Virus record (IMG/VR): IMGVR_UViG_3300018933_000005
Coordinates: 1 to 60,076 of that record
DNA from: a virus
Strand: one strand, 5' to 3'
Length of the DNA: 60,076 nucleotides
Shown here: in pieces, positions 1 through 60,076 of the stretch
How positions within the stretch are numbered: position 1 is the stretch's first letter
Layout: each line of letters begins with the position of its first letter
Translations under genes and position numbers: made by a program
The notes under the pieces: generated by a model
Database searches by the model: none
Seen by the model: the letters and a program-made list of their open reading frames with translations, nothing else
Told to the model about the DNA's origin: nothing

Positions 1-788
1 TCGGCGTCCAAGCCGAGCGCCTTGTACGCGTCGCGGGAGGTGGTGGACATGTCCACCGCGCGGATGGAGAACTCCTTGAATGCGTCGCTGATGATGTCCG
101 TGTCCCGGGCGCCGCCCTGGATGCCCTGCCGGAACAGGCCCAGCGCCTCAGTGGCGTCGATGCCCAGCTTGCGGAACTGGACCGAGTACTCCTGGAAGCT
201 CTCCAGGAGATCCTCGGCGTTCGGGCCGAGCTTCTGCATGCCGACCGTGATGACGTCCAGCGCGGACTGCGCGTCCGGCGCGAGCCGGTTCTTCATCATG
301 GCGGCGACGGCCTGCGTCTGCATCGACATGTCCGTGCCGAAGGTGTTCGCCACGTCCGCCATCTGTGAGGCGATGGACTGTAGTTGCTTGTTCGTCGCAT
401 CCGGCGGGGCCAGGCCAGCGTTGACGATCGACCGGATCACCTCGGCGCCCTGCTGGACGTCCTCGGTGATGCCCTTGGCGTACAGTTGGCCTGCAATCTT
501 GCCGTAGCGTTCAGCGTCTTGGCTGGTTGCGCCGAGCTGGGCCTCAAGCTTCTTGGTGATGCCGGCCTGCTCCATCGCCTCGGCGATGCCCGCAACCAGC
601 AGGGCGCCAGCCGCCGCTCCTGCGGCGGCGGCACCGAGCGTCAGCTTCTCCTTCAGGCTCCCGCCGGCGGCGTCTCCGGCGGCCTGGCCTGCGTCGTCCG
701 CAGGCCCGACGAGCTGCTGCCGGATCTCGTTTCCGATGCCCCGCACAGACGGGATGATCTGGAGTGTTGCGTAGCCGACGGTGGGCAT
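1..788 (-). CDS. Tail tape measure protein, N-terminal part (continues at the other window end)
   Basis: Reading from an ATG at 788 gives an open frame of 262 codons that runs off the window start. It begins MPTVGYATLQIIPSVRGI, a typical actinophage tape-measure start, followed by an Ala/Gly-rich hydrophobic helix (about residues 50-68) and a PhageMin_Tail-like region (ATNKQLQSIASQMADVANTFG) ending at DAYKALGLDA. The protein sets tail length and sits inside the tail tube. It lies directly downstream of the frameshifted chaperone genes, the usual position. The remaining 824 codons are at 60076..57602, but the two parts are one base out of frame if joined directly, so some bases are missing at the join. 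Confidence 0.9.
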   Translation of the reverse strand, partial: MPTVGYATLQIIPSVRGIGNEIRQQLVGPADDAGQAAGDAAGGSLKEKLTLGAAAAGAAAGALLVAGIAEAMEQAGITKKLEAQLGATSQDAERYGKIAGQLYAKGITEDVQQGAEVIRSIVNAGLAPPDATNKQLQSIASQMADVANTFGTDMSMQTQAVAAMMKNRLAPDAQSALDVITVGMQKLGPNAEDLLESFQEYSVQFRKLGIDATEALGLFRQGIQGGARDTDIISDAFKEFSIRAVDMSTTSRDAYKALGLDA

Positions 789-803
789 CGGGTACCCCCG
801 TTC

Positions 804-1579
804 TCACGCGATGCGGCCCTCTCGGATGGCCTGCTCCCGTTCGCGCTTGCGGCGGCGGGCGTCCTCGATGCGGGCGACCCGTTCGGGACTGTTGGTCTTC
901 TTCCGCTTCCGCTTGGTCTCCCACCAGCGCGGATACGGCTTCGGTTTCTTCGGCAGGTCGGACTTCTTGGTGGCGTTGGCGGCTTGGATGTGCCAGTCGA
1001 CGTGCTGGAGCATGTCGAAGATGTCGGCCAGCAGGATCGACTCGGCGGTCGGTTCGGGGCGACCCTCATTGAGGGCGATCCGGGTGGCGGACTCCGGCGG
1101 GAGGCGGCGCACGTACACGCCCAGCTCCCGCCACGTCAGTCGCCTGTGGCCGCTGGCGTCCCGTATGAACAGGTCGCGCAGGCGGACCCCGTAGACAGCC
1201 CGCAGATCGGCTTCGACGGCCTCGCCGTGCTCCCTCAGGAGTCGGACGAGGCCTCCGATTCCCCCAGGCCGCAGTGCTTCTTGTAGGCCTCGAACAGTGC
1301 CTTCAGCTTCCATTGCGGCAGCGGGTGCTTGCGGAACTCCTCGTAGTCGTCGCCGAGGGCCGCCCGGAAGAGGGTGAGCATGGCGCCGACCTCGCCGCGG
1401 TCCGCGCCTTCCAGGAGCTTCCACACGTCCAGTTCCTCGACGTGGGCCAGCTCGAAGCGGCGTCCGCCGAAGTGGACGCGGAACGGGTGGAGCTCGGCCT
1501 CGGCTTGGACCGCGTCGAGGTTGAAGTCGAACGGCTGATCGTCGGCGGGACGGCTCTTGGTCGCGGTTCGGGTGGTCAT
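804..1579 (-). CDS. Tail assembly chaperone, -1 frameshift product (gpGT-like)
   Basis: A second frame ending with TGA at 804 overlaps the end of the upstream chaperone frame and has no convincing start of its own. Slipping back one base at 1259..1265 joins the first ~106 residues of the short chaperone to a ~150-residue extension (GGIGGLVRLLREHG... to KREREQAIREGRIA) rich in basic residues. This matches the known lambda G/GT arrangement, where the extended form links the tape measure to major tail protein during assembly. Position between major tail protein and tape measure supports this. The register change is exactly -1. Confidence 0.85.
1235..1579 (-). CDS. Tail assembly chaperone, short form (gpG-like)
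   Basis: 114 residues from ATG at 1579 to TGA at 1235. The centre (FRVHFGGRRFELAHVEELDVWKLLEGADRGEVGAMLTLFRAALGDD, given here only as an outline) resembles tail-assembly chaperones of actinophages. It is the unshifted product and normally the more abundant one. Its ATG overlaps the stop of the upstream gene (ATGA at 1576..1579), so the two are probably translationally coupled. It should act in the cytoplasm on the tape measure before tail tube polymerisation. Confidence 0.85.
   Translation of the reverse strand: MTTRTATKSRPADDQPFDFNLDAVQAEAELHPFRVHFGGRRFELAHVEELDVWKLLEGADRGEVGAMLTLFRAALGDDYEEFRKHPLPQWKLKALFEAYKKHCGLGESEASSDS
1259..1265 (-). other. Programmed -1 ribosomal frameshift site
   Basis: On the minus strand the heptamer GGGGGAA is read as CTG GGG GAA near the end of the short chaperone frame. 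Slipping back one base lets the GGG codon re-pair perfectly and continues in the longer frame. It lies 24 bases before the short-form stop, inside the overlap of the two frames, as in other G/GT pairs. Confidence 0.8.
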
Positions 1580-1932
1580 CGGTGCTCGCTCTCTTTGCGC
1601 GGTTCGGGCTTGAGGATCTGGACGGCGTCGGCCATCAGCGTCATGCGGACGGTGCTGACGCCGTCGGGGTTCAGGCGGACGTCCATGGGCTCGTTGGCGA
1701 CCAGCCAGGGGAACGGCTCGCCGTCGATGAGGATCGCGCCGCCCGGCTGGACGACGATCTCCTTGGCGAGCTGCGGCTCTGCCTCAGGTGGCTGCCGGTT
1801 GTCGGCGGCTGCGGCGAGGAGGGCGGCGACCACGCGGCTGCGCAGGTGCCGCGGCAGTTCCTCGCCCTGCTGGATCAGACCGAGGTCGACGGCCTTCGCC
1901 GTGACCTGCTCGTCGGTGTACCGGGCGTGCAT
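1576..1932 (-). CDS. Phage structural-region protein of unknown function
   Basis: 118 residues from ATG at 1932 (MHARYTDEQVTAKAVDLGLIQQG...). It lies between the major tail protein and the chaperones and overlaps the chaperone start by four bases. The second half (VVQPGGAILIDGEPFPWLVANEPMDV) looks like a small beta-rich domain, which fits an accessory tail or tail-assembly factor. I do not recognise the family. The place in the operon argues for a tail role; nothing else does. Confidence 0.75.
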   Translation of the reverse strand: MHARYTDEQVTAKAVDLGLIQQGEELPRHLRSRVVAALLAAAADNRQPPEAEPQLAKEIVVQPGGAILIDGEPFPWLVANEPMDVRLNPDGVSTVRMTLMADAVQILKPEPRKESEHR

Positions 1933-2008
1933 CGCTCTCCTTGTCGCGGTTCGGCTGAGTGCCGGGGCGCGGCCGAACCGCGACGAACACCCGCGCCCCG
2001 GCAGCTCA

Positions 2009-2779
2009 TCAGGCGGTGACGGTCACCGCGCTGGTGTCGGTCTGGCCGGAGTAGGACGCGGTCACGGTGGCCGTGCCCGGCGCGACTCCGGTCACGAACC
2101 CGGCGGAGACGGTGGCCACGGCCGTATCGGAGGACGACCAGGAGGCGTCCGCAGTGACGTCGACAGTGGTGGCGTCGTCGTAGGCGGCCGTAGCGGTCAG
2201 GGCGCCGATCGCGCCGTCGGCCACCGACAGGGTCGCCGGGGCCACGGTCAGGCCGGTCAGGACCGGGGTGGTCTGCCGGTCGAACAGCACCCCGGCGGCG
2301 GTGGGGAAGACGGTGACGGCGAACGTCATCGACTCCAGGTCGGTTTCGTTCTCGCCGTGGTCGCCGTCGAGTGTGACCTCCCCGTACAGGGCGGTGATCA
2401 GGCGGCGGACCTTGCCACCCTCGCGGGTCTCGAACGCGACCTTCACCCTCGCCGGACGCGGCACCACGATCTGTGTCGGGGTCGAGCCGGGCCACAGCAG
2501 GCTGTAGGTGGTGGCGTTGTCCTCCAGCGCCGTGAAGCTCTTGGTCAGCTTGAAGTGCGCGCGGGAGGTGCGGACCAGCATGCCGCCCCAGGCGTACTTG
2601 TCGTCGGTGTCCTCATCCCTGCTCTCGGGGAATCCCTCGTCCCCGTCGAGCAGGCCCACCAGGTCCCAAGCCGCTCCGAACGGCGCGTTGGCGTCGGCGG
2701 GCAGGGCCGCGTTGAGGTCGGACGAGACGTAGACGTCGGCGTCCGTCCAGAGATTTGCCTTCAGCGGATCACCGGCCAC
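2009..2779 (-). CDS. Major tail tube protein with C-terminal bacterial Ig-like (Big2) domain
   Basis: 256 residues. Residues ~1-175 form the tube domain (MAGDPLKANLWTDADVYVSSD; the FKLTKSFTALEDN and KVAFETREGGKVRRLITALYGEVTLD stretches are typical of actinophage major tail proteins). From about residue 178 a Big_2-type domain follows: LTGLTVAPATLSVADGAIGAL then WSSSDTAVATVSAGFVTGV and GTATVTASYSG, the classic Big2 signature. Such Ig domains decorate the tail surface and are thought to hold weak carbohydrate contacts. Position after the tail terminator and before the chaperones agrees. It should be the most abundant tail protein. Confidence 0.9.
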   Translation of the reverse strand: MAGDPLKANLWTDADVYVSSDLNAALPADANAPFGAAWDLVGLLDGDEGFPESRDEDTDDKYAWGGMLVRTSRAHFKLTKSFTALEDNATTYSLLWPGSTPTQIVVPRPARVKVAFETREGGKVRRLITALYGEVTLDGDHGENETDLESMTFAVTVFPTAAGVLFDRQTTPVLTGLTVAPATLSVADGAIGALTATAAYDDATTVDVTADASWSSSDTAVATVSAGFVTGVAPGTATVTASYSGQTDTSAVTVTA

Positions 2780-2838
2780 GGCGTCCTCCTCATGTCTCGA
2801 AGCAGGGTCAGGGGCGTCGCGGTTCGGCTATGCGGTTG

Positions 2839-3285
2839 TCAGTTCGGGATCGGCTGCGGCCTGACGTTGGCAGTCACCAGGAATGTCGACAGGTCGATGC
2901 TGGAGGCGTCGTCGACGGCGGGCAGCGGGCCGACCGCCGGCCGCACCCCGCGGATCACGGGTCCGGAGTGCACGATCAGCAGGCCCTGGCAGAGCATCGC
3001 CAGATCGTGCGCCTGGTCGGCGTCGGTATGCCAGACGGTGACGCGCAGCAGACACCGGGCGTTGGCCATCGACGGGTGCGGGGTGTTGCCGTCCAGCCGG
3101 ACCAGCACATACGGCAACTCCGGGGTCTCCGGGGAGCGGTCGCCCGGCACCCGCGTGCCGACCTTTACCCCGGCTGCGTGAGGCTCCGGCCGCCCCGCCA
3201 GAGCCTCACGCAGCACCGCCGCCCCCGCGGACTGCACGTCGGGGAATAGCGTCAGGGGCTTACTCATCCGCCGCTTCCCTGCCAC
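2839..3285 (-). CDS. Tail terminator protein
   Basis: 148 residues from 3285, or 142 from an internal ATG at 3267 (MSKPLTLFPDV). The pattern LFPDVQSAGAAVLREAL... VGTRVP... PYVLVRLDG... RCLLRVTVWHTDADQAHDLAMLCQGLL matches the tail-completion/terminator fold that caps the tail tube and docks it to the head. It sits between the gp10-like protein and the major tail protein, the standard place. It overlaps the end of the upstream gene, so the two are coupled. Confidence 0.8.
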   Translation of the reverse strand: MAGKRRMSKPLTLFPDVQSAGAAVLREALAGRPEPHAAGVKVGTRVPGDRSPETPELPYVLVRLDGNTPHPSMANARCLLRVTVWHTDADQAHDLAMLCQGLLIVHSGPVIRGVRPAVGPLPAVDDASSIDLSTFLVTANVRPQPIPN

Positions 3286-3554
3286 GGCCGCACCTCGGCG
3301 CCGGCCTCCTGTGCCGATCGGGTCAGGACCCCGTCACGGGCCTGCCAGCCCATGCCGCGTGCGTGCGCGATCGTCACCGACGCGGCGCCGCGGTCGGTGG
3401 TGTACTTGCGGATCTGGACCGGGGTGCCGGGGGGAAGCTTCGCCCGCGTGCGGGCGCGCACGTCCTCCGCGACGCCGTCGACCATCTCCCGTACCCCGTC
3501 GGACTTGAGCACCTCACGGATTCCGGCGGAGTCCAGTTCCAGCTTCTCCAGCAC
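3264..3554 (-). CDS. HK97 gp10-like head-tail component
   Basis: 96 residues. The VREMVDGVAEDVRARTRAKLPPGTPVQIRKYTTDRGAASVTIAH region follows the HK97-gp10 pattern: a helix followed by a small beta sheet with Arg and Tyr residues. These proteins take part in head-tail joining. Order (connector, closure, gp10-like, terminator, tail tube) is canonical. The end overlaps the terminator start region by 22 bases. Confidence 0.75.
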   Translation of the reverse strand: MLEKLELDSAGIREVLKSDGVREMVDGVAEDVRARTRAKLPPGTPVQIRKYTTDRGAASVTIAHARGMGWQARDGVLTRSAQEAGAEVRPWQGSGG

Positions 3555-3566
3555 GTCGGCCTCCTC

Positions 3567-3914
3567 TCAGCCGGTGGCGCGCTGCATGGTGAACTCGATG
3601 TGGTGGACGCCGCCCTCCAGCGGGTCGGGCCAGCGGGCCACCTCGCCGATGACCTGCAGCGTCATGCCGTTCCACTCGATGCGGTCGCCCGAGCGGACGT
3701 CGGCGTCCGTGCCGGGCTCGGACAGCACCCGCCAGCCGGTGACCACCGCGGTGCGGTCCGGCTCGGTGTCCTCGGCCTGGGTGTTGGGCTGCACGCTGAC
3801 GTGGTCCACCACGGCGCGGGTGACCGCTCCCGGCGACCAGTCCGGCACCTCGTTGCCGCCCCGGTCCACCTTGGTGCCGGGACGGATCACAGTCACCTGC
3901 TGGTGAAAGATCAC
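3567..3914 (-). CDS. Head closure / head-tail stopper protein
   Basis: 115 residues (MIFHQQVTVIRPGTKVDRGGNEVPDWSPG...). The all-beta pattern with GWRVLSEPGTDADVRSGDRIEWNGMTLQVIGEVARWPDPLEGGVHHIE resembles phage head-closure proteins: a hallmark is the sentence-like 'D-R-[IV]-x-W-x-G' strand and the closing VHHIE. It should plug the portal after packaging. The start overlaps the preceding gene by four bases. Confidence 0.75.
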   Translation of the reverse strand: MIFHQQVTVIRPGTKVDRGGNEVPDWSPGAVTRAVVDHVSVQPNTQAEDTEPDRTAVVTGWRVLSEPGTDADVRSGDRIEWNGMTLQVIGEVARWPDPLEGGVHHIEFTMQRATG

Positions 3915-4465
3915 GGCTGCTCACCCGCGTTCACCCGGTACTTCTTCACCATCGCCGACCACTGCGCGCTCACGCCGACCGCAGCCTGCGCGCCGAAGGT
4001 GGTGGTGATGCCCCCGGCCTGGACCGTCTGCACCCCGGCCTTAACCGCGTACAGCACCCGGGCCTGGTCGATGACGACTTCCTGAATGTCCTCCGGCACC
4101 GGGTCGTAGCCGTGGCTGTAGGTCACCCGCAGGCAGCGCAGCCGGTCCGGCCACACCGTCCCACCCAGCCGCCGCAGGAACCCGTCCGCCGACCAGGCGT
4201 AATCAGTGCCGTCAACCAGCGGCTCGCCGTCCAGCAGCACCTCGGACACCGCGGTCACAGGAGCGGCCGGCAGCAGGATCGACGACCGGCCACCGCCGTC
4301 CAGCACCATCACATCCCCGGCCACCGGCGTCACCGGGTGGCGGACCGCCCCGCGGAATCGGCTGGAGGCCGCGGCGAGGGCGGCCAGCAGCTTCGGATCC
4401 TCTGGCCCTACCGGCAGCCATGCGGCCAGGTCAGCCGGGTCGGCGAGGTAGTCAGTCGTCGCCAC
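3911..4465 (-). CDS. Head-tail connector (adaptor) protein
   Basis: 184 residues with a GTG start at 4465 (VATTDYLADPADLAAWL). The frame is open further upstream, but that part is Arg/Pro-rich shadow of the preceding gene. The helix-rich DLAAWLPVGPEDPKLLAALAAASSRFRGAVRHPV... LRCLRVTYSHGYDPVPEDIQEVVIDQARVLYAV pattern is typical of gp6-like adaptor proteins that bind below the portal. The end overlaps the next gene by four bases. Confidence 0.8.
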   Translation of the reverse strand: MATTDYLADPADLAAWLPVGPEDPKLLAALAAASSRFRGAVRHPVTPVAGDVMVLDGGGRSSILLPAAPVTAVSEVLLDGEPLVDGTDYAWSADGFLRRLGGTVWPDRLRCLRVTYSHGYDPVPEDIQEVVIDQARVLYAVKAGVQTVQAGGITTTFGAQAAVGVSAQWSAMVKKYRVNAGEQP

Positions 4466-4805
4466 CGGAGGCGGCCTTGGTCCGGGACGTGCGCGCCTTG
4501 TTCGACGTGGTGCGGGACTTGTTCTCCGCCGTGCCGGCCTTCTCCTCCGTTGTGGAAGGTGCGGTCGGCTGCTCACCGTCGATCGGGGTGGCGTCGTAGC
4601 GTTCGGCGTCGGCCTCGTTGAGCTTCATCACGGTCTTCCTGCCGCCCGGCAGCGTGACCTCGTACCTTTTCAGCGGTCCGCTCACGGCGGCCACCTCCCA
4701 TGTCTCGTCCACCGGCACGGACGCCGAGGGCGGGCCGCATGCGGCATGCGTTCCGCCGCAGATCGGGCACCGCCCTCGGACCGTCCGTGAGCTGATCAGG
4801 GTCAC
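4452..4805 (-). CDS. Small zinc-ribbon protein between capsid and connector
   Basis: 117 residues from a GTG at 4805 that overlaps the capsid stop (GTGA), so it is coupled to capsid translation. Residues ~14-25 contain CPICGGTHAAC, a short zinc-ribbon-like knuckle. The centre has a YEVTLPGGRKTVMKLNEADAERY strand-helix and the C-terminus is a low-complexity Lys/Thr/Ser-rich tail. The middle segment resembles small actinophage proteins found at this place. Whether it is a virion component is not visible from sequence. Confidence 0.75.
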   Translation of the reverse strand: MTLISSRTVRGRCPICGGTHAACGPPSASVPVDETWEVAAVSGPLKRYEVTLPGGRKTVMKLNEADAERYDATPIDGEQPTAPSTTEEKAGTAENKSRTTSNKARTSRTKAASGGDD

Positions 4806-6139
4806 GCTGTCAGGTCGATCTCGACGAACGCGCTGGGCTGGATGACGCCGAACGCGGCGCGCATCTCGGCGAGGATCGCCACCAGGTTCCGCACGAAGAA
4901 GTCTGCGTGCGAGTCGGTGACGGTGATGGACGCCTGCTCGCGGTCCCACAGCATCGCCTTGCGGAAATCGCCGACGTAGCCGGTACCGGCGGGGACCGCC
5001 TCGGTCTGGATGACCGGCAGCCCCCACAGTGCCGTCGCGGTGCCGGCCGCGCCCGGGCCGCCGAAGTAGAAGTCGGCGTTCCCGTTGACGGACAGGTCGA
5101 TGGACTCGACGTCGGCCGGGTTGAGCAGGTACGCGTTCGGCACGGAGCGGCCCACGGTGTAGACCTTGGTCTTGGCCTTGCGCAGGGTCCGCAGGCGCTG
5201 CATGTCCGCGCCGGTGCCGGTGGTGTCCCACGCCTGCGTCTGAATGCCGGAGACGTTGGCCAGGCCCTCGAAGTTCTCCCCGGTCCCGTCACCGGAGATC
5301 ATCTGGTCTTCGAGTTCCTCCTCCAGGCCGTAGCGCAGGAAGGAGTCGATGAGGGTGCGGATCTGCGCCGCATCACTCAGCGCACGCTTGGTGATCGGGA
5401 TCCAATGCGCGATCGTCCGCACCGGCGTGGTGACCTTCGCCACCGACAGCCCCGACTCCGGCTTGTAGCCGCCCCCGGCCGCCGGCACCAGCGCACCGGC
5501 CGTGCCCGGCGCCGTCGGGGCGTCCGCGGTCGTGGCCTCCGGCACCGGCGCGGCGTTGTTCGTCGTCGAGGTGACGCGCACGTACTCGATGGTGTCCGAG
5601 CCGGTGGTGCCGTTGGCGACCACGTCCCGCAGCCGCAGCGGGCGCTGGAACAGGTCCAGCCCCACCTGCAGGCCGCGGTAGTCGTTCTGCACGAACCCGC
5701 CGGCCGACGTGTCCGACGCGCCCGTAACCAGGCTCTTGTAGCTGGCGGGCATCGACTGCACGCGGGCCTTCGCGCCGAAACCGCCCCGCGGCGCGGTCGC
5801 CATCAGCCCCCGGTACGCCTCGCTCTTGACGAACGACTCGCCGAGGCTGCCGGCGGGAGGCGGCACGATCAGCCCGGAGGCGGTACGGCGCTCGCCGCCC
5901 TTCTCCTCGTTCAGGCCGATGCCCTCGCCGAGATCCTTCAGCGCCGAGCGCATCTCGCGGTCGGCCTTGGCCTTCTCCAGACCGGCCTTCGCCTCCTTGG
6001 CCTTGGCCATGTGCTCGGTGACCTGAGCCCGCTCATCGTCGGTGAAGTCGCGGTCCTCATCCTCCGCCTTCGTGGCGATGGCCTGAGCCTGCAGCAGGTG
6101 GTGCTTGAGCTGTTCCTTCAGCTCCTCGATCTTGTTCAC
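4802..6139 (-). CDS. Major capsid protein, HK97 fold, with N-terminal scaffolding (delta) domain
   Basis: 445 residues. Residues ~1-85 are a charged coiled coil (MNKIEELKEQLKHHLLQAQ... GLEKAKADREMRSAL), the delta domain that acts as built-in scaffold and is cut off by the prohead protease. The body shows HK97 gp5 features: DTSAGGFVQNDY, PLRLRDVVANG, TGSDTIEYVRVT, PVRTIAHWIPITKRALSDAAQIRTLI, MISGDGTGENFEGL and LMLW-like AMLWDREQASITVTDSHADFFVRN. Immediately downstream of the protease. Confidence 0.95.
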   Translation of the reverse strand: MNKIEELKEQLKHHLLQAQAIATKAEDEDRDFTDDERAQVTEHMAKAKEAKAGLEKAKADREMRSALKDLGEGIGLNEEKGGERRTASGLIVPPPAGSLGESFVKSEAYRGLMATAPRGGFGAKARVQSMPASYKSLVTGASDTSAGGFVQNDYRGLQVGLDLFQRPLRLRDVVANGTTGSDTIEYVRVTSTTNNAAPVPEATTADAPTAPGTAGALVPAAGGGYKPESGLSVAKVTTPVRTIAHWIPITKRALSDAAQIRTLIDSFLRYGLEEELEDQMISGDGTGENFEGLANVSGIQTQAWDTTGTGADMQRLRTLRKAKTKVYTVGRSVPNAYLLNPADVESIDLSVNGNADFYFGGPGAAGTATALWGLPVIQTEAVPAGTGYVGDFRKAMLWDREQASITVTDSHADFFVRNLVAILAEMRAAFGVIQPSAFVEIDLTA

Positions 6140-6147
6140 GTCTCTCC

Positions 6148-7005
6148 TCAGTCCGTGAGCGAAAGGGCCTCGACCGTCAGCAGGTCGAGGTCGGTGCGCA
6201 GACGGAGCGAGGCGGTTCCGGTCTTGGCGGCGCCGCGGGGCGCTTCGCGGAGATCCGGCGTGGTCTCGTCCTCAGTGCTGCTCGATGGGGTCTCCCGGTC
6301 ACCCTTGGCGGGCTGGGTGACCGCGGTCTGGGCGGAGGGCTGTTCGCCGTCGGCCGCCGCGGCTCCCGGCTGGCCGGGCTTCTCGGGCTTGCTGTTCTTC
6401 TCCGGCTCGGCGCTGGACAGCACCTCGCTGATCGCGTCGCGCGCCTCGACGAGGCGCTCGTAGTTCTTCTGGGACAGCACGCGTCCGGCCTTCACGCCGG
6501 ACGCTACGTGGGCGGCCTTCGCCGCGATCAGCTCGGTCTCCTGGTTGGCGCCCACCAGCGTGGGCCCCACCTCGTGGATCCGCAGCTTGCGCAGCTCGTA
6601 CACCTCGCGGCCGTCCCGCTCACCCCAGCCGCCGTCCTCGATGTCGTAGGCGAAGGAAAACTGGGTGACGCGGCGGCCCTTCAGCAGGCGGAAGACCTGC
6701 TGCGCCTTGGGATTGTCCATGTCCAGTTGGCCCGTGACCAGCAGGCCGCCGGCGGACTCGCGTGCCTCGACGACGTGCCCGATGTGGGAGAACGGGTCAC
6801 CCCAGTCGTGTGACCAGATCACCGGGATCGGGTCGCCCGAGTCCTTCCAGCGCGCCAGGTCCTCGGTGAAGGCGCCCGGCATGACCACGTCCCCGACGCT
6901 GTCCTCGTTGCCGAACACGCTCACCAGGGCGGTGAACTCCCCGGCCCCCAGTCCATCGCTCTCGCCAGCCGCCTTCACCCGCGCAGGGGCATCCTTCGTC
7001 AGCAC
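6148..7005 (-). CDS. Prohead maturation protease (HK97 gp4 / S78 family)
   Basis: 285 residues from a GTG at 7005. The N-terminal two thirds carry the protease fold: FTALVSVFGNEDSVGDVVMPGAF, then IWSHDW with the catalytic His at residue 66, and VTQFSFAYD with the nucleophile Ser at 117, followed by LRKLRIHEVGPTLVGAN. The C-terminal ~100 residues are low-complexity (Pro/Glu/Thr/Ser-rich) and may be a cleavable tail. It removes the capsid delta domain inside the prohead. It lies nine bases upstream of the capsid gene. Confidence 0.93.
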   Translation of the reverse strand: MLTKDAPARVKAAGESDGLGAGEFTALVSVFGNEDSVGDVVMPGAFTEDLARWKDSGDPIPVIWSHDWGDPFSHIGHVVEARESAGGLLVTGQLDMDNPKAQQVFRLLKGRRVTQFSFAYDIEDGGWGERDGREVYELRKLRIHEVGPTLVGANQETELIAAKAAHVASGVKAGRVLSQKNYERLVEARDAISEVLSSAEPEKNSKPEKPGQPGAAAADGEQPSAQTAVTQPAKGDRETPSSSTEDETTPDLREAPRGAAKTGTASLRLRTDLDLLTVEALSLTD

Positions 7006-7006
7006 G

Positions 7007-8944
7007 TCAGTCTCCCCTCGCGTAGTCGAGCGTGCATTTGCAGTTCACGAGCTCCTCCAGCCGACCCGAGCCATCCCCCGGCCAGCGCAGGCCGTTGCTG
7101 AAGACGTCATCCAGGCCGACGGTCTCCCCGTTCTGGGCCCGGTGCGACGGCCTGGGGTTCGCGCCGCCGGTCCGCCAGATCTTCTTCACCAGCCCGCTGG
7201 CCTTGGCCGCGTCATGGCCGCCGAAAGAGCGGACCTCCGTCGCCGCGGTCGCCGCCCGGACCCCGGACGCCACCACCCACGCCTCGGCCGCGGACCGCAG
7301 AGCATCCCGCCAGCCATCGGCCCCGGCGCCCTGCGCGGCGGCGACCGCCTCCCGGCCAGCCTCCTCGTGCTGGGCGGCGTGCGTCTCCGCCGCCGCCAGA
7401 ATCCAGGCGAGCATCACCTCGGCCGACCAGCCCTCGGCCTCCGGGTTCCAGGCGGACAGCACCTCCCACGCGCCGACCTGCGCTAGCCGGTAGCCGTGCT
7501 CGGCCAGCAGCGCCTCCAGTTGCGCCAGGCGCTCCTCCGACCCGGCCGCCCACAGCTCCAGCAGATCCGGTGCCCCGTCGGCCTTCGCGCCCGCGGACGC
7601 CAGCAGGCGATCCGCCTGCCGCTGCGTCCACCGCGTCAGCGTCTTGGCGAACGCCTTCTGCTCGCTGTCGAACTGCCCCAGATCAGAGGGCCTGGAGCTC
7701 TTCGCGAGCGCCAGGCCCCGCGCTTTTGGGGCCGCGTCCGCCGGATCTGGCGCCGTGTCCCGCGGGGACGCGAGGCCGCCCTCGGTGACGTTCAGCGGCG
7801 TGATCAGCGAATCGCCGCCCTCCACCTGCGGCAGATTGAACCGGGCGCGCTGCTCGTTGACCGTCATCCACGGCCGGCCCGTTGCCGTCGACGCCGCCGC
7901 GGCCTGCTCCTCGAAGGAGCCGCGCATCTTCTCGGCGATGTTGAACTCGACGTACACGTCCTGGCTGTCGGGCATGTCCGGCAGCAGTTGGGCGCCGATC
8001 TCCTGCTGGATCATCGTCAGCCACGGGCCGAGCGTGTCCTGGTACAGGATCTTGTGTTGTTCGGAGATGTTCGAGTAGGTGGCGTGGTCGAGGATCCCCA
8101 CCAGCGGCGGCGGGATGTGGTACGCCGCGGCCACCTCCTCCCGCGTCAGTTTCCGCGACTCGATGTACTGCGCCTGCTGCGGGTTGATCGCGATCGGCGT
8201 GTACACCATGCCGTCCTCCAGGATCGGCGTACCGCCCTCCGCGCCGCCCCCCTGGGCGAACGTCCGCCACATCTCCGAGAAGCGGCGCTTCGCCTCCGGC
8301 GACCACGGCTCCGCGTCCGCCGGCCGGGACAGCACGCCCGTCATCCGCGCGCCCGACTTCCACATCTGCGCCCGCTGCCTGGTCGCCTCCTGCTCCTCCA
8401 GCAGCAGCGCCCGCAGCGCATCGATCGGCGACGAGCCCGACCGCAGATCCTCGGGCGTGTACCCGTGGAAATACACCACCTCGTCCACGCCGAACTCCCG
8501 GCCGCCAGCGGTCTCGAAGTAGTCCGGGGCGATCCAGTTGCCGTCCGCCGGGCGGATCAGCGTCGGCGGAACCGGCAGCAGCCGCCGCTGTCCGGCAACG
8601 GTCAGCTTGATCCAGTACCCCACGTCGTAGATCGCCAGGTCCGACACCAGACGCTCGATGAGCCGGTACGTCGTAAACCTCGGCAGCGGCCCGGCCAGCA
8701 GCAGCGCCAGCGGGTGATCCGTCAACCGCTGGCGGTCCACGTCCGACACCCGCCGGAACACATGCAGCCCTAGCTGGGCGATGTTCCGCGCCAGAAAGGA
8801 GACCACGGTGCGGACCTGTGGCTGCGCCCGCCAGATCGCCGCATACTCCCACGGGGCCGCCACGCTCGCCGGGACCGAGGCGTAAGTCGCCAGCGGGCTC
8901 GGGCCCGTCAACTGCATCTGTCCGCCCGACATCACGAACGCCAT
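7007..8944 (-). CDS. Portal protein fused to MuF-type minor head protein
   Basis: 645 residues from an ATG at 8944 that overlaps the upstream stop (ATGA); longer readings of the frame are not supported. Residues ~1-430 are an HK97-type portal (YAAIWRAQPQVRTVVSFLARNIAQLGLHVFRR, DHPLALLL, DEVVYFHGYTPEDLRSGSSPIDALR, AAYHIPPPLVGIL). After a linker, the C-terminal ~200 residues end with a MuF signature: KIWRTGGANPRPSHRAQNG, then DVFSNGLRWPGD and LEELVNCKCTLDY. Usually these are two genes; here one polypeptide carries both. The portal forms the DNA gate at one vertex, and MuF domains enter the capsid. Confidence 0.9.
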   Translation of the reverse strand: MAFVMSGGQMQLTGPSPLATYASVPASVAAPWEYAAIWRAQPQVRTVVSFLARNIAQLGLHVFRRVSDVDRQRLTDHPLALLLAGPLPRFTTYRLIERLVSDLAIYDVGYWIKLTVAGQRRLLPVPPTLIRPADGNWIAPDYFETAGGREFGVDEVVYFHGYTPEDLRSGSSPIDALRALLLEEQEATRQRAQMWKSGARMTGVLSRPADAEPWSPEAKRRFSEMWRTFAQGGGAEGGTPILEDGMVYTPIAINPQQAQYIESRKLTREEVAAAYHIPPPLVGILDHATYSNISEQHKILYQDTLGPWLTMIQQEIGAQLLPDMPDSQDVYVEFNIAEKMRGSFEEQAAAASTATGRPWMTVNEQRARFNLPQVEGGDSLITPLNVTEGGLASPRDTAPDPADAAPKARGLALAKSSRPSDLGQFDSEQKAFAKTLTRWTQRQADRLLASAGAKADGAPDLLELWAAGSEERLAQLEALLAEHGYRLAQVGAWEVLSAWNPEAEGWSAEVMLAWILAAAETHAAQHEEAGREAVAAAQGAGADGWRDALRSAAEAWVVASGVRAATAATEVRSFGGHDAAKASGLVKKIWRTGGANPRPSHRAQNGETVGLDDVFSNGLRWPGDGSGRLEELVNCKCTLDYARGD

Positions 8945-9171
8945 CAGCCACCGCCTGCCGGGAGCACCTGGGTGAACTCCACCCGGGCGCGCTCGATGAC
9001 GACCTCGCCGTCCACCTTCTGCGGCTCCCGGCCGGCCTCCAGCAGCTCCGCATCCCGCAGCACCAGCAGCGGCCCGCGCTTTGCCCACAGCACCCCGGCG
9101 AACGCCTTGTCGGCCAGGTTCACCACCACGCGCCTGCGCACTGCGGTACGACGCCACGCGAACATGCCCAC
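8944..9171 (-). CDS. Small conserved protein between terminase and portal
   Basis: 75 residues from a GTG at 9171, or 73 from ATG at 9165 (MFAWRRTAVRRRVVVNLADKAFAGVLWAKRGPLLVLRDAELLE). The N-terminus is very basic and is followed by two predicted strands (VVNLADKAFAGVLW, GPLLVLRDAELL). Small proteins of this shape occur between terL and portal in many actinophages, often of unknown role. It overlaps the portal start by one base, so the two are coupled. Confidence 0.75.
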   Translation of the reverse strand: MGMFAWRRTAVRRRVVVNLADKAFAGVLWAKRGPLLVLRDAELLEAGREPQKVDGEVVIERARVEFTQVLPAGGG

Positions 9172-9176
9172 CCCCG

Positions 9177-10904
9177 TCAGACGATCATCATGTCGTCCTC
9201 GTCCTCATAGGCCGACCGCCGCTTCGGCGGGCGGGCCAGGATCTCCGACATCGCCGTCGCCAGTGCCGACACACCGTCGATCTTGTCTCCGGAGTTGGCC
9301 TTGTCCGGCTTCACGTTTCCCGCCGGGTCCATCGCGACCGCCAGGTTGTCCACACACCAGCGGGCCACCGGGTGCCCGCCGTGCCGCAGTGCCGGCGCCT
9401 CTGGCGTGCCCTGCAACACCAGCCGCTGCACCGCTTTCATCGCCGGGTTCATCGTCACGAACCCCTGCCGCACCTTGACCAGCGGCGCTCGCTCCGCAGT
9501 CAGCATCGTCGTCAGATGCGACGCGTTCCACGGGTCGTAGCCGATGGACTTGACCTTGAAGGCGTCTCGGTCCCGGCGGATCTGCTCGATGATGTAGTCG
9601 TAGTCCGCGACGTTCCCCGGCGTCGCCACCAGGAAGCCCTCGCGCACCCACCGCGATGCCGCCCCCGCGGTCCGCTTGTCCAGCGACCGGAGGTTCGCCT
9701 CCGGCGTCCAGAACCGCCAGATCGCATCCAGGGTGTCGTCCCGGTCGTTGGGGAACAGCCAGCACAGCGCACACAGGTCCGAGGTCGACGCAAGGTCCAG
9801 CCCTCCCCAGCACTCCCGGCCCTTCAGCGCCTGCTCGTCCACCAGGCCCGCGTTGTTGTCCCAGTCCTCCAGCCGAATGAACCGGGTGCTCTGCTTCGTG
9901 CGGATGCCCAGGTGGAGACGGAGGAACTTCGCCAGGTCTGCGGGGCTCTGCTGCGCCTCGGCCGCCGCACCCCGCAGGTACGCCGCCGACGGCGACACCC
10001 CGTACCCCGGGTTCGCCTTCCGCCACGTCTCCTCAGAGAACGGATCGTCCGACTCGTCCGCACCCCACACCACGCCGTAGGTGTCCGGGTCGTGCAGCGC
10101 CCTACGGGCCAGTTGCTCCACATACTGGCGACGCCGGTCGTAGATGGACTCCTGCTTGCCCTCATCCGCCGTCGTGATCGTCACCACAAGCGGCTGACGG
10201 CGCGAGCCCGTGCCCGTCTCGATCGTCTCCACCAGGTCCGGGGTCTTATGAACGTGGAGCTCGTCGATGATGCCGCCGTGGACGTTCGCCCCGTGCAAGG
10301 CCTCCGCCACCGAGGAGACCACCGTGAAGTACGAACCCGACGCCGGGTGCACGATCTTCTTCGTGAACGCCTTGACGTTGCCCTTCAGCGCCGGCGCCCG
10401 CTCCGCGATCGTGCGGATCGGGTCGAACGTGTAGCGGGCCTGCCGCTCGTTCGTCGCCGCCGCATACACCTGCGCGCCCGGCTCGCCGTCCGCCGCCATC
10501 AGGTACATGGCGATGCCACCGCTGAGGGTCGTCTTCCCGTTCCTCCTAGGAACGTCCACGTACAGCTTGCGGACGATCCGCACGTACCCCTCGGCCTCGT
10601 CGTCCCACCGCACCCAGCCGAAAACGGGGGCAATGATGTACGCCACCTGCCACGGGTCCGGGTCCAGCGGCTTCCCCGCCCACTTGCCCTGCGTGTGCCG
10701 CAGCAGGTGAAACGCTCGCAGCACCCGATCCACCCGCTCCGGATCGAACACCGCGCCCGACGCCTCCCCCGGCGACGGGGTCTGCACCTTCGGCGGGCAG
10801 TCCGGCAGCGGGATCCCGCGGGCCTCCAGATACCAGGCAACCTCCGGACTAATCCCCAGATCAGCCGGATCCGGAGCCCGCGAACGGGTTCGCTTCGTCG
10901 CCAT
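9177..10904 (-). CDS. terL: Terminase large subunit (packaging ATPase-nuclease)
   Basis: 575 residues. Residues ~118-126 contain the Walker A-type DVPRRNGKTT and ~209-215 the Walker B GGIIDELHV; an adenine-binding DPWQ motif lies upstream (LDPDPWQVAYII). The C-terminal half has the nuclease-domain acidic motifs (GGLDLASTSDL, KSIGYDPWNASH, DKIDGVSALATAMSE). This is a Terminase_1-type motor that cuts and pumps DNA into the prohead. It starts inside the end of terS (44-base overlap). Confidence 0.95.
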   Translation of the reverse strand: MATKRTRSRAPDPADLGISPEVAWYLEARGIPLPDCPPKVQTPSPGEASGAVFDPERVDRVLRAFHLLRHTQGKWAGKPLDPDPWQVAYIIAPVFGWVRWDDEAEGYVRIVRKLYVDVPRRNGKTTLSGGIAMYLMAADGEPGAQVYAAATNERQARYTFDPIRTIAERAPALKGNVKAFTKKIVHPASGSYFTVVSSVAEALHGANVHGGIIDELHVHKTPDLVETIETGTGSRRQPLVVTITTADEGKQESIYDRRRQYVEQLARRALHDPDTYGVVWGADESDDPFSEETWRKANPGYGVSPSAAYLRGAAAEAQQSPADLAKFLRLHLGIRTKQSTRFIRLEDWDNNAGLVDEQALKGRECWGGLDLASTSDLCALCWLFPNDRDDTLDAIWRFWTPEANLRSLDKRTAGAASRWVREGFLVATPGNVADYDYIIEQIRRDRDAFKVKSIGYDPWNASHLTTMLTAERAPLVKVRQGFVTMNPAMKAVQRLVLQGTPEAPALRHGGHPVARWCVDNLAVAMDPAGNVKPDKANSGDKIDGVSALATAMSEILARPPKRRSAYEDEDDMMIV

Positions 10905-11331
10905 CGTCGCCCCCGCCTCGCGCCAGGGCCTGCTCCGTCGACGGTGTCAGGCCGAAGTGGGCCGCCCACGCCCGCATCTCCCGGCCGGCGTTCCGGGCGA
11001 TCGCCACACACGGGTGCGCCAGCTTGCCCTGCCGCGCGTTGATGACCAGGCCCTCCTCCTGCACCACGCGCGTCGCCGCCACGAACGTCGCCCACGCCTC
11101 GCAGTACGCGGCCAACGCAGCCCGGTCCTGCTCCTTCACCAGATCCAGCCGGGACAGCTCCGGGATCACCCGGCGCCACTCCGCCTTCGCCTCAGCGCTC
11201 AGCCACGTCGGCGGCTTCGGCGGCACTCGCTTGAACGCCGGCCCCGACTCGACCTTCCGCCCGCCCGAGTCCCGGCCCGGCGACCGGCCGGAGATCAACT
11301 TCAGCTTCGCGGGGGCAGCGGCCTTGGCCAT
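10861..11331 (-). CDS. terS: Terminase small subunit, P27 family
   Basis: 156 residues. The ESGPAFKRVPPKPPTWLSAEAKAEWRRVIPELSRLDLVKEQDRAALAAYCEAWATF pattern followed by VVQEEGLVIN and HPCVAIARNAGREM is typical of the P27 small terminase family. It recognises the packaging site and recruits the large subunit. The neighbouring HNH gene upstream suggests a cos-type phage, where an HNH partner often assists cutting. Confidence 0.92.
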   Translation of the reverse strand: MAKAAAPAKLKLISGRSPGRDSGGRKVESGPAFKRVPPKPPTWLSAEAKAEWRRVIPELSRLDLVKEQDRAALAAYCEAWATFVAATRVVQEEGLVINARQGKLAHPCVAIARNAGREMRAWAAHFGLTPSTEQALARGGGDDGDEANPFAGSGSG

Positions 11332-11541
11332 GATGACCCCCTATCGGCGAGGTGAGCGTGTGCCTTCTGAGTTCACCGCGGCGCTGTCCGCAAGATCAGC
11401 GCCCGTGATTTCGACTCCCCTCCCCCCGTCGGCAAGGCTCTGACCTGCATAAACGCGCAATCCAGCCCCTCAGCAGGGCCTTGCTCACACAAAACCGCAG
11501 GTCAGAGCCCCACAAAGGGCGGAAGAGCCTGATCGACAGAA
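11332..11541. other. Non-coding spacer upstream of terS, candidate packaging or control region
   Basis: About 210 bases with no gene. It holds a 13-base perfect inverted repeat (11436..11448 and 11497..11509) whose core resembles the larger palindrome at 14529..14681. Being next to terS and an HNH gene, it is one place to look for cos, but nothing in the sequence proves that. Confidence 0.4.
11436..11509. repeat. Inverted repeat related to the palindrome downstream of the tra gene
   Basis: Arms GGCTCTGACCTGC (11436..11448) and its exact complement (11497..11509), 48 bases apart. The loop contains CCTTGCTCA and CAGCCCCT, words also present in the 14.5-14.7 kb cluster, which has near-identical outer arms (GGTCAGA/TCTGACC). 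The two elements enclose the HNH gene and six small genes. Confidence 0.7.
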
Positions 11542-11895
11542 TCAGAACGTCAGTCTGGAGCCACCAGGACGCGTCCGGTTGCGCCTGTCCTGTCCGCTCT
11601 TGATCTCGTGACAGTCCGTGCACAGTGACTGGACGTTCGCCGGATCCCACTTCGACCCGCCGTCGGACAGCGGACGGATGTGGTCCACCTCGGTGGCCAT
11701 GCGTCCACACCAACGGCACTGCGGTTCGAGCCTCAGCCGCTCCGCTCTGAACGCGCGCCACTTGCGCGTGCTGCCCTTGCCCCACGCCTTGGACCGGTTG
11801 GCCCACGCCTTCCGCTTGTGCGCATCGCAGCGCCCCTCGGTGGTCAGCTCGTAGCACCCAGGCTCCCCGCACCGGGAGGGGGGAGAGGTCGGCAC
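11542..11895 (-). CDS. HNH endonuclease next to terminase
   Basis: 117 residues. An N-terminal CGEPGCYEL...CDAHK zinc motif is followed by the HNH core CRWCGRMATEVDHIRPLSDGG, then NVQSLCTDCHEIKS. Both CxxC pairs and the catalytic DH are present. HNH proteins immediately upstream of terS in many cos-type phages stimulate terminase cleavage, which is the likely role here. A free-standing homing nuclease is the alternative, but the position favours packaging. Confidence 0.88.
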   Translation of the reverse strand: MPTSPPSRCGEPGCYELTTEGRCDAHKRKAWANRSKAWGKGSTRKWRAFRAERLRLEPQCRWCGRMATEVDHIRPLSDGGSKWDPANVQSLCTDCHEIKSGQDRRNRTRPGGSRLTF

Positions 11896-11940
11896 GGGGG
11901 CCTCCTCTCCCCGCAGGGGGCACCTTGCTACAGGGTGGCC

Positions 11941-12315
11941 CTACTCCTTGCTGACCCCGGTCGCCTCGCCGTTGACCATGGTGGCGAGGATGCGGGCCTG
12001 GGCTTCCTTCTTCGCCGGGACGGGGCACAGCATGACCTGATCGCCGTTCTCGATGGTGATGAACAACTGGTTCATGTCCTTCTTGATCAGCAGCGCGAAC
12101 ACCCCGGTAAGAAGGACACGAGTCGCTGTGACCCGCTTCCCTGCCTCCTCGCCTCGCTCGATGGTGATACGCGCCCCGTCGACGGGGACGGGCTCCTGGT
12201 TGGGCGCGCGGAACTTGCCTCCCATGACGGTGAGGCCGGCCGCTGCCGCCGCGGCGGTGATCTGCCGCATGCGCTTCGCTGCGGCCTTCTCCTCGTCGTT
12301 CTTCTTGCCGAACAT
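11941..12315 (-). CDS. Unknown protein, actinophage type
   Basis: 124 residues from an ATG at 12315 preceded by a GGGGGGA ribosome site; the frame is open upstream but that part lacks coding character. It starts with a charged helix (MFGKKNDEEKAAAKRMRQITAAAAAAG), then a small beta-rich domain (LTVMGGKFRAPNQEPVPVDGARITIERGEEAGKRVTATRVLLTGVFALLIKKDMNQLFITIENGDQVMLCPVP, given in outline). No family recognised. A PH-like fold would fit the strand pattern. Confidence 0.7.
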   Translation of the reverse strand: MFGKKNDEEKAAAKRMRQITAAAAAAGLTVMGGKFRAPNQEPVPVDGARITIERGEEAGKRVTATRVLLTGVFALLIKKDMNQLFITIENGDQVMLCPVPAKKEAQARILATMVNGEATGVSKE

Positions 12316-12439
12316 GATCCCCCCCACGGGATGGCGCTGATGACCGGGCCATCCTGCACGACCTAGCGTCAGCGCGCGGGGCGTTCGCTCGAAGTAGGCC
12401 CGCCCCAGCGGGTGAATCCGCCGGGGTGGGAGCATGGGT

Positions 12440-12474
12440 GCCTGCTGCCCGGGCGCCCAGACCGGGCAACAGGC
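12440..12474. terminator. Hairpin terminator
   Basis: Arms 12440..12452 and 12462..12474 pair over 12 of 13 bases around a 9-base loop. It lies between the genes at 12518..12784 and 11941..12315, both minus strand. Confidence 0.5.
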
Positions 12475-12517
12475 GGCGCCACCGCCGGGGGGACCGCGGG
12501 GCGCGCTGAGGGGAGGG

Positions 12518-12784
12518 TCAAGCGTCGTCGCTCGCCACGTCAGCGCGGGCCCGGGTGAGCGCGTAGTCGAGGAGCCCCATCAGTCGGTGGTACGGCACAC
12601 CTCCGCCGATCGGGACCACCGTGGCGACCTGGGTGCTGGCTCCCTCGTGGTCGTAGCGCTGCCGGGAGGCGACAAGAACCCATTCGGTAAGGACGCCGTC
12701 ACTGCCCTCCAGCCGGAGAACGTCCTCGATCGCCGCCTCCAGCCGCTGGTACGCGGCCTTGAGTTCCGCCGACGGCTCGGACAC
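12518..12784 (-). CDS. Conserved small actinophage protein
   Basis: 88 residues. An N-terminal helix (AELKAAYQRLEAAIEDVLRLEG) is followed by VLTEWVLVASRQRYDHEGASTQVATVVPIGGGVPYHRLMGLLDYALTRARAD. I know close relatives from many actinophages near the terminase or early genes, always without assigned function. The stop is followed by a hairpin. Confidence 0.75.
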   Translation of the reverse strand: MSEPSAELKAAYQRLEAAIEDVLRLEGSDGVLTEWVLVASRQRYDHEGASTQVATVVPIGGGVPYHRLMGLLDYALTRARADVASDDA

Positions 12785-12802
12785 GACCGGCCCCCTTCCG
12801 GG

Positions 12803-13075
12803 TCAGGCGGGCTCGTAGGTCTGCTCGAAGATGTCCGGCTTGCAGAGGTAGTACTCACCCTGGACGCCTCGGATGATCCAGTCACCGACGGAGGCCGTCA
12901 TGTCGCCTTCGAGGGTGTGGATGACGATGCCGTCGTGTAGGCCGCGACCGGGTCCGGGGAGCTTGGTCTCCTCGACCTTGCCGGTCTGCCCCATGAAGGC
13001 GGCGATTTCATCGCGGTTGGTGCCGTCGTAGCGGATGGCCTCGACCTCGACGGGCTTCTTGCGGTAGCGGCCCAC
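12803..13075 (-). CDS. Conserved phage protein of the 'KPVEVEAIRY / GDWIIRG' family
   Basis: 90 residues from a GTG at 13075 (VGRYRKKPVEVEAIRYDG). The end GDWIIRGVQGEYYLCKPDIFEQTYEPA is the hallmark of a very widespread small phage family with no assigned role. Upstream open frame is shadow. Its neighbours are other short conserved phage genes spaced by less than 25 bases, so they are one operon. Confidence 0.85.
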   Translation of the reverse strand: MGRYRKKPVEVEAIRYDGTNRDEIAAFMGQTGKVEETKLPGPGRGLHDGIVIHTLEGDMTASVGDWIIRGVQGEYYLCKPDIFEQTYEPA

Positions 13076-13092
13076 AGCCGCCTCCTTCCGGG

Positions 13093-13317
13093 TCAGGCGG
13101 CTTTGCGGCCTTCGGGCAGCGGGGGCGGGTCGCCGAGAATGACCTCGTCGGTCCACTCGTCCACGATCTTCCGCGGGAGTTCGTCCAGGTCGTACCGCAC
13201 GGCCTTGCCGCTGCCGTAGCGGGTGATGCGACCTTCCGACGCCCAGCGCCAGATCGTGCCGACCGGCCGGCCCGTGTAGTGGGCGGCTTCTGCCGCAGTG
13301 ACGAGGATGGGAGGCAT
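13093..13317 (-). CDS. Helix-turn-helix (excisionase/MerR-like) protein
   Basis: 74 residues from an ATG at 13317, preceded by GGGAGGTG. The LVTAAEAAHYTGRPVGTIWRWASEGRITRYGSGKAVRYDLDELPRKI stretch is the winged helix of the AlpA/Xis-like HTH_17 type. The GTG six bases earlier lies inside the ribosome site and is less likely. It may regulate the head operon or act as an accessory recombination factor; a second excisionase-like gene lies at 42575..42931. Confidence 0.8.
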   Translation of the reverse strand: MPPILVTAAEAAHYTGRPVGTIWRWASEGRITRYGSGKAVRYDLDELPRKIVDEWTDEVILGDPPPLPEGRKAA

Positions 13318-13339
13318 GCTCACCTCCCTGAATGACGAA

Positions 13340-13363
13340 GGGCCACCCGGTGTGGGGTGGCCC
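13340..13363. terminator. Hairpin terminator
   Basis: Perfect 9-base arms GGGCCACCC (13340..13348) and GGGTGGCCC (13355..13363) around a 6-base loop, between two minus-strand genes. Confidence 0.65.
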
Positions 13364-13438
13364 TGTCGACAAAAGTTCTAGTGGATCACAGCGTGCCTTC
13401 GGTGACCGGGAGCTGTCAAGCAAGGACGCGGCGAGTCG

Positions 13439-13990
13439 TCACAGCGCCCCGAGCACCGCCAGCAGCTTCCGTGTGCCGGCGGGCCCCCAGTCGGGGCAGA
13501 CCACGGTGATCTGCTGGGCGCGCTCGATGGCCCGGCAGGCGTCGCGGTGGACGACGCCAGACCAGATGTTCCGCAGGTCCCGGACGGGGAGACGCCCACC
13601 GAACCAGGTGAAGTCCTGGCCGCCGACCATGGTGCAGGGCATCCGCTCGTCCTCGATGACGCGGCAGCCGTGGCGGGAGGCGGCGCGGCGGATGCGGTCG
13701 GCGACCGCGGGTTCGGCGAAGCCGCACACGGCGGCCCGCTGCTGCCAGCGCTCCCCGTTGTGGCCGCGACCGTCGCTGCCGGGCTGGGAGTTCCAGGTCA
13801 GGTAGCCGGCCCGGTTGGCGGCGGCGAGCTGCGGCATCAGCTCCCGGGTCTCCTCATCCGGGCCGCAGCCCGGGGTGTAGCCGGGCTGGGAGCCGATCCG
13901 GCCCTCCAGCCAGCAGGCGGTCAACTGGCCTAGGTCGGCGAGGGTGCGGGCCTCGGCCCACAGCTTGCGGTCGGGGCGGGGCATGCGCAT
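13439..13990 (-). CDS. DUF6919-like protein
   Basis: 183 residues. The TLADLGQLTACWLEGRIGSQPGY, AANRAGYLTWNSQPG and RAAVCGFAEP motifs match what I know as the DUF6919 family of Streptomyces plasmids, islands and phages. The C-terminal part (NIWSGVVHRDACRAIERAQQITVVCPDWGPAGTRKLLAVL) is also typical. No biochemical role is known to me. It belongs to a two-gene group with the DUF6197-like gene upstream. Confidence 0.75.
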   Translation of the reverse strand: MRMPRPDRKLWAEARTLADLGQLTACWLEGRIGSQPGYTPGCGPDEETRELMPQLAAANRAGYLTWNSQPGSDGRGHNGERWQQRAAVCGFAEPAVADRIRRAASRHGCRVIEDERMPCTMVGGQDFTWFGGRLPVRDLRNIWSGVVHRDACRAIERAQQITVVCPDWGPAGTRKLLAVLGAL

Positions 13991-14012
13991 GGTCTTCTCC
14001 TTCGGTGGTGGG

Positions 14013-14492
14013 TCAGGCGGCGTCGGCGGCGGCTTCGTCGAGGAGCCGGGCGGCCATGCGGCCGTCCCGGATCAAGCGGTCGTTGGCGGCGGGCACGGTC
14101 TCCACGTCGGGCCCGAACTCGCGGCGGATCGCGTCGAGCAGCACCCGGCACGCGTCGTCGGCCACTCCCCCGCCTTCGGCCTCGGCGCGGATCGCGCCGA
14201 TGAGGCACACCCGGCCCTGCTCGTCGCGCAACCGCCCGCTGCACCAGCCGCCCTCGACCCGGCGCGCGGCCCGCCACAGGCAGACGGCCACCGGGGCGGT
14301 GTACGGGCAGGGAGGCGGCTCGGTGGCCGGCAGCTCAACCGGGAGCCGGATCACGTCGGCCAGGTCCAGCCCGGTGGTCTGGATCCGGGCGTCGACGGCG
14401 AGGGCGGCCAGAGCGAGGCGGTCGTCGAAGCCGAGCGGCTCGGCGGGGGTGCGGGTGCGGGTCGGAGGGGCGGTCAGGGCGGGCGCGAGCAT
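14013..14492 (-). CDS. DUF6197-like protein
   Basis: 159 residues. The WCSGRLRDEQGRVCLIGAIRAEAEG motif is the core of the DUF6197 family found in Streptomyces plasmids and phages. An LDLADVIRLPVEL stretch precedes it. It is the first gene downstream of the octamer cluster at 14529..14681, which may contain its promoter or operator. Confidence 0.75.
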   Translation of the reverse strand: MLAPALTAPPTRTRTPAEPLGFDDRLALAALAVDARIQTTGLDLADVIRLPVELPATEPPPCPYTAPVAVCLWRAARRVEGGWCSGRLRDEQGRVCLIGAIRAEAEGGGVADDACRVLLDAIRREFGPDVETVPAANDRLIRDGRMAARLLDEAAADAA

Positions 14493-14528
14493 GATCGGAC
14501 TCCTTGGGGACGTTTCGGGTGATTTCGG

Positions 14529-14681
14529 GTGCTCAGCGGCATGGCGGTGCTGCTCCGCCGCAGGTCAGAACTGCTCAGCTCCTTGCTCAGGGGCTGCTCA
14601 GAGCAGATCCTGAGCAAGGCTTGAGCAGCCCCTTGAGCAGCTCTGACCTGCGGGGATTCATCGCCGAGCAGAGCTGAGCAG
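14529..14681. repeat. Palindromic cluster of eight TGCTCAR octamers, clt/TRS-like
   Basis: Four copies of NTGCTCAG start at 14529, 14571, 14583 and 14594. Four in the opposite orientation (YTGAGCAR) start at 14610, 14621, 14633 and 14674. Outer arms CCGCAGGTCAGA (14558..14569) and its exact complement (14642..14653) make the whole cluster nearly symmetric around 14605. It lies 22 bases beyond the tra stop, in the only long gap nearby. In Streptomyces conjugative plasmids the TraB binding locus (clt) is a cluster of 8-base repeats at the 3' end of traB, so this is a candidate clt; an origin or operator is an alternative. Confidence 0.7.
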
Positions 14682-14703
14682 GGGGATGATCAGGGCATAA
14701 CGG

Positions 14704-16830
14704 TCACAGGACGCGGGCCAGCACGTCCCGCTTGAAGCCCCGCGGGTTGGCCATCCCGTCCAGCGGGCCGAGCGTCACCGGCTTCCCGACACCGGCCTCG
14801 GCGAACAGTTCCTTCAGGCCGTCCGGCGTCAGGTCGCCGTAGGCGCCCGGGTCGTGCCCGGCGAGCGCGGCGACGAGAGTCTCGGTGCGCATCCGGTCCA
14901 CCCCGGCCTTGTCCATCAGATCGACGGCATCGGCCACCACAGCCGTGGACAGTCGGTCCACCGCCCCGGCTGGCGGCTCGGCACCACACAGCTTCAAGAG
15001 CTGCTCCCACGTGAGGAGCTCCACAGGCGCCTCGCGCTTGAGGTTGCCCTCAGCGTCGAAGACGGGCTCGACGTACTCCGGCAGATCCACCTCGGCCATA
15101 GCGTTCAGGCTGTCCTGGTCGGGCTCGACCAGTCCGGCCTCGCGGCGCTCGGCAGCGAGCTTCTTCAACGTCGCGGACGACACCTCGTGAACGGCGTACT
15201 CGATCGGCTCATCGGCCATGCCGGGCACGCCCTGGATGTAGATGTGGCCGGCGTCCTTGGGGTCGGTGTCGGTAGCCGGGGACAGGCGGTGCGGCAGCCA
15301 GCCCTCATTGACGGCGCCGTCGCCGAACACGGCGCGGGTGTCGCCGACCTTGCAGGGCCCGACGGCCTTGAGGGCGATCATCTGGGCGATGTTCTCCCCC
15401 AGGTAGAGCTTGGTGCCGCCCTGGGAGGCGATCTCAACGTCGATGAGTTCCTTGCGCCCGACGAGCAGCAGGTCGAACGCCAGCTTCTTCGCCAGCTCGG
15501 ATGCCTTCGGGAACTCATCGAAGAAGATCGTGACAGCCGGGTGCTCGGGGCTGGCCTTCCACTTCCTGCCCATGCCGAGCTTCTTGCGCAGCCGGGCGCG
15601 GGCCTTGGACATCACGAGGAAGAACAGCAGGACCGCCTCGATCTGCTCGTGGGTGCGGGCGGTGATCCGCACCGCGTCGTGGAGGTCTTCCAGACCGTCC
15701 CCGTGGGGGTCGAGGTCGATGGTGATGTTGTCGTAGCAGGCCGTGGTGCCTTCGGCGAGGGCCTGGAGGATGCCGGTCTTGCCACCACCGGACGCGGCGA
15801 CGATCAGACCCATCACCCCGGCAAGGGAAACCTCCAGCGGATCGCCGCCGACGGAGGTGCCGATGCGGAACCGGTCGGTGATGGACATGGACTTCGGGGC
15901 CCGGTAGGGCAGGCTGGGCGCGGAGGCGAACGGGTCGCCAGAGACGAGCCGCAGCACCGCGCAGGCACGCCGCTCGACCATGGGCTGCGGCCGGACGCCG
16001 TTCTGCGGCAGGTCGAAGCGGGTCTCCAGATCGCCCGCAACCTTGATGATGGCCTCGGGGGTGCCTTCGGAGACACGGACAACGCACTGCCAGCCCCACG
16101 GGTGCTGCACGACGTCGCTGACATCGGCGACGGGCACGCCTTCGGCGAGGAGGGCCAGCAGCACGCACATGGCGGCCTGCTCGGGGGTCTGGGCGTGGGC
16201 GATGGGGAACGGCTTGGCGCCTTCGGGGAGCTGATCGACGGTCATGACGCCGGAGCGCGGGGCAGCAGAGCCTTCGGGGAGGGGCTGCGGCATGAAGGAC
16301 GGCCCGGCCCCGGCCTGGTTGTGGTCGCGGCCGTGCCAGACGCCGACGGTGTAGTAGGCGGCGGCGAGGAGGAGGTCGATCCACAGGCTGCCGGTGACGG
16401 CGGCGACACCGGTGCCGACAGCGACCGGGGCGCCCCAGGCAGCGGTCAAGCCGGCGTGGATGAGGCGGTGGCGCCGGTACTCCTCGCGGCGGGCGGTGAG
16501 GATCGCCCGCTGCTTCGACTCCTCGTTCACGTCGCCGGCGGCGGCCTTGAGGGCGGTCTTGGCGGAGCGGATCATCTGCGGGTAGTCGTCGCGGTGGGCG
16601 TCGAGCCAGCGGCGGCCGAGGCGGGCGTAGCCGCGGGCGGCGTGCGGGAGGCGGGCGCGGCGGGCGACGGTGGCGGCGCGCTCGGCGAGGACCCGGCTGG
16701 AGTGGATCCAGGAGGGGGCGGTGTCGTGCTTCTCGACGACCGCCCCCACGGCCGGCTCGGGGGCGTCCTTCACGAGGGTCAGGACCGGGCGCTGCTCGCC
16801 GGTCTCCGGGGTGTAGGGGGCGGTGGTCAT
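14704..16830 (-). CDS. FtsK/SpoIIIE-type DNA translocase (TraB-like)
   Basis: 708 residues. An N-terminal region with a hydrophobic membrane segment (~residues 130-170) is followed by a motor domain with Walker A ASGGGKTG (~347) and Walker B TIFFDEF (~433). The C-terminal ~130 residues include a helical DNA-binding-like region (QLLKLCGAEPPAGAVDRLSTAVV...). It resembles the Tra proteins of Streptomyces conjugative plasmids and AICEs, which move double-stranded DNA between mycelial compartments. Next to it are a DUF2637-like membrane protein and an octamer cluster. In this phage it could pump phage DNA during conjugation-like spread, segregation or entry. Confidence 0.85.
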   Translation of the reverse strand: MTTAPYTPETGEQRPVLTLVKDAPEPAVGAVVEKHDTAPSWIHSSRVLAERAATVARRARLPHAARGYARLGRRWLDAHRDDYPQMIRSAKTALKAAAGDVNEESKQRAILTARREEYRRHRLIHAGLTAAWGAPVAVGTGVAAVTGSLWIDLLLAAAYYTVGVWHGRDHNQAGAGPSFMPQPLPEGSAAPRSGVMTVDQLPEGAKPFPIAHAQTPEQAAMCVLLALLAEGVPVADVSDVVQHPWGWQCVVRVSEGTPEAIIKVAGDLETRFDLPQNGVRPQPMVERRACAVLRLVSGDPFASAPSLPYRAPKSMSITDRFRIGTSVGGDPLEVSLAGVMGLIVAASGGGKTGILQALAEGTTACYDNITIDLDPHGDGLEDLHDAVRITARTHEQIEAVLLFFLVMSKARARLRKKLGMGRKWKASPEHPAVTIFFDEFPKASELAKKLAFDLLLVGRKELIDVEIASQGGTKLYLGENIAQMIALKAVGPCKVGDTRAVFGDGAVNEGWLPHRLSPATDTDPKDAGHIYIQGVPGMADEPIEYAVHEVSSATLKKLAAERREAGLVEPDQDSLNAMAEVDLPEYVEPVFDAEGNLKREAPVELLTWEQLLKLCGAEPPAGAVDRLSTAVVADAVDLMDKAGVDRMRTETLVAALAGHDPGAYGDLTPDGLKELFAEAGVGKPVTLGPLDGMANPRGFKRDVLARVL

Positions 16831-16845
16831 GGTGGTGTCTCCGGA

Positions 16846-17967
16846 TCAGTGGTGGTGGCCGTTGACGGCCATGTGCTGGCGGGCGGTGTCGGCGGCGGCG
16901 GCCTTCGCGAGGGGGTGGAAGGGGACGCTGTCGTTCTTGGTGCGGCGGTGCGGCGGGGGCTGCCTGCGGGCCGCCTTCTTGGGGGTCTTCTCGGGCTTGC
17001 TGGAGGAGGGGGGGAGATCGGTAACGACCTGCGGCTTCTTGATCCTCGGAGCGGCCTTCCCGGGAGGCGTCGGCAGCACGAACCCGGACGCCCTCAGACG
17101 CGTCTGGATACGCTCGCGGATCTCGTCCTCGGTGGGCTGCGTACCGGTCTTCGCGGCCTCCAGGGCGATGGCTGACTCGGCGGCCTGGGCGTACAGCTCG
17201 GGCGTCATGCCCGGCATGCGGGTGCCGTACTTGATCTCCCAGGCGGTGGCGAACGCCTCCTCGTAGGAGAGGGTTCCGTAGGGGGCGGCGGACACGAGCC
17301 GGTCGGCGAGCTTCACGGCCGCGCGGTGCTGACGCCGCCGCTTCCGCTCGTGCTTGGCACGCTTCTTCTCCTCGGCGCGCTTGCGGGGGTCGCCGGTCGC
17401 GGCGGACAAGGTCATGACCCACTGCCGCACCTCGAAGAAGAGGGGCCCGAGCATGCTGACGGCTGCGAGGCCCCAGCCGACGAGCGCGCTCTCCTCGGCG
17501 CCGTGGATGTAGTTGATGCGGGCTTCGAACGCTGCGGCGGCGACGCAGAAGGCCCGCAGCAGCCACCGCACCCAGGCGGGGAGCTTCTTCTCATCCGCGT
17601 AGGCAACGCCGGCGGCCATCACCCAGGCGGCACCCGTCAGGGCGAACGGCACCGGCAGCAGCATCAGCGACTTGTCGACGAAGTAGGCGATCTGCGCGGG
17701 CAGGGCCGCGGCGGCGGACGCGGCGACCAGGGCGAGGGTGCCCTTGCGGTAGACGTTGGCGGGGGTGAGGGCCTTCTCCCGGCGGGCGGCACGGGCGGCC
17801 TTGCGCTGGGCCCGCTCACGACGCTGCTGCGCCTTCTCGGCCCGCTTCTCTTCACGGGCGGCACGCCGCTCCTCGCGGGCCAGTTCGGCGCGGTGCCTCT
17901 CGTCCAGGCGGCGCTGCTCGGCCTCGGCGACCTTGTCGGCACGCCGCTCCTCGTACCAGTTGCTCAT
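16846..17967 (-). CDS. DUF2637-like membrane protein, partner of the translocase
   Basis: 373 residues. Residues 1-70 are an extremely charged Arg/Glu/Ala-rich helix. Four hydrophobic segments follow at about 77-100, 102-125, 132-150 and 156-175 (AAALPAQIAYFVDK, MLLPVPFALTGAAWVMAAGVAYA, AFCVAAAAFEARINYIHG, WGLAAVSMLGPLFFEVRQ), the DUF2637 pattern. The C-terminal half is soluble, basic and Pro-rich. In Streptomyces plasmids such proteins are encoded next to traB and thought to help spreading. It lies 15 bases upstream of the translocase gene, so the two form one operon. Confidence 0.8.
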   Translation of the reverse strand: MSNWYEERRADKVAEAEQRRLDERHRAELAREERRAAREEKRAEKAQQRRERAQRKAARAARREKALTPANVYRKGTLALVAASAAAALPAQIAYFVDKSLMLLPVPFALTGAAWVMAAGVAYADEKKLPAWVRWLLRAFCVAAAAFEARINYIHGAEESALVGWGLAAVSMLGPLFFEVRQWVMTLSAATGDPRKRAEEKKRAKHERKRRRQHRAAVKLADRLVSAAPYGTLSYEEAFATAWEIKYGTRMPGMTPELYAQAAESAIALEAAKTGTQPTEDEIRERIQTRLRASGFVLPTPPGKAAPRIKKPQVVTDLPPSSSKPEKTPKKAARRQPPPHRRTKNDSVPFHPLAKAAAADTARQHMAVNGHHH

Positions 17968-17982
17968 CGGTTCTCAGTCCCT

Positions 17983-18207
17983 TCAGGCGCGGGGGATCAG
18001 GTCAAGGCGGATAAGGCCGGGGGAGTCTCCGTGCTGGTCGGCAGCGAGTTGGCTGACCATGTAGGCGCAGATGTCGTCGTGCGTGGTGGGCCTGTCGAGG
18101 GCGATCTCGAACCGGCGGGTCGGGTGCACCTCGTTGGCGTTACCGAGAGTGATGTCGCAGATGTAGGTGCCGGGCTCGTAGATTCGGTCGGTAGAGGCGG
18201 TGCTCAT
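17983..18207 (-). CDS. Small unknown protein, paralogue-like pair member 1
   Basis: 74 residues (STDRIYEPGTYICDITLGNANEVHPTRRFEIALDRPTTHDD...). The EPG-x-Y-x-x-D-[IL]-T opening is shared with the next upstream gene (18243..18512, EPGRYDYDLTV), and both end with a strand closing in a short Pro-Ala tail. It is probably a small beta-barrel or sandwich. No family recognised. Fifteen bases upstream of the DUF2637-like gene. Confidence 0.7.
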   Translation of the reverse strand: MSTASTDRIYEPGTYICDITLGNANEVHPTRRFEIALDRPTTHDDICAYMVSQLAADQHGDSPGLIRLDLIPRA

Positions 18208-18242
18208 CGGGGGTCAGTCCTTCCGGGAGGTCAGGTCGCGGA

Positions 18243-18512
18243 TCAGGCGGGGGTGAGGGTGAAGCTGGTGATCGCTACGGTCTGACCAGCCAGGTCGGGG
18301 CAGTTCTTGCGCACGAGAGCGTCGCGGAGGACGGCGTGTTCGACCCGCTCCTTCAGGTCGAACTGACCCCAGACGCGGCGCGTGCGCGTCGTCTCATAGC
18401 CAGCCGTGGCCCGGAGCCGGGGCGGGGTGTGGTCGGGGATGTAGACGCTCGGGAAGCTGACGGTGAGGTCGTAGTCGTAGCGGCCGGGCTCGACGGTCTC
18501 GGTGCTGGGCAT
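18243..18512 (-). CDS. Small unknown protein, paralogue-like pair member 2
   Basis: 89 residues (MPSTETVEPGRYDYDLTVSFPSVYIPDHTPPRLRATAGYET...). Opening resembles the downstream gene at 17983..18207. The centre has RRVWGQFDLKERVEHAVLRDALV. No family recognised. It is preceded by a GAGAGGACA ribosome site of the type repeated through this region. Confidence 0.7.
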   Translation of the reverse strand: MPSTETVEPGRYDYDLTVSFPSVYIPDHTPPRLRATAGYETTRTRRVWGQFDLKERVEHAVLRDALVRKNCPDLAGQTVAITSFTLTPA

Positions 18513-18534
18513 GGCGTTCGATGTCCTCTCGGGG

Positions 18535-18753
18535 TCAGGTGGTGGTGTGGTGGCGGTCGCGGGGCGGGGTGCTGGTGCGGGTGATGCGCTGCTCGTCGAG
18601 CCAGCCGTCAGCAGCGACGGCGACGACGACGAGTCCGGCGATGGCCAGGCGGATGCCGAGGTCGGGCATCAGGCCGACGAACCAGGCCAGGCCGGCGACC
18701 AGCAGCGCCAGGCGGGCCCGCGTCAGGCCGATGAGGAGTCCGATGGAGGTCAC
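18535..18753 (-). CDS. Small membrane protein
   Basis: 72 residues from a GTG at 18753 that overlaps the stop of the upstream gene. Two or three hydrophobic helices (IGLLIGLTRARLALLVAGLAWFVGLM; IRLAIAGLVVVAVAADGWL) and a basic His/Thr-rich tail. It resembles the small SpdA/SpdD-type spread proteins of Streptomyces plasmids in size and shape only. Confidence 0.7.
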   Translation of the reverse strand: MTSIGLLIGLTRARLALLVAGLAWFVGLMPDLGIRLAIAGLVVVAVAADGWLDEQRITRTSTPPRDRHHTTT

Positions 18754-18938
18754 GACGGCTCCTCGATGCAGTAGCCGAGGATCCGCATGGCGGTGTGCTG
18801 GCTGTAGTCGCCGGACCGGGCGCACAGGTCGTCGGCGGGCTTCTGGTTGCCGGCGTTGAGCTGCTCGGCGGCCGAGCGGATCTCGGCCTCGGTCGGGATG
18901 TAGCCCTGCAGCTTGGGCTTGCGGCTGAACAGGCCCAT
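18750..18938 (-). CDS. Small unknown protein
   Basis: 62 residues from an ATG at 18938 preceded by GGGGGC (MGLFSRKPKLQGYIPTEAEI...). It contains two Cys (DDLCARSG, GYCIEE). The start and the coupling to the membrane protein gene (GTGA overlap) suggest a real gene, perhaps part of the transfer operon. No family recognised. Confidence 0.6.
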   Translation of the reverse strand: MGLFSRKPKLQGYIPTEAEIRSAAEQLNAGNQKPADDLCARSGDYSQHTAMRILGYCIEEPS

Positions 18939-18961
18939 GAGGGCCCCCTTTCGGGTCGATG

Positions 18962-19025
18962 CGGGTGGGGTGGTGCTGGCGGTTCTCCGCGGGGCCCGGA
19001 TCGGGCCGGGCCCCACAGGCAGCCG
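18962..19025. repeat. Intergenic module with shared stop-proximal word, copy 1
   Basis: GC-rich spacer with a hairpin (CGGGGCCCGG... CCGGGCCCC) ending in CAGGCAGCCG just before a stop codon. The same ending recurs at about 19760, 20468 and 21030. Probably a terminator module. Confidence 0.5.
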
Positions 19026-19148
19026 TCAGGCGCCTCGGCAGCGCTTGCCGGCACAGATCCACTTCTTGAAGCCGAGGAGCGTCCGCTCCTTCTTCAGCGG
19101 CCCCTCCGAGCCGCAGATCCAGCAGCGCTTCTCGTCCTTCTTGGCCAT
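19026..19148 (-). CDS. Tiny zinc-ribbon protein
   Basis: 40 residues from an ATG at 19148 with an AGAGGAG ribosome site. Sequence begins MAKKDEKRCWICGSEGPLKK and ends WICAGKRCRGA; the two pairs CWIC and ...CAGKRC can hold one zinc. Small zinc ribbons of this size occur throughout this genome (see also 21051..21152). Confidence 0.7.
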   Translation of the reverse strand: MAKKDEKRCWICGSEGPLKKERTLLGFKKWICAGKRCRGA

Positions 19149-19172
19149 CTCGGGCTCCTCTCTGGTGGGTGG

Positions 19173-19415
19173 TCAGCGGTGGCGGAGGCGGTGGACGCGC
19201 TCGTAGTTGCCGTCGGCGGCGGCGACCCGGCGGCCGTACTCGGTGATCTCCTCGTCGCGGCGGGCGCCGCCGGAGCGGGTCAGGGCGGCGAGGGTGCCGG
19301 TCCGGAACACCTCGGCGGCGTCGCGGTCGCCGTTCTCGATGGCCTCACGGATGTTGCGGGTGATGGTGCGGTGACCCTTGGCCTCGGCCGCCAGGTCACG
19401 GATGCGGTCCAGCAC
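19173..19415 (-). CDS. Small unknown protein
   Basis: 80 residues, almost entirely helical and charged (MLDRIRDLAAEAKGHRTITRNIREAIENGDRDAAEVFRTG...). No family recognised. Its start is preceded by GAGAGGAG, and short spacing places it in the operon of small genes from 22.2 to 18.5 kb. Confidence 0.65.
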   Translation of the reverse strand: MLDRIRDLAAEAKGHRTITRNIREAIENGDRDAAEVFRTGTLAALTRSGGARRDEEITEYGRRVAAADGNYERVHRLRHR

Positions 19416-19431
19416 GGCGGTCTCCTCTCGG

Positions 19432-19674
19432 TCAGCGGGTCAGGAAGGCGTAGGGATTGCGGCCACTGGCGCGCTTCAGGAAGTCCTTGAGGGGGTTCAG
19501 GACGTAGCCCATGCCGTCGGAGCGCAGCTCATCGACAGCGGCACGCATCTCGGCCTCGCTGTACTGGCCGGCGTTCAGCAGCCGCTCGTAGGCCATGTCC
19601 CGGGGGTATCCCGCCTGCTCGTCGTGGACGGCGAGCAGACCCTGAATCAGCTTGTTGACGCGGGCGTTAGGCAT
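19432..19674 (-). CDS. Small unknown protein
   Basis: 80 residues from an ATG at 19674 (MPNARVNKLIQGLLAVHDEQAGYPRDMAYERLLNAG...). Upstream open frame is intergenic shadow; GAGAGGACA lies just before this ATG. It looks like a compact helical protein, perhaps winged-helix-like (YERLLNAGQYSEAEMRAAVDELRSDG). No family recognised. Confidence 0.65.
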   Translation of the reverse strand: MPNARVNKLIQGLLAVHDEQAGYPRDMAYERLLNAGQYSEAEMRAAVDELRSDGMGYVLNPLKDFLKRASGRNPYAFLTR

Positions 19675-19691
19675 GTGAGGTGTCCTCTCAT

Positions 19692-19771
19692 CTCGGTGGT
19701 GGTCCGGGCGGGCTGCCCGGCTCCCTGCGACCCCGCCCGGACGGCACACGGCCGGGCGAGGGAGGCAGCCG
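19692..19771. repeat. Intergenic module, copy 2
   Basis: Spacer with GGTGGTCCGGGCGGGCTGCC at one end and GGAGGCAGCCGTCAG at the other, and an internal hairpin (GCCCGGC... GCCGGGC). Its order of words matches copies at 20411 and 20974. Confidence 0.55.
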
Positions 19772-20200
19772 TCAGCGGCGGACGAGCTCGCGGGCGGTGT
19801 CGCGGTCGCCGACGAGGCGGGCGACCTGGTCCTCCAGCGCTTTGAGTGCCTTGTCGTGCCGGCGGCGGCGCTTCCGGTCCGGCTCGTCGGCGTCGATGTC
19901 TCCGGCCAGGTAGTCGGCGAGGGTCTGGTGCTTCGGCTTCTCCGTCAGCGGCCCGTGTCGCAGCCACGCCCCCGCGGCGCTGACGGCACCGCACATCGGG
20001 TCGCCGGTGGCCCGGCTCCGCCGGGTGAACACCCACGGCACCGCGAGCTTCCGGTCGCCGGTGGGGAGCCGGAACGTCTCCACCGAGTAGTAGATGCGGC
20101 CCAATTGCACGGAGCGGGAGAACTTCGCGGCCTCCCGCTGGGCCCCGTGACGGGCACGGGCAGTGGTCAGCACGTCGTCGACGCGGTCGATGAACCCCAT
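19772..20200 (-). CDS. Unknown protein
   Basis: 142 residues. The N-terminal half may form a small mixed fold (FSRSVQLGRIYYSVETFRLPTGDRKLAVPWVFTRR); the C-terminal third is a basic coiled helix (RKRRRRHDKALKALEDQVARLVGDRD). Its ATG overlaps the stop of the next upstream gene (ATGA at 20200). No family recognised. Confidence 0.65.
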   Translation of the reverse strand: MGFIDRVDDVLTTARARHGAQREAAKFSRSVQLGRIYYSVETFRLPTGDRKLAVPWVFTRRSRATGDPMCGAVSAAGAWLRHGPLTEKPKHQTLADYLAGDIDADEPDRKRRRRHDKALKALEDQVARLVGDRDTARELVRR

Positions 20201-20385
20201 CAGTCGCGCTCCTCACCGTTGAGGAGGGCGGCGGCGAACCGGTCGCGGTCCTGCTGGGTGCCGTACACCAGGGCGGTGGCGATCTCCTCGGCCGCCGTCT
20301 CGTGGTCGCCCTGGCGGGTCGCGGTGTCGGCCCGCTCGAAAGCGGCCTGGACACCCGGCGAGTAGCCGGAGTAGTCGCGGTCCAT
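20200..20385 (-). CDS. Small unknown protein
   Basis: 61 residues from an ATG at 20385 (MDRDYSGYSPGVQAAFERADTATRQGD...). It is helical, and YSPGVQAAFERADTATRQGDHETAAEEI looks like a short TPR-like hairpin. It carries a GAGAGGACATC ribosome site and is coupled to the next gene. Confidence 0.65.
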   Translation of the reverse strand: MDRDYSGYSPGVQAAFERADTATRQGDHETAAEEIATALVYGTQQDRDRFAAALLNGEERD

Positions 20386-20410
20386 GTGATGTCCTCTCAG
20401 TGGTCGTCTC

Positions 20411-20479
20411 GGTGGGCGGTCCGGGGCTGTCCCGGCTCCCCGCCCCCGCCCGGTCACGACGGGCAGGGACAGGCAGCCG
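20411..20479. repeat. Intergenic module, copy 3
   Basis: Shares CCGGGGCTGTCCCGGCTCCC and the ending CAGGCAGCCGTCAGG with the copy at 20974..21050. Located between two co-directional genes, right after a stop codon, so it may be a terminator or attenuator. Confidence 0.6.
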
Positions 20480-20950
20480 TCAGGCCGCGGGCCCGTACTC
20501 GCGGGCGAACGCAGCGGCCTCGGCCAGCAGGCCGCGGACCTCCTCGAACGTCCGGCCGCGCCTCTCCGACCACGAGCCCGGGTCGGCGTGGGTCGCGCCG
20601 GTCCGCATCCGCAGCACGCTCTCCATGCACCGCTTGGCCGCGAGCCGTGAGTCGTCGTCGCCGTCCTCAGCGGGCACCAGGAGCATCGCCTCGTCCACGG
20701 TCAGCGGGCCGCGCACGGGCCCGTACAGGAAGCGGACCAGGCTCTTGATCACGTCGCGCAGCCCGGCCGACTCGTCGAGCTCGGGCTCGGCGCTGGTCCG
20801 GGTCCAGCCGCGCTTGTCCAGCAGCGCCAGGACGGACTCCAGGTGGTGGGCGGCGTCGGCGCCGGTCACGATCTCGCCGGACAGGCCGCGCCAGTGCATC
20901 TCGGCGGCGACATCCTCGGCCGTCGGCCGGGTCAGGGTCTCGATGGTCAT
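20480..20950 (-). CDS. Unknown protein
   Basis: 156 residues from an ATG at 20950 preceded by GAGAGGACACC. Helix-rich: TAEDVAAEMHWRGLSGEIVTGADAAHHLESVLALLDKRGW... GLRDVIKSLVRFLYGP... DEAMLLVPAEDGDDDSRLAAKRCMESVLRM. The last part recalls DUF6197-like proteins in helix layout, but the Cys/Gly motif is absent. No firm family. Confidence 0.65.
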   Translation of the reverse strand: MTIETLTRPTAEDVAAEMHWRGLSGEIVTGADAAHHLESVLALLDKRGWTRTSAEPELDESAGLRDVIKSLVRFLYGPVRGPLTVDEAMLLVPAEDGDDDSRLAAKRCMESVLRMRTGATHADPGSWSERRGRTFEEVRGLLAEAAAFAREYGPAA

Positions 20951-20973
20951 CAGGTGTCCTCTCGAATCGGGTG

Positions 20974-21050
20974 GTGGTCCGGGGCTGTCCCGGCTCCCCA
21001 CGGCCCCGGGGGCAGGCCCGGGACCGCAGGCAGCCGTCAGGCGGCGGGGG
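20974..21050. repeat. Intergenic module, copy 4
   Basis: Contains the same 20-base word CCGGGGCTGTCCCGGCTCCC as copy 3, an internal GC hairpin (GGCCCCGGGGGC... GCCCGGG) and the CAGGCAGCCGTCAGG ending. Confidence 0.6.
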
Positions 21051-21152
21051 TCAGTGCTTGACCGGGCAGCGGGTGCGGGAGTCGTCGACCCAGGTGCCGC
21101 AGATCCAGCAGAACCAGCGGCAGGCGACGAGCCGCCCCAGCCGGGCGCTCAC
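21051..21152 (-). CDS. Tiny zinc-ribbon protein
   Basis: 33 residues from a GTG at 21152 overlapping the upstream stop (GTGA). Sequence ends RWFCWICGTWVDDSRTRCPVKH, with CWIC and a later Cys/His pair that could bind zinc. Similar in size and motif to the 40-residue protein at 19026..19148. Short length limits certainty. Confidence 0.55.
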   Translation of the reverse strand: MSARLGRLVACRWFCWICGTWVDDSRTRCPVKH

Positions 21153-21334
21153 CGCGGCACCCCCTCGGGCTGGGCGGTGTTCGCGGCGGCGGTGCCATAG
21201 GCGTCCCGGGCGGCGTCCTGCCACAGCGGCAGGCTGTACGGCTCCGGGCCGGCGGCCAGCTCCACGATCCGGGCGACGAGGTTGTCGCCCCGGGCCTGCT
21301 CCTCGCAGGCCAGCGCCTCACACGGCCCGCTCAC
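21149..21334 (-). CDS. Small unknown protein
   Basis: 61 residues from a GTG at 21334 that overlaps the stop of the upstream gene. Begins VSGPCEALACEEQARGDNLVARIVELAAG. No family recognised. Overlaps on both sides show it belongs to a tightly packed operon. Confidence 0.6.
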   Translation of the reverse strand: MSGPCEALACEEQARGDNLVARIVELAAGPEPYSLPLWQDAARDAYGTAAANTAQPEGVPR

Positions 21335-21612
21335 GCCGCGACCCGCTCGGTGCCGTCGGTGCACAGTTCGACCGCGAGGTCCTCGCCCGGGTAGGCGGCG
21401 TCGTACCGGGTGGCCTCCGCGATCGCCGCCGTCAGGCCGTCCTCGTCGCCGACCGCGAACGCCGCGTAGTAGCGGGTCACGATCCGGGCCCGCTCCTCGT
21501 CCTGCGCGTAGGCCATGTCGATCTCGGCCTGGGTCACGGAGGTCAGCGCCCGCCGGCGGGACGCCAGGTCGGAGACGGTGACGAGATCGGCGTCAAACAG
21601 ATCGATGGACAT
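21331..21612 (-). CDS. Small unknown protein
   Basis: 93 residues from an ATG at 21612 (MSIDLFDADLVTVSDLASRRRALTS...). The ribosome site is GAAAGGAACCC. Mostly helical with VTRYYAAFAVGDEDGLTAAIAEATRYD. No family recognised. Confidence 0.65.
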   Translation of the reverse strand: MSIDLFDADLVTVSDLASRRRALTSVTQAEIDMAYAQDEERARIVTRYYAAFAVGDEDGLTAAIAEATRYDAAYPGEDLAVELCTDGTERVAA

Positions 21613-21729
21613 GTGGGTTCCTTTCGGGATCAATGGGGCGGTGGAGGGGTGCGAGGGGCCGCGCCCGCGAGGCCGCAGGGGAGGACAAACCCCGCGGACG
21701 CGGCAGTCAGGGGAAGATCAGGGAGGGGG

Positions 21730-22170
21730 TCAGGCCCGCGGCGAGGGCAGGCCGACCAGCATCCGGGCCATGGCGCGGATGCTGGCCGCGTGCGCGACGA
21801 GCTGGTCGGCGAACGCCAGGGCGGCACCGGACGCCAGCTCAGCGGAAGCGCCGTCGCCGGGGGCGTCGAGCATCAGGAACGGCCGGCCGCCGTGCCACTG
21901 GGCGATCTCCGCCGCCAGCACCTCGCAGAACCCGGTGGACGACTCGGGCGCGGTTAGGGTCTCCATCCGCCCCCGGTGCAGCACGTCCGACAGGAAGGCG
22001 TAGCGCTGGGTGTGCGGCTCCATGCACCAGACGGGGCACGGGATCTCGACCTCGACGCCGGCTACGGACACACGGACCGGGCGGGCAACGAGGGAGAAAG
22101 CGATCGGGGCGTCGGAGTCGACGCTGAACGCGGGGCGCTCGGGCGCACCGCTAGACTGCGGCTTAGCCAT
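21730..22170 (-). CDS. DUF6907-like protein
   Basis: 146 residues. The IPCPVWCMEPHTQRYAFLSDVLHRG motif (CPxWC and spaced His residues) followed by a C-terminal helix (ALAFADQLVAHAASIRAMARML) matches DUF6907-type proteins of Streptomyces. It may bind metal through Cys/His residues. It is the first gene of the minus-strand run that ends at the tra genes, and its promoter probably lies in 22171..22386. Confidence 0.75.
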   Translation of the reverse strand: MAKPQSSGAPERPAFSVDSDAPIAFSLVARPVRVSVAGVEVEIPCPVWCMEPHTQRYAFLSDVLHRGRMETLTAPESSTGFCEVLAAEIAQWHGGRPFLMLDAPGDGASAELASGAALAFADQLVAHAASIRAMARMLVGLPSPRA

Positions 22171-22386
22171 CAGGGGGACCTTTCGGAGAGATCCTGGTGG
22201 TCAGGGCCGGCCGACGAGGTAGGAGTCGTCGAGTCCGGCCCGATTCAGTTGTGCAGCAGCCCCCGCGGACAAAGTCCGGTAGGAGTGGGAGCCGCCTTTC
22301 AAGCTCTGATTTGAACCTAGCCCCTCGCTTCCGGGAGTGTCAAGACGGAGCTTGAAAGTCATGTCGCGCGCCCCTACCCTCAGGGC
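22171..22386. promoter_or_regulatory. Divergent control region with an 11-base inverted repeat
   Basis: About 215 bases between divergent genes. An exact inverted repeat CTTTCAAGCTC (22296..22306) / GAGCTTGAAAG (22348..22358) flanks a related TTTGAAC word. A second short dyad GGACAAAGTCC is at 22267..22277. The sites are placed to control both directions. Confidence 0.5.
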
Positions 22387-22641
22387 ATGACCAGCCTCCT
22401 CGACACCGCAGCCGCCGCGACCGCACCCCTCGACAGCGCCCTCGGCGACATCGACGAACCCGTCGAGCGGTACGAGGCGATCCGCGAGCTGGAGGATCAC
22501 TTCGAGCGCTTCATCAAGGGGCAACTCCAGAAAACCGCCCTCTGGATGAAGCACGAGCGCGGCATGACCTGGCGAGAGATCGGCGAAGTCATGGGCGGGG
22601 TCACGGCCCAGAGAGCTGAGCAGATCTCCCGCGGCGTATGA
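22387..22641 (+). CDS. Small helix-turn-helix protein
   Basis: 84 residues (MTSLLDTAAAATAPLDSALGD...). An acidic helical N-terminus precedes MTWREIGEVMGGVTAQRAEQISRGV, a sigma-region-4-like HTH. Such proteins are common in Streptomyces mobile elements. It is the first plus-strand gene of the island and could regulate the divergent promoters at 22171..22386. Confidence 0.75.
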   Translation: MTSLLDTAAAATAPLDSALGDIDEPVERYEAIRELEDHFERFIKGQLQKTALWMKHERGMTWREIGEVMGGVTAQRAEQISRGV

Positions 22642-22773
22642 AGGGGAGTGCGCCATGCCTCCGAGTCAACGCCCGGCTGCGCCGTGTCACCATGAGCGGC
22701 CGGTGCAGTGCCAGCGCACCGGCAGTGCAGCCGTAGTGCAGTAGGCCGACGACCACCCCCGGGAGGGGCCACA

Positions 22774-23813
<1,040 letters not shown>

Positions 23814-23821
23814 GCAGACGC

Positions 23822-23863
23822 GACGAAGCCCCCGTCCGGGACCACCCGGGCGGGGGCTTCGTC
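23822..23863. terminator. Bidirectional hairpin terminator
   Basis: Perfect 13-base arms GACGAAGCCCCCG (23822..23834) and its complement (23851..23863), between convergent genes ending at 23813 (+) and 23867 (-). Confidence 0.8.
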
Positions 23864-23866
23864 ATG

Positions 23867-24106
23867 TCAGCGGGTCCGCTTGGACAAGCTGATGGATTTG
23901 TCGATCTCCCTCAGGCCGTTCATGAGGATGCCGGTCGCTTCTTCCGTCCATCCTCCGATGCTCGCTAGGCGGGCTTCGATCCGGTCGAGACGTTCGGCGA
24001 GGGCGAGGAGGGCGTGCGTCTGGGCGGCTCCTGCGGTCACGGGATCGCCGTTCCGGATGGCCTCCTTTGCAAGCTCGCTGGCGAGCGTGTAGTTGCTGGC
24101 TTCCAC
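23867..24106 (-). CDS. Small helical protein of unknown function
   Basis: 79 residues from a GTG at 24106 preceded by GGAAAGGGGAACC. The chain is one or two long helices (NYTLASELAKEAIRNGD; THALLALAERLDRIEARLASIGG), probably a coiled-coil dimer. No family recognised. It converges with the Nudix gene at the terminator. Confidence 0.65.
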   Translation of the reverse strand: MEASNYTLASELAKEAIRNGDPVTAGAAQTHALLALAERLDRIEARLASIGGWTEEATGILMNGLREIDKSISLSKRTR

Positions 24107-24574
24107 GGTTCCCCTTTCCGTGTCTGGCTGCCGGTCGGGGATGACGGTGCCGGGCTGTGGGCCGGCGGGCAATGGGGCGTTTTCGACCCTTCCGATGCGA
24201 GACACAAACACCGATCGAAATCGGCCACTTTTGAGAGCGTTATTCACTGGCATACGGCAGCTTCCGCCGTGTCTCCGTGGCGCACACAGGGGTGTGTACG
24301 CCAGTGCAAGCGGGCTGGTCAGGGAATCTCGCTCAGGCAAACTGGCAGGTCAAGTACCCTGATTGAGCTTGCTCACGGGCTGTTTTGTCTCAAGTCGATG
24401 GTGGCGCATCCTGCCCTCTAGCGGTCCGTGGCCGGAACGGATCCGTTGTAGCGTCCTGATCGTCGCTGTCACCCAGACAGCACAACGGCCGGGCGTGCCA
24501 CCGCCCGGCCGTCGCAAGTCCCAGCGGGCCCTACCCCGCTGGTCAAACGAGTCCCAGCTAGAGAGAGGACTGTT
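24107..24574. promoter_or_regulatory. Long divergent non-coding region with hairpins
   Basis: 468 bases without a convincing gene, between divergent starts at 24106 and 24575. It holds a broken dyad CACTGGC (24245..24251) / GCCAGTG (24300..24306) and a strong hairpin ACGGCCGGGCG (24485..24495) / CGCCCGGCCGT (24502..24512). The hairpin lies 60-90 bases before the plus-strand start and could be an attenuator in its leader, or the terminator of a small RNA. Confidence 0.45.
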
Positions 24575-24814
24575 GTGAGTCCCATCGTATCCACAGGTGG
24601 TGGCAAGCTTTCCCGGAGGAAAGTTTGCCACCACGGTGAGCCCTCCACCGGATCGTCCCGGTCGCGCCTGGCTGCTGCCGGGGTGATCGCGGTCGCCTCG
24701 CTGGTCCCGGTCTTCATGCCGGCGTTGGAGGTCCGGCCGCAGCCGGAGGTGAACGTCCAGGTGCACCAGGTGTGCACGGCGGAGGGCAACGCCGTCTGCC
24801 GGTTCGAGCGCTAG
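24575..24814 (+). CDS. Small probable exported or membrane-anchored protein
   Basis: 79 residues from a GTG at 24575 with AGAGAGGAC five bases upstream. A basic N-terminus (SRRKVCHHGEPSTGSSRSR) precedes one hydrophobic segment LAAAGVIAVASLVPVFMPALEV, and a short outer part with two Cys (HQVCTAEGNAVCRFER) that could form a disulfide. The layout fits a Tat/Sec-exported or anchored small protein. A perfect 17-base hairpin terminator follows, so it is its own transcription unit. Confidence 0.6.
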   Translation: MSPIVSTGGGKLSRRKVCHHGEPSTGSSRSRLAAAGVIAVASLVPVFMPALEVRPQPEVNVQVHQVCTAEGNAVCRFER

Positions 24815-24820
24815 CGGTAT

Positions 24821-24859
24821 GACGACGGCCCCCGCCCAGAACGGGCGGGGGCCGTCGTC
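24821..24859. terminator. Strong bidirectional terminator
   Basis: Perfect 17-base arms (24821..24837 and 24843..24859) with a 5-base loop, between convergent genes ending at 24814 (+) and 24866 (-). Confidence 0.85.
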
Positions 24860-24865
24860 GTGTGC

Positions 24866-25114
24866 TCAGCCGAGGTAGTCGATCTGCAGCACGGTGACGG
24901 TCTTCGAGGTGTGGCCGACCAGGAGAAGCGCGGTGACATCCTCCGTGACGATTCTGCGTATGACCTCGTTCTCGACCTCTCCGTAGGGCCGAGTGGTACC
25001 GATGGGGTCCTCGCAGGCATCAGCGAGGGCCAGCGTGAGCTGCTCGCTGGCGCGCTGCGGAAGGGCGTCGTAGACAGCCTCCGCGGCCGGGTCGTACTTC
25101 AGTCTGTAGGTCAC
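24866..25114 (-). CDS. RelE/ParE-like toxin
   Basis: 82 residues from a GTG at 25114 (VTYRLKYDPAAEAVYDALPQRASEQL). Layout is RelE/ParE-like: an N-terminal strand, two helices, then strands IGTTRPYGEV, ENEVIRRIV, VTALLLVG and a closing KTVTVLQIDYLG. RelE toxins cut mRNA in the ribosome; ParE toxins poison gyrase. The gene is downstream of a small helical protein (25231..25518), probably its partner, though 116 bases separate them. Confidence 0.7.
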   Translation of the reverse strand: MTYRLKYDPAAEAVYDALPQRASEQLTLALADACEDPIGTTRPYGEVENEVIRRIVTEDVTALLLVGHTSKTVTVLQIDYLG

Positions 25115-25230
25115 GTCCGCTTCCTTGCGTCCCGTTCCACCCGGTCTTTCAGCCGGTTTCCTGCTGTCCCCTCGACACCCTGAGGCAACAGCGTAGCCGC
25201 TCCGGGACGCTGCGTGACCTGCTTGTCTGA

Positions 25231-25518
25231 TTAGGCCGCTCCATGTGCGCGGATGCTCACGGCTTCGCGCTGGACGCGGTCGGTGGCGTCGATCCACTCG
25301 CCGGGCGGCTCCTCGCCGCGGGCCTCGTACTCGGCCAGCTCACGGCCGCGCTCGACAGCGGCGAGGGTGTTCTTCGCGATGCGTTCCCACTTGGCGAAGA
25401 CCGTCAGCAGCTCGTGGGCCGGCGCGCGGTTGATCTCGGACAGGAAGCGCTGGGCTAGGTCCGGGCTTCCGAGGGCCTCGCGGATGGTCTCGATCGTCCA
25501 CTGCTGCTCGCCGCTCAT
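25231..25518 (-). CDS. Probable antitoxin-like partner of the RelE/ParE-like protein
   Basis: 95 residues from an ATG at 25518 (MSGEQQWTIETIREALGSPDLAQRF...). It is helical: LAQRFLSEINRAPAHELLTVFAKWERIAKNTLAAVERGRELAEYEARG. Proteins of this kind are found upstream of RelE-like genes in Streptomyces. I infer partnership from position; no DNA-binding motif is obvious. The upstream spacer contains four evenly spaced GTAC words. Confidence 0.6.
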   Translation of the reverse strand: MSGEQQWTIETIREALGSPDLAQRFLSEINRAPAHELLTVFAKWERIAKNTLAAVERGRELAEYEARGEEPPGEWIDATDRVQREAVSIRAHGAA

Positions 25519-25617
25519 AGCCTCAGTCCCAAGATCGCTCGCCCCGTGGTGATATCGGGTTCGAGGGTAGCGGGAAAGTTGCGGGTTGAGTTGTGGAGTA
25601 GTCAACATCTCCCACCC

Positions 25618-25669
25618 GTACAAGCGTCTTGCTGTACGCCGTCCGGGCCCGTACACCACACGCCTGTAC
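25618..25669. promoter_or_regulatory. Four evenly spaced GTAC words upstream of the toxin-partner gene
   Basis: GTAC occurs at 25618, 25634, 25651 and 25666 (spacing 15-17 bases), two of them as CTGTACGCC. They lie 100-150 bases upstream of the antitoxin-like gene. Could be an operator array. Confidence 0.4.
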
Positions 25670-25672
25670 GCC

Positions 25673-25885
25673 TCACGTCCCCGGCAGGGTGTCCTGCTCG
25701 ATGTCCCACCGGCCGCGCCGCGGCGCCGTCCGGAGCGCGAGCTTCTCCCGGCAGTCCTCCCCGAGGCCCCACCGTCGGGCGCGGGGGTCGCGCAACGGCC
25801 GGCCGCACATCCGGCAGACGACGCGCGGGCGCCCCTCACCCGGGCCGGGGGCACCGGGGAGGGGCGCATCGTCGGGGGGCGGCAT
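25673..25885 (-). CDS. DUF6011-like zinc protein
   Basis: 70 residues. VVCRMCGRPLRDPRARRWGLGEDCREK is the DUF6011 motif: CxxCGRxL, then a Gly-rich turn and a last Cys. The protein probably binds one zinc. It is common in Streptomyces phages and plasmids as small stand-alone genes. Confidence 0.75.
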   Translation of the reverse strand: MPPPDDAPLPGAPGPGEGRPRVVCRMCGRPLRDPRARRWGLGEDCREKLALRTAPRRGRWDIEQDTLPGT

Positions 25886-25889
25886 GCGG

Positions 25890-26150
25890 TCAGGATGTCA
25901 GGCCGGGCGGGCGGGATGTCCGTTCGATCGCCGCGCATTCCAGCGCGTCGGCTTCCTGGTCGATGGCCGCGGCGGCGGTCTCCAGGTCGCATTCGGGGTC
26001 GCCGGCGAGGTTCCGCCACGAGTCGGCGACGGCCCGCAGGTAGGCGACGACCGCGTCGCACGGCATGTACGGCTGCCCGTCGCTGGCGGTCACGATCGGC
26101 AGCCGGGTCACCGCCGGGGAGACGTGCTCGCCGTCCTCGGGATCGGTCAT
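25890..26150 (-). CDS. Small unknown protein
   Basis: 86 residues from an ATG at 26150 (MTDPEDGEHVSPAVTRLPIVTASDGQPYMPCDAVVAYLRAVADSWRNLAGD...). It ends in a helix with several Cys/Glu residues. Coupled to the upstream gene by an ATGA overlap. No family recognised. Confidence 0.65.
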   Translation of the reverse strand: MTDPEDGEHVSPAVTRLPIVTASDGQPYMPCDAVVAYLRAVADSWRNLAGDPECDLETAAAAIDQEADALECAAIERTSRPPGLTS

Positions 26151-26788
26151 GCCGCCCTCCGGTCGGCTATGGGCCGCAGGGCCCGGAGTTCGGTGAACCC
26201 GTACTGCCGGCCGCACGAGCAGCGCTTGCCGGGGGTGGAGAGGGTGACGGACAGCGGCCCGCCGCAGTCGGCGCAGGCGAGGGTGACGCGCCGCTCGGGC
26301 CGCTCGCCGGTGATCTGCCCGCGGCAGGCGGCGGTGATCTGCCGGACCTCGGCGTAGAACTCTTCGAACGCCGGGTGGCTGCTAGCCGCCCAGGGGAGGT
26401 TGTTGCGGAGCGCGGCCACGGTCTGGTCGCACTGCTCCTGCAGCCCGCCCGTCCACCGGGGGTGGGTGAAGCCCAGGTGGTCGTGCCAGTCGGCCTGCCA
26501 GGTCTGCAGGATGGTGACGACGCCGCCGCGGGCGGAGAGCGACAGCGGCTCCAGGCGGGCGGGGATGGGGGCGGTGCGGGAGCCGGACACGGCCGGCCCG
26601 CCCGAGCCGCGGCCGGGGACGAGGGCGCCGCGCAGGCGGGCGTACAGCCCGTCCGGGCCCGGGAGCGCGGCGAGGTTGGCGTCGGCCCGCTGCTGGCAGC
26701 GCAGGCACGCCTGACGCCCCAGCTCGTCGGCGAACAGCAGGCTGCCGCAGCAGGTGCAGCGGGGGGCGGTGTCGACGGCGGTGTCCAT
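26147..26788 (-). CDS. Protein with two zinc ribbons
   Basis: 213 residues. The N-terminus has CTCCGSLLFADELGRQACLRC and the C-terminus CADCGGPLSVTLSTPGKRCSCG, two four-Cys ribbons, around a helical core (VTILQTWQADWHDHLGFTHPRWTGGLQEQCDQTVAALRNNLPW). This build is known from Streptomyces phage and plasmid proteins without assigned function; nucleic-acid binding is likely. Confidence 0.7.
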   Translation of the reverse strand: MDTAVDTAPRCTCCGSLLFADELGRQACLRCQQRADANLAALPGPDGLYARLRGALVPGRGSGGPAVSGSRTAPIPARLEPLSLSARGGVVTILQTWQADWHDHLGFTHPRWTGGLQEQCDQTVAALRNNLPWAASSHPAFEEFYAEVRQITAACRGQITGERPERRVTLACADCGGPLSVTLSTPGKRCSCGRQYGFTELRALRPIADRRAA

Positions 26789-26838
26789 GGTGGCTCCTCC
26801 GAATGGTGCGGGCGGTACGGGGTGTGCGGGTGGTGCGG

Positions 26839-27387
26839 TCAGGGCTTCCAGTTGGGGCCGCGGAGGGCGGGCGGAACGTCGGTCATGGGAGTGCCGGGGT
26901 CAAATGCTCGGGCCATGCCAGCGGAGCCTCCCGGGCGGGGGCTGGGCGGTTCGGGCTCGGGCCTGTCGAGACCGGCGAGGATCTCGTCGGTGAGGCCGTA
27001 GCCCTCGGCAAGGGCGAGCAGCGTGGGGCAGTCGTTGATGTGCTCAACTGCGGGGTCTTCGAGTTGGCCGCGGCTTCCGCAGCCTTCACAGGCGGAGGAC
27101 TGCCAAGCGCCGCCATAAGGCGCGTGGTGTTCGAGAATCTTGCGATCGGCTGTGCAGCGGCGGAGGACGGCTGCCGGGTTGTGGTGAGCGATGTGGACGG
27201 CGTCGCTGGTGCAGGCATCAGTGATGTACGCAGCGGCGAAGACAGGTTCGTTGGTTTCGTGGACTTCAAGGACGCCGGGTTCGTCGGTCCGAGAAGGGAC
27301 CGTCTTCCAGGGGCCCTCGGTGGCGAGTCGGGCGATGGCTTCGGTCCGAGTGATCTGCTGCTCGATCCAGCCACGGAGGTCAGTCAT
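26839..27387 (-). CDS. DUF6221-like protein
   Basis: 182 residues. WIEQQITRTEAIARLATEGPWKTV, then HIAHHNPAAVLRRCTADRKILEHHAPYGG and a Cys pair CEGCGSRG give the DUF6221 pattern found in Streptomyces phages and islands. The normal motif H-I-A-x-H-x-P-x-x-V-L is intact. The Pro-rich C-terminal tail looks disordered. Function unknown. Confidence 0.8.
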   Translation of the reverse strand: MTDLRGWIEQQITRTEAIARLATEGPWKTVPSRTDEPGVLEVHETNEPVFAAAYITDACTSDAVHIAHHNPAAVLRRCTADRKILEHHAPYGGAWQSSACEGCGSRGQLEDPAVEHINDCPTLLALAEGYGLTDEILAGLDRPEPEPPSPRPGGSAGMARAFDPGTPMTDVPPALRGPNWKP

Positions 27388-27441
27388 GGGTAACTCCTGA
27401 CGTGGTACAGGGCCCGGCCGGTGGGGGCGGCCGGGCAGGGA

Positions 27442-27966
27442 TCAGTGCTGGGGGTCGTTGAGGGCGCGGATCGTGTCGCAGGGCCAGAACATCCCGCAGT
27501 CGTTGCAGGTGTTGGTGCGGCGGCCGTGGGTGTGGAGGGCGCGGACGCGGTCGAGCCTGTCGCTGAGGGCGCGGGCTCCAGCGGCGTACTCATCGACCAT
27601 GAGGCCAAGCCGCTTCACCTCGGCGAGGAGGTCGGCCTGCTCGGCGTCGGCCACGGCCATCACGGCGTCGGTGCGGGAGGAGTGCAGCTTGAGTGCGAGG
27701 TCGCGCTCGTACTTGCTCATGTCCTGCCAGTTGAGGCCGTCGGCGCGGGTGAGCGCGCGGGCGTACTGCTGGCGGCGGTCGTCGGCGGCCGGGCCCGGTG
27801 CGGCGGGCTCCGACTTCCGCTCCAGCAGTGTCGAGGCCGCGTCCGGCTCCGGGCAGTCGATGCGGGAGCAGGTAACGTAGCCGCCCTCGCCGACGAACAG
27901 GGACTCGCCGCGGCAGGCGGGGCAGCGTCCCCGCACCCGCGGGAAGCGGTTGGTCTGGTCAGTCAT
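27442..27966 (-). CDS. DUF6085-like zinc-ribbon protein
   Basis: 174 residues. The N-terminal GRCPACRGESLFVGEGGYVTCSRIDCPEPDAASTLL is the DUF6085 zinc ribbon. A helical middle follows, and the end has NTCNDCGMFWPCDTIRAL, a second Cys cluster. The family is known to me only from Streptomyces phages and plasmids. The short spacing to neighbours places it in the same operon. Confidence 0.8.
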   Translation of the reverse strand: MTDQTNRFPRVRGRCPACRGESLFVGEGGYVTCSRIDCPEPDAASTLLERKSEPAAPGPAADDRRQQYARALTRADGLNWQDMSKYERDLALKLHSSRTDAVMAVADAEQADLLAEVKRLGLMVDEYAAGARALSDRLDRVRALHTHGRRTNTCNDCGMFWPCDTIRALNDPQH

Positions 27967-27982
27967 CGGGTCTCCTTCGGGT

Positions 27983-28312
27983 TCACAGGCCGGTGAGCAG
28001 GGTCACGGGCTGGGCGTCGGGGTGATCGGGGTCGGACCAGTCCGCGATCCACAGGCAGCCGGGGTCGTCACCGCGGGCCGGGTCGGGCGCGCTGAACACC
28101 GCCCGCGTGCGGACGACCATGTCGACGCAGTCGGGGTCGAGACCGAGGGTGGGGTCGAGAGTCCTCAGGTGGGCCTCGAACGCGGCCAACACGGCGTGCT
28201 TGTCGTGGTGGCCGAGGGCGAGCATGTCGCCCATGTCGCCGACCGCGGCGACGGGAATGCCGTGGTAGACGCCCTCCATCGCGGGGGTCTGGGCTGTGGC
28301 GGCAGTGGTCAT
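27983..28312 (-). CDS. Unknown protein
   Basis: 109 residues from an ATG at 28312 preceded by GAGGATCG (MTTAATAQTPAMEGVYHGIPVAAVGDMGDMLALGHHDKHAV). The tail DPGCLWIADWSDPDHPDAQPVTLLTGL ends in a strand. No family recognised. Confidence 0.65.
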   Translation of the reverse strand: MTTAATAQTPAMEGVYHGIPVAAVGDMGDMLALGHHDKHAVLAAFEAHLRTLDPTLGLDPDCVDMVVRTRAVFSAPDPARGDDPGCLWIADWSDPDHPDAQPVTLLTGL

Positions 28313-28320
28313 CGATCCTC

Positions 28321-28689
28321 CTAGTTGGCGAGTTCCAGCAGGACAGCGGCGTGGCAGTGGTCCGGCTGGCCGTCGGCGGGAAGCGGGCACCAGCAGGTGA
28401 GGTCGCGGCCGTATAGCAACTGGCGGGCGAGGTCCCGGAGCGGCCCCTGCTCGGGCTGGGTGATCCAGGCGCGGAACGCCTCGGTGGCGTATCGGCGGGC
28501 TTCGGCCGCGGTAGCGAAGGTTCCGACGCCCGCGCCGTTGTCGTGGGCGACGACATAGCCGCCGTGTGGGGCTTCGATGAGGCGGTAGGGGTTGCCGAAT
28601 CGGGTGGGGCGTCCGACATAGACGGCGCTGGCGGGTGCGCGCCAGCCCTTGGTGCGGCGGCGCTGGATGCGGCGGGGCGTGGTGGTCAC
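28321..28689 (-). CDS. DUF4326 protein
   Basis: 122 residues from a GTG at 28689. RRTKGWRAPASAVYVGRPTRFGNPYRL, AEARRYATEAFRAWI, LLYGRDLTCWCPLPADGQPDHCHAAVLLELAN is the complete DUF4326 pattern with its conserved CWCP and CHA. DUF4326 is widespread in phages and plasmids; a nucleotide or macrodomain-like ligand has been suggested for similar folds, but its role is not established. Overlaps the upstream gene by four bases. Confidence 0.88.
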   Translation of the reverse strand: MTTTPRRIQRRRTKGWRAPASAVYVGRPTRFGNPYRLIEAPHGGYVVAHDNGAGVGTFATAAEARRYATEAFRAWITQPEQGPLRDLARQLLYGRDLTCWCPLPADGQPDHCHAAVLLELAN

Positions 28690-29603
28690 TGGTTCTCCAT
28701 GGGGGTGTTGAGGGCGGCGGTGATCCGGCGGGCGATGGCGGGGTGTTCGGCGGCGAGCGCCTCGGCGAGCCGGCGGGCGGCGAGGACTGCGGCGGCGGCT
28801 GTCTCGTACCGCCGCTGCCACCCGTCGGCCTCGGCGGCGACACCCTCCAGGTGCGCGGCGGCCCGGGCTGCCTCTTCGGCGCAGGCGAGCTGCAGGCCAG
28901 CGTGCTCCTCGTCGGCCTCCCTTATCGCCGCGCGAGCGATCTCGCCGGCGACCTGCTCGTCCAGGTCCCAGGCGCGGCAGATCACGGACCGCCAGCGGGC
29001 GAGACGCTCCTCGTCGGTCTCGGCGTGCACCCGGTCGAGGCGCTCGATCACCTCGCCGAACGCGGCGGCCATGCCCTCGTTGACGCGGGCGGACTCCGGG
29101 TTGCGGGCCGCGGCGGCGCTGCGGGCGGCCCGGTCCCGCTGGCCGGCCAGCCAGGAACGGAGCGAACCCGGGGCGGCGTGCGGGTGCGGGGTGTCGTACA
29201 GGCCGTCCGCCTGGGCAAGGTGGATCAGCTCATCGAGGGCCGCCCGCTCCTCCGGAGCCGCTGTGCGCCCGTCTGAGGCGTCGGGAGAGGGCGGGTCGGG
29301 CTGCGAGACCTGGGAGCCGGGTTCGGGGCTCTCAGGGGCCTTCTCGCCGTTCCTCGGGGCGGGTTCAGGGACAGGGCTCGGTGCCATCGGGTTCTCCTCG
29401 GGGTCTGTGCGGGCTTCTGACGGGCTGTGGGCGGGCGGCCGGGGCCCGGGAGGATCCGGGGCGGGAGCGGCCTTCCGGCGGGCGCTGGCGGCCTCGGCGA
29501 GCTGCCGTATCCCGCGGCGCAGCAGCGGCGCCTCCTCCGGCAGCAGCGCGCCCCGCTCCGCCCGATCCACCAGATGCAGCAGGAAGTCGACGTCCGCGGC
29601 CAT
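28686..29603 (-). CDS. Helical unknown protein
   Basis: 305 residues from an ATG at 29603. After a short N-terminal helix pair (VDFLLHLVDRAERGALLPEEAPLLRRGIRQLAEAA), about 90 residues are Pro/Ser/Glu-rich, then a long alanine- and glutamate-rich coiled coil runs to the C-terminus. No family recognised. It starts inside the stop of the methyltransferase gene. Similar coiled proteins occur at 41138..41734, which also opens with a Pro-rich part. Confidence 0.65.
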   Translation of the reverse strand: MAADVDFLLHLVDRAERGALLPEEAPLLRRGIRQLAEAASARRKAAPAPDPPGPRPPAHSPSEARTDPEENPMAPSPVPEPAPRNGEKAPESPEPGSQVSQPDPPSPDASDGRTAAPEERAALDELIHLAQADGLYDTPHPHAAPGSLRSWLAGQRDRAARSAAAARNPESARVNEGMAAAFGEVIERLDRVHAETDEERLARWRSVICRAWDLDEQVAGEIARAAIREADEEHAGLQLACAEEAARAAAHLEGVAAEADGWQRRYETAAAAVLAARRLAEALAAEHPAIARRITAALNTPMENQ

Positions 29604-30292
29604 CACGCGGCCACCCCCTCGGCGCGAAGTTGGACGGCGGCCTGCTCGCCCAGGAAGGCCGTGTACGCGGGCGGGATCGCCTCCACGAGCTCCTCGTGAA
29701 CGTCGGTCCAGTCGATGCCGAGCGCGGCCTGCATCTCTGCGACGGACGCTTTGCCGCCGCCCTTGCCGTAGACCGCGAGGTACTCGCCGTCGTGGTACTG
29801 GCCGTGCCGCCAGCCGCGGACCCGGCCCCGGTGCGGGGTGTGTGGCGGGGCCATCGGCGTCCAGCCGTGGCACTCGAAGCGTCGGTGCCGGATGATCGGC
29901 AGGCCGAACATCGTGCCGCACAGCACCACGTCCGGGCGGGCCTCGGGGTTCTCGATGACGTAGGGCCGGCCGGTGGCGAGCATCGCGGCCCGGCCCGCGG
30001 GCAGCAGGTTCGGGTAGCGGTCCCGCAGGCGGCGGTTGGTGCCCTTGGTGATCGCGGCGCCGTACTGGCAGGGCCAGCTCGCGTGGATGAGGTCGTACTC
30101 GTGGCCGTGGGCGGCGATGTACTCGATCGCGTCGGCCTGGACGAACGTGAACGGGTACCGCGGCCGGGGCGCGATGTCGACGCCGGTGACGTCGAACCCG
30201 GCGCGGTAGTAGCCCATGCTCGCGCCGCCGGCGCAGCAGCAGGCGTCCAGGAGGCGGAGCCCGTTCCACGGGCGTTCCGGCAGACGGGCCAT
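29603..30292 (-). CDS. Phage DNA methyltransferase, C5-cytosine type
   Basis: 229 residues from an ATG at 30292. Motif I LLDACCCAGGASMGYYRAGFDVTGVD, then YDLIHASWPCQ (motif IV with the catalytic Cys) and YVIENPEA (motif VI). There is no recognisable large target-recognition domain between motifs VIII and IX, so this is a compact phage form. It would methylate phage DNA, likely against host restriction. The WPCQ is unusual, since PPCQ is normal. No cognate nuclease is visible nearby, so it is probably an orphan enzyme. Confidence 0.8.
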   Translation of the reverse strand: MARLPERPWNGLRLLDACCCAGGASMGYYRAGFDVTGVDIAPRPRYPFTFVQADAIEYIAAHGHEYDLIHASWPCQYGAAITKGTNRRLRDRYPNLLPAGRAAMLATGRPYVIENPEARPDVVLCGTMFGLPIIRHRRFECHGWTPMAPPHTPHRGRVRGWRHGQYHDGEYLAVYGKGGGKASVAEMQAALGIDWTDVHEELVEAIPPAYTAFLGEQAAVQLRAEGVAA

Positions 30293-30576
30293 CACGCGGC
30301 CTCGCTTTCGGTGGTGGGGACGGGGCGCAGGGCTGCGGCGAGGGCGGCGCGGTTCGCGGCGGCCCGGGCGGGGGTGACCGGCTGCCGGCGCCGGTCGTAG
30401 TCGCGGATGCGGACCACGGGCAGGGCCTCGGCGAAGAGGCGCTCCTCCTCGGTGGCGGGCCGGTGGAGGGCGACGCGGACCTTGTTGACGGTCGCCCGGT
30501 GGCAGCCGAGCCGGTGCGCGATGTGGTCGTCCGTGTGGCCCGCCAGGATCAGGGCGGCGATGTCGGAGCGGATCAC
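30292..30576 (-). CDS. Helix-turn-helix protein
   Basis: 94 residues from a GTG at 30576 overlapping the upstream stop (GTGA). VIRSDIAALILAGHTDDHIAHRLGCHRATVNKVRVALHRP is a clear HTH of the resolvase/Trp-repressor-like type. The C-terminal half is basic and Ala-rich. It lies between an XRE protein and a methyltransferase, all coupled. Confidence 0.75.
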   Translation of the reverse strand: MIRSDIAALILAGHTDDHIAHRLGCHRATVNKVRVALHRPATEEERLFAEALPVVRIRDYDRRRQPVTPARAAANRAALAAALRPVPTTESEAA

Positions 30577-30914
30577 GACTCGGCTCCGCACGTGCGGCAG
30601 GCGAAGCCCGCAGGCGGTGAATCGAGACAGGCATGGCACTTCGGCTCGGCGAGTAGTCGCTCCGGAGGGAGTTCGAAGACCTTTGCCAAGGCCACAAGTT
30701 CGTCCACGGTCACGGGTCGGAAGCCGCCAGTCGCGTGGGTTCCGATCTCGATCCTGCAGAGCGAGCTGGGGTTCATCCGGTGCCCGTTCTCCACGACCTT
30801 GCGGGTAAGTCCGCGAAGGGACAGGCCGCGCGCCTCGCGCAGTCGGCGGACGTTCTCGGCGACGATGCGGGAGACCTGCACATCGCTCTCGGTGCGAGCG
30901 TTCTTCCCGGTCAC
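30573..30914 (-). CDS. XRE-family regulator with zinc-ribbon tail
   Basis: 113 residues from a GTG at 30914 (VTGKNARTESDVQVSRIVAENVRRLREARG). Residues ~17-85 are a Cro/CI-type HTH (LSLRGLTRKVVENGHRMNPSSLCRIEIG... VTVDELVALAKVFELPPERLL); the tail has CHACLDSPPAGFACRTCG, one zinc ribbon. It may regulate early genes together with the HTH protein downstream, to which it is coupled. Confidence 0.8.
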   Translation of the reverse strand: MTGKNARTESDVQVSRIVAENVRRLREARGLSLRGLTRKVVENGHRMNPSSLCRIEIGTHATGGFRPVTVDELVALAKVFELPPERLLAEPKCHACLDSPPAGFACRTCGAES

Positions 30915-31222
30915 GCCGCGGCCCTCCTCGCTTCGGTCTCGCGCTGGGGGTGGACGTGCCCGTCGGGGAACGGCCGGCCGTCGAGGTGGCAGGGCACGCC
31001 GGGCTCGACCTGGCAGGCCGGGCAGCAGGCGGTTGCGCGGGCCCAGGCCGTGATTCGGGCCGGGTGCGGCTGCGGCAGCAGGCGGTTGTTCGACCGCACC
31101 ACGCACGGCCGGTGCTCAGCCGCCCCGCAGTGCGGGCACCGCACCGCGCGGGCCGGGTGCTGCTTCGCGCGCAGCATCTGCCGCAGGCTCTCGGGCATCG
31201 GGGCGGCAGGCTTACGGGACAT
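30911..31222 (-). CDS. Protein with two C-x2-C ... PC ... HPAR zinc modules
   Basis: 103 residues from an ATG at 31222. Two modules are seen: CPHCGAAEHRPCV then HPARITAWARA, and CCPACQVEPGVPCHLDGRPF then HVHPQRE. The same module type ends the protein encoded just upstream (31222..31902). It is a known zinc-binding pattern of actinophage and Streptomyces proteins, probably for nucleic acid. The ATG overlaps the upstream stop. Confidence 0.75.
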   Translation of the reverse strand: MSRKPAAPMPESLRQMLRAKQHPARAVRCPHCGAAEHRPCVVRSNNRLLPQPHPARITAWARATACCPACQVEPGVPCHLDGRPFPDGHVHPQRETEARRAAA

Positions 31223-31902
31223 CAGGCACTCTCCTCGGTGGTCTTCATCTGGCGCTCCAGGGCGGCCAGCGCCGCGGCCCGGCGCTGCTCGATCTGCTCC
31301 TCGGTCTCGCGGTAGGCGGGTTCGCCCTTCGCGACCCGGCGGCGGGCTGGGTGGATGGTCTTCGCGTTCCGGCCGCGCAGCGCGGTCTTGCACGGGCGGC
31401 CGATCGGGGCGTGGCAGACGGGGCACTCGACGCCCAGCGGGCCGCGGCGGGCGGGCGGCTCGTCTTCGCCGTCCTCGCCCGGCACCTGGCGGCCAACCTC
31501 CGCTAGCCGCTCCTCGATGTCCTCGTGCGGGCCGCCCGTCAGGGCCGGGGCCGTGTCGGGCGCCGCTATCTGCCCGGCCGCCGTGGCGGCGAGCTGGCCG
31601 CGGAGCCGGGCCAGGTACTGGCGGGGGTTCTCGTCCGGGTCGCCGTCGTACACGAAGTTCTCCAGCCGCTCGGCGCGGATCGCCTGCCGGTTGGTGCGCA
31701 CGTCGTGCGGCTGGATCCACAGCCGCTGACCGGGCTCCTTCGGCGGGGTGCCGTAGAAGCGGGCCACGGCGTCGAAGCAGTCCTGGTCCAGCGGGACGTC
31801 GCGCAGGGCGGTCGCCCAGGCGCGCTTGGCGATCTCGGACGGCTTGCGGTTGTCGAATGCGGCACAGGCCGCCAAGAGCTTCGCGGCATCGTCGGGAGTC
31901 AC
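31222..31902 (-). CDS. Replication-locus protein with C-terminal zinc module
   Basis: 226 residues from a GTG at 31902 overlapping the initiator stop (GTGA). The helical N-terminal part (PDDAAKLLAACAAFDNRKPSEIAKRAWATALRDVPLDQDCFDAVARFYG, in outline) looks like phage proteins found beside replication initiators, sometimes annotated as loader or accessory factors. The C-terminus has CPVCHAPIGRPCKT and HPARRRV, the same zinc module as the next gene. Its role in helicase loading is a guess based on place. Confidence 0.7.
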   Translation of the reverse strand: MTPDDAAKLLAACAAFDNRKPSEIAKRAWATALRDVPLDQDCFDAVARFYGTPPKEPGQRLWIQPHDVRTNRQAIRAERLENFVYDGDPDENPRQYLARLRGQLAATAAGQIAAPDTAPALTGGPHEDIEERLAEVGRQVPGEDGEDEPPARRGPLGVECPVCHAPIGRPCKTALRGRNAKTIHPARRRVAKGEPAYRETEEQIEQRRAAALAALERQMKTTEESA

Positions 31903-33071
31903 TGGTTCTCCTCTCCGGAGGCAAGGGCCAGCCAGCCGGCGACGGTGGCGTCGGTGCCGGTGAGGGTCTGGCCGGTGGGGAGCTGGATGACGTTGGCGCC
32001 GGGTGGCTTGCGGAGTTCGGAGAAGGCGAACTGGAGCGTCCCGGCGGAGACGGGCTTGCTGGTCTCGCCGAGGCGGAGGAGTGCCCGCCACAGCTCGTCG
32101 GGGTCGGTGCCGTTGGTGAGGGCATCGACGATGACGCGGCGGACCTGGCGTCGGCTGTAGGCGTTGCCGCGCTCGAACCGCTCGAAGAAGGAGTCGACCA
32201 TCCGGTCGGGGATCGCCCTGCCCGTCTCCACGACGGCGGGTTCGCGGGAGAGGTCAGCGGCAGGGGGCTGGGGGGTTCCCTTCCCTTCCCTGTTCCCTTC
32301 CTTTCCCTTCCTTTCCGGCAGTGAGCTGGACAGTGAACCGCTCACTGAGTCATTCAGTGAAGAAATCTCACTCTGTGTAGAGGTCGCGGCAGCTTCCCTA
32401 GGGGTAGCGTCACGCTCCGCGCTGGCGGTATTCAGGGAACCGCTCAGTGAGCGATTCAGTGACTCGTTCAGTGAGTCCTCAAGGCCGGAGAGTGCCTGCG
32501 GGGTCGTGAACTCTTCGTCTCCGCTGTCGCGGCGCCAGTCGTAGCAAGCCTGGTGCGTGGCCCGGACGTTCGACGGGTGGTCCGTTCCGCCCGCGCTCTG
32601 CGGCCGGACGTGCCCGATCACGAGGTTGTGCGCGGAGTTCGCGACCGGCATCTCGGGGATGGGGTGGCCGCACAGTTGGCAGGTCCAGTTGTCGCGGCGG
32701 GCGTACATGCGCCGGACCTCGGCGCTCTGGAGCGGCGGCGGTGGCAGCTTGCTCTTCTGCGGCCGGTTGACCTTCTGGTGCTTGCGGAAGTTGACGACCA
32801 CGGCCATCTGCTGGCGCGCGATGCCCCCGATGTAGGGGAAGAGGAGGCCGGCGTCGGTGATGCAGTGCATGAGCTTGCCGACGTCGGCGACGGTGAGGTC
32901 GTCGTCGTACATGAAGGCGTTGGCCTTGATGTATGCGGGAGTCCAGCGGAGGAGACCTTCGTCGTCGGCCATGTTGAAGGTGGCGATGAACAGCAGCCGG
33001 GCGTCCCGCGGCAGGAGGCCGACGACTTCGTCCTCCCAGAACTCGGGCTTCACGGTGCGGATGCGTGGCAT
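31899..33071 (-). CDS. Replication initiator with embedded HNH domain
   Basis: 390 residues. The opening MPRIRTVKPEFWEDEVVGLLPRDARLLFIATFNMADDEG is the classic phage replisome-organiser winged helix. From ~115 an HNH unit follows (MYARRDNWTCQLCGHPIP, NLVIGHVRPQSAGGTDHPSN, QACYDWR). A Ser/Asn/Leu-rich linker (~205-265) is encoded by DNA repeats (32319..32474). The C-terminal ~100 residues look DnaD-like (RQVRRVIVDALTNGTDPDELWRALLRLG). Like lambda O it may bind repeats inside its own gene and recruit host helicase. Confidence 0.8.
   Translation of the reverse strand: MPRIRTVKPEFWEDEVVGLLPRDARLLFIATFNMADDEGLLRWTPAYIKANAFMYDDDLTVADVGKLMHCITDAGLLFPYIGGIARQQMAVVVNFRKHQKVNRPQKSKLPPPPLQSAEVRRMYARRDNWTCQLCGHPIPEMPVANSAHNLVIGHVRPQSAGGTDHPSNVRATHQACYDWRRDSGDEEFTTPQALSGLEDSLNESLNRSLSGSLNTASAERDATPREAAATSTQSEISSLNDSVSGSLSSSLPERKGKEGNREGKGTPQPPAADLSREPAVVETGRAIPDRMVDSFFERFERGNAYSRRQVRRVIVDALTNGTDPDELWRALLRLGETSKPVSAGTLQFAFSELRKPPGANVIQLPTGQTLTGTDATVAGWLALASGEENQ
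32319..32474. other. Iteron array inside the initiator gene, candidate replication origin
   Basis: CAGTGA occurs at 32319, 32331, 32355, 32445, 32457 and 32469, and inverted at 32342. A 25-base unit starting GAACCGCTCA recurs at 32335 and 32437 with three differences. A polypyrimidine run (about 32277..32317) adjoins it. The array encodes a linker, as in lambda O, so this is a candidate origin. Confidence 0.65.
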
Positions 33072-33245
33072 TCGGTGGCTTCTTTCGGAGGGTGCGGGAT
33101 TGGTCTGCGGACACGGCGGAGCGGCCCTTTAAGGCGGCGCGCGGTGCTGGCGCGACCCGCTATAGCCAACATACACTTGTCCACATGTATGTTGGCTACT
33201 GTTGTGCAACGACTTGTGGCCACACCTATGTGCGACCATGCCGAC
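33072..33245. promoter_or_regulatory. Divergent control region with a perfect operator-like inverted repeat
   Basis: Between the initiator (minus) and a small regulator (plus). TAGCCAACATACA (33163..33175) and its exact complement (33186..33198) are separated by 10 bases. The A+T-rich repeat stands out in this GC-rich genome. It is a good operator for the plus-strand protein. Confidence 0.65.
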
Positions 33246-33500
33246 ATGACCGAGGAGGAGCTCGTGACCCGCCTGCAGCAGGCCGCCGCCGCGAAGCGCG
33301 CCGCCGAAGAGGCCGCCGCCAAGCAGTTCGAGAAAGCCGTCGTAGAAGCGCTGCAAGCTGGCGTCAAGCCGAAGGTGGTCGCCACTGCGACCGGCTACAG
33401 CTACGAGACGATCCGGCGCATCGCCCGCGCCAACGACATCGGCCGCCTGCGCGAGCCGACCGTCACCAGCAGGAAGAAAGCCCAGCCGGACGAGTCCTGA
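33246..33500 (+). CDS. Small DNA-binding regulator
   Basis: 84 residues from an ATG at 33246 (MTEEELVTRLQQAAAAKRAAEEAAAKQFEKAVVEA...). A charged helix leads to VKPKVVATATGYSYETIRRIARANDIG, a short HTH. It is divergent from the replication block and probably binds the inverted repeat at 33163..33198. Comparable small regulators sit opposite replication genes in Streptomyces elements. Confidence 0.75.
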   Translation: MTEEELVTRLQQAAAAKRAAEEAAAKQFEKAVVEALQAGVKPKVVATATGYSYETIRRIARANDIGRLREPTVTSRKKAQPDES

Positions 33501-33502
33501 CT

Positions 33503-34696
33503 TCATCGCCGGCCTCCGTTCTTCGCGCGCATCGCGGCCGGGCTGTGCTCGTCGCACCGCCACCCGCACGCGTACAGCCGGGCCGGGGCGCCGCACGGCG
33601 TCACGCCGGCACTGCACTGGTGAGGCGTCGGCGGGCGGACAGCGGGGGCAGCGAGAATGGATTCGGAAGGCTGCGCCGGACCGGGGAGGGTCACCGCCGA
33701 AGCGTCGATCGCCTGGCCCTGGTCGGGCACGAACCGCCGCGGGGAGCGGTACGGAGCAGCAGCCTCTCCGTACCGGCAGATGCGCTCCATGTCCGAGCCG
33801 CTGAGCGACGATGGATTCGCCTGCGCCTTGCCGCGGCGAACATCGTCTTCGGTCGGCAAGCCGCCGACGCTTTCGGCGTACAGGTCACGGTCGGCCGGGC
33901 GTACCCACCACCGGTTCATCCACCGGCTCTGCGGCACGATGATGGGAACGAACTCGCCGACTGCAGTGCCGAGTACCAGTTCGTCGAGGGTCGGGTTGTA
34001 GACCTCCCACTGGCCGTGCCAGTCGTTGCACTTGCCGCGCTTCTTCACCGGGCAAGGGCCAGGAATCCGGCTGCAGTGCAGCATTTCCAGGGAGCGCACG
34101 CCACCGGCGACGCGGATGTCGCGGCCCTCGCGGATCCTCTGCCATGGCGTGTAGTTGGTGAGAGACCACGGGGCCTGCCGGAGCAGTTCGGACAGCTTCT
34201 TGGCTGAGGTCATCCACGACGGCGTGAGGCCGTCGGCGCGGGCAATCTGGGAGCGCTTGACGACGGTGGCCTGAGTGATGGTGGAGAGCTGGATCTCCCA
34301 CCCAATAGGCCCAATCGTGACGTCGGTGCGGCGCTTCCCATGGGTTGCCCGGTCCTCTACCTTGACGGGCAGGCCGGCACGCTCGCCGACCGTGGCGATG
34401 CGCTCCTGGTACGCCTTGTGTTCGTCGCTCATCCCTTTAGCGGGATGCGCGCCGATGGATGGGTTGAAGTGCACGGCTTCCCGGGTGCCATCGGAGTGCT
34501 CCCGGAGGTACATCCACTCGGGGGCGTGCGGGCGCTCCCTGCGGCATTCCAGACACTGCAGCTTCCGCTCGGGCACAGGTCGCTTGTCGGCGCGAAGCTT
34601 CTCCCAGAGCCCCGGGAGCTGTGGCTGGCCAAGGTCTTCCTGCGTCAGATCGAGCACGAGCCCCAGCTCGGCGTTGAAGATGTCGACGTTCGCCAC
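33503..34696 (-). CDS. CoiA-like predicted nuclease
   Basis: 397 residues. It starts MANVDIFNAELGLVLDLTQEDLG, then LQCLECRRERPHAPEWMYLRE (zinc-knuckle-like), then SDEHKAYQERIATVGERAGLPV and HGKRRTDVTIGPIGWEIQLS, a PD-(D/E)xK-type core with D and ExQ, and GLTPSWMT. This order is that of 'competence protein CoiA' relatives in Streptomyces. The C-terminal part has CSAGVTPCGAPARLYACGWRC. It may process DNA during replication or transfer. Catalysis is inferred. Confidence 0.7.
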   Translation of the reverse strand: MANVDIFNAELGLVLDLTQEDLGQPQLPGLWEKLRADKRPVPERKLQCLECRRERPHAPEWMYLREHSDGTREAVHFNPSIGAHPAKGMSDEHKAYQERIATVGERAGLPVKVEDRATHGKRRTDVTIGPIGWEIQLSTITQATVVKRSQIARADGLTPSWMTSAKKLSELLRQAPWSLTNYTPWQRIREGRDIRVAGGVRSLEMLHCSRIPGPCPVKKRGKCNDWHGQWEVYNPTLDELVLGTAVGEFVPIIVPQSRWMNRWWVRPADRDLYAESVGGLPTEDDVRRGKAQANPSSLSGSDMERICRYGEAAAPYRSPRRFVPDQGQAIDASAVTLPGPAQPSESILAAPAVRPPTPHQCSAGVTPCGAPARLYACGWRCDEHSPAAMRAKNGGRR

Positions 34697-34711
34697 GGTC
34701 TCCCTCCCTTC

Positions 34712-34737
34712 CGCCCCGCGGCCGTGGCCGCGGGGCG
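34712..34737. terminator. Hairpin terminator
   Basis: Perfect palindrome: arms CGCCCCGCGGCC (34712..34723) and complement (34726..34737). Between two minus-strand genes. Confidence 0.7.
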
Positions 34738-34745
34738 TTGTCGTG

Positions 34746-34976
34746 TCAGGCGGCGTGCTGTCCGGCGGGCCGGCGGAGTCGGCGGCGTTCCTTGGGGGTG
34801 AGCCCGCCGCGGATGCCGTGCTGGTCGCCGGCGGCGAGGGCGTCGGCGAGGCATTCGGCGCGGGCCTCGCAGGAGCCGCAGATGCGCTTGGCGATGCGGG
34901 GCTGGTCGAACGGCAGGTCCGGGTCGGTCTGGGCGCACAGGGCGCTGTCCTGCCAGGACAGGTCGGGGCGGGCCAT
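34746..34976 (-). CDS. WhiB-like protein
   Basis: 76 residues from an ATG at 34976. SWQDSALCAQTDPDLPFDQPRIAKRICGSCEARAECLADALAAG then HGIRGGLTPKERRRLRR is a complete WhiB domain: four cysteines for a 4Fe-4S cluster (C, CxxC, C) and a G[I]RGG turn in place of the usual G[VI]WGG. Host WhiB proteins control sporulation and sigma-factor activity; phage versions can repress them. Coupled to the HTH protein upstream (ATGA). Confidence 0.9.
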   Translation of the reverse strand: MARPDLSWQDSALCAQTDPDLPFDQPRIAKRICGSCEARAECLADALAAGDQHGIRGGLTPKERRRLRRPAGQHAA

Positions 34977-35791
34977 CACGCGGCCTCCCCGTACTGCTGG
35001 CGCCATCCGGGCCCGCGCCCGCCGCCGAGGATCTGCTTGACGTAGGACTCGGAGCGGCCGACCCGTCGGGCGATCTCGCCGGGAGCGACACCGAAGGCGG
35101 CCAGGCGCCGGGCTTCCTCGGCGCGTTCGGCCGGGGTGAGTTCCGCGTCCTCGCCGGTGTCGATGTCGGGCTGGGCGTCCGGGTCGTCGATGGTGGTCTC
35201 GTCCCAGGCCATCGGGCTGTGCCAGCCGTTGCGGGCGGCTACGGTCCTGGTGCCGAGGGAGGGGCCGGGGGTTCGGGCGAGGTCGCGGTAGACGCGGGCG
35301 ACGCGGTCGGCGGTGTCGCGGGTGATGGTGGTGACGCTGCCGTTGAGGATGCGCGCGAAGTAGCTGTAGGAGTGGCCGGCCCGGCGGGCGATGGCCTTGA
35401 GGGGCCAGCCGATGCAGGCGAGGGCCTGGATGCGGCGGCGGGTGCCGGTGGCGTCGACGCGGGGCGGGCCGGCGAGCGGCTTGAGCGCGAGGATCTTGAT
35501 GGCGTTGCGGGTCTGCATGGTGCGCTGCCCGGCGAGGACGTAGGTGACGGTGCGGTAGCTGACGCCGGCGCGGGCGGCGATGTCCTGGATGGTCCAGCCG
35601 GAGTCGGTGAGCTGCTGGATGTGGGCGGCGATGCGGGCGCTGGCGACGTGGCCGGGGACGCCGCGGAGGCGGCGGAGTTCGCCGCGCTTGCGCTCTGCGC
35701 GGTCGGCGTCGCGGCATTCGGGACGGCGGCATCCGTACCGATAGCAGGCGGGTGTTCCGTGCTGGGGCGGGGTGGTCGGGCGCGGGCTCAC
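34976..35791 (-). CDS. Multi-HTH regulator with N-terminal zinc motif
   Basis: 271 residues. HGTPACYRYGCRRPECRDADRAERKR at the N-terminus is a known small zinc-like motif of actinophage regulators. Three HTH units follow: WTIQDIAARAGVSYRTVTYVLAG (~65-90), WPLKAIARRAGHSYSYFARILNG (~128-150) and VAPGEIARRVGRSESYVKQILGG (~235-258). They are similar to each other, as if the unit had been repeated. Upstream of the WhiB-like gene and coupled to it. Confidence 0.8.
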   Translation of the reverse strand: MSPRPTTPPQHGTPACYRYGCRRPECRDADRAERKRGELRRLRGVPGHVASARIAAHIQQLTDSGWTIQDIAARAGVSYRTVTYVLAGQRTMQTRNAIKILALKPLAGPPRVDATGTRRRIQALACIGWPLKAIARRAGHSYSYFARILNGSVTTITRDTADRVARVYRDLARTPGPSLGTRTVAARNGWHSPMAWDETTIDDPDAQPDIDTGEDAELTPAERAEEARRLAAFGVAPGEIARRVGRSESYVKQILGGGRGPGWRQQYGEAA

Positions 35792-35991
35792 TGGGTGTCC
35801 CCCCTTCGGGCGGGCAGTCGGTAGAGGTGTTCGAGTTGGTAGTAGGTGGGGTCGATGGGGGCGGGGTGCCGGTCGGGGTCGACGGGCCGGTGTGGGAGCG
35901 GGGGCCGGGGTCGGGCTCGGTGCCAGAGGACGGCGCCGGCGATGGCGATGGCCCAGACGGCGGCTGCGGCGAGGAGGCTGGGGAGGGTCAC
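35788..35991 (-). CDS. Small membrane protein
   Basis: 67 residues from a GTG at 35991 overlapping the upstream stop. One N-terminal hydrophobic helix (LLAAAAVWAIAIAGAVLW), then a Pro/Arg/His-rich cytoplasmic or outer part. No family recognised. Confidence 0.65.
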   Translation of the reverse strand: MTLPSLLAAAAVWAIAIAGAVLWHRARPRPPLPHRPVDPDRHPAPIDPTYYQLEHLYRLPARRGDTQ

Positions 35992-36506
35992 GCGGCGGCC
36001 TCCCGCTGTGCGGCGCGGGTGCCGCGCCAGGTGCGGACGCCGGAGGCGTGGGTGGTGGGCCGGTCGGAGCAGGCCCAGCCCGCGGTGCGGATGTAGCCCT
36101 CCTCCTTGAGGAGGGTCATCAGCCGGCCCCAGTGGTGTGCGGGGTCGGGGGGCTCGGGTAGTTGGTGGGCTTCGACGACCTGGAAGCAGGTGAAGGTTCG
36201 GCCGGTCGCGGCGGCGGCTATGAACTTGGGCCAGACTTCGGCGACCCAGGTTTCGTAGTCCTCGGCCTTGCGGCGGGCGGGGGTCTTCTTCGGGGGCGGG
36301 ATGCTGCCGTCGAGGGCGGGCTGGATGTGGTTGGCCATGCCGGCAGTAGGCGGGGTAACTCCGACACCTGAGACGGCGCCAGACGCTTCGCGGCGGTCCA
36401 CGATCTTGGTGCTGGCGGAAGAATGCTGCTGAGAGGAGGCTTGCTGCCGGGCGTCCGGCTTCGTAGCGTTCTCCGGTTTCTCCACGTGCATGTCACGGTT
36501 GGCCAT
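35988..36506 (-). CDS. Winged-helix-like unknown protein
   Basis: 172 residues from an ATG at 36506. The first ~75 residues are low complexity (Gln/Ser/Pro/Thr-rich). The C-terminal half (ETWVAEVWPKFIAAAATGRTFTCFQVVEAHQLPEPPDPAHHWGRLMTLLKEEGYIRTAGW, in outline) looks like a winged helix, as in Rus-type or DnaD-like phage proteins beside recombinases. It lies just downstream of recT after a hairpin. Function unknown. Confidence 0.65.
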   Translation of the reverse strand: MANRDMHVEKPENATKPDARQQASSQQHSSASTKIVDRREASGAVSGVGVTPPTAGMANHIQPALDGSIPPPKKTPARRKAEDYETWVAEVWPKFIAAAATGRTFTCFQVVEAHQLPEPPDPAHHWGRLMTLLKEEGYIRTAGWACSDRPTTHASGVRTWRGTRAAQREAAA

Positions 36507-36542
36507 GACGAGCGTCCCTTCGTGTGCTGTGCTTGGTCTGGG

Positions 36543-36575
36543 CCGCCCCCGCCTGCTGTGGACGGGCGGGGGCGG
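36543..36575. terminator. Hairpin terminator after recT
   Basis: Arms CCGCCCCCGCC (36543..36553) and complement (36565..36575), 11-base loop, between recT and the next gene. Confidence 0.65.
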
Positions 36576-36586
36576 ACCGCGGCGGG

Positions 36587-37402
36587 TCAGTCGACGAGTT
36601 CGCCCTCGATGGGGCCCTCGTCGTAGTCGGAGGGCTCGGCCTGCGCGGTGGCCTGGGTGACGGTCGCCGGGCCGTTCTCGGCGGCGACTTCCTTCGCGGC
36701 GCGGAGCTGCTCCTTGCGCCACTCGGTGGAGGTGGGAACCCACGGCTCCAGGCGGCGGGCGACGGTCTTGAGGACCATCTGGTCGAACCACTTCGTCCAC
36801 GGGGACTTGGGGTGGTCGCTGCCGCGGGATTCCTTGCGGACCTTGTCGATGTAGGCGCGGTTGATGACGACGACGCGGGACGGGGTGCCGTCCTGGAAGA
36901 TGCCGTAGGCGTAGGCGCCCTTGACTTCGCCGCGGTCTCCGAACCAGTCGACCTCGTGGTAGGGGACGGTCTGCGGCCCTTCCCAGCGGGGCGGCTGGTG
37001 GTCGTCGACCTTGCCGGGTTTCCAGATGAACTCGTCGTTGGAGTAGACGACCTCGGCCTGCACGGTCTTGATGGCGCCGGCGCGGTAGATCCGCTCGACG
37101 ACGCCGCGGTAGCCCTCGATGCCCTGGACCTCGCTGCCGAACGGGACGAGGTAGTAGGACTCGGTGCCGGGCTCGTGGCCGAGGCGGGCGCAGTCGAGGA
37201 GGGCGTTCATCAGGGAGCCGGGGTTGCGGCTGGCTGCGGCGAGGAGGTTCTGGTCGCGGCGGAGGCTGCCGACGGCGAGCCGCATCCAGGTCTCGCCCTT
37301 GATGTGCTCGGGCAGGACGAGGGTGAAGTCGTCGCGGTACTGGCGGATGAGGGCTTCGGGTCCGTTGTCGCGGGTGGCTATGGCGTTGCTGATCTGGCTC
37401 AT
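36587..37402 (-). CDS. recT: RecT-family single-strand annealing protein
   Basis: 271 residues. The GETWMRLAVGSLRRDQNLLAAASRNPGSLMNALLDCARLGHEPGTESYYLVPFGSEVQGIEGYRGVVERIYR and SPWTKWFDQMVLKTVARRLEPWVPTS segments (in outline) are typical RecT. The C-terminus is acidic. It pairs single strands made by the upstream exonuclease and serves phage recombination and concatemer formation. The ATG overlaps the exonuclease stop (ATGA at 37399..37402). Confidence 0.93.
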   Translation of the reverse strand: MSQISNAIATRDNGPEALIRQYRDDFTLVLPEHIKGETWMRLAVGSLRRDQNLLAAASRNPGSLMNALLDCARLGHEPGTESYYLVPFGSEVQGIEGYRGVVERIYRAGAIKTVQAEVVYSNDEFIWKPGKVDDHQPPRWEGPQTVPYHEVDWFGDRGEVKGAYAYGIFQDGTPSRVVVINRAYIDKVRKESRGSDHPKSPWTKWFDQMVLKTVARRLEPWVPTSTEWRKEQLRAAKEVAAENGPATVTQATAQAEPSDYDEGPIEGELVD

Positions 37403-38274
37403 GCGGTGGTGCTCCTGTAGGGCTGGAGGGATCGGGTGGTGCCGTCGGGGTTGACGGTGCGGTAGGCGATGGTTCGGCCTTCGCAGACGGCTCTGCGGCC
37501 GTTGCCGATGGCGTCGAGGACTTCGGCGCGGACGGCGGTGAGTTCGGTGGTGGCGGCTTGGTGGGCTTGGTAGGCGTCGTCCCAGCGGCGCACGAGACCG
37601 AAGGGGATCTCGACGTCGACGTCTTCGAAGCCGTCGGGCTGGCGGCGGATGGTCTGGTAGGTGGCGTCGGCGCCGTCGATGGGGGGCCGGTTGCCTTGGC
37701 GGACGTCGTCGAGGAACCGCTGGGCGGCGTCGCGCATGATCTGGGCGTCGGTCTCGTCGTAGTCGACGGTGTATTCGCGGTAGTCGTGGCCGGCGATGAG
37801 GACGGCGACATCGGTCCGCTGGTAGCCGAGGACGTCCATCTGCCACTGGATCTGGCACTGGTAGTGGATGGGGACGCCGGTCTCCCAGTCGTCGCCGGTG
37901 GGTGAGGTTTTGAGTTCGACGAGGCGGTCGTCGGCGATGCGGTCGGGGGTGGCGCGTTGCCATTCGCGTTCGCGGTGGTGCCAGGTGCCGGTGGTGTGGA
38001 GGGTGAGTTCGGGGTGGTTGTCGGCGTACTTGGCGGCGATGGCGGGTTCGAGGCGGAGGCCCCACTCCATCGCGGGGTTCTGTTCGAATGGCGGGGAGGG
38101 CAGGCCGGCTTTCTTGTGCCAGAGGGAGAAGCGGGATTGCCAGGGGGAGAGGCCGAGGACGGCGGCGATCTCGGTGGCGGTGATGCACAGGCCGCCGCGG
38201 GCTTTCTCCCATTCGGGGGTTCCGGGGGTGAACTGGCCGAGGAGGACGCCGGTGGGCGCGGTCACGGTGGTCAC
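37399..38274 (-). CDS. YqaJ/lambda-type exonuclease
   Basis: 291 residues. GGLCITATEIAAVLGLSPWQSRFSLWHKK, AMEWGLRLEPAIAAKY, WQRATPDRIADDRLVELKTSPTGDDWETGVPIHYQCQIQWQMDVLG contain the YqaJ catalytic set (E in LEPAIA, D in TPDRI, ExK in VELK, and the QxQ pair). It degrades one strand of double-stranded DNA to load RecT. Together these form the phage's own recombination pair. Confidence 0.92.
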   Translation of the reverse strand: MTTVTAPTGVLLGQFTPGTPEWEKARGGLCITATEIAAVLGLSPWQSRFSLWHKKAGLPSPPFEQNPAMEWGLRLEPAIAAKYADNHPELTLHTTGTWHHREREWQRATPDRIADDRLVELKTSPTGDDWETGVPIHYQCQIQWQMDVLGYQRTDVAVLIAGHDYREYTVDYDETDAQIMRDAAQRFLDDVRQGNRPPIDGADATYQTIRRQPDGFEDVDVEIPFGLVRRWDDAYQAHQAATTELTAVRAEVLDAIGNGRRAVCEGRTIAYRTVNPDGTTRSLQPYRSTTA

Positions 38275-38519
38275 TGGTCACCGCCGGCGATGCGCTGGAG
38301 GTGGGCGAGGCCGTCGGGGTCGTACTGCATGGCGGTGATGGCGGCGCCGTAGTCGGGGAAGGCGTCGGCGAGGCGGTGGAAGTTCGCCATGTCGGCGGCG
38401 CAGAGGGCGCGCATGAGGTGCTGGGTGAAGGTGCCGGGTTCGTAGCCGCCGCGGTCGAACAGCCACAGGACGTGGTTGGCGACCTCGGGGCTGATGACGG
38501 GCTGCTGAGTGTTCTGCAC
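38271..38519 (-). CDS. Small unknown protein, first gene of the exonuclease-recT operon
   Basis: 82 residues from a GTG at 38519 (VQNTQQPVISPEVANHVLWLFDRGGYEPGTFTQHLMRALCAADMANFHRLADAFPDY...). Proteins with the GYEPGTFTQ and D-x-x-N-[FL]-x-[KR]-L-A-x-A-F-P motifs are common in Streptomyces phages next to recombination genes. It overlaps the exonuclease start. Function unknown; a zinc or DNA link is not visible. Confidence 0.75.
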   Translation of the reverse strand: MQNTQQPVISPEVANHVLWLFDRGGYEPGTFTQHLMRALCAADMANFHRLADAFPDYGAAITAMQYDPDGLAHLQRIAGGDQ

Positions 38520-38541
38520 GGGCTTCTCCTTGTTGGTGGGG

Positions 38542-38579
38542 TCCGGCCGCCGCCGGCGTGGGTGGTGGCGGCGGCCGGA
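38542..38579. terminator. Hairpin terminator
   Basis: Perfect 13-base arms TCCGGCCGCCGCC (38542..38554) and complement (38567..38579), 12-base loop, between the clamp gene and the exonuclease operon. Confidence 0.75.
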
Positions 38580-38591
38580 GACTGGGCGGGG

Positions 38592-39617
38592 TCAGGCGGT
38601 CTGCTTGTCCTCGGCGGCCTTCTTGGCGGCGCGCTTCTTGAGGTGGGCCTCGTACTCGTCGTGCCAGGCCTGCGGGTCGTGGCCCGCCTTCTTGGCCTCG
38701 TCCCAGGCCCACTCGCCGATCTCGCCGGACTCCAACTGCTCGGAGGTGTCGGCGAGCGTCTCCCGCAGCAGGTCGGGAGCAGCCTTCTCCATCGCCTTCA
38801 GCAGCCGGTACGCGATCCAGGCGTGGCCTCCGGCAACGGCGTAGGCAGCGATGGCGCCGGGATCGTTGGTAGCCATGCGGAAGACGCCGCTGGTGGAGCG
38901 GAGAACCTGCTGGAGCAGGTCGGCGGCCATGTCGGGGACGACGTTCTCCTTCTCGGCGAGCTCGGCGTGCTCGTGGTGGTGGAGGGTGTCGTCCTGCTCG
39001 ACCTTGTCGCCTCCGCCGAGGCTGTCGGCCCAGGTGGCATGGTCGTCGGCGAGGCTGTAGTCGACGCGGGCGGGCATCTGCATGCCGAGGAAGTCGTGGC
39101 CGATGACGACGAGGGGCTTGGTGGGGGCGGCCTGCCAGGCGCGGAGCTGGCGTCCGGCGTGCTGCCACCGGGCGAGGTAGGAGGAGTCGAAGCCGCTGTA
39201 GGGCGACTGGCCGGGGTCGGCTTCCAGGGCAGTGCGGATCATGCCGCGCCAGTCGGGGAAGTCGAGAGTTCCGGCGGGGACAACGAGCTTGCTGCCTTCG
39301 CTGCTGAACGTCAGGCCCTCGGTGTACGGGGAGATGTGCACGTACTTCTCGCCGTCGAGGTTGTCGACCCATGCAGTCAGTGCGGGCAGGTCATTGAGGC
39401 GGACGGTGAGGGCCCAGACCGGGTCGTTGCTGCGGGTGCGCTGGCGGGCGACGGCGAGGGTGTAGCGGTCGGTGGCGACGGCGTGGAGGTGGCGGCCGTC
39501 GTAGTCGAGGTGGACGCCGCGGATGGCGGCGTAGCCGGAGTGGCGGCCGATGTGCGGGTCGACCTTCCGCAGGAGGTCGCCGAGCTGCCAGGCGGTGAGC
39601 GTGGTCGTGGTGGTCAC
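38592..39617 (-). CDS. DnaN-like sliding clamp protein
   Basis: 341 residues from a GTG at 39617. IRGVHLDYDGRHLHAVATDRYTLAVARQR is the clear beta-clamp motif (compare LxGVxLxxxxxxLxxxATDRYRLA). Middle parts LRTALEADPGQSPYSGFDSSYLARWQHAG and KPLVVIGHDFLGMQMPARVDYSLAD fit later clamp domains. The last ~130 residues are a helical extension not found in host DnaN. It may replace or modify the host clamp for phage replication. A hairpin upstream separates it from the preceding genes. Confidence 0.8.
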   Translation of the reverse strand: MTTTTTLTAWQLGDLLRKVDPHIGRHSGYAAIRGVHLDYDGRHLHAVATDRYTLAVARQRTRSNDPVWALTVRLNDLPALTAWVDNLDGEKYVHISPYTEGLTFSSEGSKLVVPAGTLDFPDWRGMIRTALEADPGQSPYSGFDSSYLARWQHAGRQLRAWQAAPTKPLVVIGHDFLGMQMPARVDYSLADDHATWADSLGGGDKVEQDDTLHHHEHAELAEKENVVPDMAADLLQQVLRSTSGVFRMATNDPGAIAAYAVAGGHAWIAYRLLKAMEKAAPDLLRETLADTSEQLESGEIGEWAWDEAKKAGHDPQAWHDEYEAHLKKRAAKKAAEDKQTA

Positions 39618-39681
39618 TTCGTGTTCTCCTTGGGTTGTGGCCGGCCCGCCTGCTGGCGTCGGGCGGGGCGGCCGGTTTGGT

Positions 39682-39721
39682 GCGTCTGCCGCCGGGCCGG
39701 TGTCATCCCGGCGGCAGACGC
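39682..39721. terminator. Strong hairpin terminator
   Basis: Perfect 15-base arms GCGTCTGCCGCCGGG (39682..39696) and complement (39707..39721), 10-base loop; a second hairpin lies at about 39642..39675. Upstream of the clamp gene. Confidence 0.8.
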
Positions 39722-39734
39722 GGTCACGGGGCGG

Positions 39735-39971
39735 TCAGGCGGCGGGGCGGCGGGGCCAGGGGGCGACGGTGTCGGACTCGTCGTCGCCGGTGGGCGTGCA
39801 GTTGGGGCACTCGTTGCGGGCGTCGGGCAGCGGGCGGCCCTCGATGACGGCCTGCACCTCGGCGTCGGTGACGTCGCCGATGAGGTGGCCGCAGCCGTTG
39901 CAGGCGCGCTGCATGGTCACGGTGGTGGAGCCGTCCGGGTTGCGGCGGTCGGGCGTGCGGGTCCGGGCCAT
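39735..39971 (-). CDS. Small zinc-ribbon protein
   Basis: 78 residues from an ATG at 39971. MQRACNGCGHLIGDVTDAEVQAVIEGRPLPDARNECPNC gives two CxxC pairs 33 residues apart, a zinc ribbon. Actinophage genomes often encode this form. The ATG overlaps the upstream stop. Confidence 0.75.
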   Translation of the reverse strand: MARTRTPDRRNPDGSTTVTMQRACNGCGHLIGDVTDAEVQAVIEGRPLPDARNECPNCTPTGDDESDTVAPWPRRPAA

Positions 39972-40300
39972 CACGCGGCTCCCTTCCGGGCGGCGTGGTT
40001 GTCGCTGGCCTGGGCGGTGATGCGGGCGGGGCAGAAGCGGGCGGCCTGCCCGGCGACGAGGTCGATCCACATGAAGTGGCCGTGGGTCATGCCCTTGCCG
40101 GTGACGAAGATGCAGTCGGCGTACTCGGGGTGGCCGAGCTTCTCCAGCACGGGGCGCAGGTACGGGATGGCGTGTTCGGCGACGGCGCGTTCGAAGCCGG
40201 TGCCGCGCCGGTCGTCGGCCGCAGGGTCGTAGTCGACGGTCAGGTCCGGGACGGGGCGGCCGTCGCCCAGGTGGCCGAACTCGACGTGGTAGGTGGTCAC
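39971..40300 (-). CDS. Unknown protein
   Basis: 109 residues (MTTYHVEFGHLGDGRPVPDLTVDYDPAADDRRGTGFERAVAEHAIPYLRPVL...). The end KGMTHGHFMWIDLVAGQAARFCPARI is distinctive. I do not recognise it; small related proteins appear in Streptomyces plasmids. Overlaps genes on both sides. Confidence 0.65.
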   Translation of the reverse strand: MTTYHVEFGHLGDGRPVPDLTVDYDPAADDRRGTGFERAVAEHAIPYLRPVLEKLGHPEYADCIFVTGKGMTHGHFMWIDLVAGQAARFCPARITAQASDNHAARKGAA

Positions 40301-40533
40301 TGGTCGTCCCCGTCCTTGGTCGCGGGCGGGAAGGCGGCGTCGAGCATGCGGCGGATCTCGGCCGCGTCCCGCTCGTCGAGGTCGCGCTCGAAGACGGTCC
40401 GGGAGGCGCCCTGGTACTTCGGGCCGTACAGGCGGTAGCCGGTGCCGTTGCCGTCCTGGTCGAGCTGGGTGAGCTGGAGTTGGAGGGCTCCGCCGGGGTT
40501 GCAGTGGAGGCCGATCACGAGGCGCTTAGGCAT
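40297..40533 (-). CDS. Unknown small protein
   Basis: 78 residues from an ATG at 40533 preceded by GGAGAACACC. MPKRLVIGLHCNPGGALQLQLTQLDQDGNGTGYRLYGPKYQ is a beta-rich opening, and RDLDERDAAEIRRMLDAAFP a closing helix. No family recognised. Confidence 0.65.
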   Translation of the reverse strand: MPKRLVIGLHCNPGGALQLQLTQLDQDGNGTGYRLYGPKYQGASRTVFERDLDERDAAEIRRMLDAAFPPATKDGDDQ

Positions 40534-40639
40534 GGGTGTTCTCCTTCTGGAGGTGTCGGGCGTAGGCGATGAGGGCTGCTCCGGTGGCGGCCATGACGGC
40601 TGCCGCCACCGGGTGCACCAGGCGGGCCAGGACGGTCAC
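40526..40639 (-). CDS. Tiny membrane peptide
   Basis: 37 residues from a GTG at 40639 (VTVLARLVHPVAAAVMAATGAALIAYARHLQKENTHA). One hydrophobic helix and a basic end. It overlaps the upstream stop and the downstream start, which argues for translation. Could be missed by length filters. Confidence 0.55.
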   Translation of the reverse strand: MTVLARLVHPVAAAVMAATGAALIAYARHLQKENTHA

Positions 40640-40863
40640 GGGGCGGCCCGGTTGGCGAGGGTGAAGTAGCGGCGGTTCCGGTCCTCGTGGAGGGTCAGCA
40701 CGCCGCGCCGGGCGAGGGTCTTGAGGTCGCCGCGGGCGGTGGCCCGGAACGGGGCGTCGTGGCCGGCGCGGGAGTACAGGCGCTGAACGCGCTGGGTGGT
40801 CCACTGGCCGCCCTCGCGGCGGATGGCGTCGGCGAGGAGGCCGAGGCGGGTACGGGCGCTCAC
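40636..40863 (-). CDS. Small winged-helix protein
   Basis: 75 residues from a GTG at 40863. RLGLLADAIRREGGQWTTQRVQRLYSRAGHDAPFRATARGDLKTLARRGVLTLHEDRNRRYFTLA has the pattern of a winged helix with a final beta-wing. Widely found in Streptomyces phages and plasmids. Overlaps the upstream stop. Confidence 0.75.
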   Translation of the reverse strand: MSARTRLGLLADAIRREGGQWTTQRVQRLYSRAGHDAPFRATARGDLKTLARRGVLTLHEDRNRRYFTLANRAAP

Positions 40864-41141
40864 CGGTCCTCACCGCCGTCGATCACGTCGATGTGGGTGA
40901 GGGTGATGCAGGCGCTGTGACCCTCGACCCAGACGACGTCGGTGTGGCCGCTGAGGACCGTGGCCTTGCTGCGGGTGCGGGTGATGAGCCGCGTACACGG
41001 GTCGTCCTCGGCCTTCCTGGGGAGGCCCGCCTTGACGGCTTCGCGGTACCGCACGGCAACGGGGTCCTCCGGCCGCACGAACGGATAGGCCACGACCGGG
41101 GTACCGACCGGGTAGCGGGCGTTGAACTCGTCGGCGGTCAT
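40860..41141 (-). CDS. Unknown small protein
   Basis: 93 residues (MTADEFNARYPVGTPVVAYPFVRPEDPVAVRYREAVKAG...). The NARYPVGTPVVAYP opening and LITRTRSKATVLSGHTDVVWVEGHSACITLTHIDV are known from Streptomyces mobile elements; it looks like a small beta-barrel. No function assigned. Coupled on both sides. Confidence 0.7.
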   Translation of the reverse strand: MTADEFNARYPVGTPVVAYPFVRPEDPVAVRYREAVKAGLPRKAEDDPCTRLITRTRSKATVLSGHTDVVWVEGHSACITLTHIDVIDGGEDR

Positions 41142-41734
41142 CGCTGCTCACCCGCCTCGGCAGCCAGGCGGCGCACCTCGTCCTCGGCGTTCTGCCATGC
41201 CGTCAATACGGCGTCGGCACCGTCGCCGGAGATGTCGCGGTCGGCGTACTCACCGGCCAGTCGCTCGTGGCGGTCGGCGAGTTGGTCGGCGGCGGAGTCG
41301 AGCACGGCGGCGTCGTGGCGGGCCAGAACCTCGGCCGCCTGGTCCGGCTGGGCCTCGACGCCGAGCGTGGCCTGCCGGAGCAGCCACAGGGCGCCGAGAG
41401 CGGCGGTGCCGGGGTCGTCGTGGTCGTATGCGAGGTTGGCCAGCGCCGCGCGCCCCTCGACGGCCGCCCGCTCCAGCTCGGCGACACGGGCCCGCAGCCG
41501 CTCCACCTCGCCCGCCTGCTCCGCAGACCGGGCGTCAGCGGAAGCCATGGCGCGGGCCCACTCGTCCGCGATCTCCTGCTGCTCAGCGTCAGCCACCGCC
41601 ATGTAGGCGCGGAGGGCGTTCCGGTCCACCTCTCGCCCGGCGGCGAGAGCAGCGGACTCCCAACGCTCCACGCGCGCCCGGTACTCGGCCTCGCGTTCCG
41701 GCGACAGCGGGGCGGGGGTGCGGTTCTCGCTCAT
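41138..41734 (-). CDS. Coiled-coil unknown protein
   Basis: 198 residues from an ATG at 41734. The central ~120 residues form a coiled coil (EQQEIADEWARAMASADARSAEQAGEVERLRARVAELERAAVEG). The frame is open further upstream but that is the neighbouring gene. The stop region uses the same coupling as its neighbours. No family recognised. Confidence 0.65.
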   Translation of the reverse strand: MSENRTPAPLSPEREAEYRARVERWESAALAAGREVDRNALRAYMAVADAEQQEIADEWARAMASADARSAEQAGEVERLRARVAELERAAVEGRAALANLAYDHDDPGTAALGALWLLRQATLGVEAQPDQAAEVLARHDAAVLDSAADQLADRHERLAGEYADRDISGDGADAVLTAWQNAEDEVRRLAAEAGEQR

Positions 41735-42085
41735 CGGGCACCCGCCTCGGAGTCGTGGCGGACGGTGTGCGTACCGTCGGCAAGGCGGACGATCGTGTCG
41801 CCGAACTTCGCGACGACGTGGTGCGGACGGTGGCCGATGCGGAGTCCGGTGACGGTCAGGCGGCCGTCCACGGTCTCCCAGTACGGCTTGGCGAACTGGT
41901 CGGCCCGGTCGAGCCAGTTGTCGACCTCTTCGATGTTGTCCGGGGTGAGCTGCCGCTCGGCGACCGGCTTGGCGTCGGGCTGGCAGGGGACGAGGTTGGA
42001 GTGCGCGGGCTTGCCGCAGCCGCAGCGGTAGCCGGGCGGGCCGTAGGCCAGCGGGTCGGGAGCGCTCATCGGGCACCCGCCTCGG
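41729..42085. repeat. 22-base direct repeat at two gene junctions
   Basis: The same 22 bases (first ten GCTCATCGGG, last twelve CACCCGCCTCGG) occur at 41729..41750 and 42064..42085. Each encodes the end ...EAGAR-stop of one gene and the ATG of the next. A shorter version is at 41138. They suggest past duplication or recombination at gene borders. Confidence 0.7.
41731..42069 (-). CDS. Unknown small protein with Cys motif
   Basis: 112 residues from an ATG at 42069. Begins MSAPDPLAYGPPGYRCGCGKPAHSNLVPC, a short Cys-rich motif, then KPVAERQLTPDNIEEVDNWLDRADQFAKPYWETVDGRLTVTGLRIG. It ends SEAGAR, like its upstream neighbour (TEAGAR). The shared 22-base junction sequence is discussed under repeats. 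Confidence 0.65.
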   Translation of the reverse strand: MSAPDPLAYGPPGYRCGCGKPAHSNLVPCQPDAKPVAERQLTPDNIEEVDNWLDRADQFAKPYWETVDGRLTVTGLRIGHRPHHVVAKFGDTIVRLADGTHTVRHDSEAGAR

Positions 42086-42473
42086 TGCCGGTGCCGACGA
42101 CGGGCACGGCGGCGACCCAGTACTGGGTCCAGGAGAACCGCCCGCGGTCGCCGTAGCGGGACATCAGCCGCCACTGCTCGCCGGGGCGGTGCTCGTCCCA
42201 GCGAAGGGTGTGGGTAGTGCCGTACTCGGTCTTCCGGCGCACGGCCTCCGCCTGCGCGGTCTCCAGCGACGAGGCGACCGCCAGCGGGGTGTCGCCGATC
42301 ATGACGACGAAGGAGGTCGCGGGGAGAACCGCGTCCAGTGCGGCGTCGGTGATCTCACGGGCGACGCGCTCGGGGATCTGGCCGCTGTAGATGGAGTTCA
42401 GCTTGGCGACCGCCGCGTCATAGGCGGCTTCGCGGCCCGATGCGGGTTCAGGCTTCTGGGATGATGTGGACAC
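42066..42473 (-). CDS. Unknown protein
   Basis: 135 residues from a GTG at 42473 (VSTSSQKPEPASGREAAYDAAVAKLNSIYSGQIPERVAREITDAALDAVLP...). A helical first half is followed by ATSFVVMIGDTPLAVASSLETAQAEAVRRKTEYGTTHTLRWDEH and a Trp-rich end. No family recognised. It is the first gene after a hairpin-like spacer, so perhaps the start of a transcription unit. Confidence 0.65.
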   Translation of the reverse strand: MSTSSQKPEPASGREAAYDAAVAKLNSIYSGQIPERVAREITDAALDAVLPATSFVVMIGDTPLAVASSLETAQAEAVRRKTEYGTTHTLRWDEHRPGEQWRLMSRYGDRGRFSWTQYWVAAVPVVGTGTEAGAR

Positions 42474-42574
42474 GTGGTCCTCGCTCTCTCTCGCAGGTTG
42501 GTTGCGTGTAGAGGGGTGGAGTGCGGAGGCCCCGGCTGCCGGGATGCGCCCCGGCGGTTGGGGCCGCACGCCGC

Positions 42575-42931
42575 TCAGGCGGCGGACTTGACCGGCTTCG
42601 CGTACTTGTGCGGCAGCCGCTCGTCCTGCTCACGCACCCAGCGGATGTGGGCGGCGGTCATGCGCGGCGACTTGCCGACCCGCGTGTGCGGCAGTCGGCC
42701 GTCCTGAATGCCCTCGATGACCCAGTTCTCGGTCTTGCCCAGCAGTCGGGCGGCCTCAGCCGGCGTGTAGCACTTCAGCTCCACCTCGGCGCCGGAGGTC
42801 CCGGCGGACAGGCGGTCGAGGACTGCGGTCGCCAGTTGGTCGGCGAGCTTCTCGGCGAGCCGCTCGATGAGCGTCATGTCGACGGTCGGGCTGGCCTCGG
42901 TGGGGGTGTTGGCCAGGTCATTCCTGGTCAC
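42575..42931 (-). CDS. Excisionase-like DNA-binding protein
   Basis: 118 residues. The N-terminal half is a helical dimer-like part (LIERLAEKLADQLATAVLDRLS). The second half, VELKCYTPAEAARLLGKTENWVIEGIQDGRLPHTRVGKSPRMTAAHIRWVREQ, is a winged helix of the Xis/MerR type. It is next to the Cro-like gene and 1.4 kb from the integrase, the usual place for the recombination directionality factor. Role is inferred from fold and place. Confidence 0.8.
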   Translation of the reverse strand: MTRNDLANTPTEASPTVDMTLIERLAEKLADQLATAVLDRLSAGTSGAEVELKCYTPAEAARLLGKTENWVIEGIQDGRLPHTRVGKSPRMTAAHIRWVREQDERLPHKYAKPVKSAA

Positions 42932-43133
42932 GGGGCTTCTCCCTTGTGATGGATTCGATCTGCACGTTCAGCTCCTCGGCGATGCGGCGGATGGTGCGGT
43001 CCCCGGCTCCTCGTTGGCCGGACTCGATCCGGGAGAGGTGGCTGGGGTGTATGCCGATGAGGTCTGCGAGCTGCCTCAGGCCAAGTCCGCGGGCCTCACG
43101 GAAGTCCCTGATGGCGGCTCCGTTCGGTGTCAC
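42918..43133 (-). CDS. Cro-like XRE regulator
   Basis: 71 residues from a GTG at 43133. AAIRDFREARGLGLRQLADLIGIHPSHLSRIESGQRGAGDRTIRRIAEELNV is a clear Cro/CI-type HTH. It is transcribed away from the repressor gene across the operator region at 43134..43379, which fits a Cro or early-gene regulator. Its end overlaps the excisionase-like gene, so both are expressed together in the lytic direction. Confidence 0.85.
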   Translation of the reverse strand: MTPNGAAIRDFREARGLGLRQLADLIGIHPSHLSRIESGQRGAGDRTIRRIAEELNVQIESITREKPRDQE

Positions 43134-43155
43134 GTCACATAACTTAGGTGCTTAG

Positions 43156-43336
43156 TTGGGTGAAAGCAAGGCGTGCTGCGGGATTACTTGGGTGTACCTC
43201 GGTTGATCTTGGGTGAAGTGCTCCGGCGTGTGCGACCCTGCGACGGCGCTGCATCGCCGTGCTCCGGATTCAAGAAGTAGTCAAGTAGGCAACAAAAAAC
43301 ACCCAATGAGCCCGGTCGTTACAGGTCAATTGGGTG
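43156..43336. promoter_or_regulatory. Operator array in the immunity region (five TTGGGTG words)
   Basis: TTGGGTG at 43156, 43188, 43209 and 43330, and its complement CACCCAA at 43300, lie in the divergent spacer between the Cro-like and repressor genes. The spacing of the first three is 32 and 21 bases. The region is also more A+T-rich than its surroundings. They are probable binding sites for the repressor and/or Cro-like protein. Confidence 0.65.
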
Positions 43337-43379
43337 CCCCGCTATGTCAGTGTTGCCTAACCTGCGGCATGATGGCCGC

Positions 43380-43883
43380 ATGAGTAGGGACTGGACGCGC
43401 CTCCCGGCCGCCATCCGCACCGCCCGCAAGCGCCTTGGCATGACTCAGGTCGAGCTCGCCGAAGCCGCAGGTGTGAGCGAGAGCACTATCCAAAACCTGG
43501 AGAGCCGCACCCACAGCCGCATGCCCGCGAGCATGCCGAAAGTCGAGCGGGCTCTCGGCTGGGCGGCCGGCTCCGCCCGCGCCGTCGTCGACGGCGGCGA
43601 GCCCATCCCGCTGCAGGAGGAGCCCGCCGCCGAGGTCACGGACCTGACCGGCACCGGCCTGCCGCTGCGGGTCGTGCAAGAGATGACCGAAGGACCACTG
43701 CTGGACGCGACCGTCCTCGACCTCACGCCGCACGGCTCCGACGCCCGGATGATCGTGGTGGTGCGCGGCAAGCCTGACGCCTCCCCGGAGCAGATCCGCG
43801 CCGACCTCCTCGCCTGGGAGAAAGCCCAGCGGCGCCTGCGGGAAGCCGGCCAGGACGACGAAGGCCACGTGAACGAGGCGTAA
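43380..43883 (+). CDS. Immunity repressor (XRE family)
   Basis: 167 residues from an ATG at 43380 (MSRDWTRLPAAIRTARKRLGMTQVELAEAAGVSEST...). Residues ~8-65 form the HTH. The C-terminal half (PLLDATVLDLTPHGSDARMIVVVRGKPDASPEQIRADLLAWEKAQRRLREAG) is not a LexA-like peptidase, so induction would not be by self-cleavage. It is divergent from the Cro-like gene and upstream of the integrase. Confidence 0.82.
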   Translation: MSRDWTRLPAAIRTARKRLGMTQVELAEAAGVSESTIQNLESRTHSRMPASMPKVERALGWAAGSARAVVDGGEPIPLQEEPAAEVTDLTGTGLPLRVVQEMTEGPLLDATVLDLTPHGSDARMIVVVRGKPDASPEQIRADLLAWEKAQRRLREAGQDDEGHVNEA

Positions 43884-43982
43884 CGACCCGTCGGACGATT
43901 CCTACCTCTCCCCTACCGGAGAGTTCTGTGCTCTCATGGTCCGATACCAACGAGGGGGCCACGCTCGGATGGTGATGGGGGA

Positions 43983-44055
43983 CCGATGCGGGTCCGGGTC
44001 ATACGTGCGTCAGGCATGCCGCACAACGTCAAGGTCTGACCCGGACCCGCATCGG
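43983..44055. repeat. 19-base perfect inverted repeat
   Basis: CCGATGCGGGTCCGGGTCA (43983..44001) and its exact complement (44037..44055), 35-base spacer. The left arm holds the ATG of a small frame, the right arm its TGA. It may be a regulatory stem-loop or the trace of an inversion. Confidence 0.8.
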
Positions 44056-44201
44056 CCGAGTTCATCCTCTACGTCGACGAGGAGATCATCAGCGACGAGG
44101 GAGCCCACTTCATCGAGTCACTGCTGAACACCACCGTCTGCCACTGGAACAGGACGCCCGCCCGGATCGAGAAACCGCACCTGCGGCTCCACACTGGATG
44201 A
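43986..44201 (+). pseudogene. Small interrupted gene with one in-frame TGA
   Basis: An ATG at 43986 with GGGGGA just upstream opens MRVRVIRASGMPHNVKV and stops at TGA 44037. The same frame then continues with well-formed protein sequence (AEFILYVDEEIISDEGAHFI ... ending PHLRLHTG) to TGA at 44199. The stop lies inside the right arm of the 19-base inverted repeat. Either a gene was broken by an inversion or two short peptides are made. No start codon is visible for the second part. Confidence 0.45.
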
Positions 44202-44216
44202 GGCAGGACGATCGCC

Positions 44217-44256
44217 GCCCGCGGCCAGCCTCCACCCCCCACGGCTGGCCGCGGGC
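44217..44256. terminator. Hairpin terminator before the integrase
   Basis: Perfect 14-base arms GCCCGCGGCCAGCC (44217..44230) and complement (44243..44256), 12-base loop. It ends the repressor transcript before int. Confidence 0.8.
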
Positions 44257-44279
44257 GCTCCTATATGCAGGGGTGAGCA

Positions 44280-45539
44280 GTGGCATACGCAGAGCCGCGC
44301 GGCAAGGGCAGAGACGGGAAGATGCGCTACCGCGGCCGGTACAAGCTCCCGAACGGCAAGTACGGGTCAGTCAGCAGGGACGACAACGGGCAGCCCTTCT
44401 ACACCAAGAAGCAGGCCCGGCAGTACGCGGCCGGCCTGGAAGTCGACGTCCGCCGCAAGACGTTCATCAACCCGCGCGACGGGCGGATCACCGTCGAGGA
44501 GTGGGCCGGGCTGTGGCTGGAGTCCATCGACGTCGGCCCGTTGACGGAGAAGGACTACCGGCTGCGGCTGAGGAACCAGATCCTCCCGGAGTGGGGGCAG
44601 GCGGCAGTCGGCGACTTGGCGCCAGTGGCCATCGCCACGTGGGAGAAGAGGCTCCGTACCCGGGTCAGCAAGAACTACGCCGACGGGGTCATGTCCGTGT
44701 TCCGCACCATGCTGGAGGATGCGGTCGCCTCCCGGATCCGGGCGGACAACCCGGTCGCCGCCCGCAAGTCCGGGCGGCGCGGGAAGTTCAAGCCCAAGCC
44801 GAAGGAGAAGAAGGTCATCGCCACGCCGCGGCAGGCGCTGCTGATCGCCCGCAACGGTCTGGCGATGTACGGGCTGAACGAGTACGCGCTGGTGCTCACC
44901 GCGGCCTACACGGGCCTGCGGATCGGGGAGCTGGCCGGCCTGCACCGCAGCCAGCTCGCCCTGGAGGACACCGGTGCCGGGGCGCGGATCCACGCGCTCC
45001 ACCAGGCCCAGTATGTCGACGGCAAGCTGATCCAGATGGATGCGAAGTACGGGTCGGCACGAGGGCTGATCATCCCCCCGTTCCTGGCGGAGCTGCTGCA
45101 CGATCTGGTGGAGTCCCGGCCGCACGGGGAGTGGGTGTTCACCGCACCGAAGGGCGGCCGGCTGCTGCGGAGCGGGGACTGGTACACCGACATCTGGGGT
45201 CCGATGATCCACGGCCGTCCGTACCGGCCGGTGGTGCGCGGGGCGAAGGCCCGCCCTGCGGTGCGTCCGGTGCTGGGCGTGGCGGGGCTGACGCCGCACG
45301 GGCTGCGGCACTCCCACAAGGTGTGGCTGGACGAGGACGGGCACCCGCGGGTGGCGGTGGAGGAGCGGATGGGGCACACGCTCCAGGGCGTGGAGGGCAT
45401 CTACTCGCACACGACGCTGGCGATGGAGCTGAAGATCGCCGAGTCGCTGCAGACGCGGTGGGAGGAGTCGCTGCGGCCGGTGATCGACCGGCGCGAGTAC
45501 GGCCCGGCACCGGCCGCGGTTTCCTCCGCCGCTAGTTGA
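44280..45539 (+). CDS. int: Tyrosine-type integrase
   Basis: 419 residues from a GTG at 44280 with GGGGTG upstream. An N-terminal arm-binding part (MRYRGRYKLPNGKYGSVSRDDNGQPFYTKKQA) and a SAM-like core-binding domain (~70-165) precede the catalytic domain: Arg ~213 in TGLRIGEL, His340/Arg343 in HGLRHSH, the His of GHTLQ, and the nucleophile Tyr375 in GIYSH. It acts on the attP just downstream. A hairpin terminator is at 45928. Confidence 0.95.
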   Translation: MAYAEPRGKGRDGKMRYRGRYKLPNGKYGSVSRDDNGQPFYTKKQARQYAAGLEVDVRRKTFINPRDGRITVEEWAGLWLESIDVGPLTEKDYRLRLRNQILPEWGQAAVGDLAPVAIATWEKRLRTRVSKNYADGVMSVFRTMLEDAVASRIRADNPVAARKSGRRGKFKPKPKEKKVIATPRQALLIARNGLAMYGLNEYALVLTAAYTGLRIGELAGLHRSQLALEDTGAGARIHALHQAQYVDGKLIQMDAKYGSARGLIIPPFLAELLHDLVESRPHGEWVFTAPKGGRLLRSGDWYTDIWGPMIHGRPYRPVVRGAKARPAVRPVLGVAGLTPHGLRHSHKVWLDEDGHPRVAVEERMGHTLQGVEGIYSHTTLAMELKIAESLQTRWEESLRPVIDRREYGPAPAAVSSAAS

Positions 45540-45540
45540 T

Positions 45541-45890
45541 CTCCCAGATTTCTCCCAGGGCGGTCTCCAGGTCGCCTTCCGGTGCGCGGCGGGTCCCTTC
45601 CTCACTTCGAGGAGGGGACCCGCCGAGTCGTTGATCTACGCGTGTTCTGCTGGCAGTCTAGGTCACCGGATCTGCATCCCCGAGATGCTGCGGGCGATGA
45701 CCAGCCGCTGGATCTCACTGGTGCCCTCGAAGATCGTGTAGACCGCCGCGTCCCGGTGCATGGCGTGTCCGCGACGAGGCATTCCATCGGCCTGACCTGC
45801 GAATTAGCTACTGGATGGCTGGTGTTTCTCGGTGTTGCATGGGTGCTTCTCGGGGTTGCTCGGGAGAGCTCGTCTCCCAAATTTCTCCCA
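45541..45890. other. attP region
   Basis: Directly after int. The core contains a 99-base copy of a bacterial gene end (45663..45761). Two near-identical 17-base sites flank it: CTCCCAGATTTCTCCCA (45541..45557) and CTCCCAAATTTCTCCCA (45874..45890). A tandem 18-base pair with a 21-base period (45821..45838 and 45842..45859, two differences) lies between. These are candidate arm sites for integrase. An attP in one piece means the molecule is excised or packaged, not integrated. Confidence 0.8.
45663..45761 (-). pseudogene. 3' end of an acyl-CoA dehydrogenase gene (attP core homology)
   Basis: Minus strand, 32 codons to TGA at 45663: it reads MHRDAAVYTIFEGTSEIQRL and ends VIARSISGMQIR. The R-D-A-x-x-x-x-I-x-E-G-T-x-E-I-Q-R-L motif is the hallmark of the acyl-CoA dehydrogenase C-terminus. 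There is no gene body in front of it. Integration at the matching host gene would rebuild an intact 3' end, the usual strategy of tyrosine integrases. Confidence 0.9.
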
Positions 45891-45927
45891 CAGGCGATCC
45901 CCCGGAGCCGGGGGGAGAATGAAGGGC

Positions 45928-45958
45928 GCGCCCCCCTCCATGGTCCGGAGGGGGGCGC
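45928..45958. terminator. Hairpin terminator
   Basis: Perfect 12-base arms GCGCCCCCCTCC (45928..45939) and complement (45947..45958), 7-base loop. Confidence 0.75.
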
Positions 45959-46029
45959 TTAGGGCCGAGCAACCAACGAAGGGGCCACCGAGTTGGCTCC
46001 CGGCCCGCCAGCGTGGGGGGTTCTCCTAA

Positions 46030-46052
46030 TTGACTTCCCGTCTAGCACGGGA
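46030..46052. promoter_or_regulatory. Dyad upstream of the GntR gene
   Basis: TCCCGT-CTAGC-ACGGGA (46036..46052) directly follows TTGACT (46030..46035), a possible -35 box. GntR-type proteins bind such short dyads. The spacer up to 46247 (about 195 bases) holds nothing else recognisable. Confidence 0.4.
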
Positions 46053-46247
46053 GATGCGCCCCCCAAGGGGAGTTCACCCGAAAGGGTGAACAAGCATTCG
46101 ATTAATAGGCGCGGCGGCCCCGCTCTGCGACCGGACTGGAGTCCGCAGAGCTGCGATGTATCGATCCTATGGCCAACCTGCGCGCGTAGGTTCCAGCCTG
46201 CCTCTCTAGCCTGGCGGCCCGCAAGATCGCCGCCGCCGGGAGCAGTC

Positions 46248-46859
46248 GTGGAAGCGCCGTATCAGCGGCTCGCCACCGAGCTGCGCCGCCGCATCGACGC
46301 CGCAGAGTGGCCGCCCGGTGCCCGCTTCCCGTCCATCGCCGCCCTGTCTGCCGAGTACGGCGTGGACCGCGGCATCGTCCAGCGGGCGCTCGGCGTGCTG
46401 CGCCGCGCGGGCCTCCTCGAAGGCCGGCCTGGGGCCCGGTTGACGGTGGCCTACCCTGCGGCCGTGCGGACGCTGACGGATCCGGACGCTCCCTGGCCGT
46501 ACCGGCTGGGCGATGTGGCGCGGGGTGCGGTTCGGGCGACGGAGGAGCTCGCGGCCCGGCTCGGGCTGGAGCGGCGCCTGCTGCTGCACTGGGAGCGGGC
46601 GGAGCTGCTGGACCCGGACGGGCGGCCGGCGATGCTGCTCACCTGCTGGTGGCGCGGGGCCGCTCGGGCGCACACCGCGGTGCGGTGCGAGTTGCGGCCT
46701 CACCAGATGACCACCACGGAGGCCGCGGCGCTCGGCCTGGCGGCGGGCATGCCGGCGCTGCTGGTGGAGCGCACGCGTGTGGATGCGGCGGGTCGCCCAG
46801 TCCAGACTGCTGATCTCGTCCTCCCTGCTGACCGGTGGCGGGTGAGTCTGAGCCTGTAG
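46248..46859 (+). CDS. GntR-family regulator (HutC/UTRA-like)
   Basis: 203 residues from a GTG at 46248 with CGGGAGC upstream. YQRLATELRRRIDAAEWPPGARFPSIAALSAEYGVDRGIVQRALGVLRRAGLLEGRPGARLTV is the GntR winged helix. The C-terminal part (AARLGLERRLLLHWERAELLDPDGRPAMLLTCWW ... ALLVERTRVDAAGRPVQTADLVLPADRWRVSLSL) is a short UTRA-type sensor. This type is common in Streptomyces conjugative elements (KorSA-like), where it controls transfer and replication genes. Outside the main early operon, near attP. Confidence 0.85.
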   Translation: MEAPYQRLATELRRRIDAAEWPPGARFPSIAALSAEYGVDRGIVQRALGVLRRAGLLEGRPGARLTVAYPAAVRTLTDPDAPWPYRLGDVARGAVRATEELAARLGLERRLLLHWERAELLDPDGRPAMLLTCWWRGAARAHTAVRCELRPHQMTTTEAAALGLAAGMPALLVERTRVDAAGRPVQTADLVLPADRWRVSLSL

Positions 46860-46995
46860 CGGGCCGACTGGTCGGGACCAGTTCAGCACAGGTAGGCGTA
46901 TCCCGAAAGGATGTACAGGGAATCAGTTGCCACGTTGCAACAACGTTGCGCCCTGGATCTCCCCTGCTGTCACACCCTGGCCGTACTCTGCTGCC

Positions 46996-47154
46996 GTGGA
47001 AAGCGAGGAGCCGACTGCCGCGGAGGCGAACCAGGCGGTGCGCGCCTGGGCCGCCGGCCGGACGGTGTGGTCGCCGGCCGATCTGGAGGAGCTGGACCGG
47101 CTGCGCCAGGTGTGGGCGGCGGCGGTGCGCCGGGAGCTGGTGGCCGCGGCGTAG
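46996..47154 (+). CDS. Small unknown protein
   Basis: 52 residues from a GTG at 46996 (VESEEPTAAEANQAVRAWAAGRTVWSPADLEELDRLRQVWAAAVRRELVAAA). Compact helical protein; similar short ORFs follow GntR genes in Streptomyces elements. No function. Confidence 0.6.
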   Translation: MESEEPTAAEANQAVRAWAAGRTVWSPADLEELDRLRQVWAAAVRRELVAAA

Positions 47155-47164
47155 GATCCCGGCC

Positions 47165-47349
47165 GTGACCGCGAGCACGCGAAGCTGGACGGTCTGGACG
47201 GCGACGCTCACTCGGAGCAGCGGGAGGCGTGGCGGATGTGCGCCGAGGCGGTGCAGGCCGCCGTCACCCAGTACGCCGCCGACCATGGCGCCTCCCGGTA
47301 CGAGGTGGAGGCCGCGGTGAAGAAGTCCGCGAGGCACCCGGAGGCATGA
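47165..47349 (+). pseudogene. Small gene with apparently frameshifted start
   Basis: A frame ending at TGA 47347..47349 reads REHAKLDGLDGDAHSEQREA, then WRMCAEAVQAAVTQYAA and VEAAVKKSARHPEA, which is well-formed helical protein. The only start nearby, GTG at 47165, is in another frame, so one or two bases near 47168 may have been lost or gained. A CTG start inside is the alternative. Confidence 0.4.
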
Positions 47350-47353
47350 AAGC

Positions 47354-47393
47354 GCCCCGTCTGCCCGCGACGGGGGACGCGAGCAGACGGGGC
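47354..47393. terminator. Hairpin terminator
   Basis: Arms GCCCCGTCTGC (47354..47364) and complement (47383..47393), between convergent units. Confidence 0.7.
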
Positions 47394-47520
47394 AGTTAGG
47401 GGAAGTCCGGTGGCCCCGCCGCGCTGTTGGCGGGGCCGTGTCCGCAGCCCGGCAGCACGACGGATGGGACCAGTCCAGTGTGGCAGGCCGTACCGACAGC
47501 GGGGAGCGGACACGAGCGGG

Positions 47521-48057
47521 TCAGGCCGCGACCGCGACCGGGTGAGGCATCACCTCCTCCGACAGCGGCAGCGGGCCGTCCGCGGGGACGTCCCAGATGG
47601 GCCCGTGGTCGGGGCAGTAGGCGTCGAAGCACCAGCCCCACGGGCAGCTACGGCGCCGGGAGAGGTAGCGGGGGGCGACCAGCTCCTCCCCGGCGGGGAG
47701 GGTGCGGCCGGCCGCGCGGTGCGCGTGGAGGATGCACGCCGCGCCCTGGGAGAGGATCCGCTGGGGGGTGTCACCGAGGGAGTAGAAGTCGCCGGTCGCG
47801 GCGTCGTACAGCTCGGCGTGGATGGTGCCGGCGCGGCGGACGAGGATCGCGCCAAGGAGCGCGCCGTCGGCGTCGCGGACCTCGTAGCCGTCAATGGGCA
47901 TCTGGGCGTCGGTCTCGACCAGGTGGGCGAGGGTGCCCTCGACCGCGTCGCTGGCGGCGATCCAGTTCCACTGCTGGAGCTGGGCGGAGGTCATGTGGAC
48001 GAGGAGGACGGTGGTGTCGAGGGAGTGGATGGTGAGGGTCTCAACGGTGCGGTTCAT
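47521..48057 (-). CDS. Unknown protein opposite the ribbon-helix-helix gene
   Basis: 178 residues (MNRTVETLTIHSLDTTVLLVHMTSAQLQQWNWIAASDAVEGTLAHLVETDAQMP...). Two parts: a helix-strand N-terminus, then a beta-rich domain (GYEVRDADGALLGAILVRRAGTIHAELYDAATGDFYSLGDTPQRIL). It ends in a Cys/His region (SCPWGWCFDAYCPDHG). No family recognised. Divergent from the RHH gene, and a copy of the operator dyad lies 27 bases upstream of its start, so it is probably its target. Confidence 0.7.
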   Translation of the reverse strand: MNRTVETLTIHSLDTTVLLVHMTSAQLQQWNWIAASDAVEGTLAHLVETDAQMPIDGYEVRDADGALLGAILVRRAGTIHAELYDAATGDFYSLGDTPQRILSQGAACILHAHRAAGRTLPAGEELVAPRYLSRRRSCPWGWCFDAYCPDHGPIWDVPADGPLPLSEEVMPHPVAVAA

Positions 48058-48083
48058 AGTGTCCTCCCTGGCGGATCCCCGTT

Positions 48084-48163
48084 TCTGTACCTACAGAATG
48101 CATCCACAATGAAGCCTTGTCAACTCGTCAAAGCAGATGGATGCTAGTTTCTGTACCTACAGA
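48084..48163. promoter_or_regulatory. Paired dyad operators TCTGTACCTACAGA
   Basis: The perfect dyad TCTGTA-CC-TACAGA occurs at 48084..48097 and again at 48150..48163, one in front of each of two divergent genes. The ribbon-helix-helix protein encoded at 48179 is the probable binder. Confidence 0.75.
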
Positions 48164-48178
48164 CAGAAGGGGGAACCC

Positions 48179-48358
48179 ATGGCCAGACCGGCGACCGGCG
48201 AGACACCGAAGCACAACGTCCGCGTGCCGAAGGAACTCTGGGACGCCGCCAAGGAGGAGGCGAAGGCGGAAGGCCGCACGATCACCGACGTCATCAACGC
48301 GGCCTTGCATCAGTACGTCACCCGCAGGCGCCGCGAGCGAGGAGCAGCCGACTCCTGA
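48179..48358 (+). CDS. Ribbon-helix-helix repressor
   Basis: 59 residues from an ATG at 48179 with GAAGGGGG upstream. KHNVRVPKELWDAAKEEAKAEGRTITDVINAALHQYVTRRRRERG is an Arc/CopG-type ribbon-helix-helix: a beta strand, then two helices. It probably binds the TCTGTACCTACAGA dyads and represses itself and the divergent gene. A toxin partner is not obvious, so this is a regulator rather than an antitoxin. Confidence 0.85.
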   Translation: MARPATGETPKHNVRVPKELWDAAKEEAKAEGRTITDVINAALHQYVTRRRRERGAADS

Positions 48359-48364
48359 GACGCC

Positions 48365-48402
48365 GAGCGCCCCGCCCCCACGCAGGTGGGAGCGGGGCGC
48401 TC
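48365..48402. terminator. Hairpin terminator
   Basis: Arms GAGCGCCCCGC (48365..48375) and complement (48392..48402), between convergent genes at 48358 (+) and 48431 (-). Confidence 0.75.
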
Positions 48403-48430
48403 TGGGCCTCCAGGAGCGCATAACGTTCCC

Positions 48431-49462
48431 TTACCTGCCCTCTTCGGGCTGGAGTCTTGCGGCGAGGTCGGCGGCCAACGCGTAGGCGGGGTGGTCGTCG
48501 AGTTGTCGGCGGCGCCGGTTGTAGCGCTGGGTGGTGCGCGGGTTGGAGTGGCCGACGGCGTCCTGGACGTCCTGGAGCGGGACCTTGTTGGCGAGGTTGT
48601 CGGTGATGAACTGGTGCCGCAGCGTGTGGGGCTTGATGGACTTCGCCTGCGGGATGCCGGCCCGGCGGGCGAGGACGCGGAGGTGCTTCCACACTTCGGG
48701 CTGTGTCCAGCGGCGGCCTGTCTCGGTGGTGAACAGGGGGCCGTCGCGGCGGTCGCCGAGGTAGGCGAGGAGCGCGTCGAGGGCGAGGGGTGGCACGGGG
48801 ACGGGCTTGCGTTTGCCGCCTTTGAGGGTGAGGGGCAGGGTGCGGTGCCCGCGGTCGTAGCCGAGCTGGTCGGCGTTGAGGGAGAGGACTTCGTCGATGC
48901 GGGGGCCGAGGAGGTAGAGGAGGGTGACGAGGGCGTAGGAGCGGGGTGCCCAGTCGCGGGCGGTGGCGATGAGCCTCGTCACCTCGTCCTGGGTCATGCC
49001 TTCGGTGGGGCTGTAGTCGGGGTCGACGTAGGGGCGGTTGACGGCGGCGAAGGGGTCGGTGTCGACGGCTTGGATGCGGAGGGCGTAGGTGTAGAAGCTC
49101 CCAGCGGCGGCGAGGGCTTGGGCCTGCGCGGATGGGGAGAGGGTGCCGCCGCGTCGGCCGGGCGTTTTCTCCAGGTGCTTGGCGTAGGCGTCGGCGAGGG
49201 GCAGCTTGGCCTGGAGGGGGTGGATGTGGGTGGAGCGTGCGTAGTCGTCCCAGCGGCGGAAGGCGCGGGCGTAGGCCCGTCTGGTGTGGCGGGACTTCTG
49301 GCGGGCGATCCATCCTCCGGCGATGGTGGGGAGGGGGTCGTGCTCGCCGTAGATGTCGAGCAGGTGGTCGTGGAGGGCGCGTGCTTCGCCTGGCCAGTCG
49401 TCGCGGGGGTCGTGCCGGTCGGTCGACAGCTCCGCCGACGGGCGCGGAACGAGGGTCGTCAC
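48431..49462 (-). CDS. Second tyrosine recombinase (XerC/D-like)
   Basis: 343 residues. A SAM-like N-terminal core-binding domain (SRHTRRAYARAFRRWDDYARSTHIHPLQA) precedes the catalytic domain: Arg in GPRIDEVL, Lys in LKGGKRK, HTLRHQFIT with His and Arg, and GHSNPRTTQRYNR with His and the nucleophile Tyr. It lacks the arm-binding domain of the first integrase. It may resolve phage dimers or belong to an inserted element. It is distant from the attP at 45.7 kb and has its own small partner upstream. Confidence 0.92.
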   Translation of the reverse strand: MTTLVPRPSAELSTDRHDPRDDWPGEARALHDHLLDIYGEHDPLPTIAGGWIARQKSRHTRRAYARAFRRWDDYARSTHIHPLQAKLPLADAYAKHLEKTPGRRGGTLSPSAQAQALAAAGSFYTYALRIQAVDTDPFAAVNRPYVDPDYSPTEGMTQDEVTRLIATARDWAPRSYALVTLLYLLGPRIDEVLSLNADQLGYDRGHRTLPLTLKGGKRKPVPVPPLALDALLAYLGDRRDGPLFTTETGRRWTQPEVWKHLRVLARRAGIPQAKSIKPHTLRHQFITDNLANKVPLQDVQDAVGHSNPRTTQRYNRRRRQLDDHPAYALAADLAARLQPEEGR

Positions 49463-49662
49463 GCAACTCCTTCGTAGTAGTAGAGGTGAGCCGGGCCCGA
49501 GTCGTTCGGGTTCGCACCTCGCCGGTAGATGAGCTTCCGGGCTACGCCGGACTCGGTGACATGCAGGGGCAGATGCTCGCGCGGCGGGTCGATGGGGTCG
49601 CCGTCCAGCGTCACGCTCTGCCCGTCCAGCGGGCCATCGGTGAGCTTCGCTTCCACGCTCAT
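49459..49662 (-). CDS. Small unknown protein upstream of the second recombinase
   Basis: 67 residues (MSVEAKLTDGPLDGQSVTLDGDPIDPPREHLPL...). It is beta-rich and ends AHLYYYEGVA. Similar short proteins are found in Streptomyces phages. Its stop overlaps the recombinase start by four bases, so the two are coupled. Confidence 0.7.
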   Translation of the reverse strand: MSVEAKLTDGPLDGQSVTLDGDPIDPPREHLPLHVTESGVARKLIYRRGANPNDSGPAHLYYYEGVA

Positions 49663-49789
49663 GAGCTCCTCCTCAGTATTGGATAACTGTCATTATCAAC
49701 CATCGAGTTGGGCATTCACCAGCCCCCACGCCGCAGGCGATATGGCATGTTATCGAGGGGGCCTGACACTCCTCCCCCGTACACGACGA

Positions 49790-49831
49790 AGTGCCCCCGC
49801 TCCCCCCATGGAAGGGGAGAACGGGGGCACT
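49790..49831. terminator. Hairpin terminator after the lysis genes
   Basis: Arms AGTGCCCCCG (49790..49799) and complement (49822..49831), with inner CTCCCC/GGGGAG pairing. It lies in the 224-base spacer 49663..49886 and ends the late operon whose last gene stops at 49887. Confidence 0.75.
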
Positions 49832-49886
49832 CGTAGTTGTGCCTCGGGCCGGCCTTCCACGACAGGGCCGGTCCGGGGTCCTGTCG

Positions 49887-50246
49887 TCACACTCCAGTTC
49901 GGTAATAGTTCTCTACATCCTCCGGCGTCTCTACGGGGGTGCCGCCTAGCGCCACCACCTGATCCCGCAGCCGAAGCGCCCACCGCGAGACAGAGAACAG
50001 CAGCGCCTTCACTGACCGCAGTTCAGCGCGGACCTCGGTGAGCTCCTTCTGCATGTCGTCGCGGATCGCCTGGAACGCGGCGAGGTCGGCGGCCCGCTGG
50101 TTGGGTTCCGCCTGCGCCTGGGCTGCGGCCTGGGTGGCTTCTGCTGTGGCCTTGGCCGCGGCTTTCGTCGCCCGCGCAGCGAACAGCCCGGCAACGACCA
50201 TGCCGATGGTGCCGAACGCTGCGACGAGTCCGCCCCAGATGGTCAT
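49887..50246 (-). CDS. Membrane-anchored coiled-coil protein of the lysis group
   Basis: 119 residues from an ATG at 50246. One N-terminal hydrophobic helix (IWGGLVAAFGTIGMVVAGLFAARA), then an Ala/Gln-rich coil and a second coil (DMQKELTEVRAELRSVKALLFSVSRWALRLRDQVVAL). The build resembles accessory holin or spanin-like proteins. It is the last gene of the lysis group. Confidence 0.7.
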   Translation of the reverse strand: MTIWGGLVAAFGTIGMVVAGLFAARATKAAAKATAEATQAAAQAQAEPNQRAADLAAFQAIRDDMQKELTEVRAELRSVKALLFSVSRWALRLRDQVVALGGTPVETPEDVENYYRTGV

Positions 50247-50689
50247 GGGGATGCGCCTCTCCGGGCGCGCCGCGGCGGTGGGGGCACCGAGTACTCGGGC
50301 ACCGTGGCCGCCCACAGGATGACCCCGACGTGCGAGGTGAGGTACCAGATCGCGACGAAGCCGCCGCGTGCGTACTCGCCGGTGATGACGGCGAGGGTGT
50401 AGGCCATGGCCCACACGGTGGGGGGGATGAGGGCTGCGATGTATCCGAACCAGTCGCGACCCACGCGCAGGAACGCGCTAGCTGTGGTGATGGCCCCGGC
50501 GCCGATCCACAGCCAGGCCCAGGACCGTAGCGAGCACATGTCGGTGAGGAGGTCGAGGCCGGGCGGTGCGGCTGCCGAGACGAGGAAGCCGATACCGAAG
50601 CAGGTCTTGCCGGTGCCTAGGATCAACAAGAAGGTGCCGCGGCGGCCCAGGTGAGCGCGTAGCCGCCGGGCCGCGCGGCACACGGTCAC
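50243..50689 (-). CDS. Four-helix membrane protein of the lysis group
   Basis: 148 residues with hydrophobic segments at about 18-40, 58-74, 80-106 and 110-131. It sits between the holin-like gene and the anchored coil and overlaps both, so it probably takes part in lysis or membrane protection. No family recognised. Confidence 0.7.
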   Translation of the reverse strand: MTVCRAARRLRAHLGRRGTFLLILGTGKTCFGIGFLVSAAAPPGLDLLTDMCSLRSWAWLWIGAGAITTASAFLRVGRDWFGYIAALIPPTVWAMAYTLAVITGEYARGGFVAIWYLTSHVGVILWAATVPEYSVPPPPRRARRGASP

Positions 50690-50985
50690 ACCCCGGGGGC
50701 CGTCGAGGCGCTGTTGCGGGCGCCGATGAACTTGGCGATGAGGCCCTTCAGGAGAGAGCCCACCGCGGCAACACCGGCCGCGGCGGCGGTCTCCCAGAAG
50801 GTCGCGCTGAACATGTCGCCGGGGCCAGCCGCGATGGCCACGCCGGCGAAGGCGACGACGAACGTGGCGAGGACCCGCTCGACGAGGTCGCGGGCGTAGG
50901 TGGCGCCGGTGCGGACGACGGTCTCGACGTCGCCGCGGGAGGGCAGGTTGGAGGTCATGGCAGATCCGTTCTGGGAGAAGGTCAC
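50686..50985 (-). CDS. Holin, r1t-like
   Basis: 99 residues from a GTG at 50985 coupled to the amidase stop, or 90 from an ATG at 50958. VVRTGATYARDLVERVLATFVVAFAGVAIAAG then FWETAAAAGVAAVGSLLKGLIAKFIGA matches the r1t-type holin layout: amphipathic start, hydrophobic helix, turn, second helix. It should permeabilise the membrane so the amidase reaches the wall. It follows directly after the endolysin gene. Confidence 0.8.
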   Translation of the reverse strand: MTFSQNGSAMTSNLPSRGDVETVVRTGATYARDLVERVLATFVVAFAGVAIAAGPGDMFSATFWETAAAAGVAAVGSLLKGLIAKFIGARNSASTAPGV

Positions 50986-51923
50986 TTCGGGGGGAGTTTG
51001 AGTTCCTGGCCGGGGCTGATGGCGTCAGCGTCCGTCAACCCGTTGAGCTTGGCGATCTCGCGGTAGCGGTTGCCGTTTCCGAGCCTGCTGGCGGCGATGG
51101 ACCAGAGGGTGTCGCCGCGGCCGACGGTGTAGATCGTGACGCCGGGGACTCGCAGGGTCTGGCCGGGCTTGAGCCGGTCCGGGTCGGCGATGTCGTTGAG
51201 GTCGACGAGGACAGGCACGGTCGTCTTCCACTGGCGGGCGATGGACCACAGGGTGTCGCCGGAGCGCACGGTGTACGTGGTGGTCGACGGGGCCGGCGTG
51301 GGCTTCGGCGTCGGGGTGATGGTGCCGGGCTTGATGGCGAGGCGGGCCCGCACGCGGGCGCGCATCCCCTTCATGGTGAAGCCGCGGGGGTCGACCTTGC
51401 CGGGCTGCCACTCCAGGTGCCCGATCACGGACTCGGCCTTCCAGCCGTGGTGGCGGCAGAGCGCCGCCGCGGCGCGTTCGATCGCGTCGAGCTGGGCCGC
51501 GGGCCACGGGTCCTTGCCGTCGCCCAGGTTCTCGCATTCGAAGCCGTAGAAGTAGCGGTTGCCGTCGGCGGTGGCCTCGTTGTCTGTCGGTAGGTCGGCC
51601 TCGGCGATGACGGCCCTGAGCACGTCGTCGTCGCCGGAGCCGGCGTGGTTGGCGCGGCCGTAGCCGACGAGGTGGATGGTGCCGTCCTTGGTGATGACGC
51701 CGTGGCACAGCGGCCCGGGCAGGCCGCTGTAGCCGATGCGGCAGATCTCCACGGTGCGGGCCGATCCGGAGGTGACAGTGTGGTGGATCATCACGCCGTT
51801 GACAGGGCCCCAGGGCCCCTTGTGGTTGCGGTTGTGGCTGCGCCAGTTGCCGACCTCGATGACCTTGCAGCCTTCGGCTCTGAGCGCGGCGCGGAACTCG
51901 GTGGCGGACATGGGTGCGGCCAT
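50982..51923 (-). CDS. Endolysin: N-acetylmuramoyl-L-alanine amidase with two LysM modules
   Basis: 313 residues. The amidase (PGRP/Amidase_2) domain covers ~15-195: GVMIHHTV with a zinc His, GTIHLVGYGRANHAG, FYGFECENLGDG, and GHLEWQPGKVDPRGF. Two LysM modules follow, YTVRSGDTLWSIARQWKT... (~219-262) and YTVGRGDTLWSIAASRLGN... (~266-311). It cuts the amide between muramic acid and the stem peptide, and LysM binds peptidoglycan. No signal peptide, so release depends on the holin. Confidence 0.95.
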   Translation of the reverse strand: MAAPMSATEFRAALRAEGCKVIEVGNWRSHNRNHKGPWGPVNGVMIHHTVTSGSARTVEICRIGYSGLPGPLCHGVITKDGTIHLVGYGRANHAGSGDDDVLRAVIAEADLPTDNEATADGNRYFYGFECENLGDGKDPWPAAQLDAIERAAAALCRHHGWKAESVIGHLEWQPGKVDPRGFTMKGMRARVRARLAIKPGTITPTPKPTPAPSTTTYTVRSGDTLWSIARQWKTTVPVLVDLNDIADPDRLKPGQTLRVPGVTIYTVGRGDTLWSIAASRLGNGNRYREIAKLNGLTDADAISPGQELKLPPK

Positions 51924-51946
51924 GAGGCCTCCTCGGGCATGAGAAA

Positions 51947-51966
51947 AGCCCCGGCGGGGCGGGGCT
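51947..51966 (-). terminator. Terminator with T-tract between spike and endolysin genes
   Basis: On the minus strand a hairpin AGCCCCG / CGGGGCT (arms 51960..51966 and 51947..51953) is followed by TTTTC, a rho-independent terminator in the direction of the tail genes. Confidence 0.7.
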
Positions 51967-51983
51967 GCGTGGGGCTGGGCTGG

Positions 51984-53999
51984 TCAGGGGGTGCCGGCGT
52001 CGTAGGGCGACAGGTTCGCCCCGGTGGTGCCGTCAGCGATGGCGGTGGGGTTGCCCTGGTTCAGCACGTCGTTGCCGAACCGGCGGACCCCGGTGACCGA
52101 CGAGGTGATACCGATGGCGTTGACCGCCTCGTTCCCGCCGTCGCCAGCCTTGCGGTAGGTGTTGTTGGTGATGGTGACCCCGGCGACGTTGGTGGAGACG
52201 CGGATACCAAACCCGGTGCCGTCCGTCCGGCCGCACGCACGGACGAAGTTGTCGGCCAGCCGGACCGCGCCGCCGCGCAGCACGTACAGGCCGTTGGTGC
52301 CGCACACCGACACATGGTTGCCGCCCACCAGGACGTTGGTGGAGGTGTCCAGGCTGATGCCGTGCACGGTGGAGTTGTCCACCCGGTTGCCGGTGACGGA
52401 GCCGTCGTTGGCGTCGAACAGGCTGATCCCGGACCCGGTGCAGCCGTGGACCAGGTTGCCGGTGACGGCGAACTCCTCGCAGAACTGGAGCCGGACGCCG
52501 TTCTGCCCGGCCGCGGAGCCGTCGATGGTGTTGCCGGTGACCGCGACGCGGCGGATCCGGCTGCCGCTCTCGCCCTGGAGGATGATCGGGTCGTCGTAGC
52601 CGGTGGAGTTGCGGATGACGTTGCCCGCGACCGTGGCCACCTGGGCATCCTGGGTGAAGCCGCCGCGAGCGGCATCGGCGACCCGCAGCCACACCCCGGC
52701 GCCGCAGGAGTCGATGGTGTTGTCGGTGACGGCGACCTCGTCCCAGTTGTAGGCGGACACCGCGTACTGCGGGCAGGACTCGAAGTTGTTGCCTGCGATG
52801 CGGATGCGGCGGTGCCATACGCCCAGGCTGGCCGCGTGGGAGCCGACCCCGCGGGGCCAGGAGGTGGTGCCCGGAGTGCCGGACGGGCCGACGTAGCAGC
52901 CGGTCATCTCGATGTCCCGGCAGGGGGTCAGATCGTAGGGTCCGAAGCCGCCGAAGGCGCCGGAGTTGAGCGCCAGGTCGATCTGCACGGCCTCGCTCAG
53001 ATCACGTCCGCCGGGGTCGGTGAAGCCGAGGAAGCGGCAGTCGACGATGTGGACGTCGCGGCAGGCGTTGACCTCCACGGCGTGGAAGCCGGGGGTGTCG
53101 CGGATCTCCACGCCGCGGATGGTGATGTTCTCCGCGTGGCCCAGGCTGATGCACATGCGGGAGCCGGTCAGGCCGGGCGTGGTGGAGCGCATGTCCCACA
53201 CACCGCCCTCGATGGTGAGGTTGCCGTGCCCGGTGTAGCCGCCGAAGGTCTGGTCGGCGTCGCCGTTCAGCAGCAGCGTGGCATCGGCGGCGCGCACGAA
53301 CTTGGCGCCTGGCATCAGCGTCAGCCGGGTGTTGCGGTAGATCCGCAGCGGCAGCGTGGCGAGCCGGTAGGTGCCTGGGGGGACGATGACCCAGCCGCCG
53401 CCCGCGGCCGACGCGGCGGACAGGGCGGCCTGGATCGCGGGGGCGTCGTTTGCCGTGCCGTTGCCGGCAGCGCCGTAGATCCGCGGGTTGAAGATCCGCA
53501 TGCCGGAGAGGGAGATGCCGCCGAGGGCATCGAAGATTCCATTGACGGTGAGGTCCCCCGTGGCGTGGAGGGAGTCGACGGTGGCGCCTCCGGAGACGTC
53601 CAGACCAGACTCGACGGTGGCGCCACCCGCGAGCGTGACGGGCGCGGTCACGGTGCCGCCGGTGGCCGTGGACAGCTTGTCGCCGACCTGGTCGAGGGCC
53701 TGCTGGGCAACCTCGCGCCCAGCCTCGTACCAGCGAACCGGCCCGTTAGGGCCGTTGTACTCGTACTCGATGGCGGTGACGTCAGCCGCTTTGAAGACGC
53801 GGATCGCGCCCGGGGCATTGCTGCCGGTCGGGTTGGTGCGGAGTTCGGAGATGGGGGTGGTGCCGTCCGCCTCGTACAGGGCGGTGACCAGGGCGCCGGT
53901 GCCGGCCACGCGGACGAGCACCGGATAGTTCGGGACGACGTTCCCGGCCGAGTCGGTGAGGACCGCCGCGGGGTTGCCGCCGAAGGTGTACAGAGCCAC
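51984..53999 (-). CDS. Tail spike / receptor-binding protein with right-handed beta-helix
   Basis: 671 residues. The N-terminal ~110 residues are a head-to-tail attachment part (MALYTFGGNPAAVLTDSAGNVV...). A short coiled part and repeats (GGATVESGLDVSGGATVDSLHA) lead to a pectate-lyase-like beta helix from ~175 (RIYGAAGNGTANDAPAIQAALSAA, GGWVIVPPGTYRL). Many turns of the type VTGNxIxGSxxxG follow to residue ~640. Such spikes bind or cut host surface sugars. Confidence 0.88.
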   Translation of the reverse strand: MALYTFGGNPAAVLTDSAGNVVPNYPVLVRVAGTGALVTALYEADGTTPISELRTNPTGSNAPGAIRVFKAADVTAIEYEYNGPNGPVRWYEAGREVAQQALDQVGDKLSTATGGTVTAPVTLAGGATVESGLDVSGGATVDSLHATGDLTVNGIFDALGGISLSGMRIFNPRIYGAAGNGTANDAPAIQAALSAASAAGGGWVIVPPGTYRLATLPLRIYRNTRLTLMPGAKFVRAADATLLLNGDADQTFGGYTGHGNLTIEGGVWDMRSTTPGLTGSRMCISLGHAENITIRGVEIRDTPGFHAVEVNACRDVHIVDCRFLGFTDPGGRDLSEAVQIDLALNSGAFGGFGPYDLTPCRDIEMTGCYVGPSGTPGTTSWPRGVGSHAASLGVWHRRIRIAGNNFESCPQYAVSAYNWDEVAVTDNTIDSCGAGVWLRVADAARGGFTQDAQVATVAGNVIRNSTGYDDPIILQGESGSRIRRVAVTGNTIDGSAAGQNGVRLQFCEEFAVTGNLVHGCTGSGISLFDANDGSVTGNRVDNSTVHGISLDTSTNVLVGGNHVSVCGTNGLYVLRGGAVRLADNFVRACGRTDGTGFGIRVSTNVAGVTITNNTYRKAGDGGNEAVNAIGITSSVTGVRRFGNDVLNQGNPTAIADGTTGANLSPYDAGTP

Positions 54000-54009
54000 G
54001 CGCGCCCCC

Positions 54010-54627
54010 TCAGTCGGTCCAGTAGTTGCCGGAGATGTTCACCCAGGGCGTGCCCGCAGGGACTTCCTGCGTCCACCACACGAGCGTCCCCGGCGGGCCC
54101 CACGAGGAGGACGGGTTGTCCTTGCCGACCATCTCGATCTTTCCGACGCCGACGACGATGTCCCCGGCGAGCGAGCAGGCCGCGGGCCAGGACGCCTGCG
54201 TCAGCGGGGCGATGTCGGTGGGCACGGCGCAGATGGCGACGCCGTTGGTGGGGATGTTCGTCTCATCGGTCCGGGCGATCCGGCCTCGCAGGTGGACCTG
54301 CCCGTTGACGAGCCGGTACTCCGCCGGGGGGCTGGAGATGGTGTAGCCGGCGGCGGGGATGACCGGCTGCCATGCGCCGCGCGGCTCGTGCACCGTCACC
54401 CACACGTCCGGGGACACGCCGGTCTTGACCCACATGGTGCCGTTGGCGGCGACGGCGACGGTGTTGACGGGGGCGTCGGCGAGTTCGGTGTCCCGGTCGG
54501 CGGCGTTGGTGACGTGGTGCAGCAGGCGCAGGTCGATGGCGGCGGCGAGAGCGGCCATCTGGCCCGCGCCGGTGGGCGCGTCGCTGCCGTCGGGGACGGG
54601 GAGTTGCGCATAGCCGATGGTGGCCAA
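54010..54627 (-). CDS. Minor tail protein / appendage
   Basis: 205 residues from a TTG at 54627 with GGAGA five bases before it; no ATG or GTG fits (LATIGYAQLPVPDGSDAPTGAGQMAALAAAID). The later part is beta-rich (TMWVKTGVSPDVWVTVHEPRGAWQPVIPAAGYTI; VHLRGRIARTDE), the type seen in Streptomyces phage tail appendages. It lies between a tail protein and the spike. Probably part of the tail tip. Confidence 0.75.
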   Translation of the reverse strand: MATIGYAQLPVPDGSDAPTGAGQMAALAAAIDLRLLHHVTNAADRDTELADAPVNTVAVAANGTMWVKTGVSPDVWVTVHEPRGAWQPVIPAAGYTISSPPAEYRLVNGQVHLRGRIARTDETNIPTNGVAICAVPTDIAPLTQASWPAACSLAGDIVVGVGKIEMVGKDNPSSSWGPPGTLVWWTQEVPAGTPWVNISGNYWTD

Positions 54628-54635
54628 GATGTCTC

Positions 54636-55550
54636 CTACGCAGAGAACGAGATGGTGAGCTTGCCGCCGGAGACGGCCATGTAGTCGCGGGGGCCGGTGG
54701 CGTAGATGGCCAGGCCCAGGGCGGTGCCGGAGGCGAGCTGGGAGCGCCACGATGCGGGCAGGCTCACGGTGCGGGACGCGCCGACGGAGAGCGACATGAT
54801 CTCCTCCGGTCCGGCGTCGAGGTCGAGCTGCCCGCCCGGCGGGGAGGCGTGGTTGTGGAGGTACACGTGCAGCGGCCTGCTGGCGTTGACGCCGCTCCCC
54901 CGCCGCCGGGTGAACGTCACCTTCATGTCGGCGACGGTCTTGCCGGCGCAGGCGTCGACGATCCGGCTGCCGTAGAACCACGCGCCGCGGCGGTTGCCGC
55001 CGCCGGTCCAGTCGCCCTGCATCGGGAAGTCGGCGTAGTCGTCCGGCCTCCCGTTCCGCCAGGACCCGGACGAGGTCGGGGAGATCGTCACGGTCTTCGG
55101 GGCCTGCGCAGGCGGAGCGTCCGGGGACGGGTCAACGACCGTGCCAACCTGGGCGTACAGTTCGACCTGTCCGGCCGCGGTCTTCCGCACGAACAGGTTC
55201 GTGGCCTGCTGCCAGCCCGATCCGGGCGGCCCGGCGGTGCCCCAGGTGACCGCGCGCACGACTTGGATGTCCTCGGCGATCTCCCGCACCGACGCCTCGC
55301 TGGCCTCGCCCGGGTCGGCGCCGACCTTGTACTCCACTACGGGCCGGGCGCCGAGCCGCACCACTACCCAGTCGCCGGCCTTCCGGCCCCGGTAGGCGGT
55401 CGAGCACGGCACGTCGGTGAGGAACGTGCCCTGCAGGTTGAGGTTGACCTTGCCGTCCTCGGTGACGTCGACGACCTCGGCCGAGACGCGGGCCGGCCCG
55501 TCGCTGCCGGTACGGGCCATCTGCAGGGCGAGGAGTTCCGCGGCGTCCAT
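54636..55550 (-). CDS. Minor tail protein
   Basis: 304 residues from an ATG at 55550 overlapping the upstream stop. The first ~85 residues include an OB-like part (VSAEVVDVTEDGKVNLNLQGTFLTDVPCSTAYRGRKAGDWVVVRLGARPVVEYKVG). The later beta-rich domain (SGSWRNGRPDDYADFPMQGDW ... VSLPASWRSQLASGTALGLAIYA) is known from actinophage tail tips. Its place is downstream of the hub protein. Confidence 0.78.
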   Translation of the reverse strand: MDAAELLALQMARTGSDGPARVSAEVVDVTEDGKVNLNLQGTFLTDVPCSTAYRGRKAGDWVVVRLGARPVVEYKVGADPGEASEASVREIAEDIQVVRAVTWGTAGPPGSGWQQATNLFVRKTAAGQVELYAQVGTVVDPSPDAPPAQAPKTVTISPTSSGSWRNGRPDDYADFPMQGDWTGGGNRRGAWFYGSRIVDACAGKTVADMKVTFTRRRGSGVNASRPLHVYLHNHASPPGGQLDLDAGPEEIMSLSVGASRTVSLPASWRSQLASGTALGLAIYATGPRDYMAVSGGKLTISFSA

Positions 55551-56707
55551 CACAGCCTCCTCGTCGTGGTGCGCGTCGAGCAGGACATCGACGGGGCGCC
55601 GAGCGTGTAGGACAGGGAGTCGATGAGGTGCCGCTCCCAGCGACCGGGCTCCACCTCCACCTCGACCACGTCGCCCGGCTCCAGCGCGGGGTTGCACACC
55701 GCGGTCAGTGACAGGCTCGCCTGCATGCCGAGGCTGTCGGCGAGCTTCGCGCGGGCCACGGCCTGGGCCTGCGACATGGAGGTGATCAGGGCGTCGGAGT
55801 GGCGGGCCACGCGCAGCCGCACCCAGTGCAGGCCCTCCCGCTGTGCCGCCAGCGGATCCTGGATCGGGTCCGGCCCGGCGTAGGTCAGCGAGTTGGGGTC
55901 GTCGTCCCAGGCGTAGGCGGGCCCGACCGCCGCGCTGCCATCCGAGGAGTCGCCGGAGACGGCCCACACGTTCGCGAGGCCCTCGGAGGACTGCTCCTGC
56001 TGCGGCTCGACTAGGACCCCGCCGGGGCCCGCGCCGATCCGCCACACCACCGGGTCGCTCAGGGTGGGGACGGGGCCGACGGTGATGATGCCGCGGGCGT
56101 CTGCCCAGATCTCTCCCGCCAGGGCCTGGGCGATGCCGGTGCCCTGTCCGGTGGAGTCCGTCCCGGCGGACAGCACGCTCCAGCGGTCCTCCTCTGCGAG
56201 GATCTGCGGCACGAGCGTGTCGGGGTCGACGCCAGCGCGCCAGGCGACCGAGGCTCCGGGCAGAGCCTCCGTGACCAGCGTCTCGATCAGGTCCTTGGCT
56301 TTGCCGGGGCCGATCCGGCGGGGCGCCGGGAAGCCCGCGGCGCGGAGTTCGTCTTCGATGCCGTTGAGCTCGACCTCGATGCCGGTGCGGCTGGCGCGGG
56401 GCCGGTCGATGGTGTACCGGCCGGCCGGGAACCACACCGGCGAGGACCTCGGGAGCTGGATGCCCTGCCAGAGGCGGACGTTGGTGGAGATGGGGTTGAT
56501 GCCGTCCCGGCCCAGCGTCACGCCGGTCAGGGTCGCGGACCCGGTGTAGCGGGCCTCCGCGGCGCGGGAGGCGGTGATCTGCGCGCTGCCCGCAGCCAGC
56601 CCGCACTCGGTCCACGACAGCCCGCCGTCGTTGCTCCACTCCGCCCGGTAGGGGCGGCCGACGGCCTGCGGCAGCGCCGCCAGCACCTGCGCGCTGATGC
56701 GCAGCAC
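55550..56707 (-). CDS. Baseplate hub / minor tail protein (DUF5047-like)
   Basis: 385 residues. WSNDGGLSWTECGLAAGSAQITASRAAEARYTGSATLTGV and INPISTNVRLWQGIQLPRSSPVWFPAGRYTIDRP correspond to the DUF5047-type opening of actinophage hub proteins. The remainder (DLIETLVTEALPGASVAWRAGVDPDTLVPQILAEEDRWSVL... ALEPGDVVEVEVEPGRWERHLIDSLSY) resembles gp27/Dit-associated hub domains. It should form the tail-tip ring under the distal tail protein. Confidence 0.8.
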   Translation of the reverse strand: MLRISAQVLAALPQAVGRPYRAEWSNDGGLSWTECGLAAGSAQITASRAAEARYTGSATLTGVTLGRDGINPISTNVRLWQGIQLPRSSPVWFPAGRYTIDRPRASRTGIEVELNGIEDELRAAGFPAPRRIGPGKAKDLIETLVTEALPGASVAWRAGVDPDTLVPQILAEEDRWSVLSAGTDSTGQGTGIAQALAGEIWADARGIITVGPVPTLSDPVVWRIGAGPGGVLVEPQQEQSSEGLANVWAVSGDSSDGSAAVGPAYAWDDDPNSLTYAGPDPIQDPLAAQREGLHWVRLRVARHSDALITSMSQAQAVARAKLADSLGMQASLSLTAVCNPALEPGDVVEVEVEPGRWERHLIDSLSYTLGAPSMSCSTRTTTRRL

Positions 56708-56708
56708 C

Positions 56709-57587
56709 TCAGATCGCTCCGTTCACCGCGGCCGACGCCCACGACGGATAAGAGGCGGCGAACGCATCCCAGGTGGCGAACTGCTCGCCGACCGCATCCC
56801 ACGACCAGCCCGGCACCCGCAGCGGCTGCCCGGCGGTGTCCGGCCGGGCCACCTCGGTCACCTGCGCGGTGAACGTCCGCGGCTGGTCCGGGGTGGACAC
56901 CGTCGACTCCTGCGGGTTGCCGAACAGCACATAGAGGTCGGGCCGGTGGTAGCCGGGCAGGGTCTGGATCAGCCGCACCCCCGGCGTGGTCAGCAGCTCC
57001 CGCAGCGCCTCGATCTGGGCGCCCTCGGCGTCGATGGTGATGTCGCTGGTGCTGGCGGAGTAAACGTCCTGGCTGGTGGAGGGGTAGCGGGAGCCCTGCA
57101 CCTGCGCGGACTCGATGCGGGACTCCCACTGCAGTGTCGGCCACGACAGCACCGTCACCCTGGCCGAGAGGCTGGGGTCGTCGATGCTCTTGATCCACAC
57201 GTCCGCCGGAGGTGTCGGCGCGGGGACCGTGACCGCCACGGACGAGGACGGGCCCTCCGTCCCGTCGGCGTAGATCGCGGTCGCGGTGTAGGCGACGCCG
57301 ACCCCGAGCGGCGCCTCATGGTCGTAGGCCGACCCGACGCCGCCCACGGCCCACGCCGTGTCCCCGGAGCGGACCGGCACCGGGGACACGGCGCCCGGGT
57401 CCTGGCGGACGATCCGCACCCGCAGCACGTCCGCCGCGTCCGGCAGCGGGGTGCCGGCCGTGTAGTCCACGGCCAGCACCACCCCCGCGTGCGCCTCGTC
57501 CACCGCGGCGGTCAGCCAGCCGTCCGGGCTGACCACCGTCTCCGGAGGCGACACCTCCGGCGCCGACAGGTCCACGATCATCGGCAT
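56709..57587 (-). CDS. Distal tail / minor tail protein
   Basis: 292 residues from an ATG at 57587 (MPMIVDLSAPEVSPPETVVSPDGWLTAAVDEAH...). The long open frame upstream of this ATG is shadow of the tape measure. An Ig/FnIII-like part covers ~15-105 (YDHEAPLGVGVAYTATAIYADGTEGPSSSVAVTV), then a tail-protein part (DPSLSARVTVLSWPTLQWESRIESAQVQGSRYP... RTFTAQVTEVAR). First gene after the tape measure, so it starts the tail tip. Confidence 0.8.
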   Translation of the reverse strand: MPMIVDLSAPEVSPPETVVSPDGWLTAAVDEAHAGVVLAVDYTAGTPLPDAADVLRVRIVRQDPGAVSPVPVRSGDTAWAVGGVGSAYDHEAPLGVGVAYTATAIYADGTEGPSSSVAVTVPAPTPPADVWIKSIDDPSLSARVTVLSWPTLQWESRIESAQVQGSRYPSTSQDVYSASTSDITIDAEGAQIEALRELLTTPGVRLIQTLPGYHRPDLYVLFGNPQESTVSTPDQPRTFTAQVTEVARPDTAGQPLRVPGWSWDAVGEQFATWDAFAASYPSWASAAVNGAI

Positions 57588-57601
57588 GGGGGGTGCCTCC
57601 T

Positions 57602-60076
57602 CTACTTCACTCCGGCCTGCAGGCGGCGACGAGCACGCGCGAATCCGGCCTGGACACGGCCTTCGGCGAGCGACTCGACGTAGGCGTCGAACTCGCGGTC
57701 GCCGATCCGCAGTGCCAGTCGGTCGCCCGGCTGGAGGCCGCCGCCGCGCTGCGCCGCTTCCTCCATCACGCGCCACTGCGGCGCGGTGAGCACAGCCTCG
57801 GGCCGGCCGGTGGCGTTGACGGCGAGCGTCGCGCCCGGCATGAGCCAGCCCCCGGAGTCGTAGCCCGCGGGCGGCCGGTTGGCGTTGGCCTGTTGGACGC
57901 GGGTGATGTTGCCGTAGCGCGCCACGATGTACCGGATCGACGCGGCCACGTTCCCGACCGGGTCGAGGATGCCCCTGCTCCGCAGCGACCGCGGCACGTA
58001 GGCGGCCCAGGTCGGCGGGATCGTCTGTGCGAGGCCCTGCGACGGGATCCCGTTGCGGGCGTTGATGTCCCACCGGTTGATGGCGCGCGGGTTCCACCCC
58101 GACTCGCGGGTGATCAGCGTGTTCATCCCGGCGAGCCACTGCGCGAGCGTGCCGGGCGGCGGCACCCCGGCTGCGGCGAGCGCCTGCATGATGATGGAAC
58201 GCCGCCGCCCAGACGGGATTACCCCGCCGATGTCGCCGCCTCCGCCACCGCCGTCGCTGAACCAGCCTGTCACCAGCTTCTTCAGGCCGCCGATGGCCAG
58301 CCTCGGCAGGCCGGCGACCATACGGCCCCAGCCTCCCGTGAGAGATGTCAGCTTGCCCGTGATCGGGCCCAGCAACTTCTCGAACGCCTTCTTCGGATCG
58401 GCGAAGAAGGTCTTCACGCCGCCCACCAAGTCGCCGATGATGCCGCCGCCGGCGAGGAGCTGTGCCCCGGCGGCCTGGTGCAAGGCCAGCGCCCGCTTGC
58501 GGTACTTCGGATCGGTGGGGATCACGTACTCCGGGTGCCGCGGGTTGCCCTCGCCGACGATCGCGGTCGGCCGGTTGAACACCCCGGGCCGCACCGGCAT
58601 CGGCCCACCGGAGGCCAGCATCGGCAGCGCCTTCAGCTTGGGTAGGCCCGGAATCCAGTCGCCGATCTTCTTCCAAATGCCGACGATGCCTTCGTTCCAC
58701 ACCACCCGGATCACCCAGTTGACGGGCTTCTTTGTCAGTTCCTTGATCTTGTTCCAGGCGGTGCCGATGGCGTCCTTGACCTTCCCGAACGCATCTCCAA
58801 CCGCTCGCACCCCGCGCTTGAGGGCGTCGAAGGCGGGCTTGATGACCCCGTTCCACGCGCCCGTGATGGCGCTCTTGATGCTGTTCCACACCGGGCGGAC
58901 TGCGTTGGTGTAGAGCCACTTGAAGGCGCTGCCGACGAGCCCGAGACCGGTCTTGACCAGGTTGAAGTAGACCTTGACGCCCGACCACCAGAGCTTGGCC
59001 CCGGCGACGATGAAGTTCCATACCGGCTTGATGGCCTTCTCCCACAGCCAGGTGGCTGCTGCTCCGACCGCGCGGAAGGCGGCTTTGACCAGGTTGAAGT
59101 AGATCTTCACCCCGGCCCACCACAGCTTGAAGCCCGCCACGATCCAGCCGATGACCGGAGAGATCGCGTTCTCCCACAGCCAGGTGAAGGTGGCGGCCAG
59201 CACCTTGACGCCGAGGATCATCGGGCCGAACACCACGATGGCGGCGATCACGCCGACGACCTTCAGGGCGGTGCCGATGAAGCTCAGGACCGGCTGGATC
59301 TTCTGCCACATCGACACTACGGCGTCCGACACCCAGCGCCATCCGGCGACCAGGCCGTCGATGACGGGCTTGAGGATGTTGTTCCAGGCCCAGGACGCGG
59401 CCTTCTGGATGCCCTCCCAGGCGCCCATCACGATGTTGCGGAACGTCTCGGACTTCTTCCAGGCGATGACCAGGGCCGCCCCGAGGGCGACCACAGCGAT
59501 CGCGATGAGCACGAACGGGTTCAGCGCCATCACCGCGTTCAGTACCGCCTGCGCGGCAGCGAAGCCGGACGTGACCGCGGTGCCGGTCAGGATCGCCGCC
59601 CGGTACACGGCGAACACCGCCGTGACCAGACCGGTGGCGATGGCCTGCGCGTTCAACGCCAGGGTCACGCCACCGATCAGGATGGCCAGCGGCGCCAGCC
59701 AGATGCCCCACTCACGGAACCAGTTCACGATCCCGGAGGCGGCATCGGCAGCGGCGATGATCGCGGGAACGAGGTTGTCGTTCGTCCAGCGGGCCACGTC
59801 CATGATGACCGGCAGCACCTCGTTGCCGATGACGGTCACGAAGCCCTGCTTCAGCGTCCGGACGAACACCTCGATCTCGTGCATAGGGCCGGAGTGCAGG
59901 GTGTCGCCGAGCCTCTTCGCCGAGCCGGACACGTCGTCGAAGACGCGGGTCGCCTTGCCCGGGTCCAGCGCGAACAGTGCGGCACCCAAGTCCTCAGCCT
60001 GGGTGCCGAACAGGCCGACCGCGGCGGCCTCCCGTGCGACCGGGTCCTCCATCTCGCGCAACTTGTCCAGCACGGT
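57602..60076 (-). CDS. Tail tape measure protein, C-terminal part, with lytic transglycosylase domain
   Basis: 824 codons entering from the window end (TVLDKLREMEDPVAREAAAVGLFGTQAEDLGAALFALDPG, in outline) to TAG at 57602. It continues the frame seen at 788..3. Two hydrophobic stretches (LAPLAILIGGVTLAL; PFVLIAIAVVALGAALVI) are followed by three Trp-rich 44-residue repeats. From ~58220 to 57880 it encodes an SLT-like domain: LITRESGWNP with the catalytic Glu, SQGLAQTIPPTWAAY, and VAASIRYIVARYG. This domain helps cut peptidoglycan during DNA entry. Confidence 0.92.
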   Translation of the reverse strand, partial: TVLDKLREMEDPVAREAAAVGLFGTQAEDLGAALFALDPGKATRVFDDVSGSAKRLGDTLHSGPMHEIEVFVRTLKQGFVTVIGNEVLPVIMDVARWTNDNLVPAIIAAADAASGIVNWFREWGIWLAPLAILIGGVTLALNAQAIATGLVTAVFAVYRAAILTGTAVTSGFAAAQAVLNAVMALNPFVLIAIAVVALGAALVIAWKKSETFRNIVMGAWEGIQKAASWAWNNILKPVIDGLVAGWRWVSDAVVSMWQKIQPVLSFIGTALKVVGVIAAIVVFGPMILGVKVLAATFTWLWENAISPVIGWIVAGFKLWWAGVKIYFNLVKAAFRAVGAAATWLWEKAIKPVWNFIVAGAKLWWSGVKVYFNLVKTGLGLVGSAFKWLYTNAVRPVWNSIKSAITGAWNGVIKPAFDALKRGVRAVGDAFGKVKDAIGTAWNKIKELTKKPVNWVIRVVWNEGIVGIWKKIGDWIPGLPKLKALPMLASGGPMPVRPGVFNRPTAIVGEGNPRHPEYVIPTDPKYRKRALALHQAAGAQLLAGGGIIGDLVGGVKTFFADPKKAFEKLLGPITGKLTSLTGGWGRMVAGLPRLAIGGLKKLVTGWFSDGGGGGGDIGGVIPSGRRRSIIMQALAAAGVPPPGTLAQWLAGMNTLITRESGWNPRAINRWDINARNGIPSQGLAQTIPPTWAAYVPRSLRSRGILDPVGNVAASIRYIVARYGNITRVQQANANRPPAGYDSGGWLMPGATLAVNATGRPEAVLTAPQWRVMEEAAQRGGGLQPGDRLALRIGDREFDAYVESLAEGRVQAGFARARRRLQAGVK
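58790..59185 (-). repeat. Three 132-base tandem repeats in the tape measure gene
   Basis: Copies start at 59185 (TWLWENAISPV), 59053 (TWLWEKAIKPV) and 58921 (KWLYTNAVRPV), exactly 132 bases or 44 codons apart. The first two also share the AGxKLWWxGVKxYFNLVK segment. Such repeats set the tape-measure length in steps. Confidence 0.85.

Follow-up and report, generated by a model that had tools for sequence, protein, structure and literature searches.

The window, meaning the whole 60,076-base stretch of DNA analysed here, is a virus record that, judging by its genes, represents a tailed temperate phage. Profile matches identified terminase, head protease, capsid, tape measure and endolysin genes as well as an integrase and an excisionase, in agreement with the first-pass annotation, which had placed the motor gene in a phage with capsid, tail and lysis functions. 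A search for closure of the window into a circle through the tape-measure frame gave no clear closure. The features to which the text refers are the following (L numbers below are locus handles):

4802..6139, minus strand: major capsid protein (phrog_10, E 1e-58), marking a real phage
9177..10904, minus strand: terminase large subunit (phrog_9, E 2e-149), likewise marking a real phage
14530..14680, no single strand: palindromic array of eight TGCTCAR sites (exact count), four on the plus strand and then four on the minus strand
14560..14651, no single strand: 92-bp inner frame of the array, GCAGGTC...GACCTGC, an imperfect palindrome; the frame is also found in plasmid pFP1
14704..16830, minus strand: open reading frame for an FtsK/SpoIIIE-like DNA translocase (the motor) of 708 aa (phrog_12531, E 4e-73)
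14707..14958, minus strand: predicted C-terminal winged-helix domain of the motor, residues 625-708 (AlphaFold pLDDT 87)
14773..14775, minus strand: codon for Thr686, the candidate specificity residue, first among all positions in mutual information with the array core
15772-15798, minus strand: Walker A motif of the motor, AASGGGKT, kept in relatives
16846..17967, minus strand: membrane protein of 373 aa with three to four hydrophobic segments by hydropathy, distantly DUF2637-like
44280..45539, plus strand: integrase of the tyrosine recombinase family, marking a temperate phage
46257..46445, plus strand: GntR-family DNA-binding domain, a candidate regulator

Besides the integrase, a second tyrosine recombinase, XerC/D-like (E ~1e-33), is encoded at 48431-49462. 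A small excisionase/MerR-like helix-turn-helix protein is encoded at 13093-13323, slightly past the array, and is a possible alternative binder. Inside a replication/HNH gene, CAGTGA repeats at 12-bp steps occupy 32319-32486 and likely represent an origin of replication.

The open reading frames that the first-pass annotation had singled out for the translocase and the membrane protein are present as claimed. Its description of the former as an FtsK/TraB-like motor stands on the phrog_12531 match, but the motor had no match in Pfam or NCBIfam and did not reach FtsK_SpoIIIE (PF01580). Walker B (IFFDE) is kept in relatives as Walker A is, and with these motifs the protein is an FtsK/SpoIIIE-type ATPase such as drives the TraB-clt systems of Streptomyces plasmids. 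As to an N-terminal membrane segment of the TraB kind, hydropathy gave a single clear hydrophobic stretch near residues 136-154. A sequence search of solved structures with the motor returned nothing real, and the full-length AlphaFold model was too poor for use. Structure prediction of the C-terminal domain, which had been proposed as a check, gave a winged helix; its VIA-align matches lie at Z 6-7 overall, with Rex-type winged helices at Z 7.3 over 69 residues, and Foldseek found no match below E 0.2. Because this reading depends on Z scores that are only moderate, we have moderate confidence that the motor, like TraB, ends in a winged-helix DNA-binding domain.

The membrane protein had been called DUF2637-like. 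Neither it nor its phage relatives matched Pfam DUF2637 (PF10935), but in profile-profile comparison the phage protein aligned at 95-99% probability to a pFP1 protein that in turn matches PF10935 weakly (E 0.002). It is thus the profile comparison that supplies the label.

The array spans 24-174 bp beyond the motor stop codon, the motor lying on the minus strand, so that it agrees with TraB-clt systems, where short sites are repeated at the 3' end of the motor gene or shortly beyond. TGCTCAR occurs 17 times in the whole window against 9.8 expected (sd 3.0), whereas ~0.025 sites would be expected in the 151 bp that hold eight (Poisson ~3e-18, far outside chance), and nowhere in the window is a 6-mer cluster denser. 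The eight sites of the palindrome are as first described; the leading N of the octamer is uninformative, and the core is TGCTCA.

A search of other actinophages for the gene trio had been proposed. Searching with the motor protein, we obtained 14 loci from IMG/VR and 8 from Streptomyces genomes, with a few elements represented in both collections; apart from L022, whose match is distant and partial, there are 21 full-length relatives. In all 21 the array follows directly on the motor stop, whereas the gene that comes next varies. The length of the frame GCAGGTC...GACCTGC is nearly constant at 91-92 bp in most relatives, and 31 arrays align without a gap. The arrays of L012 and L020 are degenerate. 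Searching IMG/VR by DNA pattern only, we found 30 array loci, 28 of which had a motor just ahead of the array; eight of these 28 motors belong to a second clade, 33-36% identical to the window motor. The pattern was also found in 8 of 393 Streptomyces genomes, with the motor present at eight of nine loci. One candidate array locus, L068, was rejected as a chance pattern match within unrelated coding sequence. A terminase is encoded by 8 of the 10 phage records tested and an HK97-type capsid protein by 15 of 17. The array is common to many Streptomyces temperate phages and not peculiar to the window phage. All five phages tested, the window phage included, encode a regulator of the GntR family, to which the tra repressors of such Streptomyces plasmids belong.

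Motors with TGCTA arrays occur in both clades (L102, L107). Those of L170-L177, which are 52-64% identical to L102 and so nearer clade 2, have an unrelated-looking C-terminus and the core CCGTCTA; scans of IMG/VR for arrays with GCGATGG or GTGTCA cores gave chance matches only. In the clade 2 motors L043, L046, L044 and L061 the Walker A motif is degenerate (GVSGAAKTT), the Gly that usually precedes Lys being replaced by Ala.

Many lytic phages that carry the motor but not the octamer cluster had been named as evidence that would count against a clt-like role, and this is partly the case. BE-cluster lytic Streptomyces phages encode a related motor (37% identity over 57%), and behind that of Bordeaux (gp109), the one BE-cluster phage examined, no array was found, as the next gene overlaps the stop. 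However, the C-terminal domain of the BE-cluster motor differs, being ~22% identical to that of the window. The clt claim is thus limited to array-bearing lineages rather than refuted.

Relatives of the motor at ~30-50% identity are also encoded by 47 Streptomyces and Kitasatospora plasmids, many of which have a phased palindromic array past the motor stop that follows the same plan with other cores: CCGATC in L026, L028 and L037-L040, TCTAC in pFP1 and L029, and CCTGCC in L041. As the generic 6-mer density test is weak in GC-rich plasmids, we tested instead for the GACCTGC box; 10 of 16 plasmids have it within 200 bp past the stop, whereas chance predicts 1.1. Plasmids L025, L027, L032 and L036 had no clear array after the motor. 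A DUF2637 protein lies ahead of the motor in several plasmid relatives. A close parallel is pFP1, which, like the window, has a motor of the same family (phrog_12531, E 6e-103), the frame GCAGGTCA...TGACCTGC and a DUF2637-type protein upstream, but which differs in its core and C-terminus and in being a plasmid without a capsid. Its translocase (frame L030:3726-6530), the sole FtsK/SpoIIIE-type gene that we found in pFP1, additionally has an FtsK_gamma domain near the N-terminus (E 3e-17) besides its own C-terminus. Zhang et al., in 2008, are said to have shown that pFP1 traB works in transfer.

We then compared the motors with their arrays. The two phage clades have a common core, and their mean identity is 33% in the motor versus 43% in the C-terminal domain; between the phages and the plasmid group, where the cores differ, the corresponding values are 40% versus 19%. 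By these comparisons, the array tracks the predicted C-terminal winged-helix domain and not the motor domain. In a smaller set we had noticed that the wing residue before LG or IG (residue 686) varies with the core, and the sample was then enlarged, by searches with the C-terminal domain and two further motors, to 66 distinct phage motors. Thr at this position goes with a ...TCA core in 37 of 39 motors and with ...TCG in the other two (L007, L009), Pro with ...TCG in 13 of 13, and Gln with GCTA in 5 of 5; two motors combine a PSGIG wing with ...TCG, and seven combine the other domain with CCGTCTA. The Pro and Gln changes appear in both clades, with L084 and L107/L010/L111/L119 as the cases of clade 1 and the L044 group and L102 as those of clade 2. 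Residue and core agreed in 50 of 52 cases, whereas shuffling labels within motor clades reached a maximum of 42 in 20,000 shuffles, a contrast that overstates independence since the motor sequences are related. Residue 686 was the position most informative on the core (1.02 of 1.22 bits, the next position giving 0.77), although it had been picked on part of the same data. For these two reasons we regard it as a strong lead, rather than proof, for a core-specificity code.

Arrays also occur on elements that have no motor of their own. L083 (G054:C21:4000-23000, positions 1622-16415) is 14.7 kb long and lies in a Streptomyces chromosome, bounded by exact 45-bp repeats at a tRNA-Arg gene; it carries genes for an integrase, a capsid protein, a helicase/primase-like protein and a GntR regulator. 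We found neither terminase nor tail genes in the part of it that was scanned, and no motor in the genome that carries it. At ~7940-8720 it has three adjacent arrays with the cores TGCTA, TGCTCA and GCGATGG, or four if the GTACCG cluster near another GACCTGC box is counted. L087 (IMGVR_UViG_2918501144_000001; 17.7 kb) has terminase genes but lacks the motor, and between 10540 and 10960 carries a mixed TGCTCA/TGCTA array, a GTGTCA cluster and a CCGTCTA-like cluster, the last resembling the CCGTCTA array of the motor of phage L175. From the IMG number in the record names, L087 and L175 appear to come from the same host genome. The plain alternative is that a motorless element is a decayed prophage that lost its motor, but this leaves the side-by-side multiple cores unexplained; the simplest reading is that such elements carry address sites for the pumps of helpers. 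There is a parallel in mobilizable plasmids with several oriT sites (PMC11389934), and stacked arrays on motorless elements would, if the reading is true, be a new form of helper hijacking.

In pSVH1, the C-terminal winged helix of TraB reads 8-bp repeats (PMC3583192, PMC4170104), and in pWTY27 a clt adjacent to tra is required for transfer (PMC3583192). Like these systems (TraB-clt of pSVH1 and pIJ101, TraA-clt of pWTY27), the window combines a single FtsK-like motor, with a predicted C-terminal winged helix, with repeated short sites at the end of its gene; it differs in that its system sits in a capsid-bearing temperate phage and is known here from sequence alone, and in that its sites form a framed palindrome with TGCTCA and variants as core. 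Known clt sites are mostly direct repeats, and the palindrome counts against the likeness. The chromosome translocases FtsK and SpoIIIE are of the same motor class and, with KOPS and SRS, use a winged helix to read 8-bp sites, but those sites are chromosomal, dispersed and oriented rather than gathered in one palindromic cluster beside the gene.

The adjacency of the array to the motor, the plan held in common with plasmids, the co-variation of C-terminus and core, the unpaired spacers and the stacked arrays of motorless elements together argue that the array is very probably the loading site of the motor. Counting against this are the related motors that have no clear array (the BE phages; L025, L027, L032), the pairing of Thr686 with ...TCG in L007 and L009, and the degenerate arrays of L012 and L020. 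From the parts, their order and fixed spacing, their sharing with plasmids and the co-variation, we infer a sequence of binding, assembly, pumping and transfer. The C-terminal winged helix would read the ~6-8-bp sites of the array, a recognition step in which we have high confidence, with residue 686 in the wing helping to decide which core is read. The phased sites would then gather several copies of the motor, which, associated with the membrane, would pump the double-stranded DNA of the phage across membranes. We think it probable that the array acts in cis as loading site of the neighbouring translocase in the way that clt serves TraB. The most likely use would be the passage of the phage genome, once excised, through septa or from hypha to hypha, as in plasmids, and we put the chance that transfer or hyphal spread is the purpose of the pump at about even.

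It is unlikely that motor and array instead serve segregation, the motor moving or resolving the phage genome at septa as FtsK does, possibly together with the XerC/D-like recombinase. Xer recombinases are partners of FtsK, a gene of this type is present in the window, and sporulation septa close over DNA in Streptomyces; however, the gene was found in just 1 of 11 related records and is thus not conserved with the motor, on which ground Xer-FtsK dimer resolution was rejected, and the array adjoins the motor, not a recombination site. Plasmid relatives, too, have the pair of motor and array. We consider it very improbable that the array is a replication origin or the operator of another protein, for example the helix-turn-helix protein at 13093-13323. 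Iterons and cooperative operators typically consist of phased repeats, but the window has its separate iteron-like cluster inside the replication gene, the genes past the array differ among relatives, and the array varies in step with the C-terminus of the motor itself. There is equally little likelihood that terminase reads the array as a packaging (pac/cos) site. Satellites do borrow packaging sites, and arrays are present on two motorless elements that have phage genes; yet across phages the distance between array and terminase gene ranges from 4 to 21 kb, whereas the array always adjoins the motor, the window terminase is not common to most relatives at the protein level, and similar arrays occur in plasmids, so that terminase binding is unlikely. 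An RNA hairpin or terminator, suggested by a near-perfect dyad in intergenic space, was rejected as scarcely credible because in 31 aligned arrays only the sites match, the spacers pairing at 31% against 35% for shuffled partners.

Taken together, the position of the array just past the motor gene, shared by many other phages and by plasmids, and its co-variation with the C-terminal domain support the clt idea of the first-pass annotation, which was right in what it observed and largely right about a clt-like mode of action, and whose interpretation as a whole is partly supported. In the literature searched, we found no description of the phage-borne lineage, of the candidate specificity code or of arrays stacked on elements without a motor. 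Surveys of such elements based on PF01580 (PMC3218068) would have missed a motor of the window type, which that profile does not reach. The natural variation would amount to an existing specificity code for a DNA pump, for the study of which one small domain and short DNA probes suffice. More tentatively, and at somewhat less than even odds, we propose that many Streptomyces temperate phages, a large group, have two ways to spread, as virions and through TraB-type hyphal pumping, with a simple residue-to-core specificity code and with motorless phage satellites that stack arrays for the pumps of several helpers. If this is true, phages of mycelial bacteria would gain a second, non-lytic route of spread, and a whole lineage, not one oddity, would cross the border between phages and conjugative elements.
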